Positions 1 through 64,000 of a stretch of 64,000 bases of DNA are shown piece by piece (within the stretch, counting starts at the first letter, position 1; each line of letters begins with the position of its first letter). Location: NCBI GenBank assembly GCA_003217735.2, contig CP031585.1, positions 372,001 through 436,000 of the forward strand, written 5' to 3'. Position numbers and translations under genes: made by a program. This DNA is from Marinibacterium anthonyi (lineage in GTDB: Bacteria; Pseudomonadota; Alphaproteobacteria; Rhodobacterales; Rhodobacteraceae). The notes beneath the pieces were generated by a model. That model saw only the letters and a list, made by a program, of their open reading frames with translations. It made no database searches and was not told where the DNA came from.

Positions 1-559
1 GGACGTTGAGGATCACCTTGGGTTCATAGCGGAACACCTGTTCGGCCTGGGCGATGGCCCCGGCATCGGCGCTGACCGAATGCGACACCTTGGTCTGCAT
101 CATGCGCGACACCGAAACCGCCTGGGCGATGATGTCTTCGCGGATCAGCCACAGCGTCGACGTCGGCTGGAGCGTGTCGAGGAACACCTGGCCGGTCTTG
201 TGGGTGGCGAGCACGTGCATATGCGTGACCTCGCAGCCGAACACGCCCTTTGTCTGGCGATGCCGCAGCAGAAGCTGGGTGTATTCGTCGAGGTTGCGCG
301 CCGAATAGGATTTGGCGATGTCGGGCACGAAGGCGGGGTTGTAGCATTCGCCGGGATTGCCAAGCGCCTTGGTCCGGCTGGCCAGATCGGTCAGCCGGGA
401 CGAACCCGAGCGCGGCGTGAAGAACACCACGTAGCGGGTCTTGGCCGGTGTCCAGCTCATGGCGTGCGTGAACTTCTTTTCGTCGAAGGACACGTCCTTG
501 AACGGGTTGACGGGCCCGGCGGTGAGCTTTTCGCGCACCCATTCGAATTTCGACAGCAT
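1..559 (-). CDS. Stf0-family sulfotransferase (3' end outside window)
   Basis: The minus-strand frame from the ATG at 559 runs off the window after about 186 codons without a stop. Near residue 45 it has FFTPRSGSSRLTDL, the PAPS-binding loop of Stf0-type (NodH/trehalose 2-sulfotransferase-like) enzymes, followed by a typical GNPGECYNP segment. The family transfers sulfate from PAPS to a carbohydrate or lipid acceptor; the acceptor here cannot be told. It is transcribed away from the nitrate operon end and separated from it by about 160 bases. The longer overlapping frame beginning at 581 is in another phase and has no family motif. Confidence 0.75.
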   Translation of the reverse strand, partial: MLSKFEWVREKLTAGPVNPFKDVSFDEKKFTHAMSWTPAKTRYVVFFTPRSGSSRLTDLASRTKALGNPGECYNPAFVPDIAKSYSARNLDEYTQLLLRHRQTKGVFGCEVTHMHVLATHKTGQVFLDTLQPTSTLWLIREDIIAQAVSVSRMMQTKVSHSVSADAGAIAQAEQVFRYEPKVILNV

Positions 560-591
560 ATTGTGGTCCGTATCCGTCCATGCCTGGCCGC

Positions 592-609
592 CGCCCCCGT
601 GTGGGGGCG
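592..609 (-). terminator. GC-rich hairpin between operons
   Basis: CGCCCCC and GGGGGCG pair as a 7-bp stem around a GTGT loop. It lies about 110 bases downstream of the last gene of the nitrate operon on the minus strand. There is no U tract, so an intrinsic terminator role is only a guess. Confidence 0.25.
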
Positions 610-718
610 CGCGGTCGCGGGCCTGTTTAGCGTCTTGCAGCGGGACAGGAAAGTGCAGTTTGGTCATCAGACCTGACGTATTCCTGGCGCGGCGGACTTT
701 GGCCTGACACGATCGCGA

Positions 719-1693
719 TCACGCGGCGCTGCGGGCGGCGCGGGTGTCCCAAAGGGTGCGCGCCCGGGCTTCGGCCGCGTCCAGGTCCGGCGCGGCGCCC
801 AGGCACAGCAGCGCCAGCGCGGCGGTGCCGATGACCGTGGTTTCGGCCGCCGGATCGTCAAGCTGCCCGGTCCAGAGGTCGATCGGCGCGGTGTCGGTAT
901 GGGCAATGTCGCCCAGCCGGCGGGTTTCCGAGATCTGGGGCGGGGCGGGGGGAAAGGCCTGTCCGTCGCGCTGGCCGAACAGGGCGACGGCCTTGAACGG
1001 CGTGCGTTCGAATTCGCCGCCGCCGCCCTTGAGGATCATCGACGCGGGATCGCCCAGCCGGTCTGCCACGTCGGCCTGCAGGGGGCGGTAGCCGGGGTGG
1101 AACACGCCCTGCACCGAGGCCGGCGCGGCGGCGGGGTTGGCCATGCGCAGGCAGGTGTTGATGCAGGACCTGAGCCCGAGGTCGGCGCGCAGGGCCAGCA
1201 GGCGCGCGGCGGCGGGGCTCATGGCTTCGACCGGGAGGTAGGCCAGCCCGCCGCGCGACAGGGCGGCGGCGGCGGTTTCGGGGGTTTCGACCACGGTGAC
1301 GCCCATCGGCGCAAGGTGGTCGCGCAGGTGGGTTTCGGTGGCGTTGCGCCCGTGCAGCAGGACGGGAAAGCCGGCCTCGGCCACCAGGCGGGCCGACAGC
1401 AGGTACCAGGGCGCGCCCCGGGTGCGCCCCGAGGCATAGCTGGGCCAGTCGAGCGCGGCCTGCGCGATCCGCCAGGGGGCGAGCGTGGTGCGAAGCGCGC
1501 TGACAAAGCCCGCGATCTCGTCCACCGTCTCGCCGCGCAGGCGCAGCACCATGAGCAGCGCGCCCACGGCTTCGGGCGCGGGATCGCCGGTGAGAATCTC
1601 GGTCATGGCGTCTTCGGCTTCGTACATGGTCAGGGGGCGGGCGCGGCCCTTGCCCTGGGCGACAAGGCGGACGAACGGAGCAAGTGTTGTCAT
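719..1693 (-). CDS. TrpD2-like / glycosyltransferase family 3 protein
   Basis: This 324-residue protein resembles the anthranilate phosphoribosyltransferase fold in its TrpD2 (YbiB) branch. An N-terminal helical bundle (about residues 20-75, with GDPAPEAVGALLMVLRLRGET) precedes the alpha/beta domain. The glycine-rich phosphoribosyl loop of true TrpD is not conserved, so it is unlikely to make tryptophan. I chose the ATG at 1693 rather than the upstream in-frame start at 1729 because the upstream one would overlap nasA. It is the last gene of the nitrate operon, 7 bases after nasA. Why a TrpD2-like protein sits there is unknown; the family has been reported to bind nucleic acid. Confidence 0.7.
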   Translation of the reverse strand: MTTLAPFVRLVAQGKGRARPLTMYEAEDAMTEILTGDPAPEAVGALLMVLRLRGETVDEIAGFVSALRTTLAPWRIAQAALDWPSYASGRTRGAPWYLLSARLVAEAGFPVLLHGRNATETHLRDHLAPMGVTVVETPETAAAALSRGGLAYLPVEAMSPAAARLLALRADLGLRSCINTCLRMANPAAAPASVQGVFHPGYRPLQADVADRLGDPASMILKGGGGEFERTPFKAVALFGQRDGQAFPPAPPQISETRRLGDIAHTDTAPIDLWTGQLDDPAAETTVIGTAALALLCLGAAPDLDAAEARARTLWDTRAARSAA

Positions 1694-1700
1694 GGCCGCA

Positions 1701-4364
1701 TCATTCCGCTGCCAGGGGCTTTTCCGCAAGTAACTGATCGATGAGCGCCTGAAGTTCCGGCCGGCAGGAGCCGCAATTGGTGCCCGCGCGCGTGGTCTTG
1801 CCCAGGGCCGCGACGGTGGTGCACCCCCCCCGCACGGCGGCGCGGATGTCTTCGGTGCCCACCCCGAAACAGGCGCAGATCTCGGCCCCCTTGGACGGGC
1901 GGTTGGCGCCGGGGACGCCGGCCAGGACGATGGCGGCGGCGATGTCCTGCCCGATCAGGTCGACGACCAGGCTGCGGGCCACGGCGACGGGGGCGGGCGC
2001 GGCGAAGAAGGCGCCGATCAGCTGGTCGTCATGGGTGATCGCCACGCGGGCCAGGCCGCGGGCCGGGTCTTCGAAGACGCTGGCCTGCCCGTGGTCGATG
2101 TTCAGGATTGTGCGGGCCTCGGCTTCCCATGATGTGGGGCGCTTGTGGCCGGCGACCTCGGCGCGCCAGCCGGACCGGGTGCGGGCGATGGCGGCATAGG
2201 GGCGCGTGGGCTGCATCGGGGCGGTGCCGGCGGCGAAACCGTACCAGCCGGCGGCGTAGCGTTTCAGCGAGACGGTGGTGGATTTCGATGCCGGCTGGCC
2301 CGAGACCGGGTCGGTGATGGGCGCGACCAGCGCGTTGACCCGGCCCAGGGCCGAGGTCACGCCGGTCCAGTGCATCGGCGCGAAGGCGGATCCGGGTTGC
2401 GCGCGGTCGGTGATCATCACGCGCAGCACGGCGCGGCCGTGGTTCGACGTGACCTCGACCAGGTCGGCGGGCGACAGACGCGCGGCATCGGCGTCGGCCG
2501 GGTGGAGTTCGAGGTAGGGTTCGGCCAGGTGCGAGCCCAGGCGCGGGGCGCGGCCCGTGCGGGTCATCGTGTGCCAATGGTCGCGGACCCGGCCGGTGTT
2601 CAGCACCACCTGGGTGGCGGGCAGGTCGGCGCGGGGCGCGGGGGGCACGATGGGCAGCATCCGGGCGCGCCCGCTGTCGTGGTAAAACCCGCCGTCGGCG
2701 AAGAAACGGGTTTTGGGCGCGCCGTCCTTCGGCACCGGCCAGATCGTGGGGGCCAGGGTGTCGTAGGCGTCGTCGGTCAGGTCGGCGAGGCCCGAGATGT
2801 CGAAGTCGCGCCCGAACATGGCGGCGACGCCGGACAGGGCGGCGTATTCGCGGAATATCTCGGCTTCGCAGGCGTAATCGAAGGCGGCGTGCCAGCCCAT
2901 CCGGCGGCCCACGTCGGCGATGATGTCCCAGTCGGGGCGCGCGTCGCCCGGGGCGGGCAGAAAGGCCCGCTGGCGCGAGATGCGGCGTTCGGAATTGGTG
3001 ACCGTGCCCGATTTCTCGCCCCATCCGGTGGCGGGCAGCAGCACGTCGCACAGGCGGTTGGTGTCAGTGTCTTCGATGATGTCGGACACCACGGTGAAAG
3101 GCACGTTGCGGATCGCCTCGGCCACCTGGTCGGCGCCGGGCAGGGACACGGCGGGGTTGGTCGACATGATCCACAGCGCCTTGATGCGCCCGTCCGAACA
3201 GGCTTCGAACAGGTCGACGGCCTTCAGGCCGGGGCCTTCGGGCATGGCGGGCGCGTTCCAGAAGCCCTGCACCGCCAGCCGGTGATCGGGGTTTTCCAGT
3301 TCCAGGTGACAGGCGAGCATGTTGGCCAGCCCGCCAACTTCGCGTCCGCCCATCGCGTTGGGCTGGCCGGTCATCGAAAACGGACCCATGCCGGGGCGCC
3401 CGATGCGGCCCGTCGCCAGGTGGCAGTTGATGATCGCGTTGACCTTGTCGGTGCCATGCGCCGACTGGTTCACGCCCTGGGAATACAGCGTCACCACCTT
3501 TTCCGTGCCACAGAAAAGGTCGGCGAAGGCGTCGATGTCATCCCGGCTCAACCCGGAGGTCAGCGGGTCGGAGGCGGCGGCGGCCACCAGCGCCTCGGCC
3601 AGCCCTTCGACATGGGCAGATGTGTAATCGGTGTCGATCAGCCCCCGGCGCGCGATTTCGGCCAGCACCGCGTTGAACAGCGCGGCGTCGCCGTCGGGGC
3701 GGATGGCCAGGTGTAGATCGGCAAGCGACGACGTCGCGGTGCGGCGCGGATCGACCAGCACGACCTTCATGTCCGGGCGCGCGTCCCTGGCGGCGGACAG
3801 GCGCTGGAACAGGACCGGGTGGCACCAGGCGAGGTTGGATCCCACCAGCACCACCAGGTCGGCGGATTCGAAATCCTCGTACTGGCCGGGCACGGTGTCG
3901 GTGCCGAAGGCGCGGCGGTGGCCGGCGACCGAGGACGCCATGCACAGCCGCGAATTGGTGTCGATATTGGCCGAGCCGATGAAGCCCTTCATCAGCTTGT
4001 TGGCGACGTAGTAATCTTCGGTCAGCAACTGGCCCGAGACGTAGAAGGCCACGGAATCGGGGCCGTGTTCGGCCACCGCGTCCGAGAATTTTCGCGCCAC
4101 GAGGTCCAGCGTGCTGTCCCAATCGGCCGGGGCCCCGTGGACGCGCGGGCTTAGCAGGCGACCGTCGAGGGAAATCGTCTCGCCCAGTGCCGAGCCCTTG
4201 GAACAGAGCCGCCCGTAGTTTGCCGGATGCGCCTTGTCCCCCTTGATGCCGCCCTGGGGCGTTGCCAGCACGCCACAGCCGACCCCGCAATAGGGGCAGG
4301 TGGTGCGGATGCCGGGTGACGCGTGGAGTGACGCCTTGGGCGGCACATCGGGCGGGGCGGTCAT
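1701..4364 (-). CDS. nasA: Assimilatory nitrate reductase, catalytic subunit
   Basis: An 887-residue molybdopterin oxidoreductase that reduces nitrate to nitrite in the cytoplasm. Cys23, Cys26 and Cys30 (TCPYCGVGCGV), with a later Cys in the LCSKG segment, form the N-terminal [4Fe-4S] site. The Mo-bis-MGD domains follow, then a molydopterin dinucleotide-binding domain. The C-terminus carries a BFD-like [2Fe-2S] domain (CACFGVGTEDI ... GTNCGSCRPEL), the arrangement seen in NasA proteins that take electrons through an extra iron-sulfur centre. Its ATG overlaps the nirD stop by 4 bases, so nitrate and nitrite reductases are translationally coupled. Confidence 0.95.
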   Translation of the reverse strand: MTAPPDVPPKASLHASPGIRTTCPYCGVGCGVLATPQGGIKGDKAHPANYGRLCSKGSALGETISLDGRLLSPRVHGAPADWDSTLDLVARKFSDAVAEHGPDSVAFYVSGQLLTEDYYVANKLMKGFIGSANIDTNSRLCMASSVAGHRRAFGTDTVPGQYEDFESADLVVLVGSNLAWCHPVLFQRLSAARDARPDMKVVLVDPRRTATSSLADLHLAIRPDGDAALFNAVLAEIARRGLIDTDYTSAHVEGLAEALVAAAASDPLTSGLSRDDIDAFADLFCGTEKVVTLYSQGVNQSAHGTDKVNAIINCHLATGRIGRPGMGPFSMTGQPNAMGGREVGGLANMLACHLELENPDHRLAVQGFWNAPAMPEGPGLKAVDLFEACSDGRIKALWIMSTNPAVSLPGADQVAEAIRNVPFTVVSDIIEDTDTNRLCDVLLPATGWGEKSGTVTNSERRISRQRAFLPAPGDARPDWDIIADVGRRMGWHAAFDYACEAEIFREYAALSGVAAMFGRDFDISGLADLTDDAYDTLAPTIWPVPKDGAPKTRFFADGGFYHDSGRARMLPIVPPAPRADLPATQVVLNTGRVRDHWHTMTRTGRAPRLGSHLAEPYLELHPADADAARLSPADLVEVTSNHGRAVLRVMITDRAQPGSAFAPMHWTGVTSALGRVNALVAPITDPVSGQPASKSTTVSLKRYAAGWYGFAAGTAPMQPTRPYAAIARTRSGWRAEVAGHKRPTSWEAEARTILNIDHGQASVFEDPARGLARVAITHDDQLIGAFFAAPAPVAVARSLVVDLIGQDIAAAIVLAGVPGANRPSKGAEICACFGVGTEDIRAAVRGGCTTVAALGKTTRAGTNCGSCRPELQALIDQLLAEKPLAAE

Positions 4365-4717
4365 TCGGCGGCCTGCCTTTTCAGGAAGGCGGCTTCGATA
4401 TAGATGCGGCCGTCTTCGACGCGCGCGGGGTAGGTGGCGACCGATCCGCTGTCGGCGCCCTGCGCCTGGCCGGTTTCCAGCGAGATCACCCAGTTGTGCA
4501 GCGGGCAGGTGACCTTGTTGCCATGCACGATGCCGTCGGCCAGCGGCCCCTTCTTGTGCGGGCAGGCGTTATCGAGCGCGAAGACGTCGTCCGTGGCGGT
4601 GCGGAAGACGGCGATGCACCCGTGCATGGTGCGCACCATGCGGGCGCCGCGCGGCGGGATGGCGGCAAAGGCGCCGACATCGATCCAGTTGGTTTCGGTC
4701 AGGGTATCGGTCGTCAT
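4361..4717 (-). CDS. nirD: Nitrite reductase (NADH) small subunit
   Basis: A 118-residue Rieske-fold protein that partners NirB in reducing nitrite to ammonium. Only part of a Rieske signature is visible: CPHKKGPLADG and CPLHNW retain Cys and His residues, which some NirD proteins have and others lost, so a working [2Fe-2S] cluster is possible. The ATG at 4717 overlaps the nirB stop as ATGA, and its own stop overlaps nasA the same way. The larger open frame that extends upstream in this phase is a shadow of nirB. Confidence 0.92.
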   Translation of the reverse strand: MTTDTLTETNWIDVGAFAAIPPRGARMVRTMHGCIAVFRTATDDVFALDNACPHKKGPLADGIVHGNKVTCPLHNWVISLETGQAQGADSGSVATYPARVEDGRIYIEAAFLKRQAAE

Positions 4718-7140
4718 TCGGCTGCCTCCAGGCGGAAATCGGACAGGGGCGTGTAGGCGTCCACCTTTTCGGTGGCGTGTTCGGCCCAGGGGTCCTTTTG
4801 ATAGACGGATTGCGAGATGGCGAAGCGTTCGATCAGCGCCGCGCGGTTGTCGAGGTCGTCGACGACGCGGTCCTTGACCCAGTCGAGCCCGACCTTGGCG
4901 ACCCATTTGTAGGGCCGGTCGAGGTACTTGGCGTTCTCGCGGTAGAGCTGGACGAAGGCGATGGAAAGGTCGATGGCCTCCTGTTCGGTGGGCACGTCGG
5001 CGAGGCGTTCGGTTTCCTTCACGTCCATGCCGGCGGCGCCGCCGACACCGATTTGGTAGCCGCTGTCGACGCAGATGACGCCCACGTCCTTGCAGGTGGC
5101 TTCGGCGCAGTTGCGCGGGCAGCCCGACACGGCCAGCTTGACCTTGTGCGGCGTCCAGGACCCCCACAGCGCCTTTTCCAGCTTGATGCCAAGGCCGGTG
5201 CTGTCCTGCGTGCCAAAGCGGCAATGGTCGGTGCCGACGCAGGTTTTGACGGTCCTCAGCCCCTTGGAATAGGCGTGGCCCGACACCAGGCCGGCCTTGT
5301 TCAGGTCGGCCCAGATATGGGGCAGGTCTTCGGATTTGACGCCCAGCAGGTCGATGCGCTGGCCGCCGGTGACCTTGACGGTGGGCACGTTGTACTTGTC
5401 CGCCGCGTCGGCGATGGCGCGCAGTTCGTCGGGGTTGGTGATGCCGCCCCACATGCGCGGGACGACGGAAAAGGTGCCGTCCTTCTGGATGTTGGCGTGC
5501 TTGCGTTCGTTGATGAACCGGCTTTGCGGGTCGTCCTGATAGTCCAGCGGCCAGTCCGCCAGCAGGTAGAAGTTGAGCGCCGGGCGGCAGACGTGGCAGC
5601 CGCAGGAGGTTTTCCACCCCAGTTCCTGGTGCACGGCGGCCATGGATTTCAGGCCCTGCGACTTGATCAGGCGGCGGACCTCTTCATGGGTCAGGTCGGT
5701 GCAGCCGCAGATGCCCGCCTCCTTCGCCTGAAAGCTGTCGCCGAGCGTGACGGCCAGGATCTGTTCTACCAGCCCCGTGCAGGTCCCGCAGGACGCGGAC
5801 GCCTTGGTGGTGGCGCGCAGCGCGCCAAGGTCGGTGGCGCCGGCGCCGATGGCGTCGACGATCTGTCCCTTGCATATGCCGTTGCAGCCGCAGATCTCCG
5901 CGTCAGGCGGTAAGGCTGCAACGGCCGCCATAGGGTCCACCTGGGCACCCCCCTGGTAGGCCGGTCCGAAGATCAGCGTGTCGCGCATGTCCGAGATGTC
6001 GGTCTTGTCGCGGATCAGGCCGAAGTACCAGTTGCTGTCGGCGGTATCGCCGTAGAAGACCGCGCCAAGGACGGTGTCGTCCTCGATCACCAGGCGCTTG
6101 TAGATGCCCCGGCCCGGATCGCGGAAAACGATATCCTCGCGCCCGTCGCCATCGGCGAAATCGCCCGCGCTGAACAGGTCGCAGCCGGTGACCTTCAGCT
6201 TGGTGCTGAGTTCCTTGACGCGGAAGACGTCGTCTTCGCCCAGCAGGGTTTTGGCCAGCACCTTGGCCTGGTCGTAAAGCGGTGCGACGAGGCCGAAGAG
6301 GTTGCCGTCGAATTCGACGCATTCGCCAAGGGCGAAGACATTGGGGTCCGACGTCTGCATCTGGGCGTCGACCTTGATGGCGCGGCCACAGTCCAGGCCC
6401 GCGTCCATGCCCAGCTTTGCGGCGGGGCGGATGCCCACGGCCATGACGACGATGTCGGCGGGGATGACGGTGCCGTCTTCCAGCACGACCTTTTCCACGC
6501 GCCCGTCGCCCATGATCGCCTTGGTCGAGGCCTGGGTCTTCACCACGATGCCCCGGTCTTCCAGGTCCTTGCGCAGCAGGTAGCCGGCGGCGGCGTCCAG
6601 CTGGCGTTCCATCAGGTGGCCGGACAGGTGCAGCACGGTGACCTCCATCCCCTGCAGGCGCAGGGCGGCGGCGGCTTCGAGGCCCAGAAGACCGCCGCCG
6701 ATCACCACGGCGCGGCCGCTGGCGGTGGCGGCGCGCATGGCGGTCACGTCTTCGAGGTCGCGGAACGCCACCACACCGGGCAGGTCGTGGCCGGGGCAGG
6801 GGATGATGAAGGGGGCCGAGCCGGTGGCGATGACCAGCTTGTCGTAAGGGGTTTCGCCGCTGTCGCCGATCACGACCTTGCGGTCCCTGTCGATGCCCGC
6901 GATCCGTTCGCCGAAGCGGCAGGTCACGCGGTTGTCGGCGTACCAGGCATCGTCATGGGTGACGATTTCGTCGAAGGACTTTTCGCCCGACAGGACGGGG
7001 GACAGCATGATGCGGTTGTAGTTCCCGCGGGGTTCGGCGTTGAACAGGGTGACCTCGTAGGCGTCGGGATCGGTTTCGAACAGATGTTCGAGCAACCGTC
7101 CCGAGGCCATGCCGGCACCGATGACGACCAGTTTCTGCAT
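4714..7140 (-). CDS. nirB: Nitrite reductase (NADH) large subunit
   Basis: An 808-residue siroheme nitrite reductase. Domains in order: an N-terminal FAD/NAD(P) Rossmann module (VVIGAGMASGRLLEHL), two BFD-like [2Fe-2S] modules (CGCNGICKG ... SCGTC and CGCTDLTHEE ... CGCHVC), then the sulfite/nitrite reductase domains with the siroheme/[4Fe-4S] cysteines in CVGTDHCRFG and GCPRNCAEA. I start at the ATG at 7140 because GAGGAG lies 7 bases before it; the ATG at 7155 would overlap that ribosome-binding site. It is followed by nirD and nasA with 4-base overlaps. Confidence 0.95.
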   Translation of the reverse strand: MQKLVVIGAGMASGRLLEHLFETDPDAYEVTLFNAEPRGNYNRIMLSPVLSGEKSFDEIVTHDDAWYADNRVTCRFGERIAGIDRDRKVVIGDSGETPYDKLVIATGSAPFIIPCPGHDLPGVVAFRDLEDVTAMRAATASGRAVVIGGGLLGLEAAAALRLQGMEVTVLHLSGHLMERQLDAAAGYLLRKDLEDRGIVVKTQASTKAIMGDGRVEKVVLEDGTVIPADIVVMAVGIRPAAKLGMDAGLDCGRAIKVDAQMQTSDPNVFALGECVEFDGNLFGLVAPLYDQAKVLAKTLLGEDDVFRVKELSTKLKVTGCDLFSAGDFADGDGREDIVFRDPGRGIYKRLVIEDDTVLGAVFYGDTADSNWYFGLIRDKTDISDMRDTLIFGPAYQGGAQVDPMAAVAALPPDAEICGCNGICKGQIVDAIGAGATDLGALRATTKASASCGTCTGLVEQILAVTLGDSFQAKEAGICGCTDLTHEEVRRLIKSQGLKSMAAVHQELGWKTSCGCHVCRPALNFYLLADWPLDYQDDPQSRFINERKHANIQKDGTFSVVPRMWGGITNPDELRAIADAADKYNVPTVKVTGGQRIDLLGVKSEDLPHIWADLNKAGLVSGHAYSKGLRTVKTCVGTDHCRFGTQDSTGLGIKLEKALWGSWTPHKVKLAVSGCPRNCAEATCKDVGVICVDSGYQIGVGGAAGMDVKETERLADVPTEQEAIDLSIAFVQLYRENAKYLDRPYKWVAKVGLDWVKDRVVDDLDNRAALIERFAISQSVYQKDPWAEHATEKVDAYTPLSDFRLEAAE

Positions 7141-7151
7141 GATCAGTCTCC

Positions 7152-8084
7152 TCACGAATACCAGGCGATGATGTGGGCGATGGACGTGCCGTCATAGAGC
7201 GGCAGGGCGACCACGTTGGTGTAGCCGGCGGGCAGGCCGGGCGTGCCCTTTTGCGCGACCGGCAGGCCCGAGCCGAGGACCAGGCCGATGGCGCCCTGCC
7301 AGGCGGCGATCTGGCGGGGGGTGTCGGGATCCCACAGCGGGCCTTCGCGGTCGCAGATGCCGTCGATCATCATGGCGGCGTTGGTGTTGCCGACCTTGAC
7401 GGTGCGGGCATCCCAGATTTCGAAGCGCTGGGCGATGGGGGTGCCACGGGCCGACAGCAGGGTGACCACGTAGGTCTTGTCGCCCGGCACGGGGATCGGC
7501 AGGCCAAGCCCGGTGGTCAGCCCCGCCTTGCCGGCGCTGTCGGCGCGGATAAAGCGGTAGCCGGCGCCGAGGTCGCGCATCAGGATCGGCGTGTCCGAAG
7601 CCCAGACGCCGCCGGGCAGGCCCTGGCCGCGCGGGAAATGCGTGTGCTGCGAAACCCATTCGAAATGCTTGGCGGCGCCGTAATAGCCGTCTTCCAGCGT
7701 CAGGTAATCTTCGTCCTCGACCCAGACTTCGATCGCGCCGGTGCGCACGTCATCGTCGGAACAGAACACCACGATGACCGCCTTGAGAAGGTCGCCGGCA
7801 AAGATCGGGATGGCGACGGCGGTGGTCAGGCCGGCCTGCTTGGCGGCCTCGGTGCGCAGGAAATAGGATCCGTCGAATTCCTTCAGCACCACGGGGCGGC
7901 CTTCGGCCCAGGCCTTGCCGGGCAGGCCTTCGCCCTTGGCGAAGCTGGTGCGCCCGGAGGTGGCCGCAAAGTCGTCCAGGTCGCCGTAATTGCCGCCTGC
8001 GGGGACCAGCCGGTCGCCTTCGGGGCGCCAGACCTCGGTGACTTCGATGAAGGGCCGGGTGGCCTGTTCGATCATCGTGTCCAT
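7152..8084 (-). CDS. Tandem GAF-domain protein of the nitrate operon
   Basis: This 310-residue soluble protein has no membrane segment and no catalytic output domain. Two GAF-like repeats are visible, each with the pattern F-x-x-G-x-GLPG-x-W ... A-x-x-AGLTT-x-x-x-x-P (about residues 45-105 and 145-205). A degenerate third copy near the end has GTPGLPAGYTNVVALP. GAF domains bind small ligands, and the GAF protein NreA of staphylococci is a nitrate receptor, so nitrate, nitrite or NO sensing is a reasonable guess, but no partner kinase is nearby. It lies between the globin and nirB; its stop is 11 bases before the nirB start. Confidence 0.75.
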   Translation of the reverse strand: MDTMIEQATRPFIEVTEVWRPEGDRLVPAGGNYGDLDDFAATSGRTSFAKGEGLPGKAWAEGRPVVLKEFDGSYFLRTEAAKQAGLTTAVAIPIFAGDLLKAVIVVFCSDDDVRTGAIEVWVEDEDYLTLEDGYYGAAKHFEWVSQHTHFPRGQGLPGGVWASDTPILMRDLGAGYRFIRADSAGKAGLTTGLGLPIPVPGDKTYVVTLLSARGTPIAQRFEIWDARTVKVGNTNAAMMIDGICDREGPLWDPDTPRQIAAWQGAIGLVLGSGLPVAQKGTPGLPAGYTNVVALPLYDGTSIAHIIAWYS

Positions 8085-8192
8085 GTTGGATTTCCTCGTT
8101 GTCGGGTCTCAGAACGCCCTGCCGGCCGCCGTGAGGTGTAGCGATTGAAGGCCAGCCCGCGTGGGACCCGGCCGGGGGAATTGGCGGATGCC

Positions 8193-8630
8193 TCAGCCGG
8201 GCGTGGCGGCCGGGGCATCCTGCGGATAGGCCGCGTCCTTCATCACGGTGGCCAGCGTGGCATAGGCGCCGATCCAGGCGGCGCGGACGTCGGGCGTGAA
8301 CCCGTCGCCCAACCCGTGTTCCAGCGTGCGGATCAGCGCGCCGCCCACGTGATCGTAGTCTTCGGGCTTCACGCCGTAATCGACGTGCCGGACCGCCAGC
8401 GTCCGGGCGACGGGCACGACCTTTTCCAGATCGCGCAGCCCGTTGACCACGACGCCCAGCGTCGCCATCAGCTTGGATCCCTGGGACGTCATGTCGGCAT
8501 TGGCGAAATAGGGCTTCACCTGCGGCGCCGTCTCGAAGAGATCGGCGTAGAAGAAGCTGGCCGCGACGTCCTTGATGGGGACGACCTTGGCAAAACTGTC
8601 CTGGATGAGGGTGATGTCCGTGTCGTCCAT
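8193..8630 (-). CDS. Single-domain bacterial globin
   Basis: A 145-residue haemoglobin-like protein. His82 in the LAVRHVDYGV segment is the expected proximal haem ligand, and Gln50 falls at the distal E7 position, as in many bacterial haemoglobins and flavohaemoglobin globin domains. There is no C-terminal reductase domain, so it would need an external electron donor. Its place between the nitrate transporter ATPase (6-base gap) and the nitrite reductase genes suggests scavenging or sensing of NO formed from nitrite; that role is inferred from context. Confidence 0.88.
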   Translation of the reverse strand: MDDTDITLIQDSFAKVVPIKDVAASFFYADLFETAPQVKPYFANADMTSQGSKLMATLGVVVNGLRDLEKVVPVARTLAVRHVDYGVKPEDYDHVGGALIRTLEHGLGDGFTPDVRAAWIGAYATLATVMKDAAYPQDAPAATPG

Positions 8631-8636
8631 GCTGGC

Positions 8637-10319
8637 TTACTCCGCTGCGATGGCTGTGGTCCGGGGCGGTGACTTGGGCTTGGCGCCGTGTTCGTATTCC
8701 TCGAGAAAGCTCAGGACCTGCTCGCGGTAGAGGTAGTAGTCGGGGTGTTCGAGCAGTGCCTTGCGGGTGCGCGGGCGCGGCAGTTTCACGTCGACGATCT
8801 TGCCGATGGTGGCCTGGGGGCCGTTGGTCATCATGACCACGCGGTCGGCCAGCAGGATCGCCTCGTCCACGTCGTGGGTGACGCAGACGGCGGTGACCTT
8901 GGTGCGGCTCCACACCTCCATCAGGACCTCTTGCAGTTCCCACCGGGTGAGGCTGTCGAGCATGCCGAAGGGTTCGTCCAGCAGCAGCAGTTTCGGCGAC
9001 AGGGCAAAGGCCCGTGCGATGCCGACGCGCTGTTTCATGCCGTTGGACAGGTCGGCGGCGGACTTGTCCATCGCATCGCCGAGCCCGACGCGTTCGAGGT
9101 AATATTCCACCACGTCCTGGCGTTCCGCCTGGCTGGCCTTGGGATAGACCTTGTCGACGCCGATCGCGACGTTCTCCTTGGCGGTGAGCCAGGGGAACAG
9201 CGACGGCGACTGGAACACCACGGCGCGTTCGGGATCGGCGCCGCGCACTTCGAACCCGTCCAGCTTGATGACGCCCTTCGAGATGTCGTTGAGCCCGGCC
9301 GCCATGGTCAGAACGGTGGACTTGCCGCAGCCCGAATGCCCGATGAGCGAGACGAATTCGCCCCGGTTGAGCTTGAGGTTGAAATCCTCGACCACGGTCA
9401 GCGGGCCCTTGGGGGTCGGATAGATCTTGTGCAGGGCCTCGAACGTCAGGAAGCGTTCGTCGATCATGCCTTCCTGCGCCTTGGCCACGGCGGCCGGGAC
9501 CGAATGAATCGGCGTTACGTCCGGCAGCGTGCGGGTGCCTTCGGTGCGCGACTGGATGCCCACGTCCATCAGGTAGGTGGTGACCCGCGCGCGCAGGGTC
9601 TTGAAGCCCTCGTCATGGTTCATCTCGCCCCGGTCGCGGGGGCGGGGGATGGTGACGGGGAATTCCTCGCCCAGGGTGCCTTCGGGGGTCAGGGCGATGA
9701 TGCGGTCGGCCAGCAGGATGGCTTCGTCCACGTCGTTGGTGATCAGGACGCAGGTCTTCTTGTCGGCCTCCCAGATGCCTTCGATCTCGTCCGCCAGGTT
9801 GGCCCGCGTCAGCGCGTCGAGCGCCGACAGCGGTTCGTCCAGCAGCAGGACTTCGGGGTCCATGGCAAGCGCGCGTGCGACGTTGACGCGCTGGCGCATG
9901 CCGCCCGACAATTCCGCCGGGCGGCGGGTCGCGGCGTGGCCCAGGCCGACCATCTTGACGTAATGGGCGACCTTTTCGGCCTTTTCCGCCCTGGACATGC
10001 CGGGGAAGACCGTGTCGACGGCCAGCTGGACGTTGCCGTTGACCGTGAGCCAGGGCATCAGCGAATAGTTCTGGAAGATCACGCCGCGTTCCCGGCCGGG
10101 CCCGTCGATGGGCTGACCCCGGTAGGTGACCTTGCCCTGGCTGGGCTGTTCCAGCCCCGCCATGAGGTTGATCAGCGTGGTCTTGCCGGTGCCGGAGAAG
10201 CCGAGCAGCACGAGGAACTCGCCTTCTTCCACCTTGAGGTTGATGTTCTTCAGCACGTGGGCGGCATGGGTGCCCTGGCCGAAGCTTTTCGAAACGTTCT
10301 GGAATTCGATGACTGGCAT
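8637..10319 (-). CDS. nrtCD: Nitrate ABC transporter, fused double ATPase (NrtC-NrtD type)
   Basis: One 560-residue chain carries two complete ABC ATPase domains that power nitrate uptake through NrtB. Domain 1: Walker A GFSGTGKTT at 40-48, signature LSGGM at 137-141, Walker B near 157-163. Domain 2: Walker A GHSGCGKST at 327-335, signature LSNGM at 424-428, Walker B near 444-450, H-loop His482. Domain 1 has Asn195 (ITNDVDEA) in place of the H-loop histidine, and the domain 2 signature has Asn for Gly. In a head-to-tail pair these two changes fall in the same composite ATP site. It lacks the NrtA-like C-terminal domain of cyanobacterial NrtC. Confidence 0.93.
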   Translation of the reverse strand: MPVIEFQNVSKSFGQGTHAAHVLKNINLKVEEGEFLVLLGFSGTGKTTLINLMAGLEQPSQGKVTYRGQPIDGPGRERGVIFQNYSLMPWLTVNGNVQLAVDTVFPGMSRAEKAEKVAHYVKMVGLGHAATRRPAELSGGMRQRVNVARALAMDPEVLLLDEPLSALDALTRANLADEIEGIWEADKKTCVLITNDVDEAILLADRIIALTPEGTLGEEFPVTIPRPRDRGEMNHDEGFKTLRARVTTYLMDVGIQSRTEGTRTLPDVTPIHSVPAAVAKAQEGMIDERFLTFEALHKIYPTPKGPLTVVEDFNLKLNRGEFVSLIGHSGCGKSTVLTMAAGLNDISKGVIKLDGFEVRGADPERAVVFQSPSLFPWLTAKENVAIGVDKVYPKASQAERQDVVEYYLERVGLGDAMDKSAADLSNGMKQRVGIARAFALSPKLLLLDEPFGMLDSLTRWELQEVLMEVWSRTKVTAVCVTHDVDEAILLADRVVMMTNGPQATIGKIVDVKLPRPRTRKALLEHPDYYLYREQVLSFLEEYEHGAKPKSPPRTTAIAAE

Positions 10320-10325
10320 GGGACC

Positions 10326-11411
10326 TTACCGGTTGTTGGTGAAGGTGAAGAACGACTGGATCGCGAACATCAGGCGGTCGAGCAGGAAGCCGATGATGCC
10401 GATGGTGAAGACCGCGACCATGATCTTGGCGAGCGACGACGACGATCCGTTCTGGAATTCGTCCCAGACGAACTTGCCGAGTCCCGGGTTCTGGGCCAGC
10501 ATTTCGGCGGCGATCAGGACCATCCAGCCGACACCCAAGCTCAGGCGCAGGCCGGTGAAGATCAGGGGCAGGGCCGAGGGCAGGACCAGCTTGGTGATCT
10601 TGGTCCAGGTGCCCATCTTCAGCACCTTGGAGACGTTGATCAGGTCCTTGTCGATGGAGGCGACGCCCAGCGAGGTGTTGATCAGCGTCGGCCACAGCGA
10701 ACACAGCGTGACGGTGATGGCCGAGGTCAGGAAGGATTTGGTGAACCAGCCGTCATCGACGGTGTAGGTGGCCGAAACCACCATGGTCACGATGGGCAGC
10801 CAGGCCAGCGGCGAGACCGGCTTGAAGATCTGGATCAGCGGGTTCATCGCGGCGTTCGCGGTCAGAGACAGGCCCCCCAGGATCCCCAGCGGCACGGCGA
10901 CGATGGTGGCCAGCAGGAAGCCGAAGAACACGGTTTTGATCGAGGTCCAGATCTGCTGGTAGTAGGTCGGCTTGCCGGTGTAGTCGCGAAATTTCACGTC
11001 ATCGGCGCGGCCGTCGGCCACCAGCTTGGCGTTGCGCTGGTCCTGGCGTTCGTAGAAGGCGGCGCGCTTTTCACGTTCGCGGATGGCGTCCTCGTTGAGG
11101 TTGATCACCTGTTCCCACACCTGGCCCGGTCCGGGGATGGCGCCCAGCGAGGTCTGGACAGTGGGGGCAAGCGCCGCCCAGGCGACGAGGAAGACGACGA
11201 TGGCGACCAGGGGCACGCCCAGCAGGCGCCAGACCTCCTTCATCCGGGCCTGCGGGTTGTCCCCGTTCAGGGCCTTGAGAAGCGGGGTCATCCAGGCCAG
11301 GCCGATGACCTGGAACCAGGCGTCGGCCTTGTTGATGCGGCTGAAGCGACGGGCCCGCCGCGCTTCGGCTGCGGCTTCGCGGGCAAGCGTGTCGGGGTCG
11401 ATGGCGGTCAT
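10326..11411 (-). CDS. nrtB: Nitrate ABC transporter permease
   Basis: A 361-residue inner-membrane permease of the NrtB/SsuC/TauC family. An N-terminal cytoplasmic segment (about 60 residues) precedes a membrane helix (LLGVPLVAIVVFLVAWAAL), a periplasmic charged stretch, and then the conserved permease core with the ATPase-contact loop around SIDKDLINVSKVLKMG. The ATG at 11411 has GGAG 9 bases before it; the frame is open further upstream but through a hairpin-rich spacer. It follows nrtA after 162 bases and precedes nrtCD by 6. Confidence 0.92.
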   Translation of the reverse strand: MTAIDPDTLAREAAAEARRARRFSRINKADAWFQVIGLAWMTPLLKALNGDNPQARMKEVWRLLGVPLVAIVVFLVAWAALAPTVQTSLGAIPGPGQVWEQVINLNEDAIREREKRAAFYERQDQRNAKLVADGRADDVKFRDYTGKPTYYQQIWTSIKTVFFGFLLATIVAVPLGILGGLSLTANAAMNPLIQIFKPVSPLAWLPIVTMVVSATYTVDDGWFTKSFLTSAITVTLCSLWPTLINTSLGVASIDKDLINVSKVLKMGTWTKITKLVLPSALPLIFTGLRLSLGVGWMVLIAAEMLAQNPGLGKFVWDEFQNGSSSSLAKIMVAVFTIGIIGFLLDRLMFAIQSFFTFTNNR

Positions 11412-11433
11412 GGCTCTTGGCTCCGGTTGAGGT

Positions 11434-11572
11434 GGGATGGCGGGACGTCGCTCGCGCCCTTGGCGCATCGCCCCGCCCGCCATCCCGGCAGGGTCGGTCT
11501 TGGGGTTACTCGGGGCGCCCGGGTTGGCGGGGGCGCCCCGCTGGGGAGTAGGATGGGTGCTTTGCACCCATC
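11434..11572 (-). other. Three stacked hairpins between nrtA and nrtB
   Basis: Three perfect stems lie in the spacer: GATGGGTGC/GCACCCATC with a 3-base loop (11552-11572), starting 1 base after the nrtA stop; GGGGCGCCC/GGGCGCCCC (11512-11539); and GGGATGGCGGG/CCCGCCATCCC (11434-11486). No U tract follows any of them, so complete termination is unlikely. Such structures often protect the 3' end of a binding-protein message so that it is made in excess over the permease; that role is inferred. Confidence 0.6.
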
Positions 11573-11573
11573 G

Positions 11574-12941
11574 TCATCCCTGAACGGCGTTGCCGACCAC
11601 TTTTTGTTCGCCCTTCAGCCCGATCGGCAGGCTTTCGAGGTACGCATTGGGCTGTTTGCCATCGAAGGGGATGCCGTCGATGATATCCGCGGCCGGGGTC
11701 GGCGCCTTGTAGCCGTCGCTGTCCCAGGGGAAGTCGGCCTCGTCGGCCAGGCCTTCGTCGACCAGCATGCGGGCGGCTTCCAGGTAGATGTCCGGCTTGT
11801 AGACCGACTTGGCGACCTCATCGAACCAGTCGTCGGACTTGGCCTCCGAGATCTGGCCCCAGCGGCGCATCTGGGTCAGGTACCAGACCGCGTCCGAATA
11901 GAAGGGATAGGTGGCGTTGTAGCGGAAGAACACATTGAAATCGGGCACATCGCGCTTGTCGCCCTTTTCGTATTCGAACGTGCCGGTCATCGAATTCGCG
12001 ATCACCTCTTCATCCGCGCCCACGTATTCGGACCGCGACAGGATCTCGACCGCCTCCGCGCGGTTGGCGTTGTCGTTCTCGTCCAGCCAGATCGCCGCGC
12101 GGATCAGCGCCTTGACGATGGCCAGCGTGGTGTTGGGGTTTTCCTCGGCGAAGTCGGAGGTGATGCCGAAGACCTTTTCCGGGTTGTTCTTCCACAATTC
12201 GTAATCGGTGATCACCGGCACGCCGATGCCCTTGAACACGGCCTGCTGGTTCCACGGCTCGCCCACGCAATAGCCGTCGATCGTGCCGGCCTCGAGCGTT
12301 GCGGGCATCTGCGGCGGCGGCGTCACCGACAGCAGGACATCGGCGGCGATCTGGCCGGTGATGTTCTCGGTCGAATAATAGCCCGGGTTCAGACCGCCGG
12401 CCGCCAGCCAGTAGCGCAGTTCGTAATTGTGGGTCGAGACCGGGAAGACCATGCCCATGTTGAACGGCTTGCCCTGGTCCTTGTAGCTTTCCACCACCGG
12501 TTTCAGCGCCGCGGCCGAGATCGGGTGCTGCGGCAGGCCGTCGTCGCCCACCGGGATGTTCGGCTTCATCTGTTCCCAGACCGAATTCGACACGGTGATG
12601 CCGTTGCCGTTCAGGTCCATCGAGAAGGGCGTGATGATATGCGCCTCGGTGCCGAAGCCGATGGTGGCCGCCAGCGGCTGGCCGGCCAGCATGTGGGCGC
12701 CGTCGAGCTGACCGTCGATCACACCGTCCAGCAGCACCTTCCAGTTGGCCTGCGCCTCGAGGGTGACGAACAGGCCTTCGTCTTCGAAATAGCCGTTTTC
12801 ATATGCCACGGCGAGCGGGGCCATGTCGGTGAGCTTGATGAAGCCGAACTTCAGCTCGTCCTTTTCCACGTCGAGCATGTCGGCAAAGGCCGGCAGGGCA
12901 AGCGCGGTCGAGGCGAGAAGGGCAGTGAGCGTGATCTTCAT
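11574..12941 (-). CDS. nrtA: Nitrate ABC transporter, periplasmic binding protein
   Basis: A 455-residue NrtA/CmpA-family binding protein. It begins with a clear export signal ([20 protein letters not shown]) and is followed by the binding lobes with [19 protein letters not shown] and [14 protein letters not shown] start at the ATG at 12941, which has AAGGA 7 bases before it; the frame is open upstream but only through the regulatory leader. It shares its fold and several motifs with the cytoplasmic sensor NasS encoded just upstream. It is the first structural gene after the leader terminator, so the switch there should control it and everything downstream. Confidence 0.94.
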
Positions 12942-12986
12942 GGTCTGGTCCTTCGATCTGGCCCCGGGTGGTGGAAATCGGAGCAG

Positions 12987-13050
12987 AAAAACAAAAAAAG
13001 CCGCCGAGCCGACCGAACGCGAAGGCGTCAAAGTCGGATCAAGCAGCTTT
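12987..13050 (-). terminator. Intrinsic terminator of the nas leader (NasT-controlled)
   Basis: On the minus strand a 5' arm (AAAGCUGC, then GAUCCGAC) pairs with a 3' arm (GUCGGCUC, then GCGGCUUU), with one internal mismatch and a small interior loop. It is followed by seven U, G, and five U. The 5' arm begins inside the hexaloop of the second ANTAR-type hairpin, so hairpin and terminator cannot form together. It lies 46 bases before the nrtA start. Confidence 0.8.
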
Positions 13051-13106
13051 GCTCGAGACCCACATCATCGGGGTGGAGAGGAACGGGAACATCGTTGTTC
13101 GACCGT
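13036..13106 (-). promoter_or_regulatory. Two-hairpin ANTAR-target RNA in the nrtA leader
   Basis: Hairpin P1 (13083-13106): ACGG and GAAC pair with GUUC and CCGU around hexaloop AACGAU, with a UC bulge. Hairpin P2 (13036-13060): UCGAGC pairs with GCUUGA around hexaloop AAAGCU, with a GG/CC base. Both loops have A at position 1 and G at position 4, the signature known for RNAs bound by ANTAR-domain antiterminators such as NasT and NasR. P2 excludes the terminator at 12987-13050. NasT binding should therefore allow readthrough into nrtA. Confidence 0.82.
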
Positions 13107-13114
13107 GTGGGTTC

Positions 13115-13143
13115 TTCATGCTGCATCGCCATTGATGGTGCAA
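13115..13143 (-). promoter_or_regulatory. Possible promoter of the nrtA operon
   Basis: On the minus strand TTGCAC and CATGAA are 17 bases apart, a fair -35 with a weak -10. Transcription would begin just before hairpin P1, the right place for a leader-controlled operon. I saw no good sigma-54 (GG-N10-GC) site. Confidence 0.3.
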
Positions 13144-13229
13144 GAAAAACTGAAATGGGTCTGGGCGAAATCGACGCTTCCGGCAACCAGAGCGGGAAAA
13201 TAGGCTGAATTCGACCAAAAAACCATCGC

Positions 13230-14402
13230 TCAGGGGTCGTGCGGGTCAAAAACGCGACTATCGAAAAATGCGTCGGGCTGCAGAATCAACGTCCCCGAGG
13301 CCGAGGCGACTTCGGTCGGAACCGTGATCGCGCCTTCCAGCTTTTCGGACGCGCCGGGCAGATCGACGTGCAGCGGGGACAGGGCCTGGCGGTAGATGTC
13401 GGCGCGGAACACGCGGGCGGCTTCGCGCACGGCGCTGCGGTCCAGCCCGGTGCGCGCGGCCAGGCGATGGGCGATCCAGGCGGCCTGGGACCGCCAGGGG
13501 AATCCGACAGCGCCGGTGTGGAAGGCCAGGAAATCGGGCACCTGGCGCAGGTCGCCCTCGGGCGAGATCACCATGCGGCCGGACATCGACCGTTCCAGCA
13601 CCTCGGCGCTGATATCCAGGTATTCGGGCCGCGACAGCAGTTCGGACGCGGTTGTCTGGTTCTGTTCCTGCCCCAGCCAGCGCCCGGCAAGCCACAGGGC
13701 GCGCACCAGCCGATGGGCCAGATCGGGGCTTTCGTCGACCCAGGATTCGCGCACGGCGACGACCTTTTCGGGCGCGCGGGCCCAGATCGCGTTGCCGGGC
13801 AGGATCAGCGTGCCGACGTCGTTTTCCACCGCGATCGACCCCCAGGGTTCGCCCACGCAGAACGCGTCGATTTCGCCCTTGGCCATGGCGTCGGCCATCA
13901 GCGGCGGCGGAATGGTGCGCACGTCCAGCCCCTGCGGGGCCTGAACGCCCACTGCGCCCAGCCAGTAATACAGCAGCTCGGCGTGCATCGAGAACGGGAA
14001 GGGCACGCCGATCCTGAGCGTGCCGTTGGTGGCCGCCATCAGCGCCGCGCCGGCGGCACGGGGGTCCCTGAAGTCAAACCGGTAGCCGGCGGCGCGCATC
14101 CGCGCGGCCAGTTCGGTCGACACGCCGATGACATTGCCGTTGACCGACATCACCGCCAGCGCGTTCAGCCGCGCCGCGATCCCGCCCAGCCCCAACGCCG
14201 CGGCGACCGGCACCGGGGACAGCATGTGCGCGGCGTCGATCTGGCCCAGGGCGACCCAATCGCGCAAGGTGGACCAGCTGGGCGCGCGCGACAGGTCCAG
14301 GTTCAGCCCTTCTTCCTCGGCAAAGCCCAGTTCCTTCGCGACGATGAAGGGCGCGGAATCGATCAGCGGGATGAACCCGGCTTTCAGGTCCACAAGGCTC
14401 AT
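13230..14402 (-). CDS. nasS: Nitrate sensor NasS (NrtA-like, cytoplasmic)
   Basis: A 390-residue NrtA-family protein without a signal peptide: it starts directly with MSLVDLKAGFIPLIDSAPFIVAKELGF. The ligand-binding motifs of NrtA are kept (DAFCVGEPWGSIAVE). In alphaproteobacteria and gammaproteobacteria, NasS binds NasT without nitrate and releases it when nitrate or nitrite binds. The ATG overlaps the nasT stop as ATGA, giving coupled synthesis of sensor and antiterminator. The gene precedes the leader that NasT should act on. Confidence 0.92.
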   Translation of the reverse strand: MSLVDLKAGFIPLIDSAPFIVAKELGFAEEEGLNLDLSRAPSWSTLRDWVALGQIDAAHMLSPVPVAAALGLGGIAARLNALAVMSVNGNVIGVSTELAARMRAAGYRFDFRDPRAAGAALMAATNGTLRIGVPFPFSMHAELLYYWLGAVGVQAPQGLDVRTIPPPLMADAMAKGEIDAFCVGEPWGSIAVENDVGTLILPGNAIWARAPEKVVAVRESWVDESPDLAHRLVRALWLAGRWLGQEQNQTTASELLSRPEYLDISAEVLERSMSGRMVISPEGDLRQVPDFLAFHTGAVGFPWRSQAAWIAHRLAARTGLDRSAVREAARVFRADIYRQALSPLHVDLPGASEKLEGAITVPTEVASASGTLILQPDAFFDSRVFDPHDP

Positions 14403-14983
14403 GACAGCAGCCCGGCCGCCGTGACGATGGCCCCGGCCACGTCGGCCATCTTGCGCCCCTGCGCCATGGCCGTCTTGCGCATCAGGGCATAGGCTTCGTC
14501 CTCGTCGATCTTGCGGGCCTTCATCAGGATGCCCTTGGCGCGGTCGATCACCTTGCGTTCCTCAAGCGCCCGCTTGGTCGTCTCAAGCTCGTGGCGCATG
14601 CGCTGGAACATGTGGAACCGGGCGATCGCGGCGTCCATGATCGGCTTGATCCGTTCGGCGCGCAGCCCGTCGACCACGTAGGCCGACACGCCCGCTTCGA
14701 TCGCGGCCTTGGTCATCCCGTCGTCGGACTGGTCGACGAACATGGCGACGGGGCGTTCCATCGGGTTCGACGCGATGGTCAGTTCTTCGAGCATGTCGCG
14801 CGACGGGCTGGCCATGTCGACCAGGACGATGTCGGGGTTTCGTTCCTTGATCCGACGGGCGAGCGTGGTTTCCTCGGAGACCACGAAGATGTCGTGTTCC
14901 CCCGATCCGCGAAGGCTGTCCACAATGAGCAGCGCGCGGTCCCGGTCTTGTTCGACCACGACGATGGATAAGGGCTTTGGCAT
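14399..14983 (-). CDS. nasT: ANTAR-domain antiterminator NasT
   Basis: A 194-residue two-domain regulator. The N-terminal receiver-like domain (SIVVVEQDRDRALLIVDSLR ... IVLVDMASPSRDMLEEL) is followed by a coiled linker and a C-terminal ANTAR domain (about residues 125-190, KVIDRAKGILMKARKIDEDEAYALMRK) that binds RNA hairpin pairs. Known NasT proteins are held inactive by NasS. Its presumed target is the two-hairpin leader at 13036-13106. It is divergent from the RNase T2 gene, with a 248-base spacer containing a 13-base inverted repeat AGGCGT-C-ACGCCT at 15081-15093. Confidence 0.93.
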   Translation of the reverse strand: MPKPLSIVVVEQDRDRALLIVDSLRGSGEHDIFVVSEETTLARRIKERNPDIVLVDMASPSRDMLEELTIASNPMERPVAMFVDQSDDGMTKAAIEAGVSAYVVDGLRAERIKPIMDAAIARFHMFQRMRHELETTKRALEERKVIDRAKGILMKARKIDEDEAYALMRKTAMAQGRKMADVAGAIVTAAGLLS

Positions 14984-15231
14984 CGCGACAACTCATGGCA
15001 GGCGGCGAGGGGGCCGAGAATGTCTGACGCATCGGAGCGGATCACGGCAAGGTTGTCCGGCTATTTGGCGGGTAGATAATAGGCGTCACGCCTGATTTTT
15101 GTGCGCTGTGGCAGAGACTCGGCATGGGGGAGCTCCATCCGTTAACGCTCGCACAGGTAGAAAATGCTCTGACGATTCATAGAATCGTGTTAACGTTTGC
15201 GGGCCCGTTTCAGTGAGTATCGAGTTTTCAG

Positions 15232-16323
15232 ATGCGTGTTTCCGAGAGGAACGGTGGTTTCTTCCTCAACCTTATTTTCACGGCTGGCGCGGGGGTAACG
15301 AGGGCAGTCCGATTGGTCTGCAACGTGGTGGTGAGTGTTGGTATACTTGCGTCTCTTGCCGGTTTGGCAAGGGCGCAAGTACCATTGCAAGGCTGGTTCA
15401 TCGCGCTGCAATCCTGTGGGATGTACCAGTCCAAGAACAGTCTGACCAACCCGGGCGACCTGCGCAGCGCGGTCCGGACGGCGTATGACATGATCGGCGT
15501 GAACAAGATTGGCGGCGATTGGTACCAGGTACGGGTGCCGGGGGCGCCGGTGACAGATGCGCGCTGGATCATGGACAGGTGCGGCGTGCACGTGACGGCG
15601 GCCTCTTCGGTGCCGGACGGCGATGGCGCGCCCCCCGAATTCGACCCGCCCGCCGGGACCGAGGCGCGCGAACTGGTGCTGGCGCTCAGCTGGCAGCCGG
15701 CGTTCTGCGAACAGCTTCCCAACAAGACCGAATGCCAACAGCTGAATTCCGGCATGCTGCCGATCACCGAAACGCAATTGTCGCTGCACGGGCTCTGGCC
15801 CGAAGGCGCCGTCTATTGCGATGTGCCGCAGGCGATCCGCGACCTGGACACGCCGGACACGTGGGGCCGGCTGCCCGCGCCCGAACTGGATGCCGACACG
15901 ACGGAACGGCTGGCCATCGCCATGCCCGGCACGGCGAGCTTCCTTGAGCGCCACGAATGGATCAAGCACGGCACCTGTTTCTTCGGCGACGGCAACGGGG
16001 ATGAATATTACGACGACACGCTGCGTGTGCTGGCGGTGATCAACGGGTCTGGCGTGGCGCAATTGCTGGCGTCGAACGTGGGCGCGACGGTGTCGGGCGC
16101 GGATCTGCGGGCGGCGTTCGATGCGGCCTTTGGCGCCGGCGCCGGGGATCGGGTGGGGATCGACTGCAAGGGCGACCAGAACCGTGTCCTGATCCAGGAG
16201 ATCCGGATCGCCCTGCGCGGCGAGATCACCGAAAGCCCGGATGTCGGCGCCCTGATCCTGGCCGCCGATCCCGTACGCCCCGGATGCGACGGGGGCATTA
16301 TCGATCCCGCCGGGCTGCAATAG
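15232..16323 (+). CDS. Secreted ribonuclease T2 family protein
   Basis: A 363-residue protein with a long N-terminal signal (hydrophobic core around VVVSVGILASLAGLARA, cleavage near residue 48). The RNase T2 active-site motifs are intact: CAS I LSLHGLWP with His186 and CAS II HEWIKHGTC with His241 and His246, plus several cysteines able to form disulfides. The enzyme cleaves RNA in the periplasm or outside, freeing nucleotides as N and P sources. About 80 residues before the catalytic domain (GWFIALQSCGMYQS ... MDRCGVHV) form an extra cysteine-containing module. The first 20 residues are unusual, so the true start could lie further in. Confidence 0.85.
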   Translation: MRVSERNGGFFLNLIFTAGAGVTRAVRLVCNVVVSVGILASLAGLARAQVPLQGWFIALQSCGMYQSKNSLTNPGDLRSAVRTAYDMIGVNKIGGDWYQVRVPGAPVTDARWIMDRCGVHVTAASSVPDGDGAPPEFDPPAGTEARELVLALSWQPAFCEQLPNKTECQQLNSGMLPITETQLSLHGLWPEGAVYCDVPQAIRDLDTPDTWGRLPAPELDADTTERLAIAMPGTASFLERHEWIKHGTCFFGDGNGDEYYDDTLRVLAVINGSGVAQLLASNVGATVSGADLRAAFDAAFGAGAGDRVGIDCKGDQNRVLIQEIRIALRGEITESPDVGALILAADPVRPGCDGGIIDPAGLQ

Positions 16324-16807
16324 GCTTCGCCCCTGGCCGACATTCCTGTCCGGCCCAACGCCACGCCCTGGGTGAGGCGGGCGGTTCGCTCTGGCGGACG
16401 GGCGTGGGTGTGACAGTGTGGCGCCAGGGGCGGCACGCCCCGGAAACCGGGAACACGCCATGGCCTGGACCGCAGACCGGTTCACCTGGGAGGCTGACGG
16501 CACGCCGGTCACCGTCGGCCTGATGGTCCATGGCAGCGCTTGGCGCCCTGCCAAACGTCGACAGCATCCGCATCGGGCGCGGCAAGCTGTCCTTCTACCA
16601 GGAATTCCCCGATGCTGCCGCCGATGCTACCGCCAAGACGCTGTTGCCCCTGCTGCCCTGATTGCGCCGCAGCCCTCTTGTGTCTCTGTCTGGGTCGTGC
16701 CGCGACGCCCGGAAGACTTTGTCATCCTCGTCGGCGGCGAAAAGCTGGCCGGTTTCTCCGTCCAGTGCCGCCGCACTTGCGTTGCTCTGCCGGATTACAG
16801 CGCTGGC
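16324..16807. other. 484-base stretch without an intact gene
   Basis: Between the RNase T2 stop and the Cys-rich gene there is no complete open frame with protein-like character. The stretch holds the remnant described at 16460-16661 and otherwise nothing I recognise. Confidence 0.5.
16460..16661 (+). pseudogene. Gene remnant with internal deletion, possibly an alpha/beta hydrolase
   Basis: The ATG at 16460 opens a protein-like segment (MAWTADRFTWEADGTPVTVG, then LMVHGSA). The frame then breaks, and a different phase gives ALPNVDSIRIGRGKLSFYQE and a natural-looking end at the TGA at 16661. The two pieces look like the first and last parts of one protein with the middle lost. Both ends remind me of alpha/beta hydrolases of Rhodobacterales, but that is from memory of sequence style, not a strong motif; the catalytic triad is absent. 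It points the same way as the RNase T2 gene. Confidence 0.45.
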
Positions 16808-17332
16808 TTACCAGCCGGCAAAGCACGCGGCGGGCACATATTGCCTGACCCCATGGAAGAAGATGTCGATCTCAAGCGCGAGGCCCATCTCGAATTCATT
16901 CAGCTCGGGCCCGCTCCAGGTCTGTTGTTCAAGGCGGGCCAGGAAGTCCCGGCGTGCCTGGTCATCGCCGGGGGTCAGCGGCAGCGTCTGCGCGGCCCGC
17001 AGCATGTCGATGCGCTTGTGCACCTCGCACATGCCTGAAAAGGCCTCCATCATCACCCGCGCGAGGCGCGGTTCCTTCCGCCAGGACTGACCGCCAAAGA
17101 CCTCCTGAACGACGCGATTGCCGGCGCCCAGGCAATCATAGGCAACGCAGCCCCGGAACCCGTCCTGTGTCAGCCTGTCGTGGATCGTGCAGCTGTGCCC
17201 CGACAGGTTCCGGCAGGGTTCTCCGGGGTTCTTGTCAAAGGCAAAGTCCTTGCCCTTGTCGAAGGCCAGAACGAGGCAGCAAAGGGCCGCGCATTTCGAA
17301 CAATCGGTCTTGAGATGGTCGGTCTGAGGCAT
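16808..17332 (-). CDS. Cysteine-rich conserved protein (YkgJ-like N-terminus)
   Basis: A 174-residue protein whose N-terminus has a metal-binding pattern: CSKCAALCC at about 11-19, then [22 protein letters not shown]. This block also occurs at the N-terminus of some pentapeptide-repeat proteins and resembles the zinc/iron-chelating YkgJ fold. The remainder (from about residue 80) is helical, with no pentapeptide repeats. Function unknown. It stands alone between two gene remnants. Confidence 0.7.
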
Positions 17333-17455
17333 TGTGGCGTTCGGTCCGTCCGGGGAAGGTGCAAGGCTGTCGTATCCCGCGGAACGGCTCCGGAATGCAA
17401 GATCCGGCCAGTCTGTCGCGATCCCGGCCCTTGCCGATCCTGGTCCCGGCGATCC

Positions 17456-17764
17456 CTAAGCGCTTTTTGGCGTGGCGAATGCAGAGGTGGCGAAGGAAAT
17501 GAAACTGCTCAGGCGCGGGGTCATGCGCCGGTCACGGTAATAGAGCAGCCGCATGGGACGCTCGCCAAGGTGCCAGTCGGGGAACAGGCGGCGCTGCCGA
17601 ATCCGCGGCGGTCGCACAGCGCCTGGACGCGACAGTTCATCGCGCCGGCTTTTCCCGAGGGGCATCGCCGGGACCAGTTTCATGCCTGGCAACGGTTCCG
17701 GTCGCCCGAAAATCCGCGAGGCGCAGAGAGGTGTCGCAGCCAGTGTCAGCGGCCGGGAAAACAC
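17456..17764 (-). pseudogene. Remnant of a LysR-family regulator
   Basis: The last 40 residues of this minus-strand frame ([20 protein letters not shown], then [18 protein letters not shown]) match the end of a LysR effector domain (typically LPDW ... RPxxLLYPxDRxMTPRLRxFIDF). Upstream, [16 protein letters not shown] recalls the start of such a domain, but the roughly 130 residues expected between are missing and there is no DNA-binding domain. It is best read as a deleted, decayed gene. Confidence 0.5.
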
Positions 17765-17947
17765 CTGTCACGTCGTGTGACACGTCCTGAATTCCTGCCC
17801 CGGCCCGAAAGACCGCCGGGTCGGGTTCATGCCGATCCGGGCGCGGTGTTCGCCCACCGTGCCGGGGGCTTTGCGTGCCAACTTCAATGCAACCCACTTT
17901 GGATCTTGCTTGTTTCAAAGGGCGGGCGTATCTCCGGCGGCGGGACA

Positions 17948-17965
17948 CCCCTCCCCAACGAGGGG
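17948..17965 (+). promoter_or_regulatory. serC: Hairpin in the serC 5' leader
   Basis: CCCCTC and GAGGGG pair as a 6-bp stem around CCCAAC, ending 24 bases before the serC ATG and just before the GGAAGG ribosome-binding site. A serC RNA motif has been described from alphaproteobacterial serC leaders; I cannot tell whether this is it without a covariance search. Confidence 0.4.
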
Positions 17966-17989
17966 CATCTATCTGGAAGGTTAGTTGTC

Positions 17990-19144
17990 ATGACGACCAA
18001 GCATCCGGCCACGCGGCCGGCAAACCCGCGTTTCTCCTCTGGCCCCTGTGCCAAGATCCCCCATTTCTCCGTGGACATGCTCGCCAACGCCGCTCTGGGC
18101 CGGTCGCACCGTGCCAAGATCGGCAAGGAAAAGCTGGCCGCCGCCATCGACGGCACGCGCGAGATCCTGGGCATTCCCGACGATTACAAGATCGGCATCG
18201 TGCCCGCATCCGATACCGGCGCCGTCGAAATGGCGCTGTGGTCGATGCTGGGCGCCCGCAAGGCCGAGATGCTGGCCTGGGAAAGCTTTGGCGCCGGCTG
18301 GGTGACCGACGTGGTCAAGCAGCTGAAGATCGATGCCGAGGTGAAGACCGCCGAATACGGCGAGATCGTCGATTTCGCCACGGTCGATTTCAACAACGAC
18401 GTCGTGTTCACCTGGAACGGCACCACCTCCGGGGTGCGTGTGCCCAACGGTGACGCGATCCCCGCCGACCGCGAAGGCCTGACCATCTGCGACGCGACCT
18501 CGGCCGCGTTCGCGCAGGACCTGCCGTGGGACAAGCTGGATGTGACGACCTTCTCCTGGCAGAAGGTGATGGGCGGCGAAGCGGCCCACGGGATGCTGAT
18601 CCTCAGCCCCCGCGCCGTCGAGCGTCTGGAAACCTATACCCCCGCCTGGCCGTTGCCGAAGATCTTCCGCCTGACCAAGGGCGGCAAGCTGATCGACGGC
18701 GTGTTCAAGGGCGAGACGATCAACACGCCGTCCATGCTGGCGGTCGAGGATTACCTTGTCGCGCTGGACTGGGGCCGCAAGATCGGTGGCCTGCCCGAGC
18801 TGACGAAGCGCGCGGACACCAACGCCAAGGTGCTTTGGGATTTCTGTGATCGTCACGACTGGCTGGAGAACCTGGCCACCGATCCGGCGACGCGGTCGAA
18901 CACCAGCGTGTGTCTGAAGTTCACCGATGACCGCATCACGGACGGGGCGGCCTTTGCAAAGGCCGTGGCCAAGAAGCTGGACGATTACAACGCCGCCTAC
19001 GACATCGGCGCTTATCGCGATGCGCCCGCCGGGCTGCGCGTGTGGTGCGGTGCCACGATCGAGGCCGCGGATGTCGAAAAGCTGACCCTCTGGATCAAGT
19101 GGGCCTTCGAATCCGAGATCGCCAAGCTTTCCGAAGCGGCCTGA
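17990..19144 (+). CDS. serC: Phosphoserine aminotransferase
   Basis: A 384-residue class-V aminotransferase that converts 3-phosphohydroxypyruvate and glutamate to phosphoserine, second step of serine synthesis. It is the alphaproteobacterial form, with N-terminal [13 protein letters not shown] and the PLP lysine at Lys192 in [16 protein letters not shown] start at the ATG at 17990 with GGAAGG 9 bases upstream; the open frame further upstream is non-coding. It lies 103 bases before serA, separated by a strong RNA hairpin. Confidence 0.95.
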
Positions 19145-19160
19145 ACCGGCTGAACATTCT

Positions 19161-19216
19161 GCTCGTCCGCCCGTTGCCGGTCGCCCTCGCAGGGCTGACC
19201 GCAAGGTCGGACGAGC
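19161..19216 (+). other. Long composite hairpin between serC and serA
   Basis: Outer stem GCTCGTCCG (19161-19169) pairs with CGGACGAGC (19208-19216). Inside it TTGC/GCAA, GGTC/GACC and CCCT/AGGG stack in order around a CGC loop. The structure ends 31 bases before the serA ATG and has no U tract. It may be an mRNA processing or stability element, or a partial terminator for serC. Confidence 0.6.
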
Positions 19217-19247
19217 CCCATCCCTCTCTTCGCAAGGACCCACGCAC

Positions 19248-20843
19248 ATGGCTCCCAAAGTACTCGTCTCCGACAGCCTTTCCGAAACCGCCGTCCAGAT
19301 CTTCCGTGATCGCGGCATCGACGTCGACTTCATGCCCCAGCTGGGCAAGGATAAGGACAAGCTGGCCGAGGTCATCGGCCAGTATGACGGCCTTGCCATC
19401 CGTTCGGCCACCAAGGTCACCGAGAAACTGCTGGAACACGCCGACAACCTGAAGGTCGTCGGCCGCGCCGGCATCGGCACCGACAATGTCGACAAGGTCG
19501 CGGCTTCGAAGAAGGGCGTGATCGTCATGAACACCCCCTTCGGCAACACCATCACCACCGCCGAACACGCCATCGCGATGATGTTCGCCGTCGCGCGCCA
19601 GATCCCCGAGGCCAGCGCATCCACCCATGCCGGCAAATGGGAAAAGTCCAAGTTCATGGGGGTCGAGCTGACCGCCAAGACCCTGGGCGTCATCGGCGCG
19701 GGCAACATCGGGTCGATCGTCTGCAACCGCGCCCGTGGCCTGCACATGAAGGTCATCGCCTTCGATCCGTTCCTGAGCGAGGAAAAGGCGACCAAGATGG
19801 GCGTCGAGAAGGTCGAGCTGGAAGACCTGCTGAAGCGCGCCGATTTCATCACCCTGCACGTGCCGCTGACCGACCAGACCCGCAATATCCTGGGCCGCGA
19901 GAACCTGGCCAAGACCAAGAAGGGCGTGCGGATCATCAACTGTGCCCGTGGCGGCCTGGTCGACGAGGAAGCGCTGGCGGACCTGCTGAAATCCGGCCAC
20001 ATCGCCGGCGCCGCCTTTGACGTCTTCGCCGTCGAACCCGCAACCGAAAACGTGCTGTTCGGCCTGCCCAACGTGGTCTGCACCCCGCACCTGGGCGCGT
20101 CGACCTCGGAAGCGCAGGAAAACGTCGCCCTGCAGGTGGCCGAGCAGATGTCGAACTACCTGCTGACCGGTGCGGTCGAAAACGCGCTGAACATGCCGTC
20201 GGTCACCGCCGAGGAAGCCAAGGTCATGGGCCCCTGGGTCAAGCTGGCCGGCCACCTGGGCACCTTCATCGGCCAGATGACGGACGAGGCGATCAAGGCG
20301 ATCAACATCACCTATGACGGCTCGGTTTCCGAAATGAACCTCGAGGCGCTGAACTGCGCCGTGGTCGCCGGCATCATGAAACAGGTGAACCCCGACGTGA
20401 ACATGGTCTCGGCCCCGGTCATCGCCAAGGAACGCGGTGTCCAGATCTCGACCACCAGCCAGGATCAGTCGGGCGCCTTCGAGGGTTACATCAAGGTCAC
20501 CGTCGTCACCGAGAAACGTGAACGGTCGATCGCCGGCACGGTGTTCAGCGACGGCAAGCCGCGGTTCATCCAGATCAAGGGCATCAACATCGATGCCGAG
20601 ATCGGCGCGCACATGCTCTACACGACCAACAAGGACGTGCCGGGCATCATCGGGACGCTGGGCCAGACCCTGGGCCAGAACGGTGTGAACATCGCGAACT
20701 TCACCCTTGGCCGTGACGCCTCGGGCGGCAAGGCCATCGCGCTGCTTTACGTCGATGAAGAAGTCCCGGCCCCGGTGCTGAAGAAGCTGACCGATACCGG
20801 CATGTTCGGCCAGGTCCGTCCGCTGACCTTCGAGGTCGCCTGA
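19248..20843 (+). CDS. serA: D-3-phosphoglycerate dehydrogenase
   Basis: A 531-residue enzyme that oxidises 3-phosphoglycerate to 3-phosphohydroxypyruvate, first step of serine synthesis. It has the substrate domain, the NAD-binding Rossmann motif GVIGAGNIGSIV near 148-159, the INCARGGLVDE segment, the catalytic His in CTPHLGASTSEA, the intervening allosteric domain of the long form and a C-terminal ACT domain (about 455-531, TNKDVPGIIGTLGQTLG). AAGGA precedes the ATG. The gene follows serC in the same direction. Confidence 0.96.
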   Translation: MAPKVLVSDSLSETAVQIFRDRGIDVDFMPQLGKDKDKLAEVIGQYDGLAIRSATKVTEKLLEHADNLKVVGRAGIGTDNVDKVAASKKGVIVMNTPFGNTITTAEHAIAMMFAVARQIPEASASTHAGKWEKSKFMGVELTAKTLGVIGAGNIGSIVCNRARGLHMKVIAFDPFLSEEKATKMGVEKVELEDLLKRADFITLHVPLTDQTRNILGRENLAKTKKGVRIINCARGGLVDEEALADLLKSGHIAGAAFDVFAVEPATENVLFGLPNVVCTPHLGASTSEAQENVALQVAEQMSNYLLTGAVENALNMPSVTAEEAKVMGPWVKLAGHLGTFIGQMTDEAIKAINITYDGSVSEMNLEALNCAVVAGIMKQVNPDVNMVSAPVIAKERGVQISTTSQDQSGAFEGYIKVTVVTEKRERSIAGTVFSDGKPRFIQIKGINIDAEIGAHMLYTTNKDVPGIIGTLGQTLGQNGVNIANFTLGRDASGGKAIALLYVDEEVPAPVLKKLTDTGMFGQVRPLTFEVA

Positions 20844-20960
20844 CACGGCGCGCAAAACGCGTTTGAAAACGACCTGTTGCGGGTCGCCGCGTGAATAGAA
20901 CCGGCGACCCCGGCACGACATCCTCCGCTGCATCGACGTCCGGTATCGGTGGAGCGGATC

Positions 20961-21566
20961 ATGTCCCAGGAACTGGCTGCCTTGATTGAAGAAATGGCCC
21001 GGATCTTCGACGCCGAAGGCCGGCCCGCCGCGGCAGATACGGCGCTTGCGCTGAAAACATGGCCCACGGACCTGGCGCTGCAGGTCTCGGACTGCGGCAT
21101 GGACCCGTTCATTCGCGACTTGCTGTTCACCTCGCCCCTGCCGGTGGCCCGCGCCGCGCTGGCCGCCCATGACGATCTGGGCTGGGCGCGCGATGCCTAT
21201 GCCTCGCTGACGCCCGAAGGCGCGGCGATCAGCCCCTACGTGGTCGCCGACCTGATGGGGCCCGAACAGCTGATCCGCTGCGACCACCTGCGCGCGGGGC
21301 TGTATTATCAGAAGCCAGACAGTCGCATCGGCCTGCATTCCCACGCGGCCGAGGAAACCTATGTCATCATCGCCGGCACGGCGTACTGGACCGCGGGCGA
21401 AACCCATCGCCAGCTGGGGCCCGGCGATTACGTGCACCATTCGACCTACCTGCCCCATGCCTGCGCAACCGGCCCCGAAGGCGTGCTTGCGGCCTGGCGG
21501 TGGAGCGGGGACATCGGCAAGGACAGCTATCGCATCCACAACGGGCAGGACGCCTTCGCCGCCTGA
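20961..21566 (+). CDS. DMSP-lyase-family cupin protein
   Basis: A 201-residue protein with a helical N-terminal half and a C-terminal cupin. Metal ligands are in place: His126, His128 and Glu132 (HSHAAEE) and His166 (STYLPHA). The layout (N-terminal helices, then GPEQLIRCDHLRAGLYY, then the cupin) matches the dimethylsulfoniopropionate lyase family (DddQ/DddL/DddW group), which cleaves DMSP to dimethyl sulfide and acrylate. No acrylate or DMSP genes adjoin it, so the substrate is open. The ATG at 20961 has GGAG 6 bases upstream. Confidence 0.65.
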   Translation: MSQELAALIEEMARIFDAEGRPAAADTALALKTWPTDLALQVSDCGMDPFIRDLLFTSPLPVARAALAAHDDLGWARDAYASLTPEGAAISPYVVADLMGPEQLIRCDHLRAGLYYQKPDSRIGLHSHAAEETYVIIAGTAYWTAGETHRQLGPGDYVHHSTYLPHACATGPEGVLAAWRWSGDIGKDSYRIHNGQDAFAA

Positions 21567-21647
21567 GCGTTGCTGCCGCGCAGCAAAGTGCAATCCGCGA
21601 CGCGGCGGTGGCTTTCCTTTGCGCCCGCGGTGGGGTAGCTGCCACGC

Positions 21648-22376
21648 ATGACACAGCCGTTATACGCCGTGGGCGATATCCACGGGCACAAAGCCGAGAT
21701 GGACAAGGTGCTGGAGTGGATCGCCACGGATGGCGGCCCCGAGGCCGAGATCGTGTTCCTGGGCGATTTCGTCGACCGGGGGCCGGACAGCCGCGGCGTG
21801 ATACAGGCGCTGATCGACGCCACATCCGCCGGCAAGCCCTGGCACGTTCTGCGCGGCAACCACGACCGCATGTTCTGCCGTTACGTCGACGAAGGCATCC
21901 TGCACGATTCCCGCATCCTGTCGGGCAAGGGCTACCTGCATCCCGCGCTTGGCGGGCTCGAGACGCTGAAATCCTACGGGATCGACGCCATCGAAGGTGA
22001 CGATCCGTTCGAACTGCTCGACGTCGCGCAGCGGGAAGTGCCCCAGGCGCATACGAATTTCCTGGCCAGCCGTGACCTGACGCTGGTCCGCGACGGCAAG
22101 CTGTTCGTCCACGCCGGGATCATGCCGGGCAAGCCGCTGGAGGACCAGATCGAAGATGACCTGGTCTGGATTCGCGGCCCCTTCCTGGACTACACCGACC
22201 CGCACCCCTGGCTGGTGGTCCACGGCCATACCGCGCTGGAGGCCCCGCAGCACTTCGGCAACCGCATCGACCTGGACGGCGGCGCCGGCTACGGCCGGCC
22301 GCTGCACGCGGCGGTCTTCGAAGGCGACGATGTCTGGTGCCTCACGGATGAGGGGCGGCAACCGCTTCTGCCGTAG
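21648..22376 (+). CDS. Calcineurin-like metallophosphoesterase
   Basis: A 242-residue phosphatase of the PP1/PrpA (serine/threonine protein phosphatase-like) family. The metal motifs are GDIHGH at about 9-14, GDFVDRGPDSRG near 42-53 and GNHDRM near 72-77, with later His in FVHAG and HGHT. Substrates may be phosphoproteins or nucleotides. It is 81 bases after the cupin gene and 76 before the thiolase, without obvious functional link. Confidence 0.88.
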   Translation: MTQPLYAVGDIHGHKAEMDKVLEWIATDGGPEAEIVFLGDFVDRGPDSRGVIQALIDATSAGKPWHVLRGNHDRMFCRYVDEGILHDSRILSGKGYLHPALGGLETLKSYGIDAIEGDDPFELLDVAQREVPQAHTNFLASRDLTLVRDGKLFVHAGIMPGKPLEDQIEDDLVWIRGPFLDYTDPHPWLVVHGHTALEAPQHFGNRIDLDGGAGYGRPLHAAVFEGDDVWCLTDEGRQPLLP

Positions 22377-22452
22377 CGATCCGGGTGACGGCCGCCGTGA
22401 CACGCGCCATACTCCCGTCCAACTGGATTGCAGTTGTGAAAAGGGAGAAATC

Positions 22453-23628
22453 ATGACCGACATCGTCCTCCTCGACGGAGCCCGCACAGCCATCGGCACT
22501 TTCGGAGGCGCGCTGGCCTCCACCGCCCCCATCGACCTGGCCACCGTGGCGGCCGAAGCCGCGATGGAACGCTCCGGCGTGGAACCGGGCCAGATCGGCC
22601 ACGTGGTCTTTGGCCATGTGATCAATACCGAACCCCGCGACATGTACCTCAGCCGCGTCGCCGCGATGCAGGCCGGCATCCCCGAAGGCACGCCTGCGAT
22701 GAACGTGAACCGGCTGTGTGGATCGGGCGCGCAGGCCATCGTGTCGGCGGTGCAGTCGCTGATGCTGGGCGATGCCGATTACGCGCTGGCGGGCGGCGCC
22801 GAGGCGATGTCGCGCAGCCCCTTCATCATGACGCAGGCCCGCTGGGGCGCCAAGATGGGCGACGTGAAATCGCTGGACATGATGCTGGGCGCGCTGAACT
22901 GCCCCTTCGGCACCGGCCACATGGGCGTGACGGCGGAAAACGTCGCGACCGAGAACCAGATCACGCGCGAGGACCAGGACGCTTTCGCCATGACCTCGCA
23001 GGAACGCGCGGCGGCGGCCATCGCCGGCGGACGGTTCGAAAGCCAGATCACCCCGGTGAAGATCCGGGTGAAACGGGACGAGGTCGACTTCGTTGTCGAC
23101 GAACACCCCAAGCGCACCAGCCCCGAGGCGCTGGCGGGCCTGCGCCCGGCCTTCAAGAAGGACGGCACGGTGACGGCAGGCAACGCCTCGGGCATCAACG
23201 ACGGCGCGGCGGCGCTGGTCTTCGCCCGGGCCGAGGCGGCCGAAAAGGCGGGGCTGAAACCGAAAGCGCGTGTTCTGGGCTATGCACATGCCGGCGTGCG
23301 GCCCGAGGTCATGGGGCTGGGTCCGATCCCTGCGGTGCGCAACCTGCTCGAAAGGACCGGTCTTTCCGTGGACGATTTCGACGTGATCGAATCGAACGAA
23401 GCCTTCGCGGCCCAGGCCATCGCGGTGAACCGCGAACTGGGGCTGGATACGGCCAGGGTGAACCCCAATGGCGGCGCCATCGCCCTGGGCCACCCGGTCG
23501 GCGCCACCGGCGCGCTGATCACCGTCAAGGCGCTGTACGAGCTTGAGCGGATCGGCGGCAAGAAGGCCCTGATCACCATGTGCATTGGCGGCGGCCAGGG
23601 CATTGCGCTGGCCATCGAACGGCTCTGA
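22453..23628 (+). CDS. Thiolase (acetyl-CoA C-acyltransferase)
   Basis: A 391-residue thiolase-fold enzyme. Catalytic residues are present: Cys89 in NRLCGSGAQ, the His in GGAIALGHPVGATGA and the second Cys in MCIGGGQGIA. The length and the IGTFGGALA start fit the biosynthetic/BktB-like branch, acting either in acetoacetyl-CoA formation or in beta-ketothiolysis. GGGAG precedes the ATG. It stands alone in its operon and is followed by a repeat cluster. Confidence 0.92.
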   Translation: MTDIVLLDGARTAIGTFGGALASTAPIDLATVAAEAAMERSGVEPGQIGHVVFGHVINTEPRDMYLSRVAAMQAGIPEGTPAMNVNRLCGSGAQAIVSAVQSLMLGDADYALAGGAEAMSRSPFIMTQARWGAKMGDVKSLDMMLGALNCPFGTGHMGVTAENVATENQITREDQDAFAMTSQERAAAAIAGGRFESQITPVKIRVKRDEVDFVVDEHPKRTSPEALAGLRPAFKKDGTVTAGNASGINDGAAALVFARAEAAEKAGLKPKARVLGYAHAGVRPEVMGLGPIPAVRNLLERTGLSVDDFDVIESNEAFAAQAIAVNRELGLDTARVNPNGGAIALGHPVGATGALITVKALYELERIGGKKALITMCIGGGQGIALAIERL

Positions 23629-23937
23629 ACAAGGTGGGGGCGCTGCCCCCACACCCCCGGAGGTATTTGGGCCAAGAAGAAGACCGCAACATCGCGCCGC
23701 CATCCCGTTTCTTTCTGGCCCGTTTCTTTCTGGCCCCAAATACCCGATCCTGCACGCTCCGCCCACGCGCGGCCTGCTGTTTCTTTCTCTTTCCAAATAC
23801 CCCGGACCGCCCTGGCCGTTCGCATAACAGTCGAAAGCCGGGCGTTTTCCGTCGGCCGGCACGCGATCACACCCGGCGTAAGCGGCAAATCCCCTCAAGA
23901 GGCTTGAAACGCCGCAGGATTGGAGCAAATCTGGGAT
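23629..23937. other. 309-base intergenic region filled by repeats
   Basis: Between the thiolase stop and the DUF2794 gene there is no protein-like frame. It holds the repeat cluster at 23634-23804 and then about 130 bases with no structure I recognise except the presumed promoter of the next gene. Confidence 0.6.
23634..23804. repeat. Cluster of three Rhodobacterales-type intergenic repeats with terminator hairpin
   Basis: Copy 1 (23634-23682, plus sense) has hairpin GTGGGGGC/GCCCCCAC then GGTATTTGGGCCAAGAAGAA. Copy 2 (23704-23744) is its inverted form, ending GGCCCCAAATACC, and carries a perfect tandem duplication of a 15-base unit (CCCGTTTCTTTCTGG at 23704-23718 and 23719-23733). Copy 3 (23780-23804) is another inverted, diverged form ending TTCCAAATACCCCGG. 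The hairpin sits right after the thiolase stop and probably acts in termination. This hairpin plus GGTATTTGGG motif recurs in many Roseobacter-group intergenic regions, from my recollection. Confidence 0.65.
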
Positions 23938-24291
23938 ATGACCATTCAACCGCCCCCGCCGTTTCCCTCCTCCACGACCCGCGGGATCCCGGATCAGGTG
24001 GCATTCGACAGGCGCGAAATGTCGGAGATCCTGTCGATCTACGGCCGCATGGTCGCCGCCGGAGAATGGCGGGATTACGGCATTTCCTGCTTGCGTGACA
24101 TGGCGGTCTTTTCGATCTTCCGCCGCACTGCCGAGAACCCGCTGTATCGGATCGAAAAGCGCCCCAAGCTGCGCAACCGCCAAGGCATGTACGCCGTGAT
24201 CGGCATCGACGGTCAGATCCTCAAGCGGGGGCATGACCTGAAGTCTGTGCTGCGGGTGCTGGAACGCAAGCTGATCCGCTCGGTCGATTGA
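23938..24291 (+). CDS. DUF2794 family protein
   Basis: A 117-residue conserved protein typical of alphaproteobacteria. The core VAFDRREMSEILSIYGRMV and the end GQILKRGHDLKSVLRVLERK match the family pattern. Function unknown. I use the ATG at 23938; an in-frame TTG at 23920 is possible but no better placed for a ribosome-binding site. It is convergent with the NlpC/P60 gene. Confidence 0.8.
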   Translation: MTIQPPPPFPSSTTRGIPDQVAFDRREMSEILSIYGRMVAAGEWRDYGISCLRDMAVFSIFRRTAENPLYRIEKRPKLRNRQGMYAVIGIDGQILKRGHDLKSVLRVLERKLIRSVD

Positions 24292-24307
24292 CCGGTCCGG
24301 CAGGGGG

Positions 24308-24327
24308 GGCGGGGGGGAAACCCCGCC
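24308..24327. terminator. Hairpin between convergent genes
   Basis: GGCGGGG pairs with CCCCGCC around GGGAAA, halfway between the DUF2794 stop and the NlpC/P60 stop. It may serve both strands, though no U tract follows. Confidence 0.4.
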
Positions 24328-24334
24328 TTGCGCC

Positions 24335-25153
24335 TCAGGGGCGGGCCATTCTGGTGATTTCGCCGAAGTCCTTCGCCGCGATGCGTTCGCGGGCCCGGTC
24401 CAGCGGTTCGACGGCCACCGCCATGTGGAACGCGTTGGCATGCAGCAGGCGCGTGTCGTCCAGCATCATCCCCACGTGGCCCTTCCAGAACACCAGGTCG
24501 CCGCGCTGCAGCGGTCCCTCGGCATCGCTCCAGGCCTTTGCCTGCAGATCGCTGTCGCGTGGGCAGGCGCGGCCCGCGGCGTAGAAGGCCGTCTGCACCA
24601 GCCCCGAACAATCGATCCCCCAGGCGCTGTTGCCGCCCCAGAGATAGGGCGTGCCAAGGTAGCGTTCGGCCTCTGTCGCCGGGTCCTCGGCCCGCCAGGA
24701 CAGGGGGGCCACGTGCTGGACCGGGACGAAGCCGCCGGTTGTCAGTTCGACGAACTCGTCCGTCTCGGCGACCACGGCCAGTTCCGAGAAATGGCTCAGC
24801 GGCGTGCGGTCCGGGGACTTTATGTCGTCCAGCGTGTAGATGTGGCTGGACCGGGCGATGACCCGATGCGTGGACTCGGGCATGTCGTGCAGGTGATCGC
24901 TGCGCAGGTAGCCGACGTAATTGTCCACCACGTCGAAGCCGAAGGCCCAGCCGTTGCGCTCTTCGAGCACGTTGAAGGCGTGCCCGAAAAGCATCTGCTT
25001 GTCCCGCGCCCCGCCCGGGGCGGCGAACAGATCCGCGACCGGCACCCCGATCCGCCGGATCTGACCATCGGTCAGATCGACGCCTTTCACCCTTGCGGCC
25101 AGGCTTTCATGGGCGACCCGCCCGTTGGCGGGCCAGAAACGGCGGTCTGTCAT
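24335..25153 (-). CDS. NlpC/P60 (C40) peptidase with SH3-like domains
   Basis: A 272-residue cell-wall-type cysteine peptidase. The N-terminal half has SH3b-like segments (YTLDDIKSPDRTPLSHF, VELTTGGFVPVQHV). The catalytic domain has Cys182 in WGIDCSGLVQ, the His of KGHVGMMLD and the third polar residue near LLHANAFHM. Such enzymes cut D-gamma-glutamyl-diaminopimelate bonds in peptidoglycan peptides. There is no signal peptide, so it may work on recycled muropeptides in the cytoplasm. Its ATG overlaps the aminopeptidase stop by 4 bases, which fits peptide recycling. Confidence 0.88.
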   Translation of the reverse strand: MTDRRFWPANGRVAHESLAARVKGVDLTDGQIRRIGVPVADLFAAPGGARDKQMLFGHAFNVLEERNGWAFGFDVVDNYVGYLRSDHLHDMPESTHRVIARSSHIYTLDDIKSPDRTPLSHFSELAVVAETDEFVELTTGGFVPVQHVAPLSWRAEDPATEAERYLGTPYLWGGNSAWGIDCSGLVQTAFYAAGRACPRDSDLQAKAWSDAEGPLQRGDLVFWKGHVGMMLDDTRLLHANAFHMAVAVEPLDRARERIAAKDFGEITRMARP

Positions 25154-26532
25154 AGGTCCAGGATCTCCGGCAGGGCGTCCAGCAGGGCGCGCGCGCCCAT
25201 GCCGACGCCGCCCTTGGGCCGGGCCGGGAAGGATCCCTGGGTCCAGCCATAGATGTCGAAATGCATATAGGGTGTTTCGGTCACGAAACGGCGCAGGAAC
25301 AGCGCGGCGGTGATCGACCCGGCGAAGCCGCCCGAAGGCGCGTTGTCCAGATCGGCGATCCCCGGTTCGATCAGCGGCTCGTAGGGGGTGTGGAAGGGCA
25401 TGCGCCAGACCGGGTCCGACACGCGGGACGCGGCCGCGCTCAGCGCCGTGGCAGAGGCGTCGCTGTCGACGTAGAAGGGCGCCAGGTCCTGCCCCACGGC
25501 GACTCGCGCCGCGCCGGTCAGCGTCGCCATCGAGACGATGAAATCCGGCTTGCCTTCGTCGGCGAGCGTCAGGGCATCGGCCAGCACCAGCCGGCCTTCG
25601 GCGTCGGTATTGTTGATCTCGACCGTGAGTCCCTTGCGCGAATGAAGGATGTCGCCGGGCCGGAAGGCATTGCCGGACACCGCGTTTTCCACCGCCGGGA
25701 TCAGCACCCGCAGTTGCAGCGGCAGGCCAAGCGCCATGATGTCATGGGCAAGCCCCAGCACGGTTGCGGCCCCGCCCATGTCCTTCTTCATCAGGCCCAT
25801 CGATGCGCCGGGCTTCAGGTTCAGACCGCCGGTGTCGAAACAGACCCCCTTGCCGACCAGCGTCAGCCTGGGTCCCTGCGTGCCCCAGTGCATGTCGATC
25901 AGGCGCGGTGCGCGGGTCGAGGCGCGCCCGACGGCGTGGATCATCGGGAAATTGGCGTCCAGAAGCGCTGCGCCTTCGGTGACCGCGATCGTCGCGTTGA
26001 ACTGACCGGCCAGCGACCGCGCGGCCGCTTCCAGTTCGGCCGGGCCCATGTCCGAAGACGGCGTGTTGATCAGGTCGCGGGTCAGCGCTTCGCCGGCGGC
26101 CAGCGCTTCGACCTTGGCGGTGTCGATGCCTTCGGGCGCCACCAGCCTTGCGCCGGCGCGCGGTTCGCCCGCGTAGCGGGTGAAGGCGTAGCCGGTCAGC
26201 AGCCAGCCCAGGCATTCGGTTTCAAGATCGCCGGCGGGCAGCGCATTGCCCAGGCGGTAGGTGCCGGCGGGCAGGGCGGCGGCGACGGCGGCCAGCGGGA
26301 AGCGGCCGCGCGCACGGACAGTGTCGGTGCCAAAGCCGCCGAGCGCGGAGGCGGGCGCGCCGTCGGCGCCGGGGATCAGGAGGGTTTCGCCCGGACGGGC
26401 GGTGAAGCCGCTGGCGCGGACCCAGGCGGTCACGGCGTCGGGCTGATCTTGAAGGAAGGCGTCAAGGCCATCCTGCGCGATGAGAAACAGGGGAAGGGCG
26501 GCCTCGTCGGTCGCAGCGAAAGTCAGGGACAT
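25150..26532 (-). CDS. Leucyl aminopeptidase family protein (M17)
   Basis: A 460-residue M17 metallopeptidase that removes N-terminal residues from peptides. Signature NTDAEGRLVLADAL, metal-ligand segments GVCFDTGGLNLK and KDMGGAATVLG are present. The N-terminal domain is shorter and more diverged than in PepA, as in PepB-like members. First gene of a two-gene operon with the NlpC/P60 peptidase (4-base overlap), which may finish breakdown of the same cell-wall peptides. Confidence 0.9.
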   Translation of the reverse strand: MSLTFAATDEAALPLFLIAQDGLDAFLQDQPDAVTAWVRASGFTARPGETLLIPGADGAPASALGGFGTDTVRARGRFPLAAVAAALPAGTYRLGNALPAGDLETECLGWLLTGYAFTRYAGEPRAGARLVAPEGIDTAKVEALAAGEALTRDLINTPSSDMGPAELEAAARSLAGQFNATIAVTEGAALLDANFPMIHAVGRASTRAPRLIDMHWGTQGPRLTLVGKGVCFDTGGLNLKPGASMGLMKKDMGGAATVLGLAHDIMALGLPLQLRVLIPAVENAVSGNAFRPGDILHSRKGLTVEINNTDAEGRLVLADALTLADEGKPDFIVSMATLTGAARVAVGQDLAPFYVDSDASATALSAAASRVSDPVWRMPFHTPYEPLIEPGIADLDNAPSGGFAGSITAALFLRRFVTETPYMHFDIYGWTQGSFPARPKGGVGMGARALLDALPEILDL

Positions 26533-26640
26533 GGCGTGCGGTCTCTTGCGGAAGGTTGGCCCAGACTAGGCCAGCCGTCAGCGTCCGCAAGAGGGGGAAC
26601 CGCAGAAACGCCCGGGTCCGGGGGGAGGCGACCCGAGGGC

Positions 26641-26666
26641 AAGGCCCGTCGGCAAGGCCCGTCGGC
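26641..26666. repeat. Tandem duplication of a 13-base unit
   Basis: AAGGCCCGTCGGC occurs twice head to tail just outside the 3' end of the Hpt-like gene. It looks like a local slippage duplication. Confidence 0.6.
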
Positions 26667-26673
26667 AAGCGTT

Positions 26674-27039
26674 TCAGACGGACAGGTCCTGCAGATCCCA
26701 GACAGCGGTCAGCGACCTGGCACCGATCCGGACCAGGCGTGTCAGCGTGGCCGACGTGGCCACCAGGTCGCCCGCGTCGATCGCCCGTGTCACGTCCCCC
26801 GCGACACGGGCCAGCGTGTTCATCCCGACCTGTTCGGCGATGGCGATCAGAGATCGGGCGCATTTGCGCAGACCGGCGATGTCGTCGCGTCGCCAGAGGC
26901 GTTCGCAATGGGACAGGCGCACGGCCAGTTCCTCGATCGCGCGACAGACCACGTCTTCGGCCCCGGCTTCGCCAAGTTGCAGATAAAGTTCCCCCAGGCG
27001 GGAGGGATCGAGCCGGACGGATTCGTCCGGCGTCAGCAT
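26674..27039 (-). CDS. Hpt-like helical protein without the phospho-acceptor histidine
   Basis: A 121-residue, all-helical protein. The segment LRKCARSLIAIAEQVGMNTL followed by DVTRAIDAGD lines up with the core of histidine phosphotransfer domains (AHxLKGxAxxxGxxxL ... E.A...GD), but Arg stands where the His should be. It could be a decayed or regulatory pseudo-Hpt. I use the ATG at 27039; the frame is open further upstream, but that part crosses the promoter region of the divergent carbonic anhydrase gene and is not protein-like. Confidence 0.5.
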   Translation of the reverse strand: MLTPDESVRLDPSRLGELYLQLGEAGAEDVVCRAIEELAVRLSHCERLWRRDDIAGLRKCARSLIAIAEQVGMNTLARVAGDVTRAIDAGDLVATSATLTRLVRIGARSLTAVWDLQDLSV

Positions 27040-27209
27040 GATAACATCCACCACATCATCCCCACATGTATGCCCCCACGGCACCGCCCAGTTTTGTATC
27101 CAAGGTGTTTGCAAAACGTTGCTTTTCGGCTCTGTTCTCTCTCGAATTTTCTCTGAAATGGGCGTATTTCCGGCTCTATGCCCCGGAAACACTGCGAGGA
27201 TTGAGGTCC

Positions 27210-27860
27210 ATGAAATACGCCCGCCCCCTGCCATCGTATTTGCTTCAGCGTTACCACGGGTGGAAGGCGACATCCTTCGCCGAGAACAAGTCCTGGTATC
27301 GCCGCCTTGCCGACGAAGGGCAGCGGCCGCGCGCCATGGTGATTTCGTGCTGCGACAGCCGGGTTCACGTGACGTCGATCTTCGGCGCGGATTCCGGTGA
27401 ATTCTTCATTCACCGCAACATCGCCAATCTCGTTCCCCCCTACGAGCCCGACGGCGATCACCACGGCACTTCGGCCACGGTCGAATACGCGGTGACGGTC
27501 CTGAAGGTGTCGCACCTGCTGGTGCTGGGCCATTCGCAATGCGGTGGCGTGCAGGGCTGCCTGCAGATGTGCAGGGGCGACGCACCCGAGCTTGAGATCA
27601 AGGAAAGTTTTGTCGGCCGCTGGATGGATATCCTCAGGCCGAAATACGATCTGGTGGCGAACCTGGAGGACCAGGCCGCCCAGGAACGCGCGCTTGAGAA
27701 GGAAGCGGTGCTGACCTCGCTCGACAACCTGATGACCTTCCCCTTTGTCGAGGCAGCGGTGAAATCGGGCGAGCTGGGCCTGCACGGGCTGTGGACCGAT
27801 ATCGGCGAGGGCGGGCTGCAGGTCTACGACCCGGCCAGCGGGCAGTTCTTGCCGGTCTGA
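27210..27860 (+). CDS. Beta-class carbonic anhydrase
   Basis: A 216-residue zinc enzyme interconverting CO2 and bicarbonate. Zinc ligands are in CCDSRVH and GHSQCGGV (Cys-Asp/Arg dyad, His, Cys). I use the ATG at 27210 with GAGG just upstream; the frame is open from 27066 but the extension is a T-rich intergenic stretch. It is divergent from the Hpt-like gene, and the 170-base spacer should hold both promoters. Confidence 0.92.
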   Translation: MKYARPLPSYLLQRYHGWKATSFAENKSWYRRLADEGQRPRAMVISCCDSRVHVTSIFGADSGEFFIHRNIANLVPPYEPDGDHHGTSATVEYAVTVLKVSHLLVLGHSQCGGVQGCLQMCRGDAPELEIKESFVGRWMDILRPKYDLVANLEDQAAQERALEKEAVLTSLDNLMTFPFVEAAVKSGELGLHGLWTDIGEGGLQVYDPASGQFLPV

Positions 27861-27989
27861 CGCCAAGGCGCTGATGCGCGGGCGGAAAAATGGGCGCGGC
27901 CGGCAGGCGCGCGCCCAGTAAAAGGCAAGTATGGGACTGAGGTCGAGGGAACTTGAGCCGGGCGGATCAACGCCGCCCGGTCGGAGATG

Positions 27990-28355
27990 TCATTGCTGTC
28001 TGAGGTACGCGTAGACACGGCACTCGCCCAGCCCGGCAGCGCGGGTGGTCTCGCAGGCGGCAATGGCTGCGTTGGCGGCGTCCTGGTTCGTCGCGTAGCC
28101 GGTCACGGCAGAGCCCTGGGCCAGGGTCACGGTATCGCAATCGCCGATCTTCGCTTCCGGATCGTAAGGCAGCGAGAAGGCGCCGATGCCGGTCAACTGG
28201 GTGGTCCGGGCCCAGTCGGTCATCGTTGCGATGGTCTGCGGGCAAAGACCGGGCGGGATCTGAAGAACGCGCGCGGGGGCATCGCTGGCAGCAGCAAGGG
28301 TTGCCCAGCCGGACAGGGCCAGGGCGGTGGTCACGATTTTAACGAAGGGGGTCAT
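27990..28355 (-). CDS. Small exported protein, unknown function
   Basis: A 121-residue protein with a signal peptide (MTPFVKIVTTALALSGWATL, then AAASDA) and four cysteines in the mature part (GLCPQ, GDCDT, AACETT, GECRV), suggesting two disulfides. No family recognised. AGAGG lies 5 bases before the ATG at 28355; upstream in-frame codons belong to an intergenic stretch. Confidence 0.65.
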   Translation of the reverse strand: MTPFVKIVTTALALSGWATLAAASDAPARVLQIPPGLCPQTIATMTDWARTTQLTGIGAFSLPYDPEAKIGDCDTVTLAQGSAVTGYATNQDAANAAIAACETTRAAGLGECRVYAYLRQQ

Positions 28356-28739
28356 CACAACCTCTGAGGGTGCGCGGCGGCGCGCCGCGCGGCTGTCGGA
28401 ACCAACCGACAGCCGTCCATGTAGGCCTTTTCGGATCGCCTGCATATCGGGCATCGCATGGGGTTTTGCGGGCATCGGCGGAAATCAGCTCATGTTTGAA
28501 ATGTTCACGTGCATTTGAGGCAGAGTTACCCATTCGCAACCACGAATCGTGATCGACGGGCGTGTGCGCGGTTCGGGCGGATCGGGCATTGCGGGCGATT
28601 TGCGTGACCGGGACGCCCCGTGCGGGAGGAAGACGCCCCGTGCGGTGGGGAAACGTCGCGACGTCGCGTCCTTGGGACCCCAGGGCCGAATCGGGGGCTA
28701 CTCTGTTAGCCTGCGACCGACTGATTCGAGGACTCCGAA
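28356..28739. other. 384-base stretch without a gene
   Basis: Two overlapping plus-strand frames here are arginine- and glycine-rich shadows with no ribosome-binding site. The only structure is a 14-base direct repeat GACGCCCCGTGCGG at 28612-28625 and 28632-28645. The promoters of the two divergent genes should lie here. Confidence 0.5.
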
Positions 28740-29276
28740 ATGCTGACGTTTCTCCGTATCCTGACCGGGCTGGTCATATTGCTGATCGTCCTGTCGGCAG
28801 GAAGCTTTCTGCTGCCCCGGGATATCGACGTGTCGCGCAAGATGATCATCGACGCGCCGCCCGAACAGGTCTTTCCCTACGTGAACTCGCTGCAGAAAAC
28901 CGAAACCTGGTCGCCCTGGATCGACCGGGATCCCGAGGTCCGGCTGACCTATGACGGGCCCGACGCCGGCGTGGGCAACAAGGTCAGCTGGACGTCGGAA
29001 CATCCGCAGGTCGGCACCGGCAGCCAGGAGATCGTCGAGAGCACGCCGAACGAATGGGTGTCCAGCGTGCTGGATTTCGGGCCGATGGGCACGGCGGACG
29101 CCTATTTCGAACTGGCGCCGGATGGCGGCAACAGCACCGAGATCACATGGGGGTTCAACATGGATGCCGGGTTGAACCCGGTGGAACGCTACATGGGGCT
29201 GTTGATGGACCGCTGGGTGGGCGGCGATTACGAAGCGGGGCTGGCCAAGCTGAAGTCGGTGGTCGAGCGCGGTTGA
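28740..29276 (+). CDS. Membrane-anchored SRPBCC (START-like) protein
   Basis: A 178-residue protein: one N-terminal membrane segment (FLRILTGLVILLIVLSAGSF) then a polyketide-cyclase/dehydrase-type SRPBCC domain (SRKMIIDAPPEQVFPYVNSL ... WSPWIDRDP). These domains bind hydrophobic ligands; the ligand is unknown. The next gene starts 49 bases downstream. Confidence 0.82.
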   Translation: MLTFLRILTGLVILLIVLSAGSFLLPRDIDVSRKMIIDAPPEQVFPYVNSLQKTETWSPWIDRDPEVRLTYDGPDAGVGNKVSWTSEHPQVGTGSQEIVESTPNEWVSSVLDFGPMGTADAYFELAPDGGNSTEITWGFNMDAGLNPVERYMGLLMDRWVGGDYEAGLAKLKSVVERG

Positions 29277-29324
29277 ACGGCGGGGATTCAGGGTTTCTTA
29301 GGGGGTTTGCGGACATCCTGGGCC

Positions 29325-29810
29325 ATGGACCTGGAAACCGAAATGCTAAGACTGCCGCGCCAGATGCGGCTGGCCCTGCACCAGATGGCCGATCAGGACG
29401 ACGTGTCGCCCGGGCAGTTTGTGCGGGGCCTTATCGGCAGGGAACTGTCGCGCCGGTCCGGGGCGAGGCCGCCTGTCAGGGCGGATGAGCAGCTTGTCGC
29501 GCCCTTGCGGGCCCGCCTCGCGGATGACCTGGCCGCCGCCAGCGGCTGGACAGATCTTGCGCGGCGATTGCGTGAAAAGGGGTTCGACCTGCGTCAGGCG
29601 GGCGGCGGGCTGGCGCTTCATGCGCATCCGGGCGGGCAACGCCTGTGCAAGGCGTCCGAACTCGGGTTCAGCTACAGCCGTCTGATGCGGCGCTTCGGGT
29701 CGCCGTTCCCGGGACACAGCCACCGCTGGCTGGCGGACCGGATGCTGCCCGCCCCCGGTCGGACGCCGGAGGCGGAAGAGGACGACTTCGAGGTCATCGA
29801 ACGGGATTGA
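29325..29810 (+). CDS. Conserved protein with ribbon-helix-helix-like N-terminus
   Basis: A 161-residue basic protein. Residues 6-45 (LRLPRQMRLALHQMADQD ... PGQFVRGLIGRELSRR) fit a ribbon-helix-helix DNA-binding unit. The second half (LARRLREKGFDLRQAGGGLA ... LCKASELGFSYSRLMRRFG) is a compact domain I have seen in uncharacterised alphaproteobacterial proteins. Role unknown, perhaps a regulator. I use the ATG at 29325. It is convergent with asd, the stops being 9 bases apart. Confidence 0.6.
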   Translation: MDLETEMLRLPRQMRLALHQMADQDDVSPGQFVRGLIGRELSRRSGARPPVRADEQLVAPLRARLADDLAAASGWTDLARRLREKGFDLRQAGGGLALHAHPGGQRLCKASELGFSYSRLMRRFGSPFPGHSHRWLADRMLPAPGRTPEAEEDDFEVIERD

Positions 29811-29819
29811 GCGTTGCGC

Positions 29820-30842
29820 TCAGGCCTTTTGCAGGATCCTGTTGCCCAGGACCTCGGCGATCTGCACCGCGTTCAGCGCCGCGCCCTTGCGCAGGTTGTC
29901 CGAAACGCACCACAGGTTGATGCCGTTGTCGATGGTCGAATCCTGGCGGATCCGGCTGATGAAGGTGGCGAAATCGCCCACGCATTCGATCGGCGTGACG
30001 TAGCCGCCGTCCTCGCGCTTGTCGATCACCATGACACCGGGCGCCTCGCGCAGGATGTCGCGGGCCTCGTCCTCGTCGAGGAAATCCTCGAACTCGATGT
30101 TGATCGCCTCGGAATGGCCGACAAAGACCGGGACGCGGACGCAGGTCGCGGTGACCTTGATCTTGGGGTCCACGATCTTCTTGGTCTCGGCGACCATCTT
30201 CCATTCTTCCTTGGTCGACCCGTCTTCCATGAAGGAGTCGATATGGGGAATGACGTTGAAGGCGATCTGCTTGGTGAACTTCCTGGCCGGCTTGTCGTCG
30301 GTCGGATTGTAGATCGACTTGGTCTGATCCCAAAGCTCGTCCATGCCGTCCTTGCCGGCGCCCGAAACGGATTGGTAGGTCGACACGACGACGCGCTTGA
30401 TCTTCGCCCGGTCATGCAGCGGCTTCAGCGCCACCACCATCTGCGCGGTCGAGCAGTTGGGATTGGCGATGATGTTCTTCTTTGAATAGCCCACGATCGC
30501 GTCGGCGTTCACTTCCGGCACGATCAGAGGCACGTCGGGGTCGTAACGGTAGAGCGAGGAGTTGTCGATCACCACGCAGCCGGCGGCCGCGGCCCGGGGC
30601 GCATAGGTCTTCGTCGCGTCCGAGCCGATCGCGAACAGCGCGATGTCCCAGCCGGTGAAGTCGAACGTGTCCAGGTCCTTGGTCTTGAGGGTCTTGTCGC
30701 CAAAGCTCACCTCGGTGCCCAGCGACTTGCGGCTGGCCAGGGCGGCGATCTCGTCCACCGGAAACTCGCGTTCGGCGAGGATGTTGAGCATTTCGCGGCC
30801 CACGTTGCCCGTGGCGCCTGCGACGACGACTTTGTAACCCAT
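29820..30842 (-). CDS. asd: Aspartate-semialdehyde dehydrogenase
   Basis: A 340-residue enzyme making aspartate semialdehyde from aspartyl phosphate, for lysine, DAP, threonine and methionine synthesis. NADP-binding VVVAGATGNVGREML is at the start, and catalytic Cys130 sits in NPNCSTAQM. The ATG at 30842 has AAGGAG 9 bases upstream; the 10 extra codons upstream in frame would swallow that site. Confidence 0.95.
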   Translation of the reverse strand: MGYKVVVAGATGNVGREMLNILAEREFPVDEIAALASRKSLGTEVSFGDKTLKTKDLDTFDFTGWDIALFAIGSDATKTYAPRAAAAGCVVIDNSSLYRYDPDVPLIVPEVNADAIVGYSKKNIIANPNCSTAQMVVALKPLHDRAKIKRVVVSTYQSVSGAGKDGMDELWDQTKSIYNPTDDKPARKFTKQIAFNVIPHIDSFMEDGSTKEEWKMVAETKKIVDPKIKVTATCVRVPVFVGHSEAINIEFEDFLDEDEARDILREAPGVMVIDKREDGGYVTPIECVGDFATFISRIRQDSTIDNGINLWCVSDNLRKGAALNAVQIAEVLGNRILQKA

Positions 30843-30940
30843 CTCTTGGTTCTCCTTTGACGGGCGGGACATAGTGGATAAGGCGCCCGAATGGAATAGG
30901 CCGGACGCCTGTCGTTGAAATCATCGCGTGGAGCGGGCCG

Positions 30941-30962
30941 AGATTTTTCGTACGAAAAATCT
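30941..30962. repeat. Perfect 22-bp palindrome between the aldolase gene and asd
   Basis: The arm AGATTTTTCGT is followed directly by its exact complement ACGAAAAATCT. It is AT-rich in GC-rich surroundings, 25 bases past the aldolase stop and 99 bases before the asd start. It could be a regulator site for asd or an RNA hairpin. Confidence 0.6.
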
Positions 30963-30987
30963 GGCACCGACCGATCGGCGCGCGCTG

Positions 30988-31758
30988 TCAGGTCGGTTTG
31001 TACTTTGCGACCTTGGCCCGGGCGGCGTTGATCATCAGGTGCACGTCGATCCCCACGGCCAGGAATCGCGTGCCATGGGCCAGGTACAATTCCGCCGTTT
31101 CGTCATCCAGTGCCAGGCAGCCCGCCGGCTTGCCGGATTCCGTGATCCGGTCGAGCGCGTCGCAGATCATCTTTTGCGCCTCGGGATGTTTCGAATTGCC
31201 CTTCAGCCCCATGTCCGCCGACAGATCCGCCGGCCCGATGAAGACCCCGTCGACACCGTCCACGGCCAGGATCGCATCCAGGTTTTCGACCCCCTTCACG
31301 CTTTCGACCTGCACCAGCACGCAGATCTGTTCATCCGCCGTGGCCACGTAATCCGGGATGCCGCCGAACCGGCCCGATCTTGCCGCCGCGGCGCCGACGC
31401 CACGGATTCCGGCGGTGGGGTAGTGACAGGCCTTCACGACCGCCTCGGCCTCATCGGCGGTTTCGACCAGCGGCACCAGGATCGTCTGGGCGCCGATGTC
31501 CAGCGTCTGCTTCAGCACCCAGTCCAGCCCCGTGGGCACCCGCACCACCGGCGAGGACGCGCTGGATTCGAGCGCGATCAGCTGGTCGCGGATCGACCGG
31601 ATGTCGTTTGGCCCGTGTTCGCCATCGATCAGCAGCCAGTCGAACCCGGCCGATCCCATGATCTCGGCCGGGGCGGCTTCGCCGAAGCTCAGCCAGCAGC
31701 CGATCAGGGTCTCGCCGGCCAGAAGGCGCTGTTTGAAGGTGTTGGTCGGTGCGGGCAT
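30988..31758 (-). CDS. HpcH/HpaI-family aldolase
   Basis: A 256-residue class II pyruvate aldolase related to 4-hydroxy-2-oxoheptanedioate aldolase. Motifs: DWLLIDGEHGPND, VLVQVESVKGVENLDAI with the metal-binding Glu, and GPADLSADMG with the metal-binding Asp. It follows the PLP decarboxylase gene in the same direction after 15 bases. An HpaR-type regulator lies divergently upstream, but the rest of the homoprotocatechuate pathway is not in the window, so the natural aldol is unknown. Confidence 0.85.
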   Translation of the reverse strand: MPAPTNTFKQRLLAGETLIGCWLSFGEAAPAEIMGSAGFDWLLIDGEHGPNDIRSIRDQLIALESSASSPVVRVPTGLDWVLKQTLDIGAQTILVPLVETADEAEAVVKACHYPTAGIRGVGAAAARSGRFGGIPDYVATADEQICVLVQVESVKGVENLDAILAVDGVDGVFIGPADLSADMGLKGNSKHPEAQKMICDALDRITESGKPAGCLALDDETAELYLAHGTRFLAVGIDVHLMINAARAKVAKYKPT

Positions 31759-31773
31759 GGTGGGTTCCTCCGG

Positions 31774-33192
31774 TTAACCTTTGTCCAATCCGTGGGCGAT
31801 CGCGCGGATGACGTCCAGCGACATCATGACATCGGCCTCGGTCGTCTCGAAGGATCCGGCCTGGAACCGGATCACAAGGTCGCCATCGACGCGGGTCTGG
31901 GTCAGGTAGATGCGCCCGTCGTCGTTGATCGCATCCACCAGCCGCTGGTTCAGCGTGTCCAGGTCCGCCGCGCCCGCGGGTTCATAGCGGAACGAGAACA
32001 GCGACCACATCGGCGGGGTCACGATACGGAAATCGGGGTCCTTGGCCAGCTGGTCGTGCAGGGCCACCGCCCATTTGACGTGATTGCGCAGGATCTGGCG
32101 CAGCCCGTCCAGCCCGTAACTGCGGATCAGGAACCAGAGCTTGAGCGCGCGAAAGCGCCGGCCCAGCGGCACCGACCATTCGGAATAGTTGATCACCCCG
32201 TCCTTGCCATGGGTCTTCAGGTACTCGGGGCGGATCGCCAGGGTGCGGACCAGGTCTTCGGGCGCGCGCACGAAATGGGCGGAGCAGTCGAAATTCGCGC
32301 CCAGCCACTTGTGCGGGTTGAAGACGATGCTGTCGGCGCCTTCGATGCCGGCCCAGAGCGGGCGGAATTCGGGGCAGATCATGGCGGAACCGGCCCAGGC
32401 GGCGTCGACATGGGTGTAAAGGCCTTCGTCCCGTGCCACCGCGATGATCTTGTCCACCGGATCGGTGGCGCCGACCCCGGTGGCGCCGACGCACAGGATC
32501 ACGCCGGCCGGTAGCAGCCCCGCCGCGCGGTCGCGGGCGATCAGGTCGCGCAGGGCGTCGGGATCCATGCCGCGCATCGGCCCGTTGACCGGCACGCGGA
32601 CCAGGTTGTCGGACCCGATGCCGGCAATCCACACCGCCCGGTCGATCGAAGTATGAACTTCGGCCGAGCAATAGATCCTGAGCGGCGTGCGCCCGAACAG
32701 CCCGGTGGCGTTGCCGGTGAAGGCCAGCGCCTTCTCGCGCATGGTCAGAACCGCGGCCAGGGTCGCGGTCGACGCGCTGTCCTGAATCACCCCCGAGAAA
32801 CCGTCCGGCAGGCCAATGGCCTGGCGCAGCCAATCCATGACTCGGGTTTCCATTTCGGTTCCGGATGGCGAAGTTTGCCAAATGAGACAATTCGGCGCGA
32901 TTGCCGAGACCAGGAATTCAGCCAAAACGGATGGCGCTGCCGCATTCGAGTTGAAATAGGCGAAAAACCGCGGGTGCTGCCAATGGGTGATACCCGGCAT
33001 CACGATGGTCTCGAAGTCCTTGAAAATCCGTTCCATGGGCTCGGGATCTTCGGGGGGACCAGGGGGCAGGGCGGCCAGAACCTGGCCCGGCTCCGTCTGG
33101 GCGCGAACTGGATTTTTCCCAATGGTTTCACGGTATTCACGGGTCCAGTCGGCGATGCGATGCGCCCAGTCACCAAATTCCGTCCACTTCAT
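31774..33192 (-). CDS. PLP-dependent amino-acid decarboxylase (group II)
   Basis: A 472-residue enzyme of the aromatic-L-amino-acid/DOPA decarboxylase family. PLP lysine Lys295 is in NPHKWLGANFDC, the ring-stacking region is in SAEVHTSIDRA and the cofactor Asp in HVDAAWAGSAM. Homologues decarboxylate aromatic amino acids or convert them oxidatively to arylacetaldehydes. The ATG at 33192 has GAGGAG 6 bases before it. Paired with the aldolase and opposite an HpaR-like regulator, it suggests aromatic amine or hydroxyphenylacetate-linked metabolism; that is inference. Confidence 0.87.
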   Translation of the reverse strand: MKWTEFGDWAHRIADWTREYRETIGKNPVRAQTEPGQVLAALPPGPPEDPEPMERIFKDFETIVMPGITHWQHPRFFAYFNSNAAAPSVLAEFLVSAIAPNCLIWQTSPSGTEMETRVMDWLRQAIGLPDGFSGVIQDSASTATLAAVLTMREKALAFTGNATGLFGRTPLRIYCSAEVHTSIDRAVWIAGIGSDNLVRVPVNGPMRGMDPDALRDLIARDRAAGLLPAGVILCVGATGVGATDPVDKIIAVARDEGLYTHVDAAWAGSAMICPEFRPLWAGIEGADSIVFNPHKWLGANFDCSAHFVRAPEDLVRTLAIRPEYLKTHGKDGVINYSEWSVPLGRRFRALKLWFLIRSYGLDGLRQILRNHVKWAVALHDQLAKDPDFRIVTPPMWSLFSFRYEPAGAADLDTLNQRLVDAINDDGRIYLTQTRVDGDLVIRFQAGSFETTEADVMMSLDVIRAIAHGLDKG

Positions 33193-33323
33193 CGCGACCT
33201 CCTCAGCGTGCTGAGGCACGGCTTACCCAACGAGGCCGTCCGGCGCCAGCCCCGCCAGCGAGATGCCCGAAGGGACAGTTTTAGAGACCCTTTGCAAAAG
33301 TTAATAAATAGTTAAATTAAGAA

Positions 33324-33337
33324 AGCGGATTTCCGCT
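33324..33337. promoter_or_regulatory. Palindromic operator candidate for the HpaR-like regulator
   Basis: AGCGGA-TT-TCCGCT is a perfect inverted repeat 36 bases before the regulator start, beside an AT-rich stretch with repeated GTTAA (33310-33355). MarR proteins commonly bind such sites between divergent genes. Confidence 0.45.
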
Positions 33338-33372
33338 ATTGCGCTTTTTGTTAACCAGTTCAAAATTCAACC

Positions 33373-33822
33373 ATGAGTGAATCTATTCCTCCCACTTCCC
33401 GTTCGTTGCCGATCGTGCTGTTGCGCGCGCGGGAACAGGTCATGGGGCCGATCCGCGCGATGTTGCAGGATGTCGGCATCACCGAACAGCAATGGCGCGT
33501 GCTGCGCGTGCTGGACGAATACGGTCCGTCGGACCCGACGCGGATCGCCCACGCGGCGTCCCTGCTGTTGCCCAGCCTGACGCGCATCCTGCAGAAGCTG
33601 GAGGCCAAGCGGCTGATCGAACGCGACACCGATCCCATCGACCGTCGCCGCCAGATCGTCCAGATCACCCCGGCCGGCGGGGCGCTGATCGCCGAGAACA
33701 GGGAAACCTCGATCCAGCTGGCGCGGATCGTCGAAGACCGGTTGGGGCAGGAGAAGTACGATCAGCTTCTGAGCCTGCTGAACGATCTCAGCACGCTTGA
33801 CCTGAACGGAAAATCGCAGTGA
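33373..33822 (+). CDS. MarR-family regulator, HpaR type
   Basis: A 149-residue winged-helix repressor. The N-terminus (SLPIVLLRAREQVMGPIRAM, then LQDVGITEQQWRVLRVL) and the wing (DTDPIDRRRQIVQIT) match HpaR, which controls homoprotocatechuate genes and responds to hydroxyphenylacetates. It is divergent from the PLP decarboxylase-aldolase pair with a 180-base spacer holding a palindrome. Confidence 0.85.
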   Translation: MSESIPPTSRSLPIVLLRAREQVMGPIRAMLQDVGITEQQWRVLRVLDEYGPSDPTRIAHAASLLLPSLTRILQKLEAKRLIERDTDPIDRRRQIVQITPAGGALIAENRETSIQLARIVEDRLGQEKYDQLLSLLNDLSTLDLNGKSQ

Positions 33823-33953
33823 CCCGCACAGCTTGTGGCGCGCTCTTGATCACCGACACGCCGGCGTCGCATTTTTATTACGCAGCTTCCGCTTCGGGGC
33901 CGCTTTGCGTTTCCACCTTTTGAAATCGCCAACCTTGCTGCTACGGTCGCCCC

Positions 33954-35381
33954 ATGACCAATCGATCGCCCTTTTTCGATGAAATGTACGGCTTCGGCGA
34001 CACCCCGCGCGAGCCCTACACATCGTATGATTCCTGGTTCGGCCAGGAAGACGTGGCCCGGCTGAGAAAGAAGAGCGAGCAGGCGGAAGCCTGGTTTCGC
34101 CTGACCGGGATCACCTTCAACGTGTATGGTGTGGAAGAGGCGACCGAACGGCTCATCCCATTCGACCTGGTGCCCCGGATCATCACGGGACGCGAGTGGA
34201 ACATGCTCGAAAAGGGCATCGAACAGCGGGTGCGGGCGATCAATTCGTTCCTGCACGACATCTATCATCGCCAGGAGATCGTGCGCGCCGGCCGAATCCC
34301 GGTCGAGATGGTGGCGAACAACGACGCGTTCCTGCCGCAGATGATCGGCGTGGCGCCTCCGGGCAACATCTATACGCATATCATCGGCACAGACCTGGTG
34401 CGCACCGGCGAAGACGAATTCTATGTCCTCGAGGACAATGCCCGCACGCCTTCCGGCGTCTCCTACATGCTGGAGAACCGGGAAACGATGCTGCACATGT
34501 TCCCCGAGCTGTTCAGCCAGATCAACGTTCGCGGCGTCAGCCATTACCCGCGCTCGCTGCGCCGGTCGCTGTCGTCCTGCCGCCCGTCGATCTGCGACGG
34601 GCCGCCGACGGTGGCGGTGCTGACGCCGGGGATCCACAATTCGGCCTATTATGAACATGCCTTCCTGGCCGACCAGATGGGTGTCGAGCTGGTCGAAGGT
34701 CACGACCTGCGCGTGGTGGATGGCCGGGTGGCGATGCGGACCACCCAGGGTTACCAGCCGATCGACGTGCTGTATCGCCGGGTGGATGACGAATTCCTCG
34801 ACCCGATGACCTTCAATCCGGATTCGGTGCTGGGCGTGCCGGGGATCATGGATGTCTATCGCGCGGGCGGGATCACCATCGCCAATGCGCCGGGCACCGG
34901 CATCGCCGACGACAAGGCGATCTATTCCTACATGCCCGAGATCGTCGAATTCTACACCGGCGAACAGCCGATCCTGAAGAACGTGCCGACCTGGCGCTGT
35001 TCGGAACCCGACGCGCTGAAATACGTGCTGGAGAACCTCGCGGAGCTGGTGGTGAAGGAAGTCCACGGGTCCGGCGGTTATGGCATGCTGGTCGGACCGG
35101 CGGCGTCCAAGAAGGAAATCGCCGATTTCCGCGCCAAGCTGGAAACCAAGCCGGGCAACTACATCGCCCAGCCGACGCTGTCGCTGTCGACGGTTCCGAT
35201 CCTGACCAAGTCCGGCCTGGCCCCGCGCCACGTCGACCTGCGGCCCTTCGCGCTGGCGTCGCCCGGCGGGGTCGAGATCATCCCCGGCGGTTTGACCCGG
35301 GTGGCACTGAAAAAGGGTTCCCTGGTCGTGAATTCCAGCCAGGGAGGCGGCACCAAGGATACCTGGGTGCTGGAGGACTAA
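33954..35381 (+). CDS. Circularly permuted ATP-grasp protein
   Basis: A 475-residue protein of the COG2308 type, with features DEMYGFGDTPREPY at the start, a PRIITGREWNMLEKGI segment, DLVRTGEDEFYVLEDNARTP and the C-terminal VKEVHGSGGYGMLVG. Such enzymes are predicted amide/peptide ligases, but no substrate is established. It is first in a tight operon (4-base gap to the alpha-E gene) with a transglutaminase and an Anbu peptidase, an arrangement conserved in many proteobacteria. Confidence 0.9.
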   Translation: MTNRSPFFDEMYGFGDTPREPYTSYDSWFGQEDVARLRKKSEQAEAWFRLTGITFNVYGVEEATERLIPFDLVPRIITGREWNMLEKGIEQRVRAINSFLHDIYHRQEIVRAGRIPVEMVANNDAFLPQMIGVAPPGNIYTHIIGTDLVRTGEDEFYVLEDNARTPSGVSYMLENRETMLHMFPELFSQINVRGVSHYPRSLRRSLSSCRPSICDGPPTVAVLTPGIHNSAYYEHAFLADQMGVELVEGHDLRVVDGRVAMRTTQGYQPIDVLYRRVDDEFLDPMTFNPDSVLGVPGIMDVYRAGGITIANAPGTGIADDKAIYSYMPEIVEFYTGEQPILKNVPTWRCSEPDALKYVLENLAELVVKEVHGSGGYGMLVGPAASKKEIADFRAKLETKPGNYIAQPTLSLSTVPILTKSGLAPRHVDLRPFALASPGGVEIIPGGLTRVALKKGSLVVNSSQGGGTKDTWVLED

Positions 35382-35385
35382 GGCA

Positions 35386-36327
35386 ATGCTTGGCAAGACA
35401 GCAGGCGGTATATTCTGGATGCTGCGCTACATGGAGCGCAGCGAAAACACGGCCCGGATGATCGACGCGGGACTGCGCATATCGCTGACGCGATCCAGCG
35501 CGGCGGACAGCGAATGGTCGTCGATCCTGCAGGCGACGGGCGTGGCGACGGAATATTTCTCGCAACACGACACGATCGACGGGCACAAGGTGGTGAACTT
35601 CCTTTTGCGCGACAAAAGCAACAGCGGTTCGGTCATGGCCAACGTGGAACTGGCCCGGACCAATGCCCGCATGGTGCGCACCGCCCTGACCAAGGAGGTC
35701 TGGGAGGCGGTCAACGAATGCTGGATGGTGCTGAAAAGCCAGCTGGCCAAGCCCGTCAAGCAGCAGGACCTGCCCGAGATCCTGACCTCGATCCGCCAGC
35801 GCACGGCGTTCGTGCGCGGGTCGCTGCACGGCACGATGGTGCGCAACGACATCTACGATTTCGCGCGCATGGGCACGTTCTTTGAACGGGCCGACAACGC
35901 GGCGCGTGTTCTGGACGTGAAATACTACATCCTGCTGCCGTCGATCATGCATGTGGGCACCGTCAGCGACAACGTGCAGTGGGAAACCATCCTGCGCGCA
36001 ACCTCGTCCGTGCGGGCCTACCAGTCGCTGCACGACGGTGAATTCGATCCGCGCAAGATCGCCCGCTTCCTGATCCTGGACAAACGGCTGCCCAGGTCGC
36101 TGGCGTTCTGCTATCACAAGATCCAGGCCAACCTGGCGTACCTTGCCGAGGACTACGGCGAGCGCAGGGATTGCCACAAGCTTGTCGACCAGATCTGCCA
36201 CAAGTTCGATACGTCGACGATCGATCAGATCTTCGAATACGGATTGCACGAGTTCGTCACCGAGTTCCTGTCTGAAAGCCACGCGCTTGGCCGCCAGATC
36301 GAACGTGATTACCGATTTTACGAATAG
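35386..36327 (+). CDS. Alpha-E domain protein
   Basis: A 313-residue all-helical protein of the COG2307 family, starting MLGKTAGGIFWMLRYMERSE and containing GTMVRNDIYDFARMGTFFERADNAAR. Molecular role unknown; it occurs almost always with the permuted ATP-grasp protein, as here (4 bases before it, 3 bases after to the transglutaminase). Confidence 0.9.
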   Translation: MLGKTAGGIFWMLRYMERSENTARMIDAGLRISLTRSSAADSEWSSILQATGVATEYFSQHDTIDGHKVVNFLLRDKSNSGSVMANVELARTNARMVRTALTKEVWEAVNECWMVLKSQLAKPVKQQDLPEILTSIRQRTAFVRGSLHGTMVRNDIYDFARMGTFFERADNAARVLDVKYYILLPSIMHVGTVSDNVQWETILRATSSVRAYQSLHDGEFDPRKIARFLILDKRLPRSLAFCYHKIQANLAYLAEDYGERRDCHKLVDQICHKFDTSTIDQIFEYGLHEFVTEFLSESHALGRQIERDYRFYE

Positions 36328-36330
36328 GCC

Positions 36331-37134
36331 ATGCTTCTGAAAATCTCGCACACCACCTCGTATCGTTACGACCACCCGGTTCCCTATGCGCTGCAGCAGC
36401 TTCGGCTGCGGCCAAAGTCGCGGCCCGAACAGCACGTGATTTCCTGGGACGTGACGGTGGAAGGAGGGCGGCGGGAAGTGTCGTTCGACGACGAACACGC
36501 CAACCGGGTCGACCTGATCAGCTTTGAACCCGGGGTAGAGACGATCGTCATCACCTGCCAGGGCGAAGTCGAGGTCGTGGACACCAACGGCGTGGTCGGC
36601 AAGCATACCGGCTTTACACCGATCTGGCTGTTTCAGCGGTCGACCAGGCTGACCAAGCCGGGATCGGGGCTGCGCGCGCTGATGTCGGACTTTCAGAAGC
36701 CCGAGGGCGATCTGGCCTTGCTGCACGGGCTGTCGGATCACATCCTGGACAAGGTTCCCTATTCCACGGAACAGAAATCGTCCGCGCTGTCGGTCGAACA
36801 GGCCCTGGGCGAAGGTCACGGCGTCTGCCAGGACCATGCGCATATCTTCATCGCGGCGGCCCGTCAGTTGGGCTATCCGGCGCGTTACGTCAGCGGCTAC
36901 CTGTTGATGGACGACCGGACCGAACAGGACGCCAGCCATGCCTGGGCCGAGGCCCATGTCGATGGTCTGGGCTGGGTCGGGTTCGACGTGTCCAACAGCC
37001 AGAGCCCGGATGCACGCTATGTGCGCGTGGCCACCGGTCTGGACTATGCCCAGGCGGCGCCGATCTCGGGGATGCGCTTTGGGGCGGGCCCGGAATCGAT
37101 GAATGTGACCCTGGTGGTCGAACAGCAACAGTGA
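36331..37134 (+). CDS. Transglutaminase-like cysteine peptidase
   Basis: A 267-residue protein with the beta-rich N-terminal domain typical of bacterial transglutaminase-like proteins (ISHTTSYRYDHPVPYALQQL) and a catalytic core with Cys in GVCQDHAHIF, His in ASHAWAEAHVDG and Asp in GFDVSNSQ. It probably hydrolyses or forms amide bonds. Third gene of the ATP-grasp/alpha-E/Anbu operon. Confidence 0.9.
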   Translation: MLLKISHTTSYRYDHPVPYALQQLRLRPKSRPEQHVISWDVTVEGGRREVSFDDEHANRVDLISFEPGVETIVITCQGEVEVVDTNGVVGKHTGFTPIWLFQRSTRLTKPGSGLRALMSDFQKPEGDLALLHGLSDHILDKVPYSTEQKSSALSVEQALGEGHGVCQDHAHIFIAAARQLGYPARYVSGYLLMDDRTEQDASHAWAEAHVDGLGWVGFDVSNSQSPDARYVRVATGLDYAQAAPISGMRFGAGPESMNVTLVVEQQQ

Positions 37135-37216
37135 CCTTGCGCTGACAAGTCGTTACTAGACGATTCGGTAAGGAAATCCGGTATAGACCGGATGGGCTGA
37201 ATCTGCGGGCGGAACG

Positions 37217-37951
37217 ATGACCTATTGCGTGGGAATGCGACTTGATCGCGGGTTGGTCTTCATGTCCGACACGCGGACAAATGCTGGCCTGGATAACATT
37301 GCGACCGCCCGGAAGATGCACACCTGGGAAATCCCGGGCGATCGGGTCCTGACGCTGATGACCGCCGGCAACCTGGCGACGACGCAGTCGGTCGTGGGCC
37401 TGCTGGACGAACGGACCAAGGCGCCGGGCGACCGGTCTCCGTCGATCCTGCAGTCGCCGTCGATGTTCCAGATCGCGCGCGAGATCGGGCGCACGCTGAA
37501 GGAAGTCATCCAGTCCAACAAGGACAGCGGCGCCGAGGCGTCGGCGTTCGGGGCGACGATGATCCTGGGCGGCCAGATCAAGGGCAGCGAACCGCGGCTG
37601 TTCCTGATCTATCCCGAAGGCAACTTCATCGAGGCGTCCGAGGACAATCCGTTCTTCCAGATCGGCGAAACCAAGTACGGCAAGCCGATCCTGGTGCGCG
37701 CCTTCGACCGGGCGGCGACCTTCGAGAACGCCATCAAGCTGCTGCTGGTCAGCTTCGATTCGACGATCAAGTCGAACCTGTCCGTGGGCCTGCCGATCGA
37801 CTACGTGACCTACACGGGCGACAGTTTCCGGTTTGGCGAACAGGGCCGGATCCTGGACAGCGATCCGTATTTCCAGGAAATCTCCAGCGGCTGGGGCGAG
37901 GCGCTGAAGAACGCGTTCCGCCAGCTGCCCGACTTCACCTTTCCCCACTAG
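37217..37951 (+). CDS. Anbu proteasome-like peptidase
   Basis: A 244-residue N-terminal-nucleophile hydrolase of the Anbu (ancestral beta subunit) family related to HslV and proteasome beta subunits. It begins MTYCVGMRLDRGLVFMSDTR, so Thr2 would be the nucleophile after Met removal; downstream GATMILGGQIKG fits the fold. No unfoldase is encoded near. It lies 82 bases after the transglutaminase gene. Confidence 0.92.
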   Translation: MTYCVGMRLDRGLVFMSDTRTNAGLDNIATARKMHTWEIPGDRVLTLMTAGNLATTQSVVGLLDERTKAPGDRSPSILQSPSMFQIAREIGRTLKEVIQSNKDSGAEASAFGATMILGGQIKGSEPRLFLIYPEGNFIEASEDNPFFQIGETKYGKPILVRAFDRAATFENAIKLLLVSFDSTIKSNLSVGLPIDYVTYTGDSFRFGEQGRILDSDPYFQEISSGWGEALKNAFRQLPDFTFPH

Positions 37952-37962
37952 CAAAGCGCCCG

Positions 37963-38010
37963 GTCCCCCATCGAGGGGGACGCGTGCGCTGCCCGGCCGC
38001 GGGGCCGGGC
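37963..38010 (+). terminator. Two tandem hairpins after the Anbu gene
   Basis: GTCCCCC/GGGGGAC around ATCGA (37963-37981) and GCCCGGCC/GGCCGGGC around GCGG (37991-38010) start 12 bases after the stop. No U tract is present, so they may be a weak terminator or mRNA end-protector. Confidence 0.45.
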
Positions 38011-38078
38011 GGGTCCCGTTGCGGACCGCTGCATCCACGCGAATGCCGTGCCAAGTGGCCGCAGGACGGGGCCGCCTC

Positions 38079-38109
38079 TTGACCTTCCATCTACTGGAAC
38101 CCCTATCTG
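38079..38109 (+). promoter_or_regulatory. CueR-type copA promoter with 19-bp spacer
   Basis: TTGACC (38079-38084) and TATCTG (38104-38109) are 19 bases apart, the over-long spacing typical of MerR-family promoters. The spacer contains the inverted repeat TTCCA-TCTAC-TGGAA, close to known CueR boxes. The copA ATG starts 8 bases after the -10, about where transcription should begin. Confidence 0.8.
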
Positions 38110-38116
38110 CTGTCTC

Positions 38117-40603
38117 ATGACACAGGATACCCAACACACCCCGCTCCACTTCGCGCTGGACGGTCTGAACTGTGCCGGTTGCGTCGCGCGCGCCGAAAAG
38201 GCGCTGGCGGCGGTGCCGGGGATCGGACCCGTGCGCGTCAACCTTGCCGCCCGCAAGGCGACCGTCGACCCAGGGTCCGCCCCGGTCGATGCCATGGTCG
38301 CGGCGCTCGACGCCGCCGGTTACCCGGCGGTGCAGGCCGAAACCCGGCTGGATATCGACGGCATGACCTGCGCCGGCTGTGCCCGCCGCGCCCAGACGGC
38401 TTTGGCCGACGCGCCCGGGGTGATCGGGGCCAAGGTCAACTTTGCCGCCCGCACCGCGCAGGTGCGCTATCTGGCTGGCGCCACCACGCCCGAGGAGTTG
38501 GGCGCGGTATCCGCCCGCGCCGGGTATCCGGCGACGCCGCACGTGGAAGACGACGGCCAGCGCACCGCCGACGAGGTCGAGACCGCGCGGCGCACGATGC
38601 TGCTGGCGCTCTGCCTCACCGCTCCGGTTTTCCTGCTGGAGATGACCGGCCACGTGATCCCGGCCTTCCACCACTGGATCGCCGGCACCATCGGGACGGG
38701 CACGTCCTGGGCGATCCAGGGCGTTCTGGCGACGCTGGTCATGGTTATCCCGGGCCGCGATTTCTATCGCCTGGGCCTGCCGCGCCTGATCAAGGGCGAA
38801 CCGGACATGAATTCGCTGGTCGCCCTGGGTTCCGGTGCCGCCTGGATCTTTTCCACCGTGGCGCTGCTGGCGCCCGGACTTTTGCCCGAAGGCGCCCGCG
38901 CGGTCTATTACGAGGCCGCCGCCGTCATCGTCACGCTGATCCTGGCGGGTCGCTGGCTGGAGGCGCGCGCCCGTGGCCGCACCGGCGCCGCCATCCGGCG
39001 GCTGATCGCCCTGCGTCCCGATACGGCGCTGGTGGAAACCGAAGATGGGCCCCAGGAACGGCCCGTGGCGCACTTGCACGTCGGCGACGTGCTGGTGGTG
39101 CCGCCGGGGCGCAGCCTGGCGGCGGATGGCCGGGTGATCTCGGGCGAAAGTTACATCGACGAATCCATGATCTCGGGCGAACCCGTCCCCGTTCTGCGCG
39201 GCCCCAGGGCCGACGTGGTGGGCGGCACGGTCAACGGGTCCGGCACGCTGCGGGTCCGGGTGACCCGGGTCGGCGCCGATACCGTGCTGTCGCGCATCGT
39301 CGCCATGGTCGAGGAAGCCCAGGGCGCGCGCCTGCCGATCCAGGCGCTGGCCGACCGGGTGGTGCGGATCTTCGTGCCCGCCGTGCTGGGGGGCGCCTTG
39401 CTGACCTTCCTGGCCTGGATGGCCTTCGGCCCCACCCCAACGCTGTCGCACGCGCTGGTCGCCGCGATATCCGTCCTGATCATCGCCTGCCCCTGTGCCA
39501 TGGGGCTGGCCACGCCGACCTCGATCATGGTTGGCACCGGGCGCGCGGCGGAACTGGGCGTGTTGTTCCGCAAGGGCGCGGCGCTGGAAAGCCTGGCCGG
39601 CATCAGGGCCATCGCCTTCGACAAGACCGGCACCCTGACCGAAGGCCGTCCGACGCTGACCACCCTGCGGCCTGTCGGCGGCTGGACCGATGCGCAGACC
39701 CTGCGCCTTATCGCGGCGGTCGAACGCAGTTCGGACCACCCGATCGGGCGGGCCATTGTCGAGGCCGCGAAACAGCAGGGCCTGGACCTGCCCGTGGCCG
39801 AAAACGAACAGGCGCTGCCGGGCTACGGTCTGTCTGCCACCATCGAGGGGCAGGCGATCCTGGTCGGCGCGCCCCGGCTGATGGAACGTGAAGGCATCGC
39901 CGTGCCTGCGGTCGACGCGGACAATGCCGTCGAAACACCGATCTGGCTGGCCGTTGACGGGCAGGCGGTAGCCTACCTGGCGGTGACCGACCCGATCAAG
40001 CCGGACGCGGCCGACGCCATCGCGGCGCTGAAGGCCGAAGGGCTGCAGGTGGCCATGGTCACCGGCGACGCCCGCGCCCCGGCCGAGGCCATCGCGGCCC
40101 GGCTGGGCATCGCCCAGGTCGAGGCCGAGGTGCTGCCCGGCGACAAGCGCGACGCCGTGCGGCGGCTGCGCGAAAGGCTGGGCCCGGTGGCCTTTGTCGG
40201 CGACGGGATCAACGACGCGCCCGCCCTGGCCGAGGCCGACGTGGGGCTGGCCATGGGCACCGGCACCGATATCGCGGTCGAGGCGGCGGATGTCGTCATG
40301 GTTTCGGGCGCGGTGGCGGGGGCGGTGAACGCCCATCACGTGTCGAAGATGACGCTGGGCAATATCCGGCAGAACCTGTTCTGGGCCTTTGCCTACAACA
40401 CCGCGCTGATCCCGGTGGCCGCCGGTGTATTGTACCCGCTGACCGGCGCGCTGCTGTCGCCGATGCTGGCGGCGGGGGCGATGGCGCTGTCGTCGGTCTT
40501 CGTGCTGTCCAACGCCCTTCGGCTGAAGGGGATCGTCCCGGCGCTGGCCGATCAGCCGCAGGCGGGGGCCTCCGCAGTCGCGCCCAAGGCGGTGACCCCA
40601 TGA
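38117..40603 (+). CDS. copA: Copper-exporting P1B-type ATPase
   Basis: An 828-residue Cu(I) pump. Two N-terminal heavy-metal domains have Cys19/Cys22 (LNCAGC) and Cys85/Cys88 (MTCAGC). The transmembrane CPC motif is in IIACPCAMGLATP, the phosphorylation site in AFDKTGTLTEG, and the hinge in VGDGINDAPAL. No Shine-Dalgarno sequence precedes the ATG at 38117, and the promoter is immediately upstream, which suggests a leaderless transcript. The stop overlaps cueR by 4 bases. Confidence 0.95.
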   Translation: MTQDTQHTPLHFALDGLNCAGCVARAEKALAAVPGIGPVRVNLAARKATVDPGSAPVDAMVAALDAAGYPAVQAETRLDIDGMTCAGCARRAQTALADAPGVIGAKVNFAARTAQVRYLAGATTPEELGAVSARAGYPATPHVEDDGQRTADEVETARRTMLLALCLTAPVFLLEMTGHVIPAFHHWIAGTIGTGTSWAIQGVLATLVMVIPGRDFYRLGLPRLIKGEPDMNSLVALGSGAAWIFSTVALLAPGLLPEGARAVYYEAAAVIVTLILAGRWLEARARGRTGAAIRRLIALRPDTALVETEDGPQERPVAHLHVGDVLVVPPGRSLAADGRVISGESYIDESMISGEPVPVLRGPRADVVGGTVNGSGTLRVRVTRVGADTVLSRIVAMVEEAQGARLPIQALADRVVRIFVPAVLGGALLTFLAWMAFGPTPTLSHALVAAISVLIIACPCAMGLATPTSIMVGTGRAAELGVLFRKGAALESLAGIRAIAFDKTGTLTEGRPTLTTLRPVGGWTDAQTLRLIAAVERSSDHPIGRAIVEAAKQQGLDLPVAENEQALPGYGLSATIEGQAILVGAPRLMEREGIAVPAVDADNAVETPIWLAVDGQAVAYLAVTDPIKPDAADAIAALKAEGLQVAMVTGDARAPAEAIAARLGIAQVEAEVLPGDKRDAVRRLRERLGPVAFVGDGINDAPALAEADVGLAMGTGTDIAVEAADVVMVSGAVAGAVNAHHVSKMTLGNIRQNLFWAFAYNTALIPVAAGVLYPLTGALLSPMLAAGAMALSSVFVLSNALRLKGIVPALADQPQAGASAVAPKAVTP

Positions 40604-41013
40604 ACATCGGGGCCGCCGCCAAGCGCACCGGCCTGCCGGCCAAGACGATCCGCTACTACGAGGACATCGGCCTGATCCGCCCGGCCCGCGATACCAACGG
40701 CTACCGCGATTTCTCGGACGCCGATGTCCACAAGCTGGCCTTCCTGGGCCGCGCGCGGTCCTTCGATTTCTCGATCGAGGACTGCCGTTCGCTTCTGGCG
40801 CTTTACGAGGACGGCACCCGCGCCTCGGGCGACGTCAAGCGGATCGCCCAGGGCCACCTGGCCCGGATCGACGCCAAGTTGACCCAGCTGGAGGAGATGC
40901 GCCGCACCCTGTCGTCGCTGGTGGACTGCTGTGCCGGCGACAACCGGCCCGATTGCCCGATCCTGCGGGACCTGGCGGCCGACCCCATCGCCGAAGATGT
41001 CGTTGACGAATAA
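40600..41013 (+). CDS. cueR: Cu(I)-responsive MerR-family regulator
   Basis: A 137-residue activator with an N-terminal winged helix (NIGAAAKRTGLPAKTIRYYE), a dimerisation helix and metal-binding Cys111 and Cys119 (CAGDNRPDC), the CueR spacing for linear Cu(I) binding. It overlaps copA as ATGA, so it is co-transcribed with the pump and should act on the promoter at 38079-38109. Confidence 0.92.
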   Translation: MNIGAAAKRTGLPAKTIRYYEDIGLIRPARDTNGYRDFSDADVHKLAFLGRARSFDFSIEDCRSLLALYEDGTRASGDVKRIAQGHLARIDAKLTQLEEMRRTLSSLVDCCAGDNRPDCPILRDLAADPIAEDVVDE

Positions 41014-41029
41014 GGACTTCTGCGGTGCA

Positions 41030-41045
41030 GCATGCAATTGCATGC
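41030..41045. repeat. Perfect 16-bp palindrome after cueR
   Basis: GCATGCAATTGCATGC lies 16 bases past the cueR stop in a 271-base spacer. It might be an operator for the small exported protein downstream; no known regulator is assigned. Confidence 0.5.
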
Positions 41046-41284
41046 CAGGAAAAGGGGTGACGTCGCGCGCCTGAGCGGTATATTTATGTATACGGAACAA
41101 GGCATTATACCGCGCCTCAGGCCATGCGCAAAGGCATGGCGGCTATGCACGCGCGGCGATTGAACCGGCTGGACCATTCCCTTATTTCTGCATTGCAGCA
41201 AAGACGAAAACCAGCCGCCGATAGACTGGCGCACATGATAGCGAAGGCCAGCGGGCCTTTGACATAGCCGATAGGACATTTGAA

Positions 41285-41632
41285 ATGACCAAGTTCGCAA
41301 TCGCCGCCGCCGTCGCTTTGACCGCCGTTGCAGGCGCCGCATCCGCAGACGAAATCACCCTGACCAAGCCGCTGTCGGGCGCCACGCTTCACGAAGGCGC
41401 GGTGGACATGGCGGTCTACATGACCGAAGCCGAAGACGGGCTGGAAGTCGTGGCCACCTACACGCCGACCGAAACCTATGCGCCGGCACGCGTGGCCATG
41501 GTTCTGGCCGACGGCGACGCCGTCAGCTTCGGTTTGCCGGGCGCGCGCACCGCGCATTACACCTTTGCCCGGACTGGCGACAACGTGACCGTGACCGCGC
41601 GTCCGGTGGCCGTGCAATTCGCCAGCAACTGA
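41285..41632 (+). CDS. Small exported protein, unknown function
   Basis: A 115-residue protein with a signal peptide (MTKFAIAAAVALTAVAGAAS, then A) and a beta-rich mature part of about 94 residues without cysteines. No family recognised. It is followed by a strong intrinsic terminator. Confidence 0.7.
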   Translation: MTKFAIAAAVALTAVAGAASADEITLTKPLSGATLHEGAVDMAVYMTEAEDGLEVVATYTPTETYAPARVAMVLADGDAVSFGLPGARTAHYTFARTGDNVTVTARPVAVQFASN

Positions 41633-41703
41633 TCAGGCAGACAAGACACCTGACCAGACAGGATTGATCCGGTTTTCCTCCTCCTCCCGCCGGATCATTA
41701 CAA

Positions 41704-41740
41704 CCGCCGCGCCTCTTCCTCCCTGGCGCGGCGGTTTTTT
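41704..41740 (+). terminator. Intrinsic terminator
   Basis: CCGCCGCGCC pairs perfectly with GGCGCGGCGG around an 11-base loop and is followed by six T. It terminates the small exported-protein gene; its end touches the stop of the convergent gene. Confidence 0.9.
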
Positions 41741-42489
41741 CATGTCCGCAGGGGCGTGACCCGCGGGCTGCCGTCGAAATCGGCGTGATGGCGCAGCCAT
41801 CCGTCCGGCGTCCTTTCAAGAACGCATTGGCCTTCGCGGAACGGGTTGGTGCACAGTTCGGCGATGCCGCGACCGTCTTCCCAGTGGCCAAAGGCATATT
41901 CGGTTTCGAACAGGGCGGGCAGGGCGTCGGGGATCGCGCCCGCGTCCAGGTCCAGGTCCAGGAACAGCGTCGCGGTCGACGGCGCGTCGGCCCGGCCCAG
42001 GCCCAGCAGGAACAGCGTGCCGGACGTCACCAGGATGCCGGACAAGTCCCCCGACGTGACCCTGTAGGCCACCAGCGGCGCGGTTGTGCGCCGTTCCCAC
42101 AATTCGCGGTAATCGGCCTGCACGCCTTCCTCGATCAGCGCGCCGGTCTCGTCGAACCAGATGCGGCCCGCGTCGATGCCGGCGGGCGCTCCGTGCCAGT
42201 TGATCTCGCGCGTCCAGGTGCAGACGTCGTCTTCGACGGTGATGGTTCCGGCAAAACCTTCGGCCGCCATCAGGCGGCGCAGGGCGGGGGGATCCAGGTC
42301 GGCGAGGCAGGTCGCCGCATCGGGCAGGTCGCGTTTCAGCGGGATGCGCAGGTCGGCGTACAGCGCGCCCGCCTGCGCCCAGAACACCCGCGTGGTGTGG
42401 TCCTGCAATGTCGGATCGCTGACCGGAGACTTGAGCCAGGCGCGCCGCCACAGCCCCTGCAGGTCCCCCTGGCCTGTCACGGTGCGCAC
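41740..42489 (-). CDS. Conserved hypothetical protein, beta-rich
   Basis: A 249-residue soluble protein with regular strand-turn patterns (GTITVEDDVCTWTREINW ... GILVTSGTLFLLGLG), which could be a lipocalin-like barrel. No family with known role recognised. The start is a GTG at 42489; a second GTG four codons in is equally possible. It is 37 bases downstream of the ABC permease gene and may belong to that operon. Confidence 0.6.
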   Translation of the reverse strand: MRTVTGQGDLQGLWRRAWLKSPVSDPTLQDHTTRVFWAQAGALYADLRIPLKRDLPDAATCLADLDPPALRRLMAAEGFAGTITVEDDVCTWTREINWHGAPAGIDAGRIWFDETGALIEEGVQADYRELWERRTTAPLVAYRVTSGDLSGILVTSGTLFLLGLGRADAPSTATLFLDLDLDAGAIPDALPALFETEYAFGHWEDGRGIAELCTNPFREGQCVLERTPDGWLRHHADFDGSPRVTPLRT

Positions 42490-42526
42490 GCGGTGCGAAG
42501 GTCGATGAGGGGCGCCATCGGCATGT

Positions 42527-43324
42527 CTATGTGCGCGACTGGTCGGCGCCCATCAGGCGGGGCAGGTCGCCCCAGCGGGCGACAGCCGAAAAGACCAGCA
42601 GCGATACGGTGATAAAGGTTATGGCGGCCACGGCCATGGTCGGCGTGTAGCCGTTGCGAAGCGAATTGAAGATCTGCAGCGTGACGGTCGAATAGCTTGA
42701 GGCCGAGACGAAGAACATCACGATGAATTCGTTGAACGACAGCACCAGCGCAAAGAAAAAGCCAGACGCGGTATAGGGCAGGGTCTGGGGCAGGATGATG
42801 GTGCGGAAGGTGACCTTTTCGGTGGCGCCCATGGTGGCGGCGGCGTCCAGGTGCGCCCGGTCGATGGATTGCAGTCCGATCGAGATGGTGACCAGCGGTA
42901 GCGCAAGGAACAGCGCCGCCTGGCTGACGATCCCCGCCCAGATCGTGCCGAGCCCGCCAAGGAAGGCCCAGAAGAACCCAAGCCCCACGCCGAAGACGAT
43001 GGGCGGCAGGGCAAAGGGCATGGATCCCAGCGCCGCCACGGTTTTCGACAGCTTCGAGCCCGTCGACCACAGCCAGTAGGCGATGGGCCAGGCCAGCAGC
43101 ACCGCCAGCCCGGCCGACCCGAAGGCCACGATCATCGAATGCCACAGCGCCGTGCGCCACACGCTTTCGGACACGAAGAATTCGACGAAGCGGGCCAGGC
43201 TGGGGTCCTTGGGCGGAAAGAACATGGTCCGCCCGCCGTTGAGCGCCGCGGCCGACACGACGATGATCGGCAGCGACAGGAAGAAGGCGGAAAGCCCCAT
43301 GAACAGCGGGCCGATGATCCTCAT
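42527..43324 (-). CDS. ABC transporter permease, PotC-like
   Basis: A 265-residue inner-membrane permease with six predicted helices and the ATPase-contact loop LDAAATMGATEKVTFRTIIL. Of the spermidine/putrescine-type importer family. The ATG at 43324 overlaps the upstream permease stop as ATGA; the longer frame further upstream is a shadow. Confidence 0.88.
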   Translation of the reverse strand: MRIIGPLFMGLSAFFLSLPIIVVSAAALNGGRTMFFPPKDPSLARFVEFFVSESVWRTALWHSMIVAFGSAGLAVLLAWPIAYWLWSTGSKLSKTVAALGSMPFALPPIVFGVGLGFFWAFLGGLGTIWAGIVSQAALFLALPLVTISIGLQSIDRAHLDAAATMGATEKVTFRTIILPQTLPYTASGFFFALVLSFNEFIVMFFVSASSYSTVTLQIFNSLRNGYTPTMAVAAITFITVSLLVFSAVARWGDLPRLMGADQSRT

Positions 43325-44286
43325 GCCTTGCCCTCGCGTTTCGTGGTCAGTTTCTGCCCCAGCCACAGGAACAGCGCCGCCGTCAACAGCAGGATCACCG
43401 CCTGTGCCGCGCCGAAGGGCGCGTCCAGGTTGGCGCCCCGGACGGCTTCGTAGATGGCGATGGCGGTGGTGTGCTTGGCAGGGTCGGCGAAGACGGTGAC
43501 CGACACGTAGGTGCCCAGCAGAAAGACGAACAACAGCAGCGTCGCGCCGATCAGGGGCAGGCGGACGGACGGCAGGACCACGGTGCGCGCCACGGTCCAC
43601 GGCCCGGCGCCCATGGTGCGGGCGGCCTCGGACAGGGACGGATCAAGGCGTGACAGCGCGGGGTACAGCAGGATCACCGCGTAGGGCCAGACCAGGTAGG
43701 ACATGCACAGCACGGTGGCCAGTTCCGACGTCTTGAACTTGACGTTGCGGGGCGACGCCAGGCCCCAGTCGCGCAGCGTGTCGAACCAGCCGACCGCCTT
43801 CAGCCAATCGGTCAGGCCGGTGATCTGGAACAGCTTCGGCAGGCCGGAATTGTTGGACAGCAGGATGTCCCAGCCCATGACGATGAACACTTCGGACAAC
43901 GACAGCGAAGCCAGCAGGAACACCAGCCAGCGCGCCTGAGCGCGCCGCGGCAGGCGTGTCATCAGGTAGGTGAAGGGCAGCGCGGTCACCACCGCCAGGA
44001 TCGAGGCCACGATCGCATAGCGCAGCGACCAGTACAGCTGTTGCAGATACAGGAACGTCACGTCCTCGGGCCACATGGCGCCCACGAAGAAGCGCTTGTA
44101 ATTGGCCAGCGTAAAGGACCATTCCCAGCCCGCGCCCTCGATCTTGTGCCCGAACGAGATGGCCAGCACGAGGATGAAGGGCACCACGCACAGGAACAGG
44201 ATCAGCCCGGTCAGCGCCCAGGGCCAGACCGGTTTCTTCGGTGCCGGGGCGGTTGCCGGGGTATCCAGATCCAGCGCCGCCGTCAT
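43321..44286 (-). CDS. ABC transporter permease, PotB-like
   Basis: A 321-residue permease with about six helices after a cytoplasmic N-terminus and the contact loop LSEAARTMGAGPWTVARTVVL. It overlaps the ATPase gene stop by 4 bases and the next permease start by 4 bases. Confidence 0.88.
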   Translation of the reverse strand: MTAALDLDTPATAPAPKKPVWPWALTGLILFLCVVPFILVLAISFGHKIEGAGWEWSFTLANYKRFFVGAMWPEDVTFLYLQQLYWSLRYAIVASILAVVTALPFTYLMTRLPRRAQARWLVFLLASLSLSEVFIVMGWDILLSNNSGLPKLFQITGLTDWLKAVGWFDTLRDWGLASPRNVKFKTSELATVLCMSYLVWPYAVILLYPALSRLDPSLSEAARTMGAGPWTVARTVVLPSVRLPLIGATLLLFVFLLGTYVSVTVFADPAKHTTAIAIYEAVRGANLDAPFGAAQAVILLLTAALFLWLGQKLTTKREGKA

Positions 44287-45353
44287 TGCGCCGCCATCGC
44301 CGGAATGTCGGCGGGAAAGACATGCAGGTGATCGGGCGGCAGGCGCACCGGGACGGTCTGGCCGACCGCGAAGACGGGGGCCTCTTCGCCCAGGGCGTAT
44401 TCGACGATCATCGGACCCAGGGGCGTGTCGAGGTAAATGTCGCGCACCGGGCCCAGGTCACGGACAAAGGTCACCTTGGCCGGCAGCACGTTGTCCGGTT
44501 GCGCCGCATCCAGCGCCGCCATTTCGGGGCGGATCGCGATGCGCACGGCGCTGCCCGGCTGGAAATTCAGCGGGGCGGTCACGGTCAGGCTGACCTCGCC
44601 CAGCTGGATCCGGCCGGTCCCGGCGATGCCGTCGAAGAAATTCGCCCGTCCGATGAAATCGGCGACAAAGGCGTTGGCGGGGCGATGATAGATCTCTTGC
44701 GGAGACCCCGATTGTTCCACCCGCCCGTTCGACATCACGACGATGCGGTCGGCCATGGTCATGGCCTCGCGCTGGTCATGGGTGACGACGATGGTGGTGA
44801 TGCCCAGCCGCTGCTGCAGCATCCGCAGTTCCACCTGCATTTCCTCGCGCAGCTTGGCGTCCAGCGCCGACATCGGTTCGTCCAGCAGGAAGACGTCCGG
44901 TTCCTGCGCCAAGGCGCGCGCTATGGCCACCCGCTGGCGCTGCCCGCCGGACAATTCGCCGATGCGGCGGTCCCCGAAGGCGCCCAGCTGGACCAGGTCC
45001 AGCAGCGTATCGGCCCTGGACCAGGCGTCGGTTCTGGACACCCCGGAAATGGTCAGCGAATAGGCCACGTTTTCGCGCACCGACAGGTGGGGGAACAGCG
45101 CGAAGTTCTGGAACACCATCCCGAACTTGCGCTTGTGCGCCGGCAGGGTGGTGATGTCGCGCCCCGACAGCAGGATCCGGCCAAAAGACGGATCCTCCAG
45201 CCCCGCGATCATCCGCAACAGCGTCGTCTTTCCGCAGCCCGACGGGCCCAGCAGCGCGGTCAACTCGCCTTCGGCAAAGGTCAGGTCCACCCGTTCGACA
45301 GCGCGCACGCTGCCGAACGCCTTGACGATATCCTTCAGGACAAGCCCGGCCAT
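44283..45353 (-). CDS. ABC transporter ATP-binding protein, PotA-like
   Basis: A 356-residue ATPase: Walker A GPSGCGKTT, signature LSGGQRQRV, Walker B VFLLDEP, H-loop VVTHDQ, and a C-terminal TOBE-type domain (about 270-350). It powers the PotBC-like permease pair. It is 3 bases after the binding-protein gene. Confidence 0.92.
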   Translation of the reverse strand: MAGLVLKDIVKAFGSVRAVERVDLTFAEGELTALLGPSGCGKTTLLRMIAGLEDPSFGRILLSGRDITTLPAHKRKFGMVFQNFALFPHLSVRENVAYSLTISGVSRTDAWSRADTLLDLVQLGAFGDRRIGELSGGQRQRVAIARALAQEPDVFLLDEPMSALDAKLREEMQVELRMLQQRLGITTIVVTHDQREAMTMADRIVVMSNGRVEQSGSPQEIYHRPANAFVADFIGRANFFDGIAGTGRIQLGEVSLTVTAPLNFQPGSAVRIAIRPEMAALDAAQPDNVLPAKVTFVRDLGPVRDIYLDTPLGPMIVEYALGEEAPVFAVGQTVPVRLPPDHLHVFPADIPAMAAQ

Positions 45354-45356
45354 GGA

Positions 45357-46439
45357 TCAGGCGCCGGCAAGCATCTTGTCCCAGGATTCCTTCATGAAGG
45401 TTTCCTTGTCCAGGTATGCCTCGTAGGCGATCTTGATCGACGGCGTGCCCGACACCATGGCGAATTCCTCGTCCGTGAGGTCGGTCGCCGATTGCGACAC
45501 CAACGGCGCGGTGCCGATCTTGCGCGACATCAGCGCCTGGGTCGACGGCATCGAGGAGAAGTTGATGAACTCTGCCGCCTCGGCCGATTTTTCGGACAGC
45601 GACGACAGGCACCAGGATCCGTAATCCTGCGGGTTGCCTTCCTTGGGGAAAATCGGCTGGATCGGGAAACCGTCGGATTTCATCAGGTTGGCCACGTCCA
45701 GGTAATATTGCCCGCCGATGATGTCGCCGTTCTTCATCGACTGTTCCATCTGGCTTTCCGCCGACCACCACAGCGCGACGTTCGGCTTCAGTTCGGCGGC
45801 CTTTTCGATGATCGCCAGGATGCCTTCGTCGGTGTCGAAGGTGGAAACTCCGTCAAAGAAGGTGGCCGCGATGATGTCCATCAGGTTGGAATTGTAGTTC
45901 TTCGACAGGCCCAGCGACGCTTCGTAGATCGAGCTGTCCCAGAAATCGGCCCAGCTGGCCGGCGCGTCGACCTCGCCCGGATTGATGACCATGGCGGTGA
46001 ACCATGACATGGCGCCGACGCCGATCGGGCCGGTGGCGTCCTCGAAGATGAAATAGCTGTCCATCGCGCCGGTCTCGGGCATGGCGGCCATGTCCAGGGG
46101 TTTCAGCAGGTCGCCGATGCGGCTGGCCTTGATCATCGTGGCGCGGCCGTACAGCGACAGGTCGGCGGGCGCGTTGCCGGCGGCCTGGGCCTGCTGCATG
46201 GTCACCAGCCAGTCGGTCGAATTGGGCTGGGTGACGCTTTCGACGGCGATGCCGGTGGCCTCGGTGAAGGCGGGATAGACGAACTCCTTGAAGGAATTCT
46301 CGAAATAGCCGCCGTAGGATCCGATCCTGAGGCTGCGGGCCTGGGCGATTAGCGGCGTGCCGATCACGCCCGAAGCGGCGGCGAGCCCGGCCGCGCTGGC
46401 GCCGGTTTTCAGAAGCGTGCGTCGGTTCATCGTTGTCAT
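45357..46439 (-). CDS. ABC transporter substrate-binding protein, PotD/F-like, Tat-exported
   Basis: A 360-residue binding protein with a twin-arginine signal (MNRRTLLKTGASAAGLAA). The mature part (LRIGSYGGYFENSFKEFVYP) belongs to the polyamine/thiamine/iron-type binding family. Three ATGs are close together; I use 46439, which has GGGGA at a workable distance. The ligand is probably a polyamine or other organic amine but cannot be fixed. Confidence 0.87.
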   Translation of the reverse strand: MTTMNRRTLLKTGASAAGLAAASGVIGTPLIAQARSLRIGSYGGYFENSFKEFVYPAFTEATGIAVESVTQPNSTDWLVTMQQAQAAGNAPADLSLYGRATMIKASRIGDLLKPLDMAAMPETGAMDSYFIFEDATGPIGVGAMSWFTAMVINPGEVDAPASWADFWDSSIYEASLGLSKNYNSNLMDIIAATFFDGVSTFDTDEGILAIIEKAAELKPNVALWWSAESQMEQSMKNGDIIGGQYYLDVANLMKSDGFPIQPIFPKEGNPQDYGSWCLSSLSEKSAEAAEFINFSSMPSTQALMSRKIGTAPLVSQSATDLTDEEFAMVSGTPSIKIAYEAYLDKETFMKESWDKMLAGA

Positions 46440-46995
46440 TGTCATCCCCGTCGATGGTTCGGCGTCGTTGATCGTGCCGATGGTTGTCCGCAATGGTGGC
46501 GTGGCCGGTCCCCTTCGCGTCAACGAAGGGCGATCTGATGCGCATCACTTGACGGATGGGGGCTGAATTTTTGAGCAGCACCCCGGGACGCTCCGCCATT
46601 TTGGTCGGTAAAAGGACAACTGGCGCGGGAAATCGCCAGCCATGGATGCGGGACATGCCGGACCGGCTGGGGGGCTGGCCGCCTTCAACACCGACTTCGC
46701 CGGCTGGATGGGGGCGTTCCTGCCCCTGGGCTATGATGCCCGCCGGGTGTGCAATGACGGTGCCGTAACGTCCTGACCACAGGCGGGGCCCGAAGGAAAC
46801 CGGCGTCTTGCGACAGCGCCGGGCCATCCTATATCCTGCAGCGTATCCACCCTTCCAACGAAGGAATTGTAGATGTTGGAGCTTGTCCGGACCTGATCCG
46901 GATCTCGACTGACCGGGATCCGAGGTAACACCGCCGCCCGCGCACGTAGCGCCGGGGGAGCGGTTTGCATGCCAATTCCATTCCGGATCACTCCA
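46440..46995. other. 556-base stretch without an intact gene
   Basis: Apart from the remnant at 46642-46776 and a hairpin CCCTTCG/CGAAGGG (46511-46530), which could lie in the 5' leader of the binding-protein gene, nothing coding is seen. Promoters for the ABC operon (minus) and the YjhX-like gene (plus) should be here. Confidence 0.5.
46642..46776 (+). pseudogene. Short remnant, possibly of a shikimate dehydrogenase
   Basis: A 44-codon frame includes GLAAFNTDFAGWMGAFLPLG, which resembles the NTDxxGF region of shikimate/quinate dehydrogenases. Nothing before or after continues the match, so if real it is a small fragment. Confidence 0.25.
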
Positions 46996-47253
46996 ATGAA
47001 CATCTCCAAGAACGAACAGCGCGTGCTGCACGCGTTGGCGCAGGGTGGGCGCATCCTTTACGACCGTGGCCCCAATGGCCGGGTGATGGACGTCCAGTGC
47101 TACACGCGCGAAGGCTACGTGCTGGAAAACTGCACGCTCGACGTGTTCCGCAAGTTGCGTCGCAAGCGGTTCATTGAATCGCTGAACTCCAGCCCCTACC
47201 GGATCTCGGACCGGGGGCGCCGCAACGTGCGCGCCCAGCCCGACAACCGTTAG
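46996..47253 (+). CDS. YjhX-family protein (UPF0386)
   Basis: An 85-residue protein matching the whole YjhX family: MNISKNEQRVLHALAQGGRI at the start, then NGRVMDVQCYTREGYVL and RKLRRKRFIESLNSSPYRIS. YjhX of E. coli has been listed as the toxin of the YjhX-YjhQ pair, but no YjhQ-like acetyltransferase is next to it, so a housekeeping DNA-binding role is equally likely. I use the ATG at 46996; nine extra codons upstream are not family-like. Confidence 0.82.
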   Translation: MNISKNEQRVLHALAQGGRILYDRGPNGRVMDVQCYTREGYVLENCTLDVFRKLRRKRFIESLNSSPYRISDRGRRNVRAQPDNR

Positions 47254-47270
47254 GTCCCGACAACCTTTGG

Positions 47271-47294
47271 GCCCGGCCCCTTCGGGGGCCGGGT
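47271..47294. terminator. Hairpin with UUCG loop between convergent genes
   Basis: CCCGGCCCC and GGGGCCGGG pair around TTCG, between the YjhX-like stop and the allophanate hydrolase stop. It is very stable and could end both transcripts, though U tracts are missing. Confidence 0.6.
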
Positions 47295-47298
47295 CACA

Positions 47299-49080
47299 TC
47301 AGTTGATGTACCGGCGCCAGTCGCCCAGGTGCGAGATATCGGTCGCGCCCTCGATGGCCTCGGCCTCGCACAGGAACCCCTGCACGGTGCTTCCGTCGGC
47401 CAACCGGATCGTCCCGATGCCCAGCGGCGCGGGGATGGTCTTCATGAACGAGCCAAAGGCGCCTTCGGGCATCCGCCAGACCTCAAGCGTGATCGCCGCG
47501 CCCTTGCCGTCGCCGACACGGACCAGCCCGGGCCGCGCCACGCCGGTGCCCGACAGCGCGTAAAAGGCGTAATCCGGCGCGGTCTTCGTCCTGGTCAGCA
47601 TCTTCGCCCCGCGCCCCGTCAGCGTATGGTTCAGTGGCAGCCCCTCCATGTGCGCGCCGCAGACGGCGACATCGATCATGCCCTCCGGCGTGCCTGCGGG
47701 CAGCGTGGTGACGGGCCGGTCCCATCCCGTGGCGCCCAGCGTCCGCGTTCCGGCGGCCTCGATCACCGTGGCCAGGCCCGCGACCATGGCGTCCTGCCCG
47801 GCGGGCGCCAGGAAGGTCAGGCTGCCGGGGCGTCCGTCCGCGCGGGCGGGGGCGGGTACGGCGATGCCGCACATGTCCATCAGGTTCACGAAATTGGTGT
47901 AGGTGCCGAAGTTCGAATTGGGCGTCACCGGGTCGGCCTCAAGGTCGGCGACCGTGTAGAAGGTCGGGATCGTCGGCACGCACAGCGCATCGACCCCGTC
48001 CAGCGACGGTTCCGCCTGCCGGATCAGGTCCTTCAGCCGGTACATCCCCTTGAACGCATCCGCCGCCGACAGCTTTTCCGCCGCGCCGATGATCTGGCGG
48101 GTGACGGGGAACACGTCGTCGGGCCGCCCGGTCATCATGTCCTCGATCGCGGCATAGCGTTCGGCCACCCAGGCGCCGTAATACAGCATCTCGGCCACCG
48201 CGTAGAGCGGCGCGAAATCCACCTCCACGATCTCGCAGCCAAAACCCTTCATGACCTCAAGCGCGTCGTAAAACGCCTTTTCCTGGACCGTGTCGCCAAG
48301 GAACCGGATCGATCCGGGGCTGGGAATCCCGAGACGCGCCGGCAACGGCGCGGTGAGGTGGCCCGCCGGGATATCGCGTGAATAGCTGTCGCCGGCATCA
48401 TACCCGGCAGCGGCGGCATAGGCGGTGAACGCATCTTCGACCGTCAGCGCAAAGAGCGAAATCGTGTCCAGTGTCCGGCAGGCCGGCACCATGCCCGACG
48501 CCGACAGCGTCCCCAGCGTCGGCTTCAGCCCGACGATATTGTTCAACGCCGCCGGCACCCGGCCTGACCCGGCGGTATCCGTGCCCAGCGAGAAACTGAC
48601 GATCCCGTGCCCCACGGCCACCCCGGACCCGCCCGACGACCCGCCCGGCACGATCTCCGGATCGATCGAATTCAGCGGCGCGCCATAGGGCGTGCGCACG
48701 CCCACCAGCCCGGTCGCGAACTGGTCCAGGTTGGTCTTGCCGATCAGCAGCGCGCCCGCCTCGCGGAACCTGTCCACCACAAAGGCGTCCTTGTCGGCAA
48801 CGTATTCGAACGCCGGGCAGGCCGCCGTCGTCGGCTTGCCCGCCACGTCGATATTGTCCTTCAGCGCATAGGGCACGCCCCACAGCGGCTTTCGCGGATC
48901 GTAGTCGCCAAGCGCTTCCGCCGCGGCCAGAACCTCGGCCTTGTCCAAGAGGCACAGGAAGATATGCGGATCGCCCACCGCCTCGATCCGGGCATAGACC
49001 TGTTCGATCACCTCCCGCGGAGACGTGCCAGACGCATAAGCCGCACGAAGCGAGGGCAGGGTGAGGGGCAGATCGGCCAT
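47299..49080 (-). CDS. atzF: Allophanate hydrolase
   Basis: A 593-residue amidase-signature enzyme that hydrolyses allophanate to CO2 and ammonia. The Ser-cisSer-Lys triad is Lys74 (YALKDNID), Ser148 (GGSSGGS) and Ser172 (GTDTAGSGR), with the same spacing as in AtzF. The C-terminal domain from about residue 460 (AVCGAHMEGLPLN ... YALSGTGVARPGL) matches full-length allophanate hydrolases. No urea carboxylase is adjacent, so allophanate should come from biuret. It is divergent from the lysR gene, with a palindromic operator between. Confidence 0.93.
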   Translation of the reverse strand: MADLPLTLPSLRAAYASGTSPREVIEQVYARIEAVGDPHIFLCLLDKAEVLAAAEALGDYDPRKPLWGVPYALKDNIDVAGKPTTAACPAFEYVADKDAFVVDRFREAGALLIGKTNLDQFATGLVGVRTPYGAPLNSIDPEIVPGGSSGGSGVAVGHGIVSFSLGTDTAGSGRVPAALNNIVGLKPTLGTLSASGMVPACRTLDTISLFALTVEDAFTAYAAAAGYDAGDSYSRDIPAGHLTAPLPARLGIPSPGSIRFLGDTVQEKAFYDALEVMKGFGCEIVEVDFAPLYAVAEMLYYGAWVAERYAAIEDMMTGRPDDVFPVTRQIIGAAEKLSAADAFKGMYRLKDLIRQAEPSLDGVDALCVPTIPTFYTVADLEADPVTPNSNFGTYTNFVNLMDMCGIAVPAPARADGRPGSLTFLAPAGQDAMVAGLATVIEAAGTRTLGATGWDRPVTTLPAGTPEGMIDVAVCGAHMEGLPLNHTLTGRGAKMLTRTKTAPDYAFYALSGTGVARPGLVRVGDGKGAAITLEVWRMPEGAFGSFMKTIPAPLGIGTIRLADGSTVQGFLCEAEAIEGATDISHLGDWRRYIN

Positions 49081-49138
49081 GATCGCGGTCCTTCTTCTTG
49101 ACGGGTCTTTTCCAGTTTGACCTATCCCCCAACCGAGC

Positions 49139-49166
49139 GTTTACACAAATGCTAAGTTTACACAAA
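49139..49166. repeat. Direct repeat in the atzF-lysR spacer
   Basis: GTTTACACAAA occurs at 49139-49149 and 49156-49166, a 17-base period, just beside the palindromic operator. It could be a second regulator's site. Confidence 0.5.
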
Positions 49167-49189
49167 AGTGGTGCACAAAATGCACCGCT
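49167..49189. promoter_or_regulatory. LysR operator candidate, site 1
   Basis: AGTGGTGCA-CAAAA-TGCACCGCT: 9-base arms with one mismatch, and a T-N11-A core from 49172 to 49184. It lies 14 bases before the lysR start and 86 bases before the atzF start. A near-copy lies after lysR at 50106-50128. Confidence 0.75.
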
Positions 49190-49203
49190 GAACAGGATCC
49201 CCC

Positions 49204-50106
49204 ATGCGACATCTCCAGGATTTCGACGTTGTCGAGGCCATCATCCGCGCCGGCTCCATCCGCAAGGCGGCCGAGGACATGAACATCACCGCCTCGGCGC
49301 TGAACCGCCGCATCAACCGCTTCGAAGAAGAACTGGGCTACGAGATCTTTGAACGCCTGCCCCGTGGCGTCCGCCTGAACCCGGCCGGAGAACTGGTGCT
49401 GCAGCATATCCGCACCCAGCGGTCGGATTTCGCCCGCCTGCAATCCCAGGTCGCGGACCTGTCGGGCGTGCGCCGGGGGCATGTGTCGATCGCCTGTTCG
49501 CAGGCATTGCTGCCCTATTTCCTGCCCGACCAGATCGCCCGCTATCGCGCGGCCCACCCCGGCGTGACCTTCAGCGTCAAGACCCGCGACCGGGTGGCTG
49601 CCGAACATGACCTGTCGACCTTTCAAAGCGATATCGCCCTGGTCTTCGAACCCCGCCACCTGGTGGATTTCGAGGTCGCCCTGCAGATCCGACAGCCGAT
49701 CTATGTGCTCATGCGCGAAGACAACCCGCTGGCCCGCCGGCCAGACCTGCGGCTGCGCGACTGCCTGGATCAGAAATACGTCGCGCCCAGCGAACGCTAT
49801 GGCGTGCGGGTGCTGCTGGATGCGGCGATCCGCAAGTCGGCCTATCGGCGGATCGAACCGGTGGTCGAAGCCGAAAGCTTCGACTTCATGCGCCATTACG
49901 TCCTTCAGGAAAACGCCATCGCCTTCCAGTTCCCCATCGGCATCGACATGACCGGGGCAAGGGGATACGTCGCCCGCCCCGTCTCGCCGCGCGACGTGGA
50001 ACCGGGCAACCTGTTCCTCGGCCAGCTGCGCGGCCGCATCCTGCCGGTCGCCTCGGGCCGGTTCCTGCAACAGCTTGCGACCGCCCTGCAGGGCCACGAA
50101 ATATAA
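49204..50106 (+). CDS. LysR-family regulator of the triuret/biuret cluster
   Basis: A 300-residue LysR-type regulator: N-terminal winged helix (DFDVVEAIIRAGSIRKAAED, then MNITASALNRRINRFEEELG) and a two-lobe effector domain from about residue 90. It is placed between atzF (divergent) and the transporter operon (same direction), with matching palindromes on both sides, so it likely controls both and itself. The co-inducer may be a cluster metabolite such as biuret or cyanuric acid. Confidence 0.9.
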   Translation: MRHLQDFDVVEAIIRAGSIRKAAEDMNITASALNRRINRFEEELGYEIFERLPRGVRLNPAGELVLQHIRTQRSDFARLQSQVADLSGVRRGHVSIACSQALLPYFLPDQIARYRAAHPGVTFSVKTRDRVAAEHDLSTFQSDIALVFEPRHLVDFEVALQIRQPIYVLMREDNPLARRPDLRLRDCLDQKYVAPSERYGVRVLLDAAIRKSAYRRIEPVVEAESFDFMRHYVLQENAIAFQFPIGIDMTGARGYVARPVSPRDVEPGNLFLGQLRGRILPVASGRFLQQLATALQGHEI

Positions 50107-50128
50107 GCGGTGCGAAAAATGCACCGCT
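50106..50128. promoter_or_regulatory. LysR operator candidate, site 2
   Basis: AGCGGTGCG-AAAAA-TGCACCGCT repeats site 1 with three substitutions and keeps the T-N11-A core (50111 to 50123). It overlaps the last base of the lysR stop codon and lies 113 bases before the importer operon start. Confidence 0.75.
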
Positions 50129-50241
50129 GATGGAAAAAACTAGCATACGACAACACCGCAAATCGCTCTTACGCTCTGGCCTGTCACTCACACCGCCCCA
50201 TGGCCCACCCCGGGGCGTGCCTTCACAGGAGCATCCGAACC

Positions 50242-51363
50242 TTGCCGAACAGACCTTCCCTGTCCCGCCGCCACTTCCTGGCCACCACGGCCGCGTTCGG
50301 AGGCGTTGCCGCCGCCGGATCCCTGACGCCCAGCCGCGCCCGCGCCGCCAACCTGACCGTCGGCTTCATCTATGTCGGGCCCAAGGACGACTATGGTTAC
50401 AACCAGGCCCATGCCGAAGGCGCCGCCGCCGTCAAGGAAATGGCCGGCGTGACCGTCGTTGAAGAAGAAAACGTCCCCGAGACCAAGGATGTGCAGAACA
50501 CCATGGAATCGATGATCAACTTCGACGGCGCCGGGCTGCTGTTCCCGACGTCCTTCGGCTATTTCGATCCTCATGTGCTGGAAGTCGCGCCGAAATACCC
50601 CGATGTCCGGTTCGAACACGCCGCGGGCCTTTGGACCGAAGGCATGCCCACCAATGTCGGGTCCTATTTCGGCTACATCGGCATGGGCCAGTACCTGAAC
50701 GGCATCGTCGCCGGCCACATGACCAAGTCGAAGAAGATCGGCTTTGTCGCCGCCAAGCCGATCCCGCAGGTCCTGCTGAACATCAACTCGTTCCTGCTGG
50801 GCGCCCGCGCGGTCGATCCGGAGATCACCTGCCAGGTCATCTTTACCGGCGAATGGTCCCTGGCCGTGAAGGAAGCCGAGGCCACCAACGCGCTGTGCGA
50901 CCAGGGCTGCGACGTGATCACCTGCCACGTGGACGGGCCGAAGGTGGTGATGGAAACCGCCGCCGGGCGCGGGTCCTACATCTGCGGCTACCACGCCAAC
51001 CAGTCGCCGCTGGCGCCCGACATGTACCTGACCGGGGCCGAATGGAACTGGGCCGGGGTCTATCCCAAGATGGTGCAGACCATGCTGGACGGCGGCACGA
51101 TCGACAACTTCATCCGTGGCGGGCTGGCCGACGGGTTCGTCAAGATGTCGCCCCTGGGCCCCGCCGTCACCGACGCGGCCCGCGAACAGTTCGACGCCAC
51201 GCAGGCCGAGATCATGAAAGGCGGCTTTGCCGTCATCAAGGGCCCGCTGAAGGACAACAAGGGCAACGTGGTCGCCGCCGAGGGCGAGGCCTTCGTGGAA
51301 ACCGACATCGCGCTCGAGAGCATGGATTATCTCGTCGAGGGCGTCATCGGCTCGACGAGCTGA
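50242..51363 (+). CDS. BMP-family ABC transporter substrate-binding protein, Tat-exported
   Basis: A 373-residue periplasmic protein of the BMP/PnrA family, whose known members bind nucleosides or purines. Signal: SLSRRHFLATTAAFGG, a twin-arginine type. The mature part starts NLTVGFIYVGPKDDYGYNQA, with the family motif around HAEGAAAVKE. I prefer the TTG at 50242 because AGGAG sits 10 bases before it and it gives a normal Tat signal; an ATG at 50200 is in frame but lacks a ribosome-binding site. Its genetic setting suggests a ureide or triazine ligand. Confidence 0.85.
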   Translation: MPNRPSLSRRHFLATTAAFGGVAAAGSLTPSRARAANLTVGFIYVGPKDDYGYNQAHAEGAAAVKEMAGVTVVEEENVPETKDVQNTMESMINFDGAGLLFPTSFGYFDPHVLEVAPKYPDVRFEHAAGLWTEGMPTNVGSYFGYIGMGQYLNGIVAGHMTKSKKIGFVAAKPIPQVLLNINSFLLGARAVDPEITCQVIFTGEWSLAVKEAEATNALCDQGCDVITCHVDGPKVVMETAAGRGSYICGYHANQSPLAPDMYLTGAEWNWAGVYPKMVQTMLDGGTIDNFIRGGLADGFVKMSPLGPAVTDAAREQFDATQAEIMKGGFAVIKGPLKDNKGNVVAAEGEAFVETDIALESMDYLVEGVIGSTS

Positions 51364-51367
51364 TCCG

Positions 51368-52498
51368 ATGACCGACGTGACGACGGCATCCCCGAAACGG
51401 CCCCGGACACGGACCTCTGCGGTGCTGGCCCAATGGCTGCCCCGGCTCGAGGCCGTCGTCATCCCGCTGGCCGCGCTTGTCGCGGGGCTGGCGGTGTTCT
51501 CGGTCTTCCTGCTTGCCTTGGGCAAGTCGCCCGTGGACTTCTACGCATTGATCTACAAGGCCGGGTTCAGCTCGGCCTTTTCCTGGCAGAACACGCTTTC
51601 CCGTGTCTCGCCCCTGCTGTTCGCCGGTCTCTGCGTCGCCCTGCCTGCGCGGCTGGGCCTGGTGGTGATCGGCGGCGAAGGGGCGATCGCGCTCGGCGGC
51701 CTTGCCGCCGCCGTTGCGGGGCTGGCCTTCGCCTGGGCTCCCTCCTTCCTCGGCTTCATCGCCATGGGGGCTGCGGCGATGATCATCGGCGGCGCGTGGA
51801 TCGGCGCCGTCGGCTGGCTCCGCATCCGGCGCGGGGTGAACGAAACCATCTCGTCGCTGCTGATGGCCTATATCGCCATCGCGCTGATGAACCACCTGGT
51901 CGAAGGTCTGTTCCGCGATCCTGCCTCATTGAACAAACCCTCTACCGCGCCCCTGCCCGAACACCTGCGCATCGGCGCCATGCCCATCGGCATCGACGTG
52001 CACTGGGGCTTCTTCTTCGGCATTCTCGCCTGTGTCCTGGCCTGGATCCTGACCGACCGCACCACCATCGGCTTCGCCGCCCGCGTCGCCGGCGACAACA
52101 TCCGCGCCGCACAGGTGCAGGGCCTGCCGGTCGGGCCGCTGGTCCTGGGCTTCACCGCCTTGGGCGGGGCCGCCGCAGGTCTTGCCGGCTTCTTCGAGGT
52201 CGCCGCCATCCACGGGTCCGCCAATGCCTCGCTGGTGGTGGGCTACGGCTATACCGGCATCCTCGTGGCCTTCCTGGCGCGCCACAACCCGCTGGCCATC
52301 ATCCCGGTCGCCACGCTGCTGGCGGGGTTCGAAGCGTCATCCGGCCTGATCCAGCGCCGCATGGACCTGCCGGACGCCACCATCTTGGTGATGGAGGGCA
52401 TCGTCTTCGTCGTGATCCTGCTGTCGGAAACGCTGTACGGCCGGATCGCCATCTTCAAGGCATCTTTCTGGGCCCGTTTCGGGGGGGCTGACACATGA
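51368..52498 (+). CDS. BMP-type ABC transporter permease 1
   Basis: A 376-residue inner-membrane permease of the branched-chain/BMP class, with about nine helices and the conserved GEGAIALGGLAAAVAG and GDNIRAAQVQG segments. Five bases after the binding-protein stop; overlaps permease 2 by 4 bases. Confidence 0.9.
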   Translation: MTDVTTASPKRPRTRTSAVLAQWLPRLEAVVIPLAALVAGLAVFSVFLLALGKSPVDFYALIYKAGFSSAFSWQNTLSRVSPLLFAGLCVALPARLGLVVIGGEGAIALGGLAAAVAGLAFAWAPSFLGFIAMGAAAMIIGGAWIGAVGWLRIRRGVNETISSLLMAYIAIALMNHLVEGLFRDPASLNKPSTAPLPEHLRIGAMPIGIDVHWGFFFGILACVLAWILTDRTTIGFAARVAGDNIRAAQVQGLPVGPLVLGFTALGGAAAGLAGFFEVAAIHGSANASLVVGYGYTGILVAFLARHNPLAIIPVATLLAGFEASSGLIQRRMDLPDATILVMEGIVFVVILLSETLYGRIAIFKASFWARFGGADT

Positions 52499-53415
52499 CC
52501 GACATCGGCATCTGGGGCGTCCCGCTGGCCATCCTGGGCGGCGCCATCCGCGTCTCCACTCCGTTCCTCTTCGTGTCGATCGGCGAATGCCTGACCGAAC
52601 GGTCCGGGCGCATCAACCTTGGTCTCGAAGGCACGCTGGTCTTCGGCGCCATGTCCGGCTACGCCATCGCGTTCCAGACCGGATCGCCCTGGGCCGGCGT
52701 TCTGGCGGCGGCCTTCGCAGGGGGCGTCTTCGGCCTGTTCCACGGCTGGATCTGCAAGTTCAAGGGCGTCAACGACGTGGCCATCGGCATCGCGCTGATG
52801 CTGCTGGGCATGGGGCTGGCGTTCTTTTTCGGCAAACCCTACATCCAGCCCGTCGCCCCCGACCTGCCCGCCATCCCGCTGGGCTGGTGGTCGACCATCC
52901 CGCAGGTGCAGGCGGCGCTTCAGGTCAACGTGCTGTTCATCCTGGGCGGCATCCTTGCCGTCGCCATGGCGTGGATGTTCCGATCCACGAAAATCGGCCT
53001 GACCATCCGCGTCGTGGGCGATTCAACCGACGCCGCCCGCGCCATCGGGTTGAACCCCAACACCGTCCGCCTTCTGTCCACCGCCGCCGGCGGCGCGCTG
53101 GCGGGGGTCGGGGGCGCGTACCTGTCGCTTTACTACCCCGGCAGCTGGAACGAAGGCATCTCGTCAGGGCAGGGCCTGATGGCCGTGGCGCTGGTGATCT
53201 TCGCCCGCTGGAACCCGATCTACTGCTTCTGGGCGGCGCTTCTGTTCGGCGGCGCGGGCGCGCTGGGGCCGGCGTTGCAATCGGTCGGCGTCACCTCGGG
53301 CTACTACCTCTTCTTCGCGGCGCCCTACGTGCTGACACTGGCCCTGCTGATCTTCACCTCCTCCCCCGACAAGGCCATGGACGGCGCCCCGGGCGAGCTG
53401 AGCCTCAACAAGTAA
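52495..53415 (+). CDS. BMP-type ABC transporter permease 2
   Basis: A 306-residue permease of the same class, with LTERSGRINLGLEGTLVFGA and GDSTDAARAIGLNP motifs. It pairs with permease 1. The formamidase gene begins 11 bases downstream behind AAGGAG. Confidence 0.9.
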   Translation: MTDIGIWGVPLAILGGAIRVSTPFLFVSIGECLTERSGRINLGLEGTLVFGAMSGYAIAFQTGSPWAGVLAAAFAGGVFGLFHGWICKFKGVNDVAIGIALMLLGMGLAFFFGKPYIQPVAPDLPAIPLGWWSTIPQVQAALQVNVLFILGGILAVAMAWMFRSTKIGLTIRVVGDSTDAARAIGLNPNTVRLLSTAAGGALAGVGGAYLSLYYPGSWNEGISSGQGLMAVALVIFARWNPIYCFWAALLFGGAGALGPALQSVGVTSGYYLFFAAPYVLTLALLIFTSSPDKAMDGAPGELSLNK

Positions 53416-53426
53416 GGAGTTCCCCC

Positions 53427-54443
53427 ATGAACGGACTTGGCGGGTTGAACAAATCCGAAAACGGCGTGGTCATCGGCCTCGTCCAGCTGAAACTGCCCAC
53501 GGTGGTGACCAAGGCCGACCTGGCCGCGCAGACCGCGCGCATCGTCGACCTGGTCGGCAAGGCGCGGCGCAACATGGGCACGATGGACCTGGTGGTCTTT
53601 CCCGAATACGCGCTGCACGGCCTGTCCATGGACATCAACCCGGACATCATGTGTTCGATGGATGGGCCCGAGGTCGCGGCCTTCAGGCAGGCCTGTATCG
53701 ACAACCGGATCTGGGGCTGCTTTTCCATCATGGAGATCAACCCCGGCGGCATGCCCTACAATTCCGGCCTGATCATCGACGACCAGGGCGAGATCCAGCT
53801 GTATTACCGCAAGATGCACCCCTGGGTCCCGGTCGAACCGTGGGAGCCGGGCGACCAGGGCATCCCGGTTTGCGACGGCCCGAACGGATCCAAGATCGCG
53901 CTGATCATCTGCCACGACGGCATGTTCCCCGAAATGGCCCGCGAATGCGCCTATAAAGGCGCCGAGATCATGATCCGCACCGCCGGCTATACCGCCCCGA
54001 TCCGGGATTCGTGGCGCTTTACCAACCAATCCAACGCCTTCTGCAACCTGATGGCCACGGCCAACGTCTGCATGTGCGGATCCGACGGCACGTTCGATTC
54101 CATGGGCGAGGCCATGATCTGCAACTTCGACGGCTCGGTCATCGCCCATGGCACGACCGGCCGCGCGGACGAGATCATCACCGCCGAAATCCGCCCCGAC
54201 CTGATCCGCGAGGCGCGCACCGGCTGGGGCGTGGAAAACAACCCCTACCAGTTCGGCCATCGCGGCTATGTCGCGGTCAAGGGCGGCGCGCAGGATTGCC
54301 CCTATACCTACATGACCGACCTGGCCGCCGGCCAATACCGCCTGCCGTGGGAGGACGAGGTCAAGGTGACCGACGGCACCGGCTTCGGGTTCCCGGAACC
54401 CACACGTCTTTACGGTGAGACCAGGAAGGACGCCGCCGAATGA
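53427..54443 (+). CDS. amiF: Formamidase (nitrilase superfamily)
   Basis: A 338-residue nitrilase-fold enzyme closely resembling AmiF, which hydrolyses formamide to formate and ammonia. The Glu-Lys-Cys triad is Glu60 (VVFPEY), Lys129 (YYRKMHPW) and Cys162 (IICHDGM). The C-terminal [14 protein letters not shown] and [12 protein letters not shown] segments are typical of AmiF rather than AmiE. Placed in an operon for ureide hydrolysis, it may instead act on another small amide. Overlaps the next gene by 4 bases. Confidence 0.85.
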
Positions 54444-55117
54444 CCTATGTCGACGCCAACCCGTATCAATGGCCGTACAACGGCGATCTGCGGCCCGAAA
54501 ACACGGCGCTGATCATCATCGACATGCAGACCGATTTCTGCGGCAAGGGCGGTTATGTGGACGCGATGGGCTATGACCTGTCGCTGACGCAGGCCCCGAT
54601 CGCGCCGATCAAGTCGGTGCTCGAGGCGATGCGGAAAAAGGGCTATTACATCTTCCACACCCGCGAAGGCCATCGCCCCGATCTGTCTGACCTGCCGAAG
54701 AACAAGCGCTGGCGGTCGCAGCAGATCGGCGCGGGCATCGGCGATCCGGGCCCCTGCGGCAAGATCCTGGTGCGCGGCGAACCCGGCTGGGACATCATCG
54801 ACGAACTGTATCCGGCGTCCGGAGAGATCATCATCGACAAGCCGGGCAAGGGATCGTTCTGCGCCACTGACCTGGAACTGATCCTGCGCCAGAAGGGCAT
54901 CGAAAACCTGATCCTGACCGGCATCACGACGGACGTCTGCGTGTCGACCACCATGCGCGAAGCCAACGACCGCGGTTTCGAATGCCTGGTGCTGTCGGAT
55001 TGCTGCGGCGCCACCGACCCCGGCAACCACGACGCGGCGCTGAAGATGGTGACCATGCAGGGCGGCGTCTTTGGCGCAGTGTCGGACAGCGCGAAACTCA
55101 TCGAGGCTCTCGGCTGA
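54440..55117 (+). CDS. biuH: Biuret amidohydrolase
   Basis: A 225-residue isochorismatase-fold cysteine hydrolase. The catalytic residues Asp28 ([11 protein letters not shown]), Lys134 ([10 protein letters not shown]) and Cys167 ([13 protein letters not shown]) have exactly the spacing of the triad in rhizobial BiuH. The N-terminal [20 protein letters not shown] also fits that enzyme. It turns biuret into allophanate and ammonia. It lies between the formamidase (overlap) and the ring-opening hydrolase (1-base gap). Confidence 0.87.
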
Positions 55118-55118
55118 C

Positions 55119-56216
55119 ATGCCCCGCGCCCGGTTGCACCTGATCCCGACCGCTTCTCCCGATGACACATCCGGGCTGCGTGCCCATATCGACGCCGGCA
55201 CGATCGACCCAAAGGCGCTTGTCGCCATCCTTGGCAAGACCGAGGGCAACGGCTGCGTCAACGATTTCACCCGCGCGTTTTCCGTCCAGGCCCTGACGGC
55301 GGCCCTGGGCGATGACGCCGAAGGGGTCGCCATGGTCATGTCGGGCGGCACCGAAGGCGGCCTGTCCCCCCATATCCTGACCTTCGAGGTGCTGGACGAC
55401 GGGGATAGCCCGCAACCAGGCCCCGAAACAGGGCCCGAAACAGGCCCCGAAACAGGTCCCGCCATGGCCATCGGGTCCGTCATCACCCGCGACCTTCGCC
55501 CCGAAGAAATCGGCACCGTCGCGCAGATCGAACTTGTCGCCGAAGGCGTGGCGCAGGCCATGGCAAAGGCCGGCATCACCGACCCGGGCGACGTGCATTT
55601 CGTCCAGATCAAATGCCCCCTGCTGACCGCCGCCCGCGTCGCCGACGCCGCCACGCGCGAGGAGGCCACCGTCACCACCGACACGCTGAAATCCATGGGG
55701 TTTTCGCGCGGTGCCTCGGCCCTTGGCGTGGCCGTCGCCCTGGGCGAGGCCACCCCGGATGACGCCGTGCCCGCCCTGCTGAGCGACCCGTCGGTCTATT
55801 CCGGCCGCGCCAGCACGTCGGCGGGGATCGAGCTGATGGGCCACGAGATCATCCTGCTGGGGATGAGCGCGGCGTGGTCCGGCCCGCTGGCGATCGACCA
55901 TGCGGTCATGGCCGACCAGATCGACATCCGCGCGGTGCTCGACGCGATGGTGCGGCTGGATATCGGCCCCCACACGACGCTCAAGGCGCTGCTGGCCAAG
56001 GCCGAACCGGGCACCACCGGGCGGATCCGGGGCAACCGCCACATCATGCTGGATGACAGCGACATCGCCGCCACCCGCCACGCCCGCGCCTTTGTCGGCG
56101 GCGCGCTGGCCGGGATCACCGGGCGCACCGACATCTACGTTTCGGGCGGCGCCGAACACCAGGGGCCGGACGGCGGCGGCCCGGTGGCGATCATCGCGGA
56201 AAGGACCACCCAATGA
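55119..56216 (+). CDS. atzD: Cyanuric acid hydrolase / barbiturase family enzyme
   Basis: A 365-residue ring-opening amidohydrolase. Three homologous units each supply a Lys and a Ser motif: GKTEGNGCVNDFTR with MSGGTEGGLSPH, VQIKCPLLT with FSRGASALG, and LLAKAEPGTTG with VSGGAEHQGPDGGGP. The family opens cyanuric acid (to carboxybiuret, then biuret) or barbiturate. The biuret and allophanate hydrolases next to it favour cyanuric acid. Residues about 101-112 are a threefold GPET repeat, absent from family members I know. Its stop overlaps the ATPase start. Confidence 0.85.
   Translation: MPRARLHLIPTASPDDTSGLRAHIDAGTIDPKALVAILGKTEGNGCVNDFTRAFSVQALTAALGDDAEGVAMVMSGGTEGGLSPHILTFEVLDDGDSPQPGPETGPETGPETGPAMAIGSVITRDLRPEEIGTVAQIELVAEGVAQAMAKAGITDPGDVHFVQIKCPLLTAARVADAATREEATVTTDTLKSMGFSRGASALGVAVALGEATPDDAVPALLSDPSVYSGRASTSAGIELMGHEIILLGMSAAWSGPLAIDHAVMADQIDIRAVLDAMVRLDIGPHTTLKALLAKAEPGTTGRIRGNRHIMLDDSDIAATRHARAFVGGALAGITGRTDIYVSGGAEHQGPDGGGPVAIIAERTTQ
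55419..55454 (+). repeat. In-frame 12-base triplicate within atzD
   Basis: GGCCCCGAAACA, GGGCCCGAAACA and GGCCCCGAAACA follow each other exactly, coding for GPET three times. It lies between the first and second units of the enzyme, probably in a surface linker, and keeps the frame. Confidence 0.9.
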
Positions 56217-57730
56217 CAGACGCCCCAAGGGCCATCGAGGTCGAAGCCGTCGCCATGACCATGCGCTTCGGCGCGTTCACCGCGCTGGACAATGTCACGC
56301 TGAAGGTGCGCAAGGGCACGTTTCACGCGCTTCTGGGCGAAAACGGTGCGGGCAAGTCGACGCTGGTGAAATGCATGATGGGGTTCTACCACGCCACCGA
56401 AGGCAACGTTCTGGTCGATGGCCGCGACGCCCTGATCCGCGATCCCGTCGATGCCCAGAAACTGGGCCTGGGCATGGTCTACCAGCATTTCACCCTGGTC
56501 CCGTCGCTGACCGGGGCCGAAAACCTGGTGATCTCGCGCGCCGATGCGCCGGGGGTCATCCAGTGGCGCGCCGAACGCGCGCGGCTTGACGATTTCCTGG
56601 CCTCGATGCCCTTCAAGGTCCCGCTCGACCGCCCCGTTTCGCGCCTGTCGGCGGGCGAAAAGCAGAAGCTGGAGATCCTGAAACAGCTCTACCTCGGTTC
56701 CCGCTTCCTGATCCTCGATGAACCCACATCCGTCCTGACCCCGGCCGAGGCCGACGAGGTGCTGGGCCATGTGCGCGCGCTGTGCGAGGCGGGCCAGATC
56801 TCGGTCCTGATGATCACCCACAAGTTCCGCGAAGTGACCGCCTTTGCCGATGACGTGTCGGTCCTGCGGCGCGGGCAGTTGGCCGGGCATGGCGCGGTCA
56901 GCGACCTGTCCCACGACGACATGGCGCGCATGATGATGGGCGCCCAGCCCGAAACGGCGCAGGTCACGCGGTCCGACACCGCCGGCGCGCCGGTGCTGAC
57001 GCTGAGCCACGCGACGGCATCCGACCGATCCGGCCTGAAATCCATCGACATCGACGCGCTGGAGGTGAAGGCGGGCGAGATCCTTGGTGTCGCCGGCGTG
57101 TCGGGCAACGGCCAGACCGAACTGATGGAGATGCTGACCGGCCAGCGCCGCCTGTCGGGCGGCGAGATCCGCATTCACGGGGCGCCCTACCACGCGACGC
57201 GCAAGGAACAGAAGGCGCTGAAGGTCCGCTATCTGCCCGAGGAACCGCTGCACAACGCCTGCGCCCCGCGCATGTCGGTGGCCGAAAACATCGCCTTCCG
57301 CATCTTCGACGAGGACGGCGGAAAGCCCCGGTTCTGGAAGAACGCCCGCCAGATCCTGTCCAATGCCGAGGCGCGGATCGCCGAGTTCAACGTCAAGACG
57401 ACCTCGCCCCATTCGCCCATCGCCGCGCTGTCTGGCGGCAATGTCCAGCGCGCCGTGCTGTCGCGTGAACTGAGTGGCGATGTCGATCTGCTGATCGTCG
57501 CGAACCCCTGTTTCGGACTGGATTTCGCCGCCGTCGCCGCCATCCGCGACCGGATCGTGCAGGCGCGCAACCGGGGTGTCGCCGTTCTGCTGATCTCGGA
57601 AGACCTGGACGAGATCCTGGAACTGTCGGACCGCATCGTCGTGATGAGCGAAGGCCAGATCGCATTCGAGACAACGTCCCAAAACGCGGACACAGCCGAA
57701 ATCGGGTCCTACATGGCGGGGCATGCGTGA
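56213..57730 (+). CDS. BMP-type ABC transporter, double ATPase
   Basis: A 505-residue protein with two ABC domains, as in RbsA/YufO-type importers. Domain 1 is canonical: Walker [10 protein letters not shown], signature LSAGEKQ, Walker B FLILDEP, H-loop ITHK. Domain 2 is of the usual degenerate type: GVSGNGQTE for Walker A, signature [15 protein letters not shown] for Walker B, and SED where the H-loop His would be. It completes the importer encoded at 50242-53415, although three enzyme genes separate them. Confidence 0.9.
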
Positions 57731-58395
57731 TGAAGACGATCCAGGCAGATCCCTTCGACTTCCCCTTCGATCCCGCCACCACGGGCCTTGTCGTCATCGA
57801 CATGCAGCGCGATTTCTGCGAGCCGGGCGGCTTTGGGGAAACACTGGGCAACGATGTCTCACTTCTGAGACAGATCATCCCGACCACCGCCCGCCTGATC
57901 GCCGGATTCCGGATGGCCGGTCTGCCCGTGATCCACACGCGCGAATGCCACAAGCCGGACCTGTCGGACCTGCCGCCCAGCAAACGCGACCGGGGCAATC
58001 CCAGCCTGCGCATCGGCGATCCCGGGCCCATGGGGCGCATCCTGATCGCGGGCGAGGACGGCGCCGACATCATCCCCGAACTGTATCCGATCGAAGGCGA
58101 GACCGTCATCGACAAGCCCGGCAAGGGCGCGTTTCACGGCACGGTCTTCGGGGACGTCCTGAAGGAAAAGGGCCTGAAGCACCTGGTCTTCGCCGGGGTC
58201 ACGACGGAGGTCTGCGTGCAGACCACCATGCGCGAGGCCAACGACCGGGGCTATGACTGCCTGTTGGCAACCGATGCGACCGAAAGCTATTTCCCCGCCT
58301 TCAAGCAGGCCGCCATCGCCATGATCACCGCGCAGGGCGGCATCGTCGGCTGGGCCGCGCCCACGGACGCAATCCTGAAGGCGCTCGATGCTTGA
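57730..58395 (+). CDS. trtA: Triuret-hydrolase-like cysteine hydrolase (second isochorismatase paralogue)
   Basis: A 221-residue paralogue of the neighbouring BiuH. Triad: Asp24 ([11 protein letters not shown]), Lys129 ([10 protein letters not shown]), Cys162 ([13 protein letters not shown]). The N-terminal [20 protein letters not shown] and the ...[14 protein letters not shown] stretch agree with what I recall of triuret hydrolase TrtA. The assignment rests on that resemblance; biuret or another ureide remains possible. ATG at 57730 shares one base with the ATPase stop (TGATG). Confidence 0.65.
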
Positions 58396-58720
58396 ACCAA
58401 AGATCACCCGCGACCTTCTGGGCGGCGGCTGGAAGGACCTGGATTACGAGCCCTTCAAGCCCGGCATCGTGGCGCATTGGCTGCTGAGGGGCGAACCCGG
58501 CATCGCGATCCTGTGGTACGAACCGGGCGCCTGCGCGCCGCTGCACCTGCATGTGGACGTGGAAACCATCCTGGTGCTGGACGGCAGCCAGTCGGATGAA
58601 TTCGGCACCTATGAAAAGGGGGATTTCGTCATCAACCCCAGGGGCAGCCAGCATGCGGTGCACAGCGAGCACGGCTGTGTCGTGCTTTTGACCTACACGA
58701 AACCCGTGCGTTTCCTGTGA
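58388..58720 (+). CDS. Small cupin-domain protein
   Basis: A 110-residue single-domain cupin of the ChrR/RmlC type with metal-ligand pattern [16 protein letters not shown] and a later His in [12 protein letters not shown]. It overlaps the preceding gene by 8 bases and is the last gene of the operon. It may be a cyclic-amide or carboxybiuret-handling enzyme, or a regulator; no evidence decides. Confidence 0.8.
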
Positions 58721-58745
58721 CGGGGCGGGGGGTGATGTCGTCCGG

Positions 58746-58786
58746 AAAAAAAATCGGCGCATTCGTTGAACCGATCCGCGCGCCGA
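58746..58786 (-). terminator. Orphan intrinsic terminator on the minus strand
   Basis: On the minus strand TCGGCGC (58786-58780) pairs with GCGCCGA (58760-58754) across a 19-base loop and is followed by eight T (58753-58746). No gene on the minus strand ends here, so it may terminate an unannotated RNA from 58787-59032. Confidence 0.65.
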
Positions 58787-59032
58787 TACGACCCATGAGT
58801 GAACCGAGCGGGAAGAGTCATCCCCGCCGGGGATAGGACCAGGGAATAGTTCAGAAGATTTCATCGGCCGGAGTTCCGGCCGGGCCCCTGCAATTACGCA
58901 GCCGCAAGGCAGGGGGTCCGTGCCGGTCCGGCCTTTTTCTCTCCAAGGTCATCAGCCCTCTCGGGCTGCCTCGCGCCGTTTCGGGCACGACAGCGTGGGC
59001 GCGATTCTCGGGACGCGGCGGTGTCGCCCATG
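58787..59032 (-). ncRNA. Candidate structured small RNA
   Basis: This gene-free stretch between the orphan terminator and the tRNA terminator is full of short perfect stems: ATCCCC-GCC-GGGGAT, CGGCCGGA-GT-TCCGGCCG (58865-58882), CCCCTG/CAGGGG across 19 bases, and AGCCC/GGGCT with a GAGA tetraloop on the minus strand. Open frames here look random. I do not recognise SRP RNA, 6S RNA or tmRNA. A minus-strand small RNA ending at 58746 is inferred from the terminator. Extent uncertain. Confidence 0.35.
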
Positions 59033-59062
59033 AAAAAAGGCGCCCCAAGGGACGCCTTTTTT
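59033..59062. terminator. Bidirectional intrinsic terminator after tRNA-Pro
   Basis: GGCGCCC and its near-complement GGGACGCC form a short stem flanked by A6 on one side and T6 on the other, 5 bases past the tRNA 3' end. It should end the tRNA transcript. Confidence 0.85.
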
Positions 59063-59066
59063 CATT

Positions 59067-59143
59067 TGGTCGGAGTAGCAGGATTCGAACCTACGACCCC
59101 TGCCTCCCGAAGACAGTGCTCTACCAGGCTGAGCTATACTCCG
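59067..59143 (-). tRNA. tRNA-Pro (anticodon CGG)
   Basis: Minus-strand cloverleaf: acceptor CGGAGTA/TACTCCG, D-arm GCTC/GAGC, anticodon stem CTGTC/GGCAG with loop TTCGGGA (anticodon CGG), T-arm GTAGG/CCTGC with TTCGAAT, then ACCA, so CCA is encoded. It reads proline CCG codons. Confidence 0.95.
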
Positions 59144-59189
59144 ACCGTGACGGACCCTGTATTGGGTCCGCAGGGGATTTGCAATAGCC

Positions 59190-60170
59190 TCACGCGGGTC
59201 TTTTCGCGGAACGTCGGATCAGGCCTTGCAGCATCTGGATCCGGGGCGCCGTGGGCATGCCGATGCGCGACTTGGTGTTGACCACCGGACGGTTTTCCGA
59301 CGTGCCGCCGAAGTTTTCGCGCACGACGATGTACAGCCCCGACGAAATGATGATTCCCGCCCCGATCCAGGTCACCGTGTCCGGGACCTCGTCGAAGAAG
59401 ATGCCGCCATAGATCGCGGCCCAGATCATCTGGGAATACTGCATCGGCGCCACGATGGCCGCGTCGCCGGACTTGTAGGCCTGGATCAGGCACAGCCCGC
59501 CGAAAAAGGCGAAACAGGCCATCACGCCCTGCAGGCCAAGGCCTTCGACCTTGATCGGTTCGTAGACGAAGGGCATGGCGATGGCCATGATGATGAAGTT
59601 CGCCATCATCGGGTACAGCAGCAGCACGGCGGACCGTTCTTCCTGCCCGATCTTGCGCACGATGATCGCCGCCAGCGCGCCGAAGAAGGCGCCGGTCAGC
59701 GCGGCCAGGTGGCCCAGTCCCAGATCGGCCCCGCCACCGGGGCGCAGCACGACGATGACGCCCAGAAGGCCGACGGCCACGGCGCCCCACCGGTGCGGCC
59801 CGACCGATTCCCCCAGTATGGGGATCGACAGGACGGTGATCAGCAGCGGCATGGTGAAGATGATGGCATAGACCTGCGCCATCGGCAGGGCCGAGAAGGC
59901 GAAGAACACGCAGATTCCCGAAATCACCGCCGACACGGTGCGCAGCGCGGTCCACCAGGGGTGGCGCGGGATCAGGTTGCCCTGGGTCTTGTCCCGCATC
60001 AGCATGAGCATCACCAGCGGGAAGCTGAAGAGAACGCCGAAGAAGATGATCTGGAACGTCGAATAGCTAAGTCCAAGGGTCTTCACGATCACATCGTGGG
60101 TCGAAAAGATTCCGTAGGCGGCCAGCGCGAAGGCAACGCCGCGAAGATTGTTCTTTGCGGTATCAGTCAT
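59190..60170 (-). CDS. DMT-family (EamA) transporter
   Basis: A 326-residue inner-membrane protein with ten predicted helices and two EamA repeats (about 12-145 and 160-290). Such proteins export metabolites or amino acids; the substrate is unknown. The ATG at 60170 has AGGA 10 bases upstream; the longer frame adds a non-hydrophobic extension. It lies upstream of the tRNA on the same strand. Confidence 0.88.
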   Translation of the reverse strand: MTDTAKNNLRGVAFALAAYGIFSTHDVIVKTLGLSYSTFQIIFFGVLFSFPLVMLMLMRDKTQGNLIPRHPWWTALRTVSAVISGICVFFAFSALPMAQVYAIIFTMPLLITVLSIPILGESVGPHRWGAVAVGLLGVIVVLRPGGGADLGLGHLAALTGAFFGALAAIIVRKIGQEERSAVLLLYPMMANFIIMAIAMPFVYEPIKVEGLGLQGVMACFAFFGGLCLIQAYKSGDAAIVAPMQYSQMIWAAIYGGIFFDEVPDTVTWIGAGIIISSGLYIVVRENFGGTSENRPVVNTKSRIGMPTAPRIQMLQGLIRRSAKRPA

Positions 60171-60322
60171 GTGTATAAATTCCTGGCTGTTGACGACGAC
60201 CAAATCGTCAACGCAGGAGAACGTCAAGCGGTCCAAACGGAAACTTGTCGGTGGTTGCCGGGGCTGCCCGGTGCTTCAGCGAAAGATCGCTTTGGCCCCG
60301 GGTTCGCGGCCTTCAACCCAAC

Positions 60323-61021
60323 TCAGGCCTGGACAGGGTCCTTGCCGATCACGTTGTAGCACAGCGCCCCCAGCGCACCGCCCGCCAGCGGAGCCACCCA
60401 GAACAGCCACAGCTGCATGATCCACGGCCCCCCCGCCACCAGCGCCTGCGACGTGCTGCGCGCCGGGTTGACCGATGTATTGGTGATCGGAATGCTGATC
60501 AGGTGGATCAGTGTCAGCGCCAGCCCGATGGCGATCGGCGCGAACCCCGCCGGCGCGCGCGCATCGGTGGCGCCCAGGATGACGATCAGGAAGAAGGCGG
60601 TCAGCACCACCTCGGCCACCAGGCCCGCGCCCAGGCTGTACCCCCCCGGCGACAGCGGCCCGTACCCGTTCGCGGCAAACCCGTCGGCGCGCGTGAACCC
60701 GTCGACCCCGCTGGCGATGACATACAGCACCAGCGCCGCCAGGATCGCGCCCACCAGCTGCGCCACCCAGTAGGGCAGCAGCTCGGCCTTTTCATGGCGC
60801 CCGGCCACCACCAGCCCCAGCGTCACCGCCGGGTTGAAATGCCCGCCCGAAATATGCCCCACGGCAAAGGCCATGGTCAGCACCGTCAGCCCGAAGGCAA
60901 AGGCCACCCCGGCAAAGCCGATGCCCAGCCCCGGAAAGGCCGCCGCGAAGATCGCCGCGCCGCAACCGCCGAATACCAGCCAGAATGTGCCGAATGCCTC
61001 GGCCGCCAATTTCCTGTTCAT
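60323..61021 (-). CDS. aqpZ: Aquaporin Z-type water channel
   Basis: A 232-residue major intrinsic protein with six helices and both pore NPA motifs ([11 protein letters not shown] and [14 protein letters not shown]). The Arg after the second NPA and the aquaporin-like (not glycerol-facilitator) length support a water channel. The ATG at 61021 is used; the long open frame before it is a shadow of leuB. Confidence 0.93.
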
Positions 61022-61089
61022 GATCGTTAACCCCTGACCTCCCGGTCCCTGCACCGGGCCACCAGGGGAGGGTACCACAACCGAAACAA

Positions 61090-61114
61090 GAAAGCGCCCG
61101 AGAAGGGCGCTTTC
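61090..61114 (-). terminator. Intrinsic-type hairpin after leuB
   Basis: GAAAGCGCCC pairs perfectly with GGGCGCTTTC around GAGAA, 29 bases past the leuB stop. The T's are inside the stem and no run follows, so termination is probable but not certain. Confidence 0.6.
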
Positions 61115-61143
61115 GGTGACGTACAGCGGTTGTGTGCCGGGGA

Positions 61144-62247
61144 TCAGAGCGACGCTTCGAGCGCCGCCAGGATCGCATCGCCCATGCCGGTGGTGGTCAC
61201 CGGTTGAACGCCCTCTTCGCCCAGCAGGTCGGGGGTGCGCACGCCGTCGGCCAGCACCGTCTCGATCGCGGCTTCCAGCCGGTCGGCTTCCTCGCCCGCG
61301 TCGAAGGAATAGCGCAGCGCCATGGCAAAGCTGAGAACGCAGGCGATCGGGTTCGCCTTGCCCTGGCCCGCGATGTCGGGGGCGGACCCGTGCACGGGTT
61401 CGTACAGCGCCTTGGGCCGGCCATTGGCCATCGGCGCGCCCAGGCTTGCCGACGGCAGCATGCCAAGGCTGCCGGTCAGCATCGCGGCCAGGTCCGACAG
61501 CATGTCGCCGAACAGGTTGTCGGTCACGATCACGTCGAACTGCTTGGGCCAGCGGGTCAGCTGCATGGCGCCGGCATCGGCATACATGTGGCTCAGCTTC
61601 ACCTCGGGGTAGTCCTTGGACACCTCGGTCACCACCTGGCGCCACAGCACGCCCGATTCCATGACGTTGGCCTTTTCCATCGAACACAGCTTCTTGTCGC
61701 GCCGCATCGCCAGCTCGAACGCCGACCGTGCCACCCGCTCGATCTCGGATTCGGTATACCGCTGGGTGTTGATGCCCACGCGTTCGTTGCCTTCCTCGAT
61801 GATCCCGCGCGGCTCGCCGAAATAGATGCCCGACGTCAGTTCGCGCACGATCATGATGTCCAGGCCCGCGACGACCTCCTTCTTCAGCGACGAGAAATCG
61901 GCCAGCGCGTCAAAGCACTGCGCCGGGCGCAGGTTGGCGTACAGGTCCATTTCCTTGCGCAGGCGCAGCAGCCCCCGTTCGGGCTTCACCGAGAAGTCCA
62001 GCTCGTCGTACTTGGGCCCGCCCACGGCGCCCAGCAGGACGGCGTCGACCTCCTGGGCCCGGGCCATCGTGGCGTCGGTCAGCGGCGTGCCATGGGCGTC
62101 GTAGGCCGCGCCGCCCACCAGGTCCTCGCTCACGTCGAAGACCAGGCCGCGCTTGGTGCCGTACCAGTCGATGACGCGGCGGACCTCGGCCATGACTTCC
62201 GGGCCGATCCCGTCGCCGGGAAGGATAAGGATGGACGGATTGGACAT
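61144..62247 (-). CDS. leuB: 3-isopropylmalate dehydrogenase
   Basis: A 367-residue NAD-dependent enzyme of leucine synthesis. It has [13 protein letters not shown] at the start, [16 protein letters not shown], the substrate-binding [15 protein letters not shown], the Tyr-Lys pair region and [16 protein letters not shown] near the end. Length is normal. It is transcribed alone, ahead of the aquaporin gene. Confidence 0.96.
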
Positions 62248-62302
62248 GCGGGTACCCCCCTGAAAGATATCCCGTCTCAGCTACCGCCCCGCGCGGTGGA
62301 CG

Positions 62303-63208
62303 TCAACGCGCAGCCCTGCATCTTGGCGGCAGCTCCCGCACCAGCAGGTCCCAGATCCGCCGGATCCGCGGGTTATGGCGCATCTTCTCGTGCGCCGTGA
62401 TCCAGACGGGCAGGGGCGGGATGCCCAGGTCCATCGGCAGTTCCTCGACCAGCGGCTCGGCGCGGCCCACCGGCACCTGCGCGAACCCGATCCCGCAGCC
62501 CGCCCGGATCAGCGCCATGTAGGTCGCCTGGTTGTCGCAGCGCACCGCGAAATCCTCGCGCCGGGCGGGCATCCCCATGGCGCGCATCGTCTGCAGGATC
62601 AGCGGGTTGCGGTCGAACCCCACCAGGTCATGGGCCGCCAGGTCCTCGACCCGTTGCGGCCGCCCGGCCCGGTCCAGGTAATCCGTCGCGGCAAAGGCCC
62701 CGATCGCGATATCGGCCAGGTGCCGCGTCACCAGGTCCAGCTGGGTCGGCCGGTACATGCGCAGCGCGATGTCGGCCTCCCGGAAATGCAGGCTTTCGCT
62801 TTCGTCCGAAGGCGCCAGCTCGATCGCGATCTCCGGCGCCTCCCGCCGGATCCGGGCCAGCGCGCCGGGCAGCACGTAATGGGACAGGAACAGGCTTGCC
62901 GTCACCCGCACCGTTCCGGCGGTCTGCCCCGCCTGTTGCGCCGCCGCCATGCTCAGCGCATGCACGGCCGCCGCCATCGCCCTTGCATGGGGCAACAGCG
63001 CCGCGCCCGCCGCGCTCAGCCGCAGTCCCCGCGCATGGCGGTCGAACAGCTGCGTGCCCAGCGTGGCTTCCAGCGCCTGAACCTGCCGCCCCAGCGTCGG
63101 CTGGCTGCGCCCCAGCGCCTGCGCGGCGCCGGACAGCGACCCATGATCGGCCACCGACAGAAAGCTCTGCACCAGCGACCAGTCCTGCAAGGTAAGCCTG
63201 TCATCCAT
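62303..63208 (-). CDS. LysR-family regulator
   Basis: A 301-residue LysR-type regulator with winged helix in residues 1-62 (SLSGAAQALGRSQPTLGRQV) and an effector domain after about residue 90. It is divergent from the epimerase-like gene across 93 bases, the usual arrangement of a regulator and its target, but the target here is broken. Confidence 0.9.
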   Translation of the reverse strand: MDDRLTLQDWSLVQSFLSVADHGSLSGAAQALGRSQPTLGRQVQALEATLGTQLFDRHARGLRLSAAGAALLPHARAMAAAVHALSMAAAQQAGQTAGTVRVTASLFLSHYVLPGALARIRREAPEIAIELAPSDESESLHFREADIALRMYRPTQLDLVTRHLADIAIGAFAATDYLDRAGRPQRVEDLAAHDLVGFDRNPLILQTMRAMGMPARREDFAVRCDNQATYMALIRAGCGIGFAQVPVGRAEPLVEELPMDLGIPPLPVWITAHEKMRHNPRIRRIWDLLVRELPPRCRAAR

Positions 63209-63301
63209 TCAACTGTGAATACCAGACCTGCGCATTCAGGCAATAACCCCAGCGCTCGCGAATGGCTACCTGAAGCACATCCCACCGCAGGAGCTCCGCC
63301 C

Positions 63302-64000
63302 ATGTCCCGATCCATCCTCATCCTCGGCGCCCGTGGCCGCATGGGCCGCAACGCGGCGCAGGCCTTCGCGGCGGCCGGCTGGTCCGTCACCGCCTTCGAC
63401 CGCGCCACCGGCGATCTCATGGCGCAGGCCCGGAGCCAGGACGTCATCCTCAACGCCTGGAACCCGATCTACAGCGACTGGCAGGCCCGGCTGCCCGGGG
63501 CCTCACCGCACAGGTGATCCAAGCCGCCCGCGCCTCGGGTGCGACGATCATGATCCCCGGCAACGTCTATGCCTTCGGGCCACGGACCCCGGCGCCCTGG
63601 TCGGCCACATCCCCGCAGTCCGCCACCAACCTCCTCGGCCGGTTGCGTCGGCAGATGGAATCCTCCTACCGCGCCTCCGGCCTGCCCACGATCATCCTGC
63701 GCGCGGGCGATTACATCGACACCGAAGCGTCCGGCACCTGGTTCGACCGGGTCATGACCCCAAAAATCGCGCAGGGCCGGTTCACCTGGCCCGGCAACCC
63801 GGCCATCCCCCATGCCTGGGCCTTCCTGCCGGATGTCGCCCGCGCCATGGTCGCGCTGGCCAATGCGCGCGCCACCCTGCCGACCTTCGCCGACATCCCC
63901 TTACCGGGCTACACGATGACAGGCCGGGACATGGCCCGCCACCTGTGCGCCATCACCGGCCGCAGCATCCGCACCAGGCCCTTCCCCTGGTGGGCCCTGC
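63302..64000 (+). pseudogene. NAD(P)-dependent epimerase/dehydratase, frameshifted, 3' end outside window
   Basis: The ATG at 63302 opens a Rossmann start (SILILGARGRMGRNAAQAFA) that runs to WQARLPG and then hits a TGA at 63515. From about 63500 another phase continues the same protein (LTAQVIQAARASGATIMIPG, NVYAFGPRTPAPW) to the window end without a stop. The break is at a GGGG-CC run near 63497-63502 and equals +2 or -1 bases. It is either a real frameshift or a base-calling error. Confidence 0.75.

Follow-up and report, generated by a model that had tools for sequence, protein, structure and literature searches.

The genes between positions 47299 and 58720 of the window (the whole 64-kb stretch of DNA analysed) very probably form an inducible nitrogen-scavenging operon with a dedicated BMP-type importer, in which TrtA and AtzD lead to carboxybiuret, then to biuret, allophanate and ammonia, under AtzR-like control. 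It would most likely serve to release ammonia from three nitrogen-rich wastes: triuret, cyanuric acid and biuret. All genes named in the initial annotation are present and intact at the positions given there (Table 1), and its proposal of a triuret, cyanuric acid and biuret scavenging operon with its own importer and LysR regulator appears well founded, judging by family scores and diagnostic residues. Nine genes follow each other in the order BMP-permease-permease-formamidase-biuH-atzD-ATPase-trtA-cupin, with intergenic gaps of +4, -4, +11, -4, +1, -4, -4 and -8 nt. Because of this short or overlapping spacing, the run is very probably one transcript. The cluster is also found in both same-genus genomes returned by the search (G398 and G399) and is therefore not an assembly artefact.

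Table 1. Features of the operon region, in window coordinates.
Feature	Position	Strand	Remarks
atzF, allophanate hydrolase (amidase + AH_C domain)	47299..49080	-	divergent from remaining genes; TIGR02713, PF01425 + PF21986; best PDB 4gyr
palindrome GGTGCN7GCACC, putative LysR operator	49170..49186	.	between atzF and lysR
lysR, AtzR-like regulator	49204..50106	+	similarity to pADP-1 AtzR
palindrome GGTGCN7GCACC, second copy	50109..50125	.	between lysR and importer operon
BMP-family substrate-binding protein, pocket class YSFQQNWHD	50200..51363	+	PF02608; best PDB 6pi5 AtzT
ABC importer permease 1	51368..52498	+	PF02653; same slot in relatives
ABC importer permease 2	52495..53415	+	PF02653; same slot in relatives
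formamidase, AmiF/FmdA family	53427..54443	+	NF009803; best PDB 5g3o
biuH, predicted biuret hydrolase	54440..55117	+	NF050097; best PDB 6azo; YYSDTV signature
atzD, predicted cyanuric acid hydrolase	55119..56216	+	NF052395; best PDB 4nq3; Arg at Arg188 position
ABC importer ATPase, two nucleotide-binding halves	56213..57730	+	PF00005, 2 stretches
trtA, predicted triuret hydrolase; GTG start 57727 or ATG 57730	57727..58395	+	best PDB 6xix TrtA; diagnostic residues
cupin, single-domain metallo-cupin tied to trtA	58388..58720	+	PF12973 (Cupin_7)

The enzyme functions are predicted from sequence and from published homologues. AtzF scores 755 bits with TIGR02713 (curated cut-off 511) and contains both the amidase-signature and the AH_C domain; the Lys and Ser motifs of the amidase signature are visible by eye. 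The formamidase exceeds the equivalog cut-off of NF009803 (577 vs. 406 bits) and, aligned with 5g3o, keeps the motifs FPEY, YRK, VEPW and CHDG, which correspond to the Glu-Lys-Glu-Cys motifs of AmiF. BiuH passes NF050097 (424 bits, cut-off 370) and shows the consensus Y, Y, S, D, T and V at the positions that discriminate it from TrtA.

The second isochorismatase, the product of trtA, lies below the BiuH cut-off (258 vs. 370 bits); among solved structures, TrtA 6xix is its best match. The catalytic residues D/F/E/K/K/C/Q are kept in both BiuH and TrtA. The TrtA consensus, taken from PMC7948467, is present at 7/7 positions (F35, N41, A134, E160, Y187, Q202 and I205, with the IHL catalytic triad), so that what had been described as a triuret-hydrolase-like paralogue carries all the TrtA-diagnostic residues and is predicted to be a TrtA. 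Enzymes of this type act on triuret, with about four orders of magnitude less activity on biuret; the enzymology of TrtA and BiuH has been published (PMC7948467, PMC5806882) and supports the pathway proposed here.

AtzD, initially placed only in the cyanuric acid hydrolase (CAH) family, scores 491 bits with NF052395 (CAH equivalog cut-off 360). Three Ser-Lys dyads and an Arg at position 188, read by eye from the alignment, point to a CAH-type enzyme. The Pfam family (PF09663) is shared with barbiturases, and the PDB barbiturase 5hwe also matches; an operon for pyrimidine breakdown, in which the enzyme would open barbiturate to ureidomalonate, is nevertheless extremely improbable. AtzD scores 405 bits with CAH 4nq3 vs. 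214 with 5hwe, barbiturases have Gln at position 188, and no uracil-oxidising family occurs among the genes of the run; the score difference and Arg188 led to the rejection of this reading. With the TrtA residues, the CAH-type Arg suggests that carboxybiuret is probably formed from triuret as well as from cyanuric acid.

Related loci were compared in a set of 95 operon loci, all of which contain trtA by construction. The 80 named loci were chosen as the best matches to TrtA; they therefore come mostly from related alphaproteobacteria and are not independent. TrtA loci without a close same-strand ATPase match (e.g., L018, L043 and L149-L160) were left out, L161 was added by hand, L164 was dropped because its contig matches that of L012 in length and gene content, and L004-L011 were dropped as fragments of the window's genome. 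The exact nine-gene order recurs in 16/95 loci (hand count) and on R. johnstonii 3841 pRL10, which does not support the view that the cluster is unusual. The survey suggests, from gene content, that the importer, BiuH and TrtA are core parts, and that AtzD, seen in 23/95 loci, and formamidase, seen in 50/95 and not in 45/95 (contig ends truncate a few loci), are optional.

The regulator resembles AtzR of pADP-1 over its full length (43% over 295 aa, 223 bits); in comparisons with four further LysR proteins the score is at most 57 bits. The palindrome GGTGCN7GCACC, which fits the LysR operator pattern T-N11-A, occurs twice in the window (0.24 matches expected; 1/100 shuffles reached two). The region around pADP-1 atzR has two copies as well. 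The cupin gene contains a third, palindrome-like sequence at 58655, which has two mismatches (one when read on the opposite strand) and probably arose by chance. The AtzR-like regulator and the clearly CAH-type AtzD would fit an operon for the uptake and degradation of cyanuric acid as an s-triazine, with triuret as a minor side substrate. This is rather improbable: most operon loci show no atzD, and an AtzR-like LysR with palindrome is also found where atzD was not seen (e.g., L019, L023 and L036; only LysR matches of at least 50% identity and at least 200 aa entered this palindrome count). The importer also speaks against it.

The BMP protein (PF02608, 130.5 bits vs. a cut-off of 24.1) has a probable twin-arginine signal (TIGR01409, a weak 19.8 bits). 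Its closest relative of solved structure is the pADP-1 protein AtzT (6pi5). Counting against a triuret or biuret importer, the curated models nearest to all four importer proteins describe a putative vitamin B6 importer, though the scores fall far below cut-off (e.g., 72 vs. 400 and 407 vs. 670 bits). AtzT binds guanine, ammeline and 2-hydroxyatrazine (PMC6834077), which weakens the earlier suggestion that an s-triazine-binding BMP protein would represent a new substrate class. The pockets differ at 4/9 positions (YSFQQNWHD in the window, YSFTENWNN in AtzT). Among the guanine contacts of AtzT (Y45, S97, F98, E165, W194, N218 and N220), Y, S, F and W are kept, and E165Q, N218H and N220D are changed. 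The pocket is identical in 83/88 operon BMPs, the remaining five being gapped at pocket columns. These 88 proteins come from 21 loci with atzD and 67 without it; a pocket that stays constant in both cases, and differs from that of AtzT, makes cyanuric acid less likely to be the main ligand.

The retained aromatic sandwich Tyr45/Trp194, and best solved relatives that bind guanine (AtzT) and adenine (3s99), would agree with an importer for purines or their breakdown products (guanine, xanthine, urate or allantoin), the hydrolases then clearing oxidised purine products made in or near the cell. Such a role is unlikely, as all 83 readable operon copies carry Gln in place of the guanine-bonding Glu, and His and Asp in place of the two contact Asn. 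Moreover, the pockets of the five further BMP proteins encoded in this genome are other than YSFQQNWHD, and none of six annotated neighbourhoods shows purine-degrading genes inside the operon. The substrate would rather be a flat ureide common to such operons, most likely triuret and/or biuret; the protein may instead bind another compound common to them, or a purine, like AtzT.

In the favoured nitrogen-scavenging pathway, this ureide would enter through the importer. TrtA would convert triuret to carboxybiuret, and the optional AtzD would open cyanuric acid to the same compound, as their diagnostic residues and the published chemistry of homologues suggest. Carboxybiuret, with a published half-life of about 20 min, would lose CO2 to give biuret, spontaneously or aided by the trtA-coupled metallo-cupin. 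BiuH would then turn biuret into allophanate, and AtzF, from the divergent gene, would release ammonia and CO2. The AtzR-like LysR, acting on the two palindromes, would probably switch both transcripts.

The formamidase has no place in this core pathway, which counts against the explanation. It may be an optional side activity, perhaps deformylating ring-opened or oxidised purine products. N-formylbiuret would arise if AtzD opened 5-azauracil. A role of the formamidase on this compound is weakened by its occurrence without atzD in 31/95 loci, and by that of atzD without formamidase in 4/95, including L085, which ends at atzD.

The cupin (52 bits with PF12973, cut-off 27) lies directly behind trtA in 76/76 cupin-bearing operon loci (76/95 overall), and the metal-site motif HxHx3E...H is present in 79/79 cupins. 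Its AlphaFold model has the cupin fold (pLDDT 96.6); a fold search with it returned many metallo-cupins (ChrR domain, dioxygenases and lyases), none decisive for function. It does not belong to the AtzH-like domain family (PF11533). AtzH is found in 11/95 operon loci, neither protein in 8/95, and the two together in 0/95; since they never occur together, the cupin may replace the decarboxylase. One AtzH homologue, encoded about 4.5 Mb from the operon in the window's genome, could also perform the decarboxylation. TrtB probably belongs to the AtzH family, because PMC12625717 names atzH in the abstract and trtB in the main text for ammonia-oxidiser clusters.

Tentatively, the trtA-specific metallo-cupin may be a new, non-orthologous carboxybiuret decarboxylase replacing AtzH/TrtB, and the YSFQQNWHD BMPs dedicated triuret/biuret importers evolved from the purine-binding AtzT type. 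In the literature within reach of the search, which excluded key subscription papers, neither function was found characterised, and none of the matches listed for the formamidase and the cupin mentions biuret hydrolase. If both readings are true, triuret and biuret would be actively imported nutrients and more than impurities of fertiliser encountered accidentally; the importers could then take their name from the substrate and would no longer be listed as transporters of nucleosides or purines. On sequence grounds, the trtA-adjacent cupin and the distinctive pocket appear to be good new leads.

The operon type itself is already known from soil rhizobia and is not new as such. Rhizobium johnstonii (leguminosarum bv. 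viciae) 3841 pRL10 and Rhizobium sp. WSM1274 share the nine-gene order of the window, with protein identities of 49-83%. WSM1274 has a GntR regulator upstream; the window has the AtzR-like LysR and the divergent atzF. AtzF was not found in the 30.7-kb stretch of WSM1274 nor in the 20.7-kb stretch of strain 3841; the 3841 operon is stated to contain it (PMC7948467). The TrtA, BiuH and AtzF chemistry is shared with the Herbaspirillum TrtA/TrtB/BiuH/AtzF pathway, where the routes from triuret and cyanuric acid converge on carboxybiuret and TrtB is the decarboxylase (PMC7948467); in the window, a cupin follows trtA. The coupling of an importer to ureide genes has a published counterpart from 2025: nitrifier trtA-biuH-atzF-bmpA-nupABC contigs have a BMP importer beside trtA, biuH and atzF, like the window; no atzD was found in the nitrifier MAGs, unlike the window, and no mention of formamidase or cupin was found in the text (PMC12625717). 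The atzR-atzSTUVW/atzDGEHF system of pADP-1 from Pseudomonas sp. ADP uses AtzEG/AtzH, and its 23-kb stretch has no match to BiuH or TrtA, both present in the window; the AtzR-like LysR, the palindrome, the BMP importer, AtzD and AtzF are common to the two.

The nine plus-strand genes of the cluster encode, in order, a BMP binding protein, two permeases, a formamidase, BiuH, AtzD, an ABC ATPase, TrtA and a cupin. Neighbouring genes either lie 1 to 11 nt apart or overlap by 4 to 8 nt, and the cluster is carried on a 5.56-Mb contig of the 6.8-Mb genome. AtzF, BiuH, AtzD and the formamidase all score above the cut-offs of curated models, and the remaining genes were assigned by Pfam; with these assignments, the gene set of the initial annotation (AtzF, BiuH, an AtzD-family enzyme, formamidase, cupin, BMP importer and LysR) is present. 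Gene content, family membership, diagnostic residues and operon layout can be read from the sequence, and the pathway enzymes would catalyze the reactions published for their homologues; the part played by the formamidase is putative. Elsewhere in the window, a run of four ORFs, judged from the ORF list alone, would encode the binding protein, ATPase and two permeases of an ABC transporter of the polyamine type.

Coordinates of the cluster and of other features mentioned in the text
Feature	Coordinates	Content or strand	Basis
Whole cluster	47299-58720	atzF on the minus strand, then lysR, then nine packed plus-strand genes	ORF reading
Polyamine-type ABC transporter	42527-46523	minus	ORF list
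Second LysR gene of the window	62303-63208		
AtzH homologue in the window's genome	G000:C1:4960462-4960827		
Operon of Klebsiella pneumoniae plasmid pKP34_unnamed4 (L092)	8743-20493		
BMP protein of locus L154	4269		
BMP protein of locus L093	10001		

The second isochorismatase, TrtA, falls short of the BiuH model's cut-off (258 against 370 bits) and shares 46% identity with the BiuH encoded in the window. Among solved structures, it matches the Herbaspirillum TrtA 6xix best (285 bits), ahead of the Rhodococcus BiuH 6xjm (235 bits) and the Rhizobium BiuH 6azo (223 bits). At the positions given in PMC7948467 as telling TrtA from BiuH, it carries F35, N41, A134, E160, Y187 and I205, together with the substrate-binding Q202; in the window's BiuH, the six positions that discriminate read Y, Y, S, D, T and V. 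Across the loci, FNAEYI is found in 104 of 111 TrtA-type proteins and YYSDTV in 96 of 101 BiuH-type proteins, each hit longer than 190 aa being typed by whether it matched the TrtA or the BiuH of the window better. The best solved match and the discriminating residues thus bear out the earlier description of this paralogue as triuret-hydrolase-like. In eleven loci (L149-L153, L155-L160), TrtA homologues 55-63% identical to that of the window lack the operon's importer within the 10-20 kb read around them; an AtzT-like importer is present in L155, and an AtzH homologue lies nearby in L152 and L158.

The window's AtzD is the genome's only protein that matches the AtzD/TrzD family model. Of the solved structures, the Azorhizobium enzyme 4nq3 comes closest to it (405 bits), with the barbiturase 5hwe at 214. 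Barbiturases have Gln at position 188 (PMC4051656); in the alignment, the window's protein shows Arg at this position, and the dyad residues Lys and Ser are conserved.

The genome scan for TrtA loci covered the best 80 named loci of at least 574. An operon locus was defined by a TrtA of at least 55% identity and an ATPase of at least 50%, no more than 4 kb apart on the same strand; the set of 95 includes one locus added by hand (L161), with one duplicate dropped. Formamidase and atzD occur together in 19 of these loci, formamidase without atzD in 31, atzD without formamidase in 4 and neither in 41, and AtzF was seen in 61; the absences are upper bounds, because contig ends or the 10-kb flank truncate some of the loci.

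Over 295 aa, the cluster LysR shares 43% identity with AtzR (223 bits), whereas four other LysR proteins compared with AtzR, including the window's second, score no higher than 57 bits. Two copies of the palindrome GGTGCN7GCACC are present in the window (0.24 expected), one at each end of lysR, and pADP-1 likewise has two around atzR. In 24 of the 25 LysR-bearing loci, a relaxed form, GNTGCN7GCANC, is found no more than 200 nt from the LysR gene (0.03 expected in each). AtzR is responsive to cyanuric acid (PMC6834077); a ligand for the cluster LysR may be conjectured.

The BMP protein has AtzT (6pi5) as its top solved match. The contacts of AtzT with guanine and 2-hydroxyatrazine are described in PMC6834077. 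At nine pocket positions, AtzT reads YSFTENWNN and the window protein YSFQQNWHD. The latter letters recur exactly in 83 of 88 operon BMP proteins, the remaining five being gapped there, although no more than 86 of 336 columns are invariant along the protein as a whole. They are shared by betaproteobacterial Variovorax (L082) and Ideonella (L096) and enterobacterial Klebsiella (L092), and the pockets of the genome's other five BMP proteins differ. Of the 88, 21 come from atzD-bearing loci and 67 from atzD-less ones. Most simply, these proteins would all bind a single class of ligand, triuret or biuret in preference to cyanuric acid. Relatedness among the loci sampled limits the weight of this reading, but the pocket is the same in the betaproteobacterial and enterobacterial copies. 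Against it stand the kinship with AtzT, whose aromatic sandwich the protein retains, and the closest curated models for importers, which are for a putative vitamin B6 importer and score far below cut-off. Two further pockets, WSFHLNWHD beside a trtA (L154) and WSFHTNWHD near thiamine genes (L093), are intermediate and may link the pocket of the triuret operon to those of other BMP proteins.

The cupin gene overlaps trtA by 8 nt. Of the 95 operon loci, 76 carry the cupin and 11 an AtzH homologue; no locus has both, and eight have neither. The cupin directly follows trtA in all 76, and AtzH takes this slot in 4 of its 11; in L043, the cupin again follows trtA, even with no importer genes between lysR and biuH. 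Seven of 61 related genomes give a cupin match of at least 155 bits, and these are exactly the seven with a TrtA match at E ≤1e-110; no other cupin match exceeds 67.3 bits. The predicted structure is a single-domain cupin (pLDDT 96.6), resembling in a fold search the ChrR domain and several metallo-enzymes, and the metal ligands are invariant in all 79 cupins. AtzH has been described as a decarboxylating enzyme (PMC6219798), and a 2025 paper writes atzH in the abstract but trtB in the main text (PMC12625717). On these grounds, we propose a role for the cupin in assisting the decarboxylation of carboxybiuret. Several points speak against the proposal. Shared descent accounts for part of the pattern, because cupin loci are mostly alphaproteobacterial and AtzH loci mostly not, although L161, which belongs to the window's own class, carries AtzH and lacks the cupin. 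The eight loci with neither gene all have at least 1.3 kb after trtA, and in the six inspected no obvious substitute was noticed. Carboxybiuret decarboxylation is also spontaneous (PMC7948467). Finally, an AtzH homologue, 53% identical to that of pADP-1, is encoded elsewhere in the genome; a gene for an ABC permease lies upstream of it, and the 18 kb read there gave no match to AtzE or AtzG.

The nearest relatives found, two genomes of the same genus (G398 and G399), have the full gene set in unchanged order; nine of the 61 relatives gave a match at E ≤1e-50, seven of them strong. With the window's TrtA, tblastn identified 284 plasmid records at E ≤1e-40, 133 of them from Rhizobium. On a Klebsiella pneumoniae plasmid typed as conjugative, an operon of the same kind (atzF, BMP, permeases, formamidase, BiuH, ATPase, TrtA and GntR, without atzD or cupin) is flanked by insertion sequences. 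Enterobacter and Citrobacter plasmids likewise give BMP and TrtA matches, and 77 Escherichia plasmid records hold a TrtA-like match at E ≤1e-40, at one place per record (~57% identity to the window's TrtA, among the matches listed).

By hand count, the exact nine-gene order occurs in 16 of the 95 operon loci. It is found in Rhizobium sp. WSM1274 and on pRL10 of R. johnstonii 3841, whose BiuH was previously characterized (PMC5806882). In nitrifiers, bmpA-nupABC adjoins trtA/biuH/atzF (PMC12625717). The cluster is a well-formed member of this known operon type and not a new system; what is new are two testable leads, the cupin and the binding pocket of the importer.
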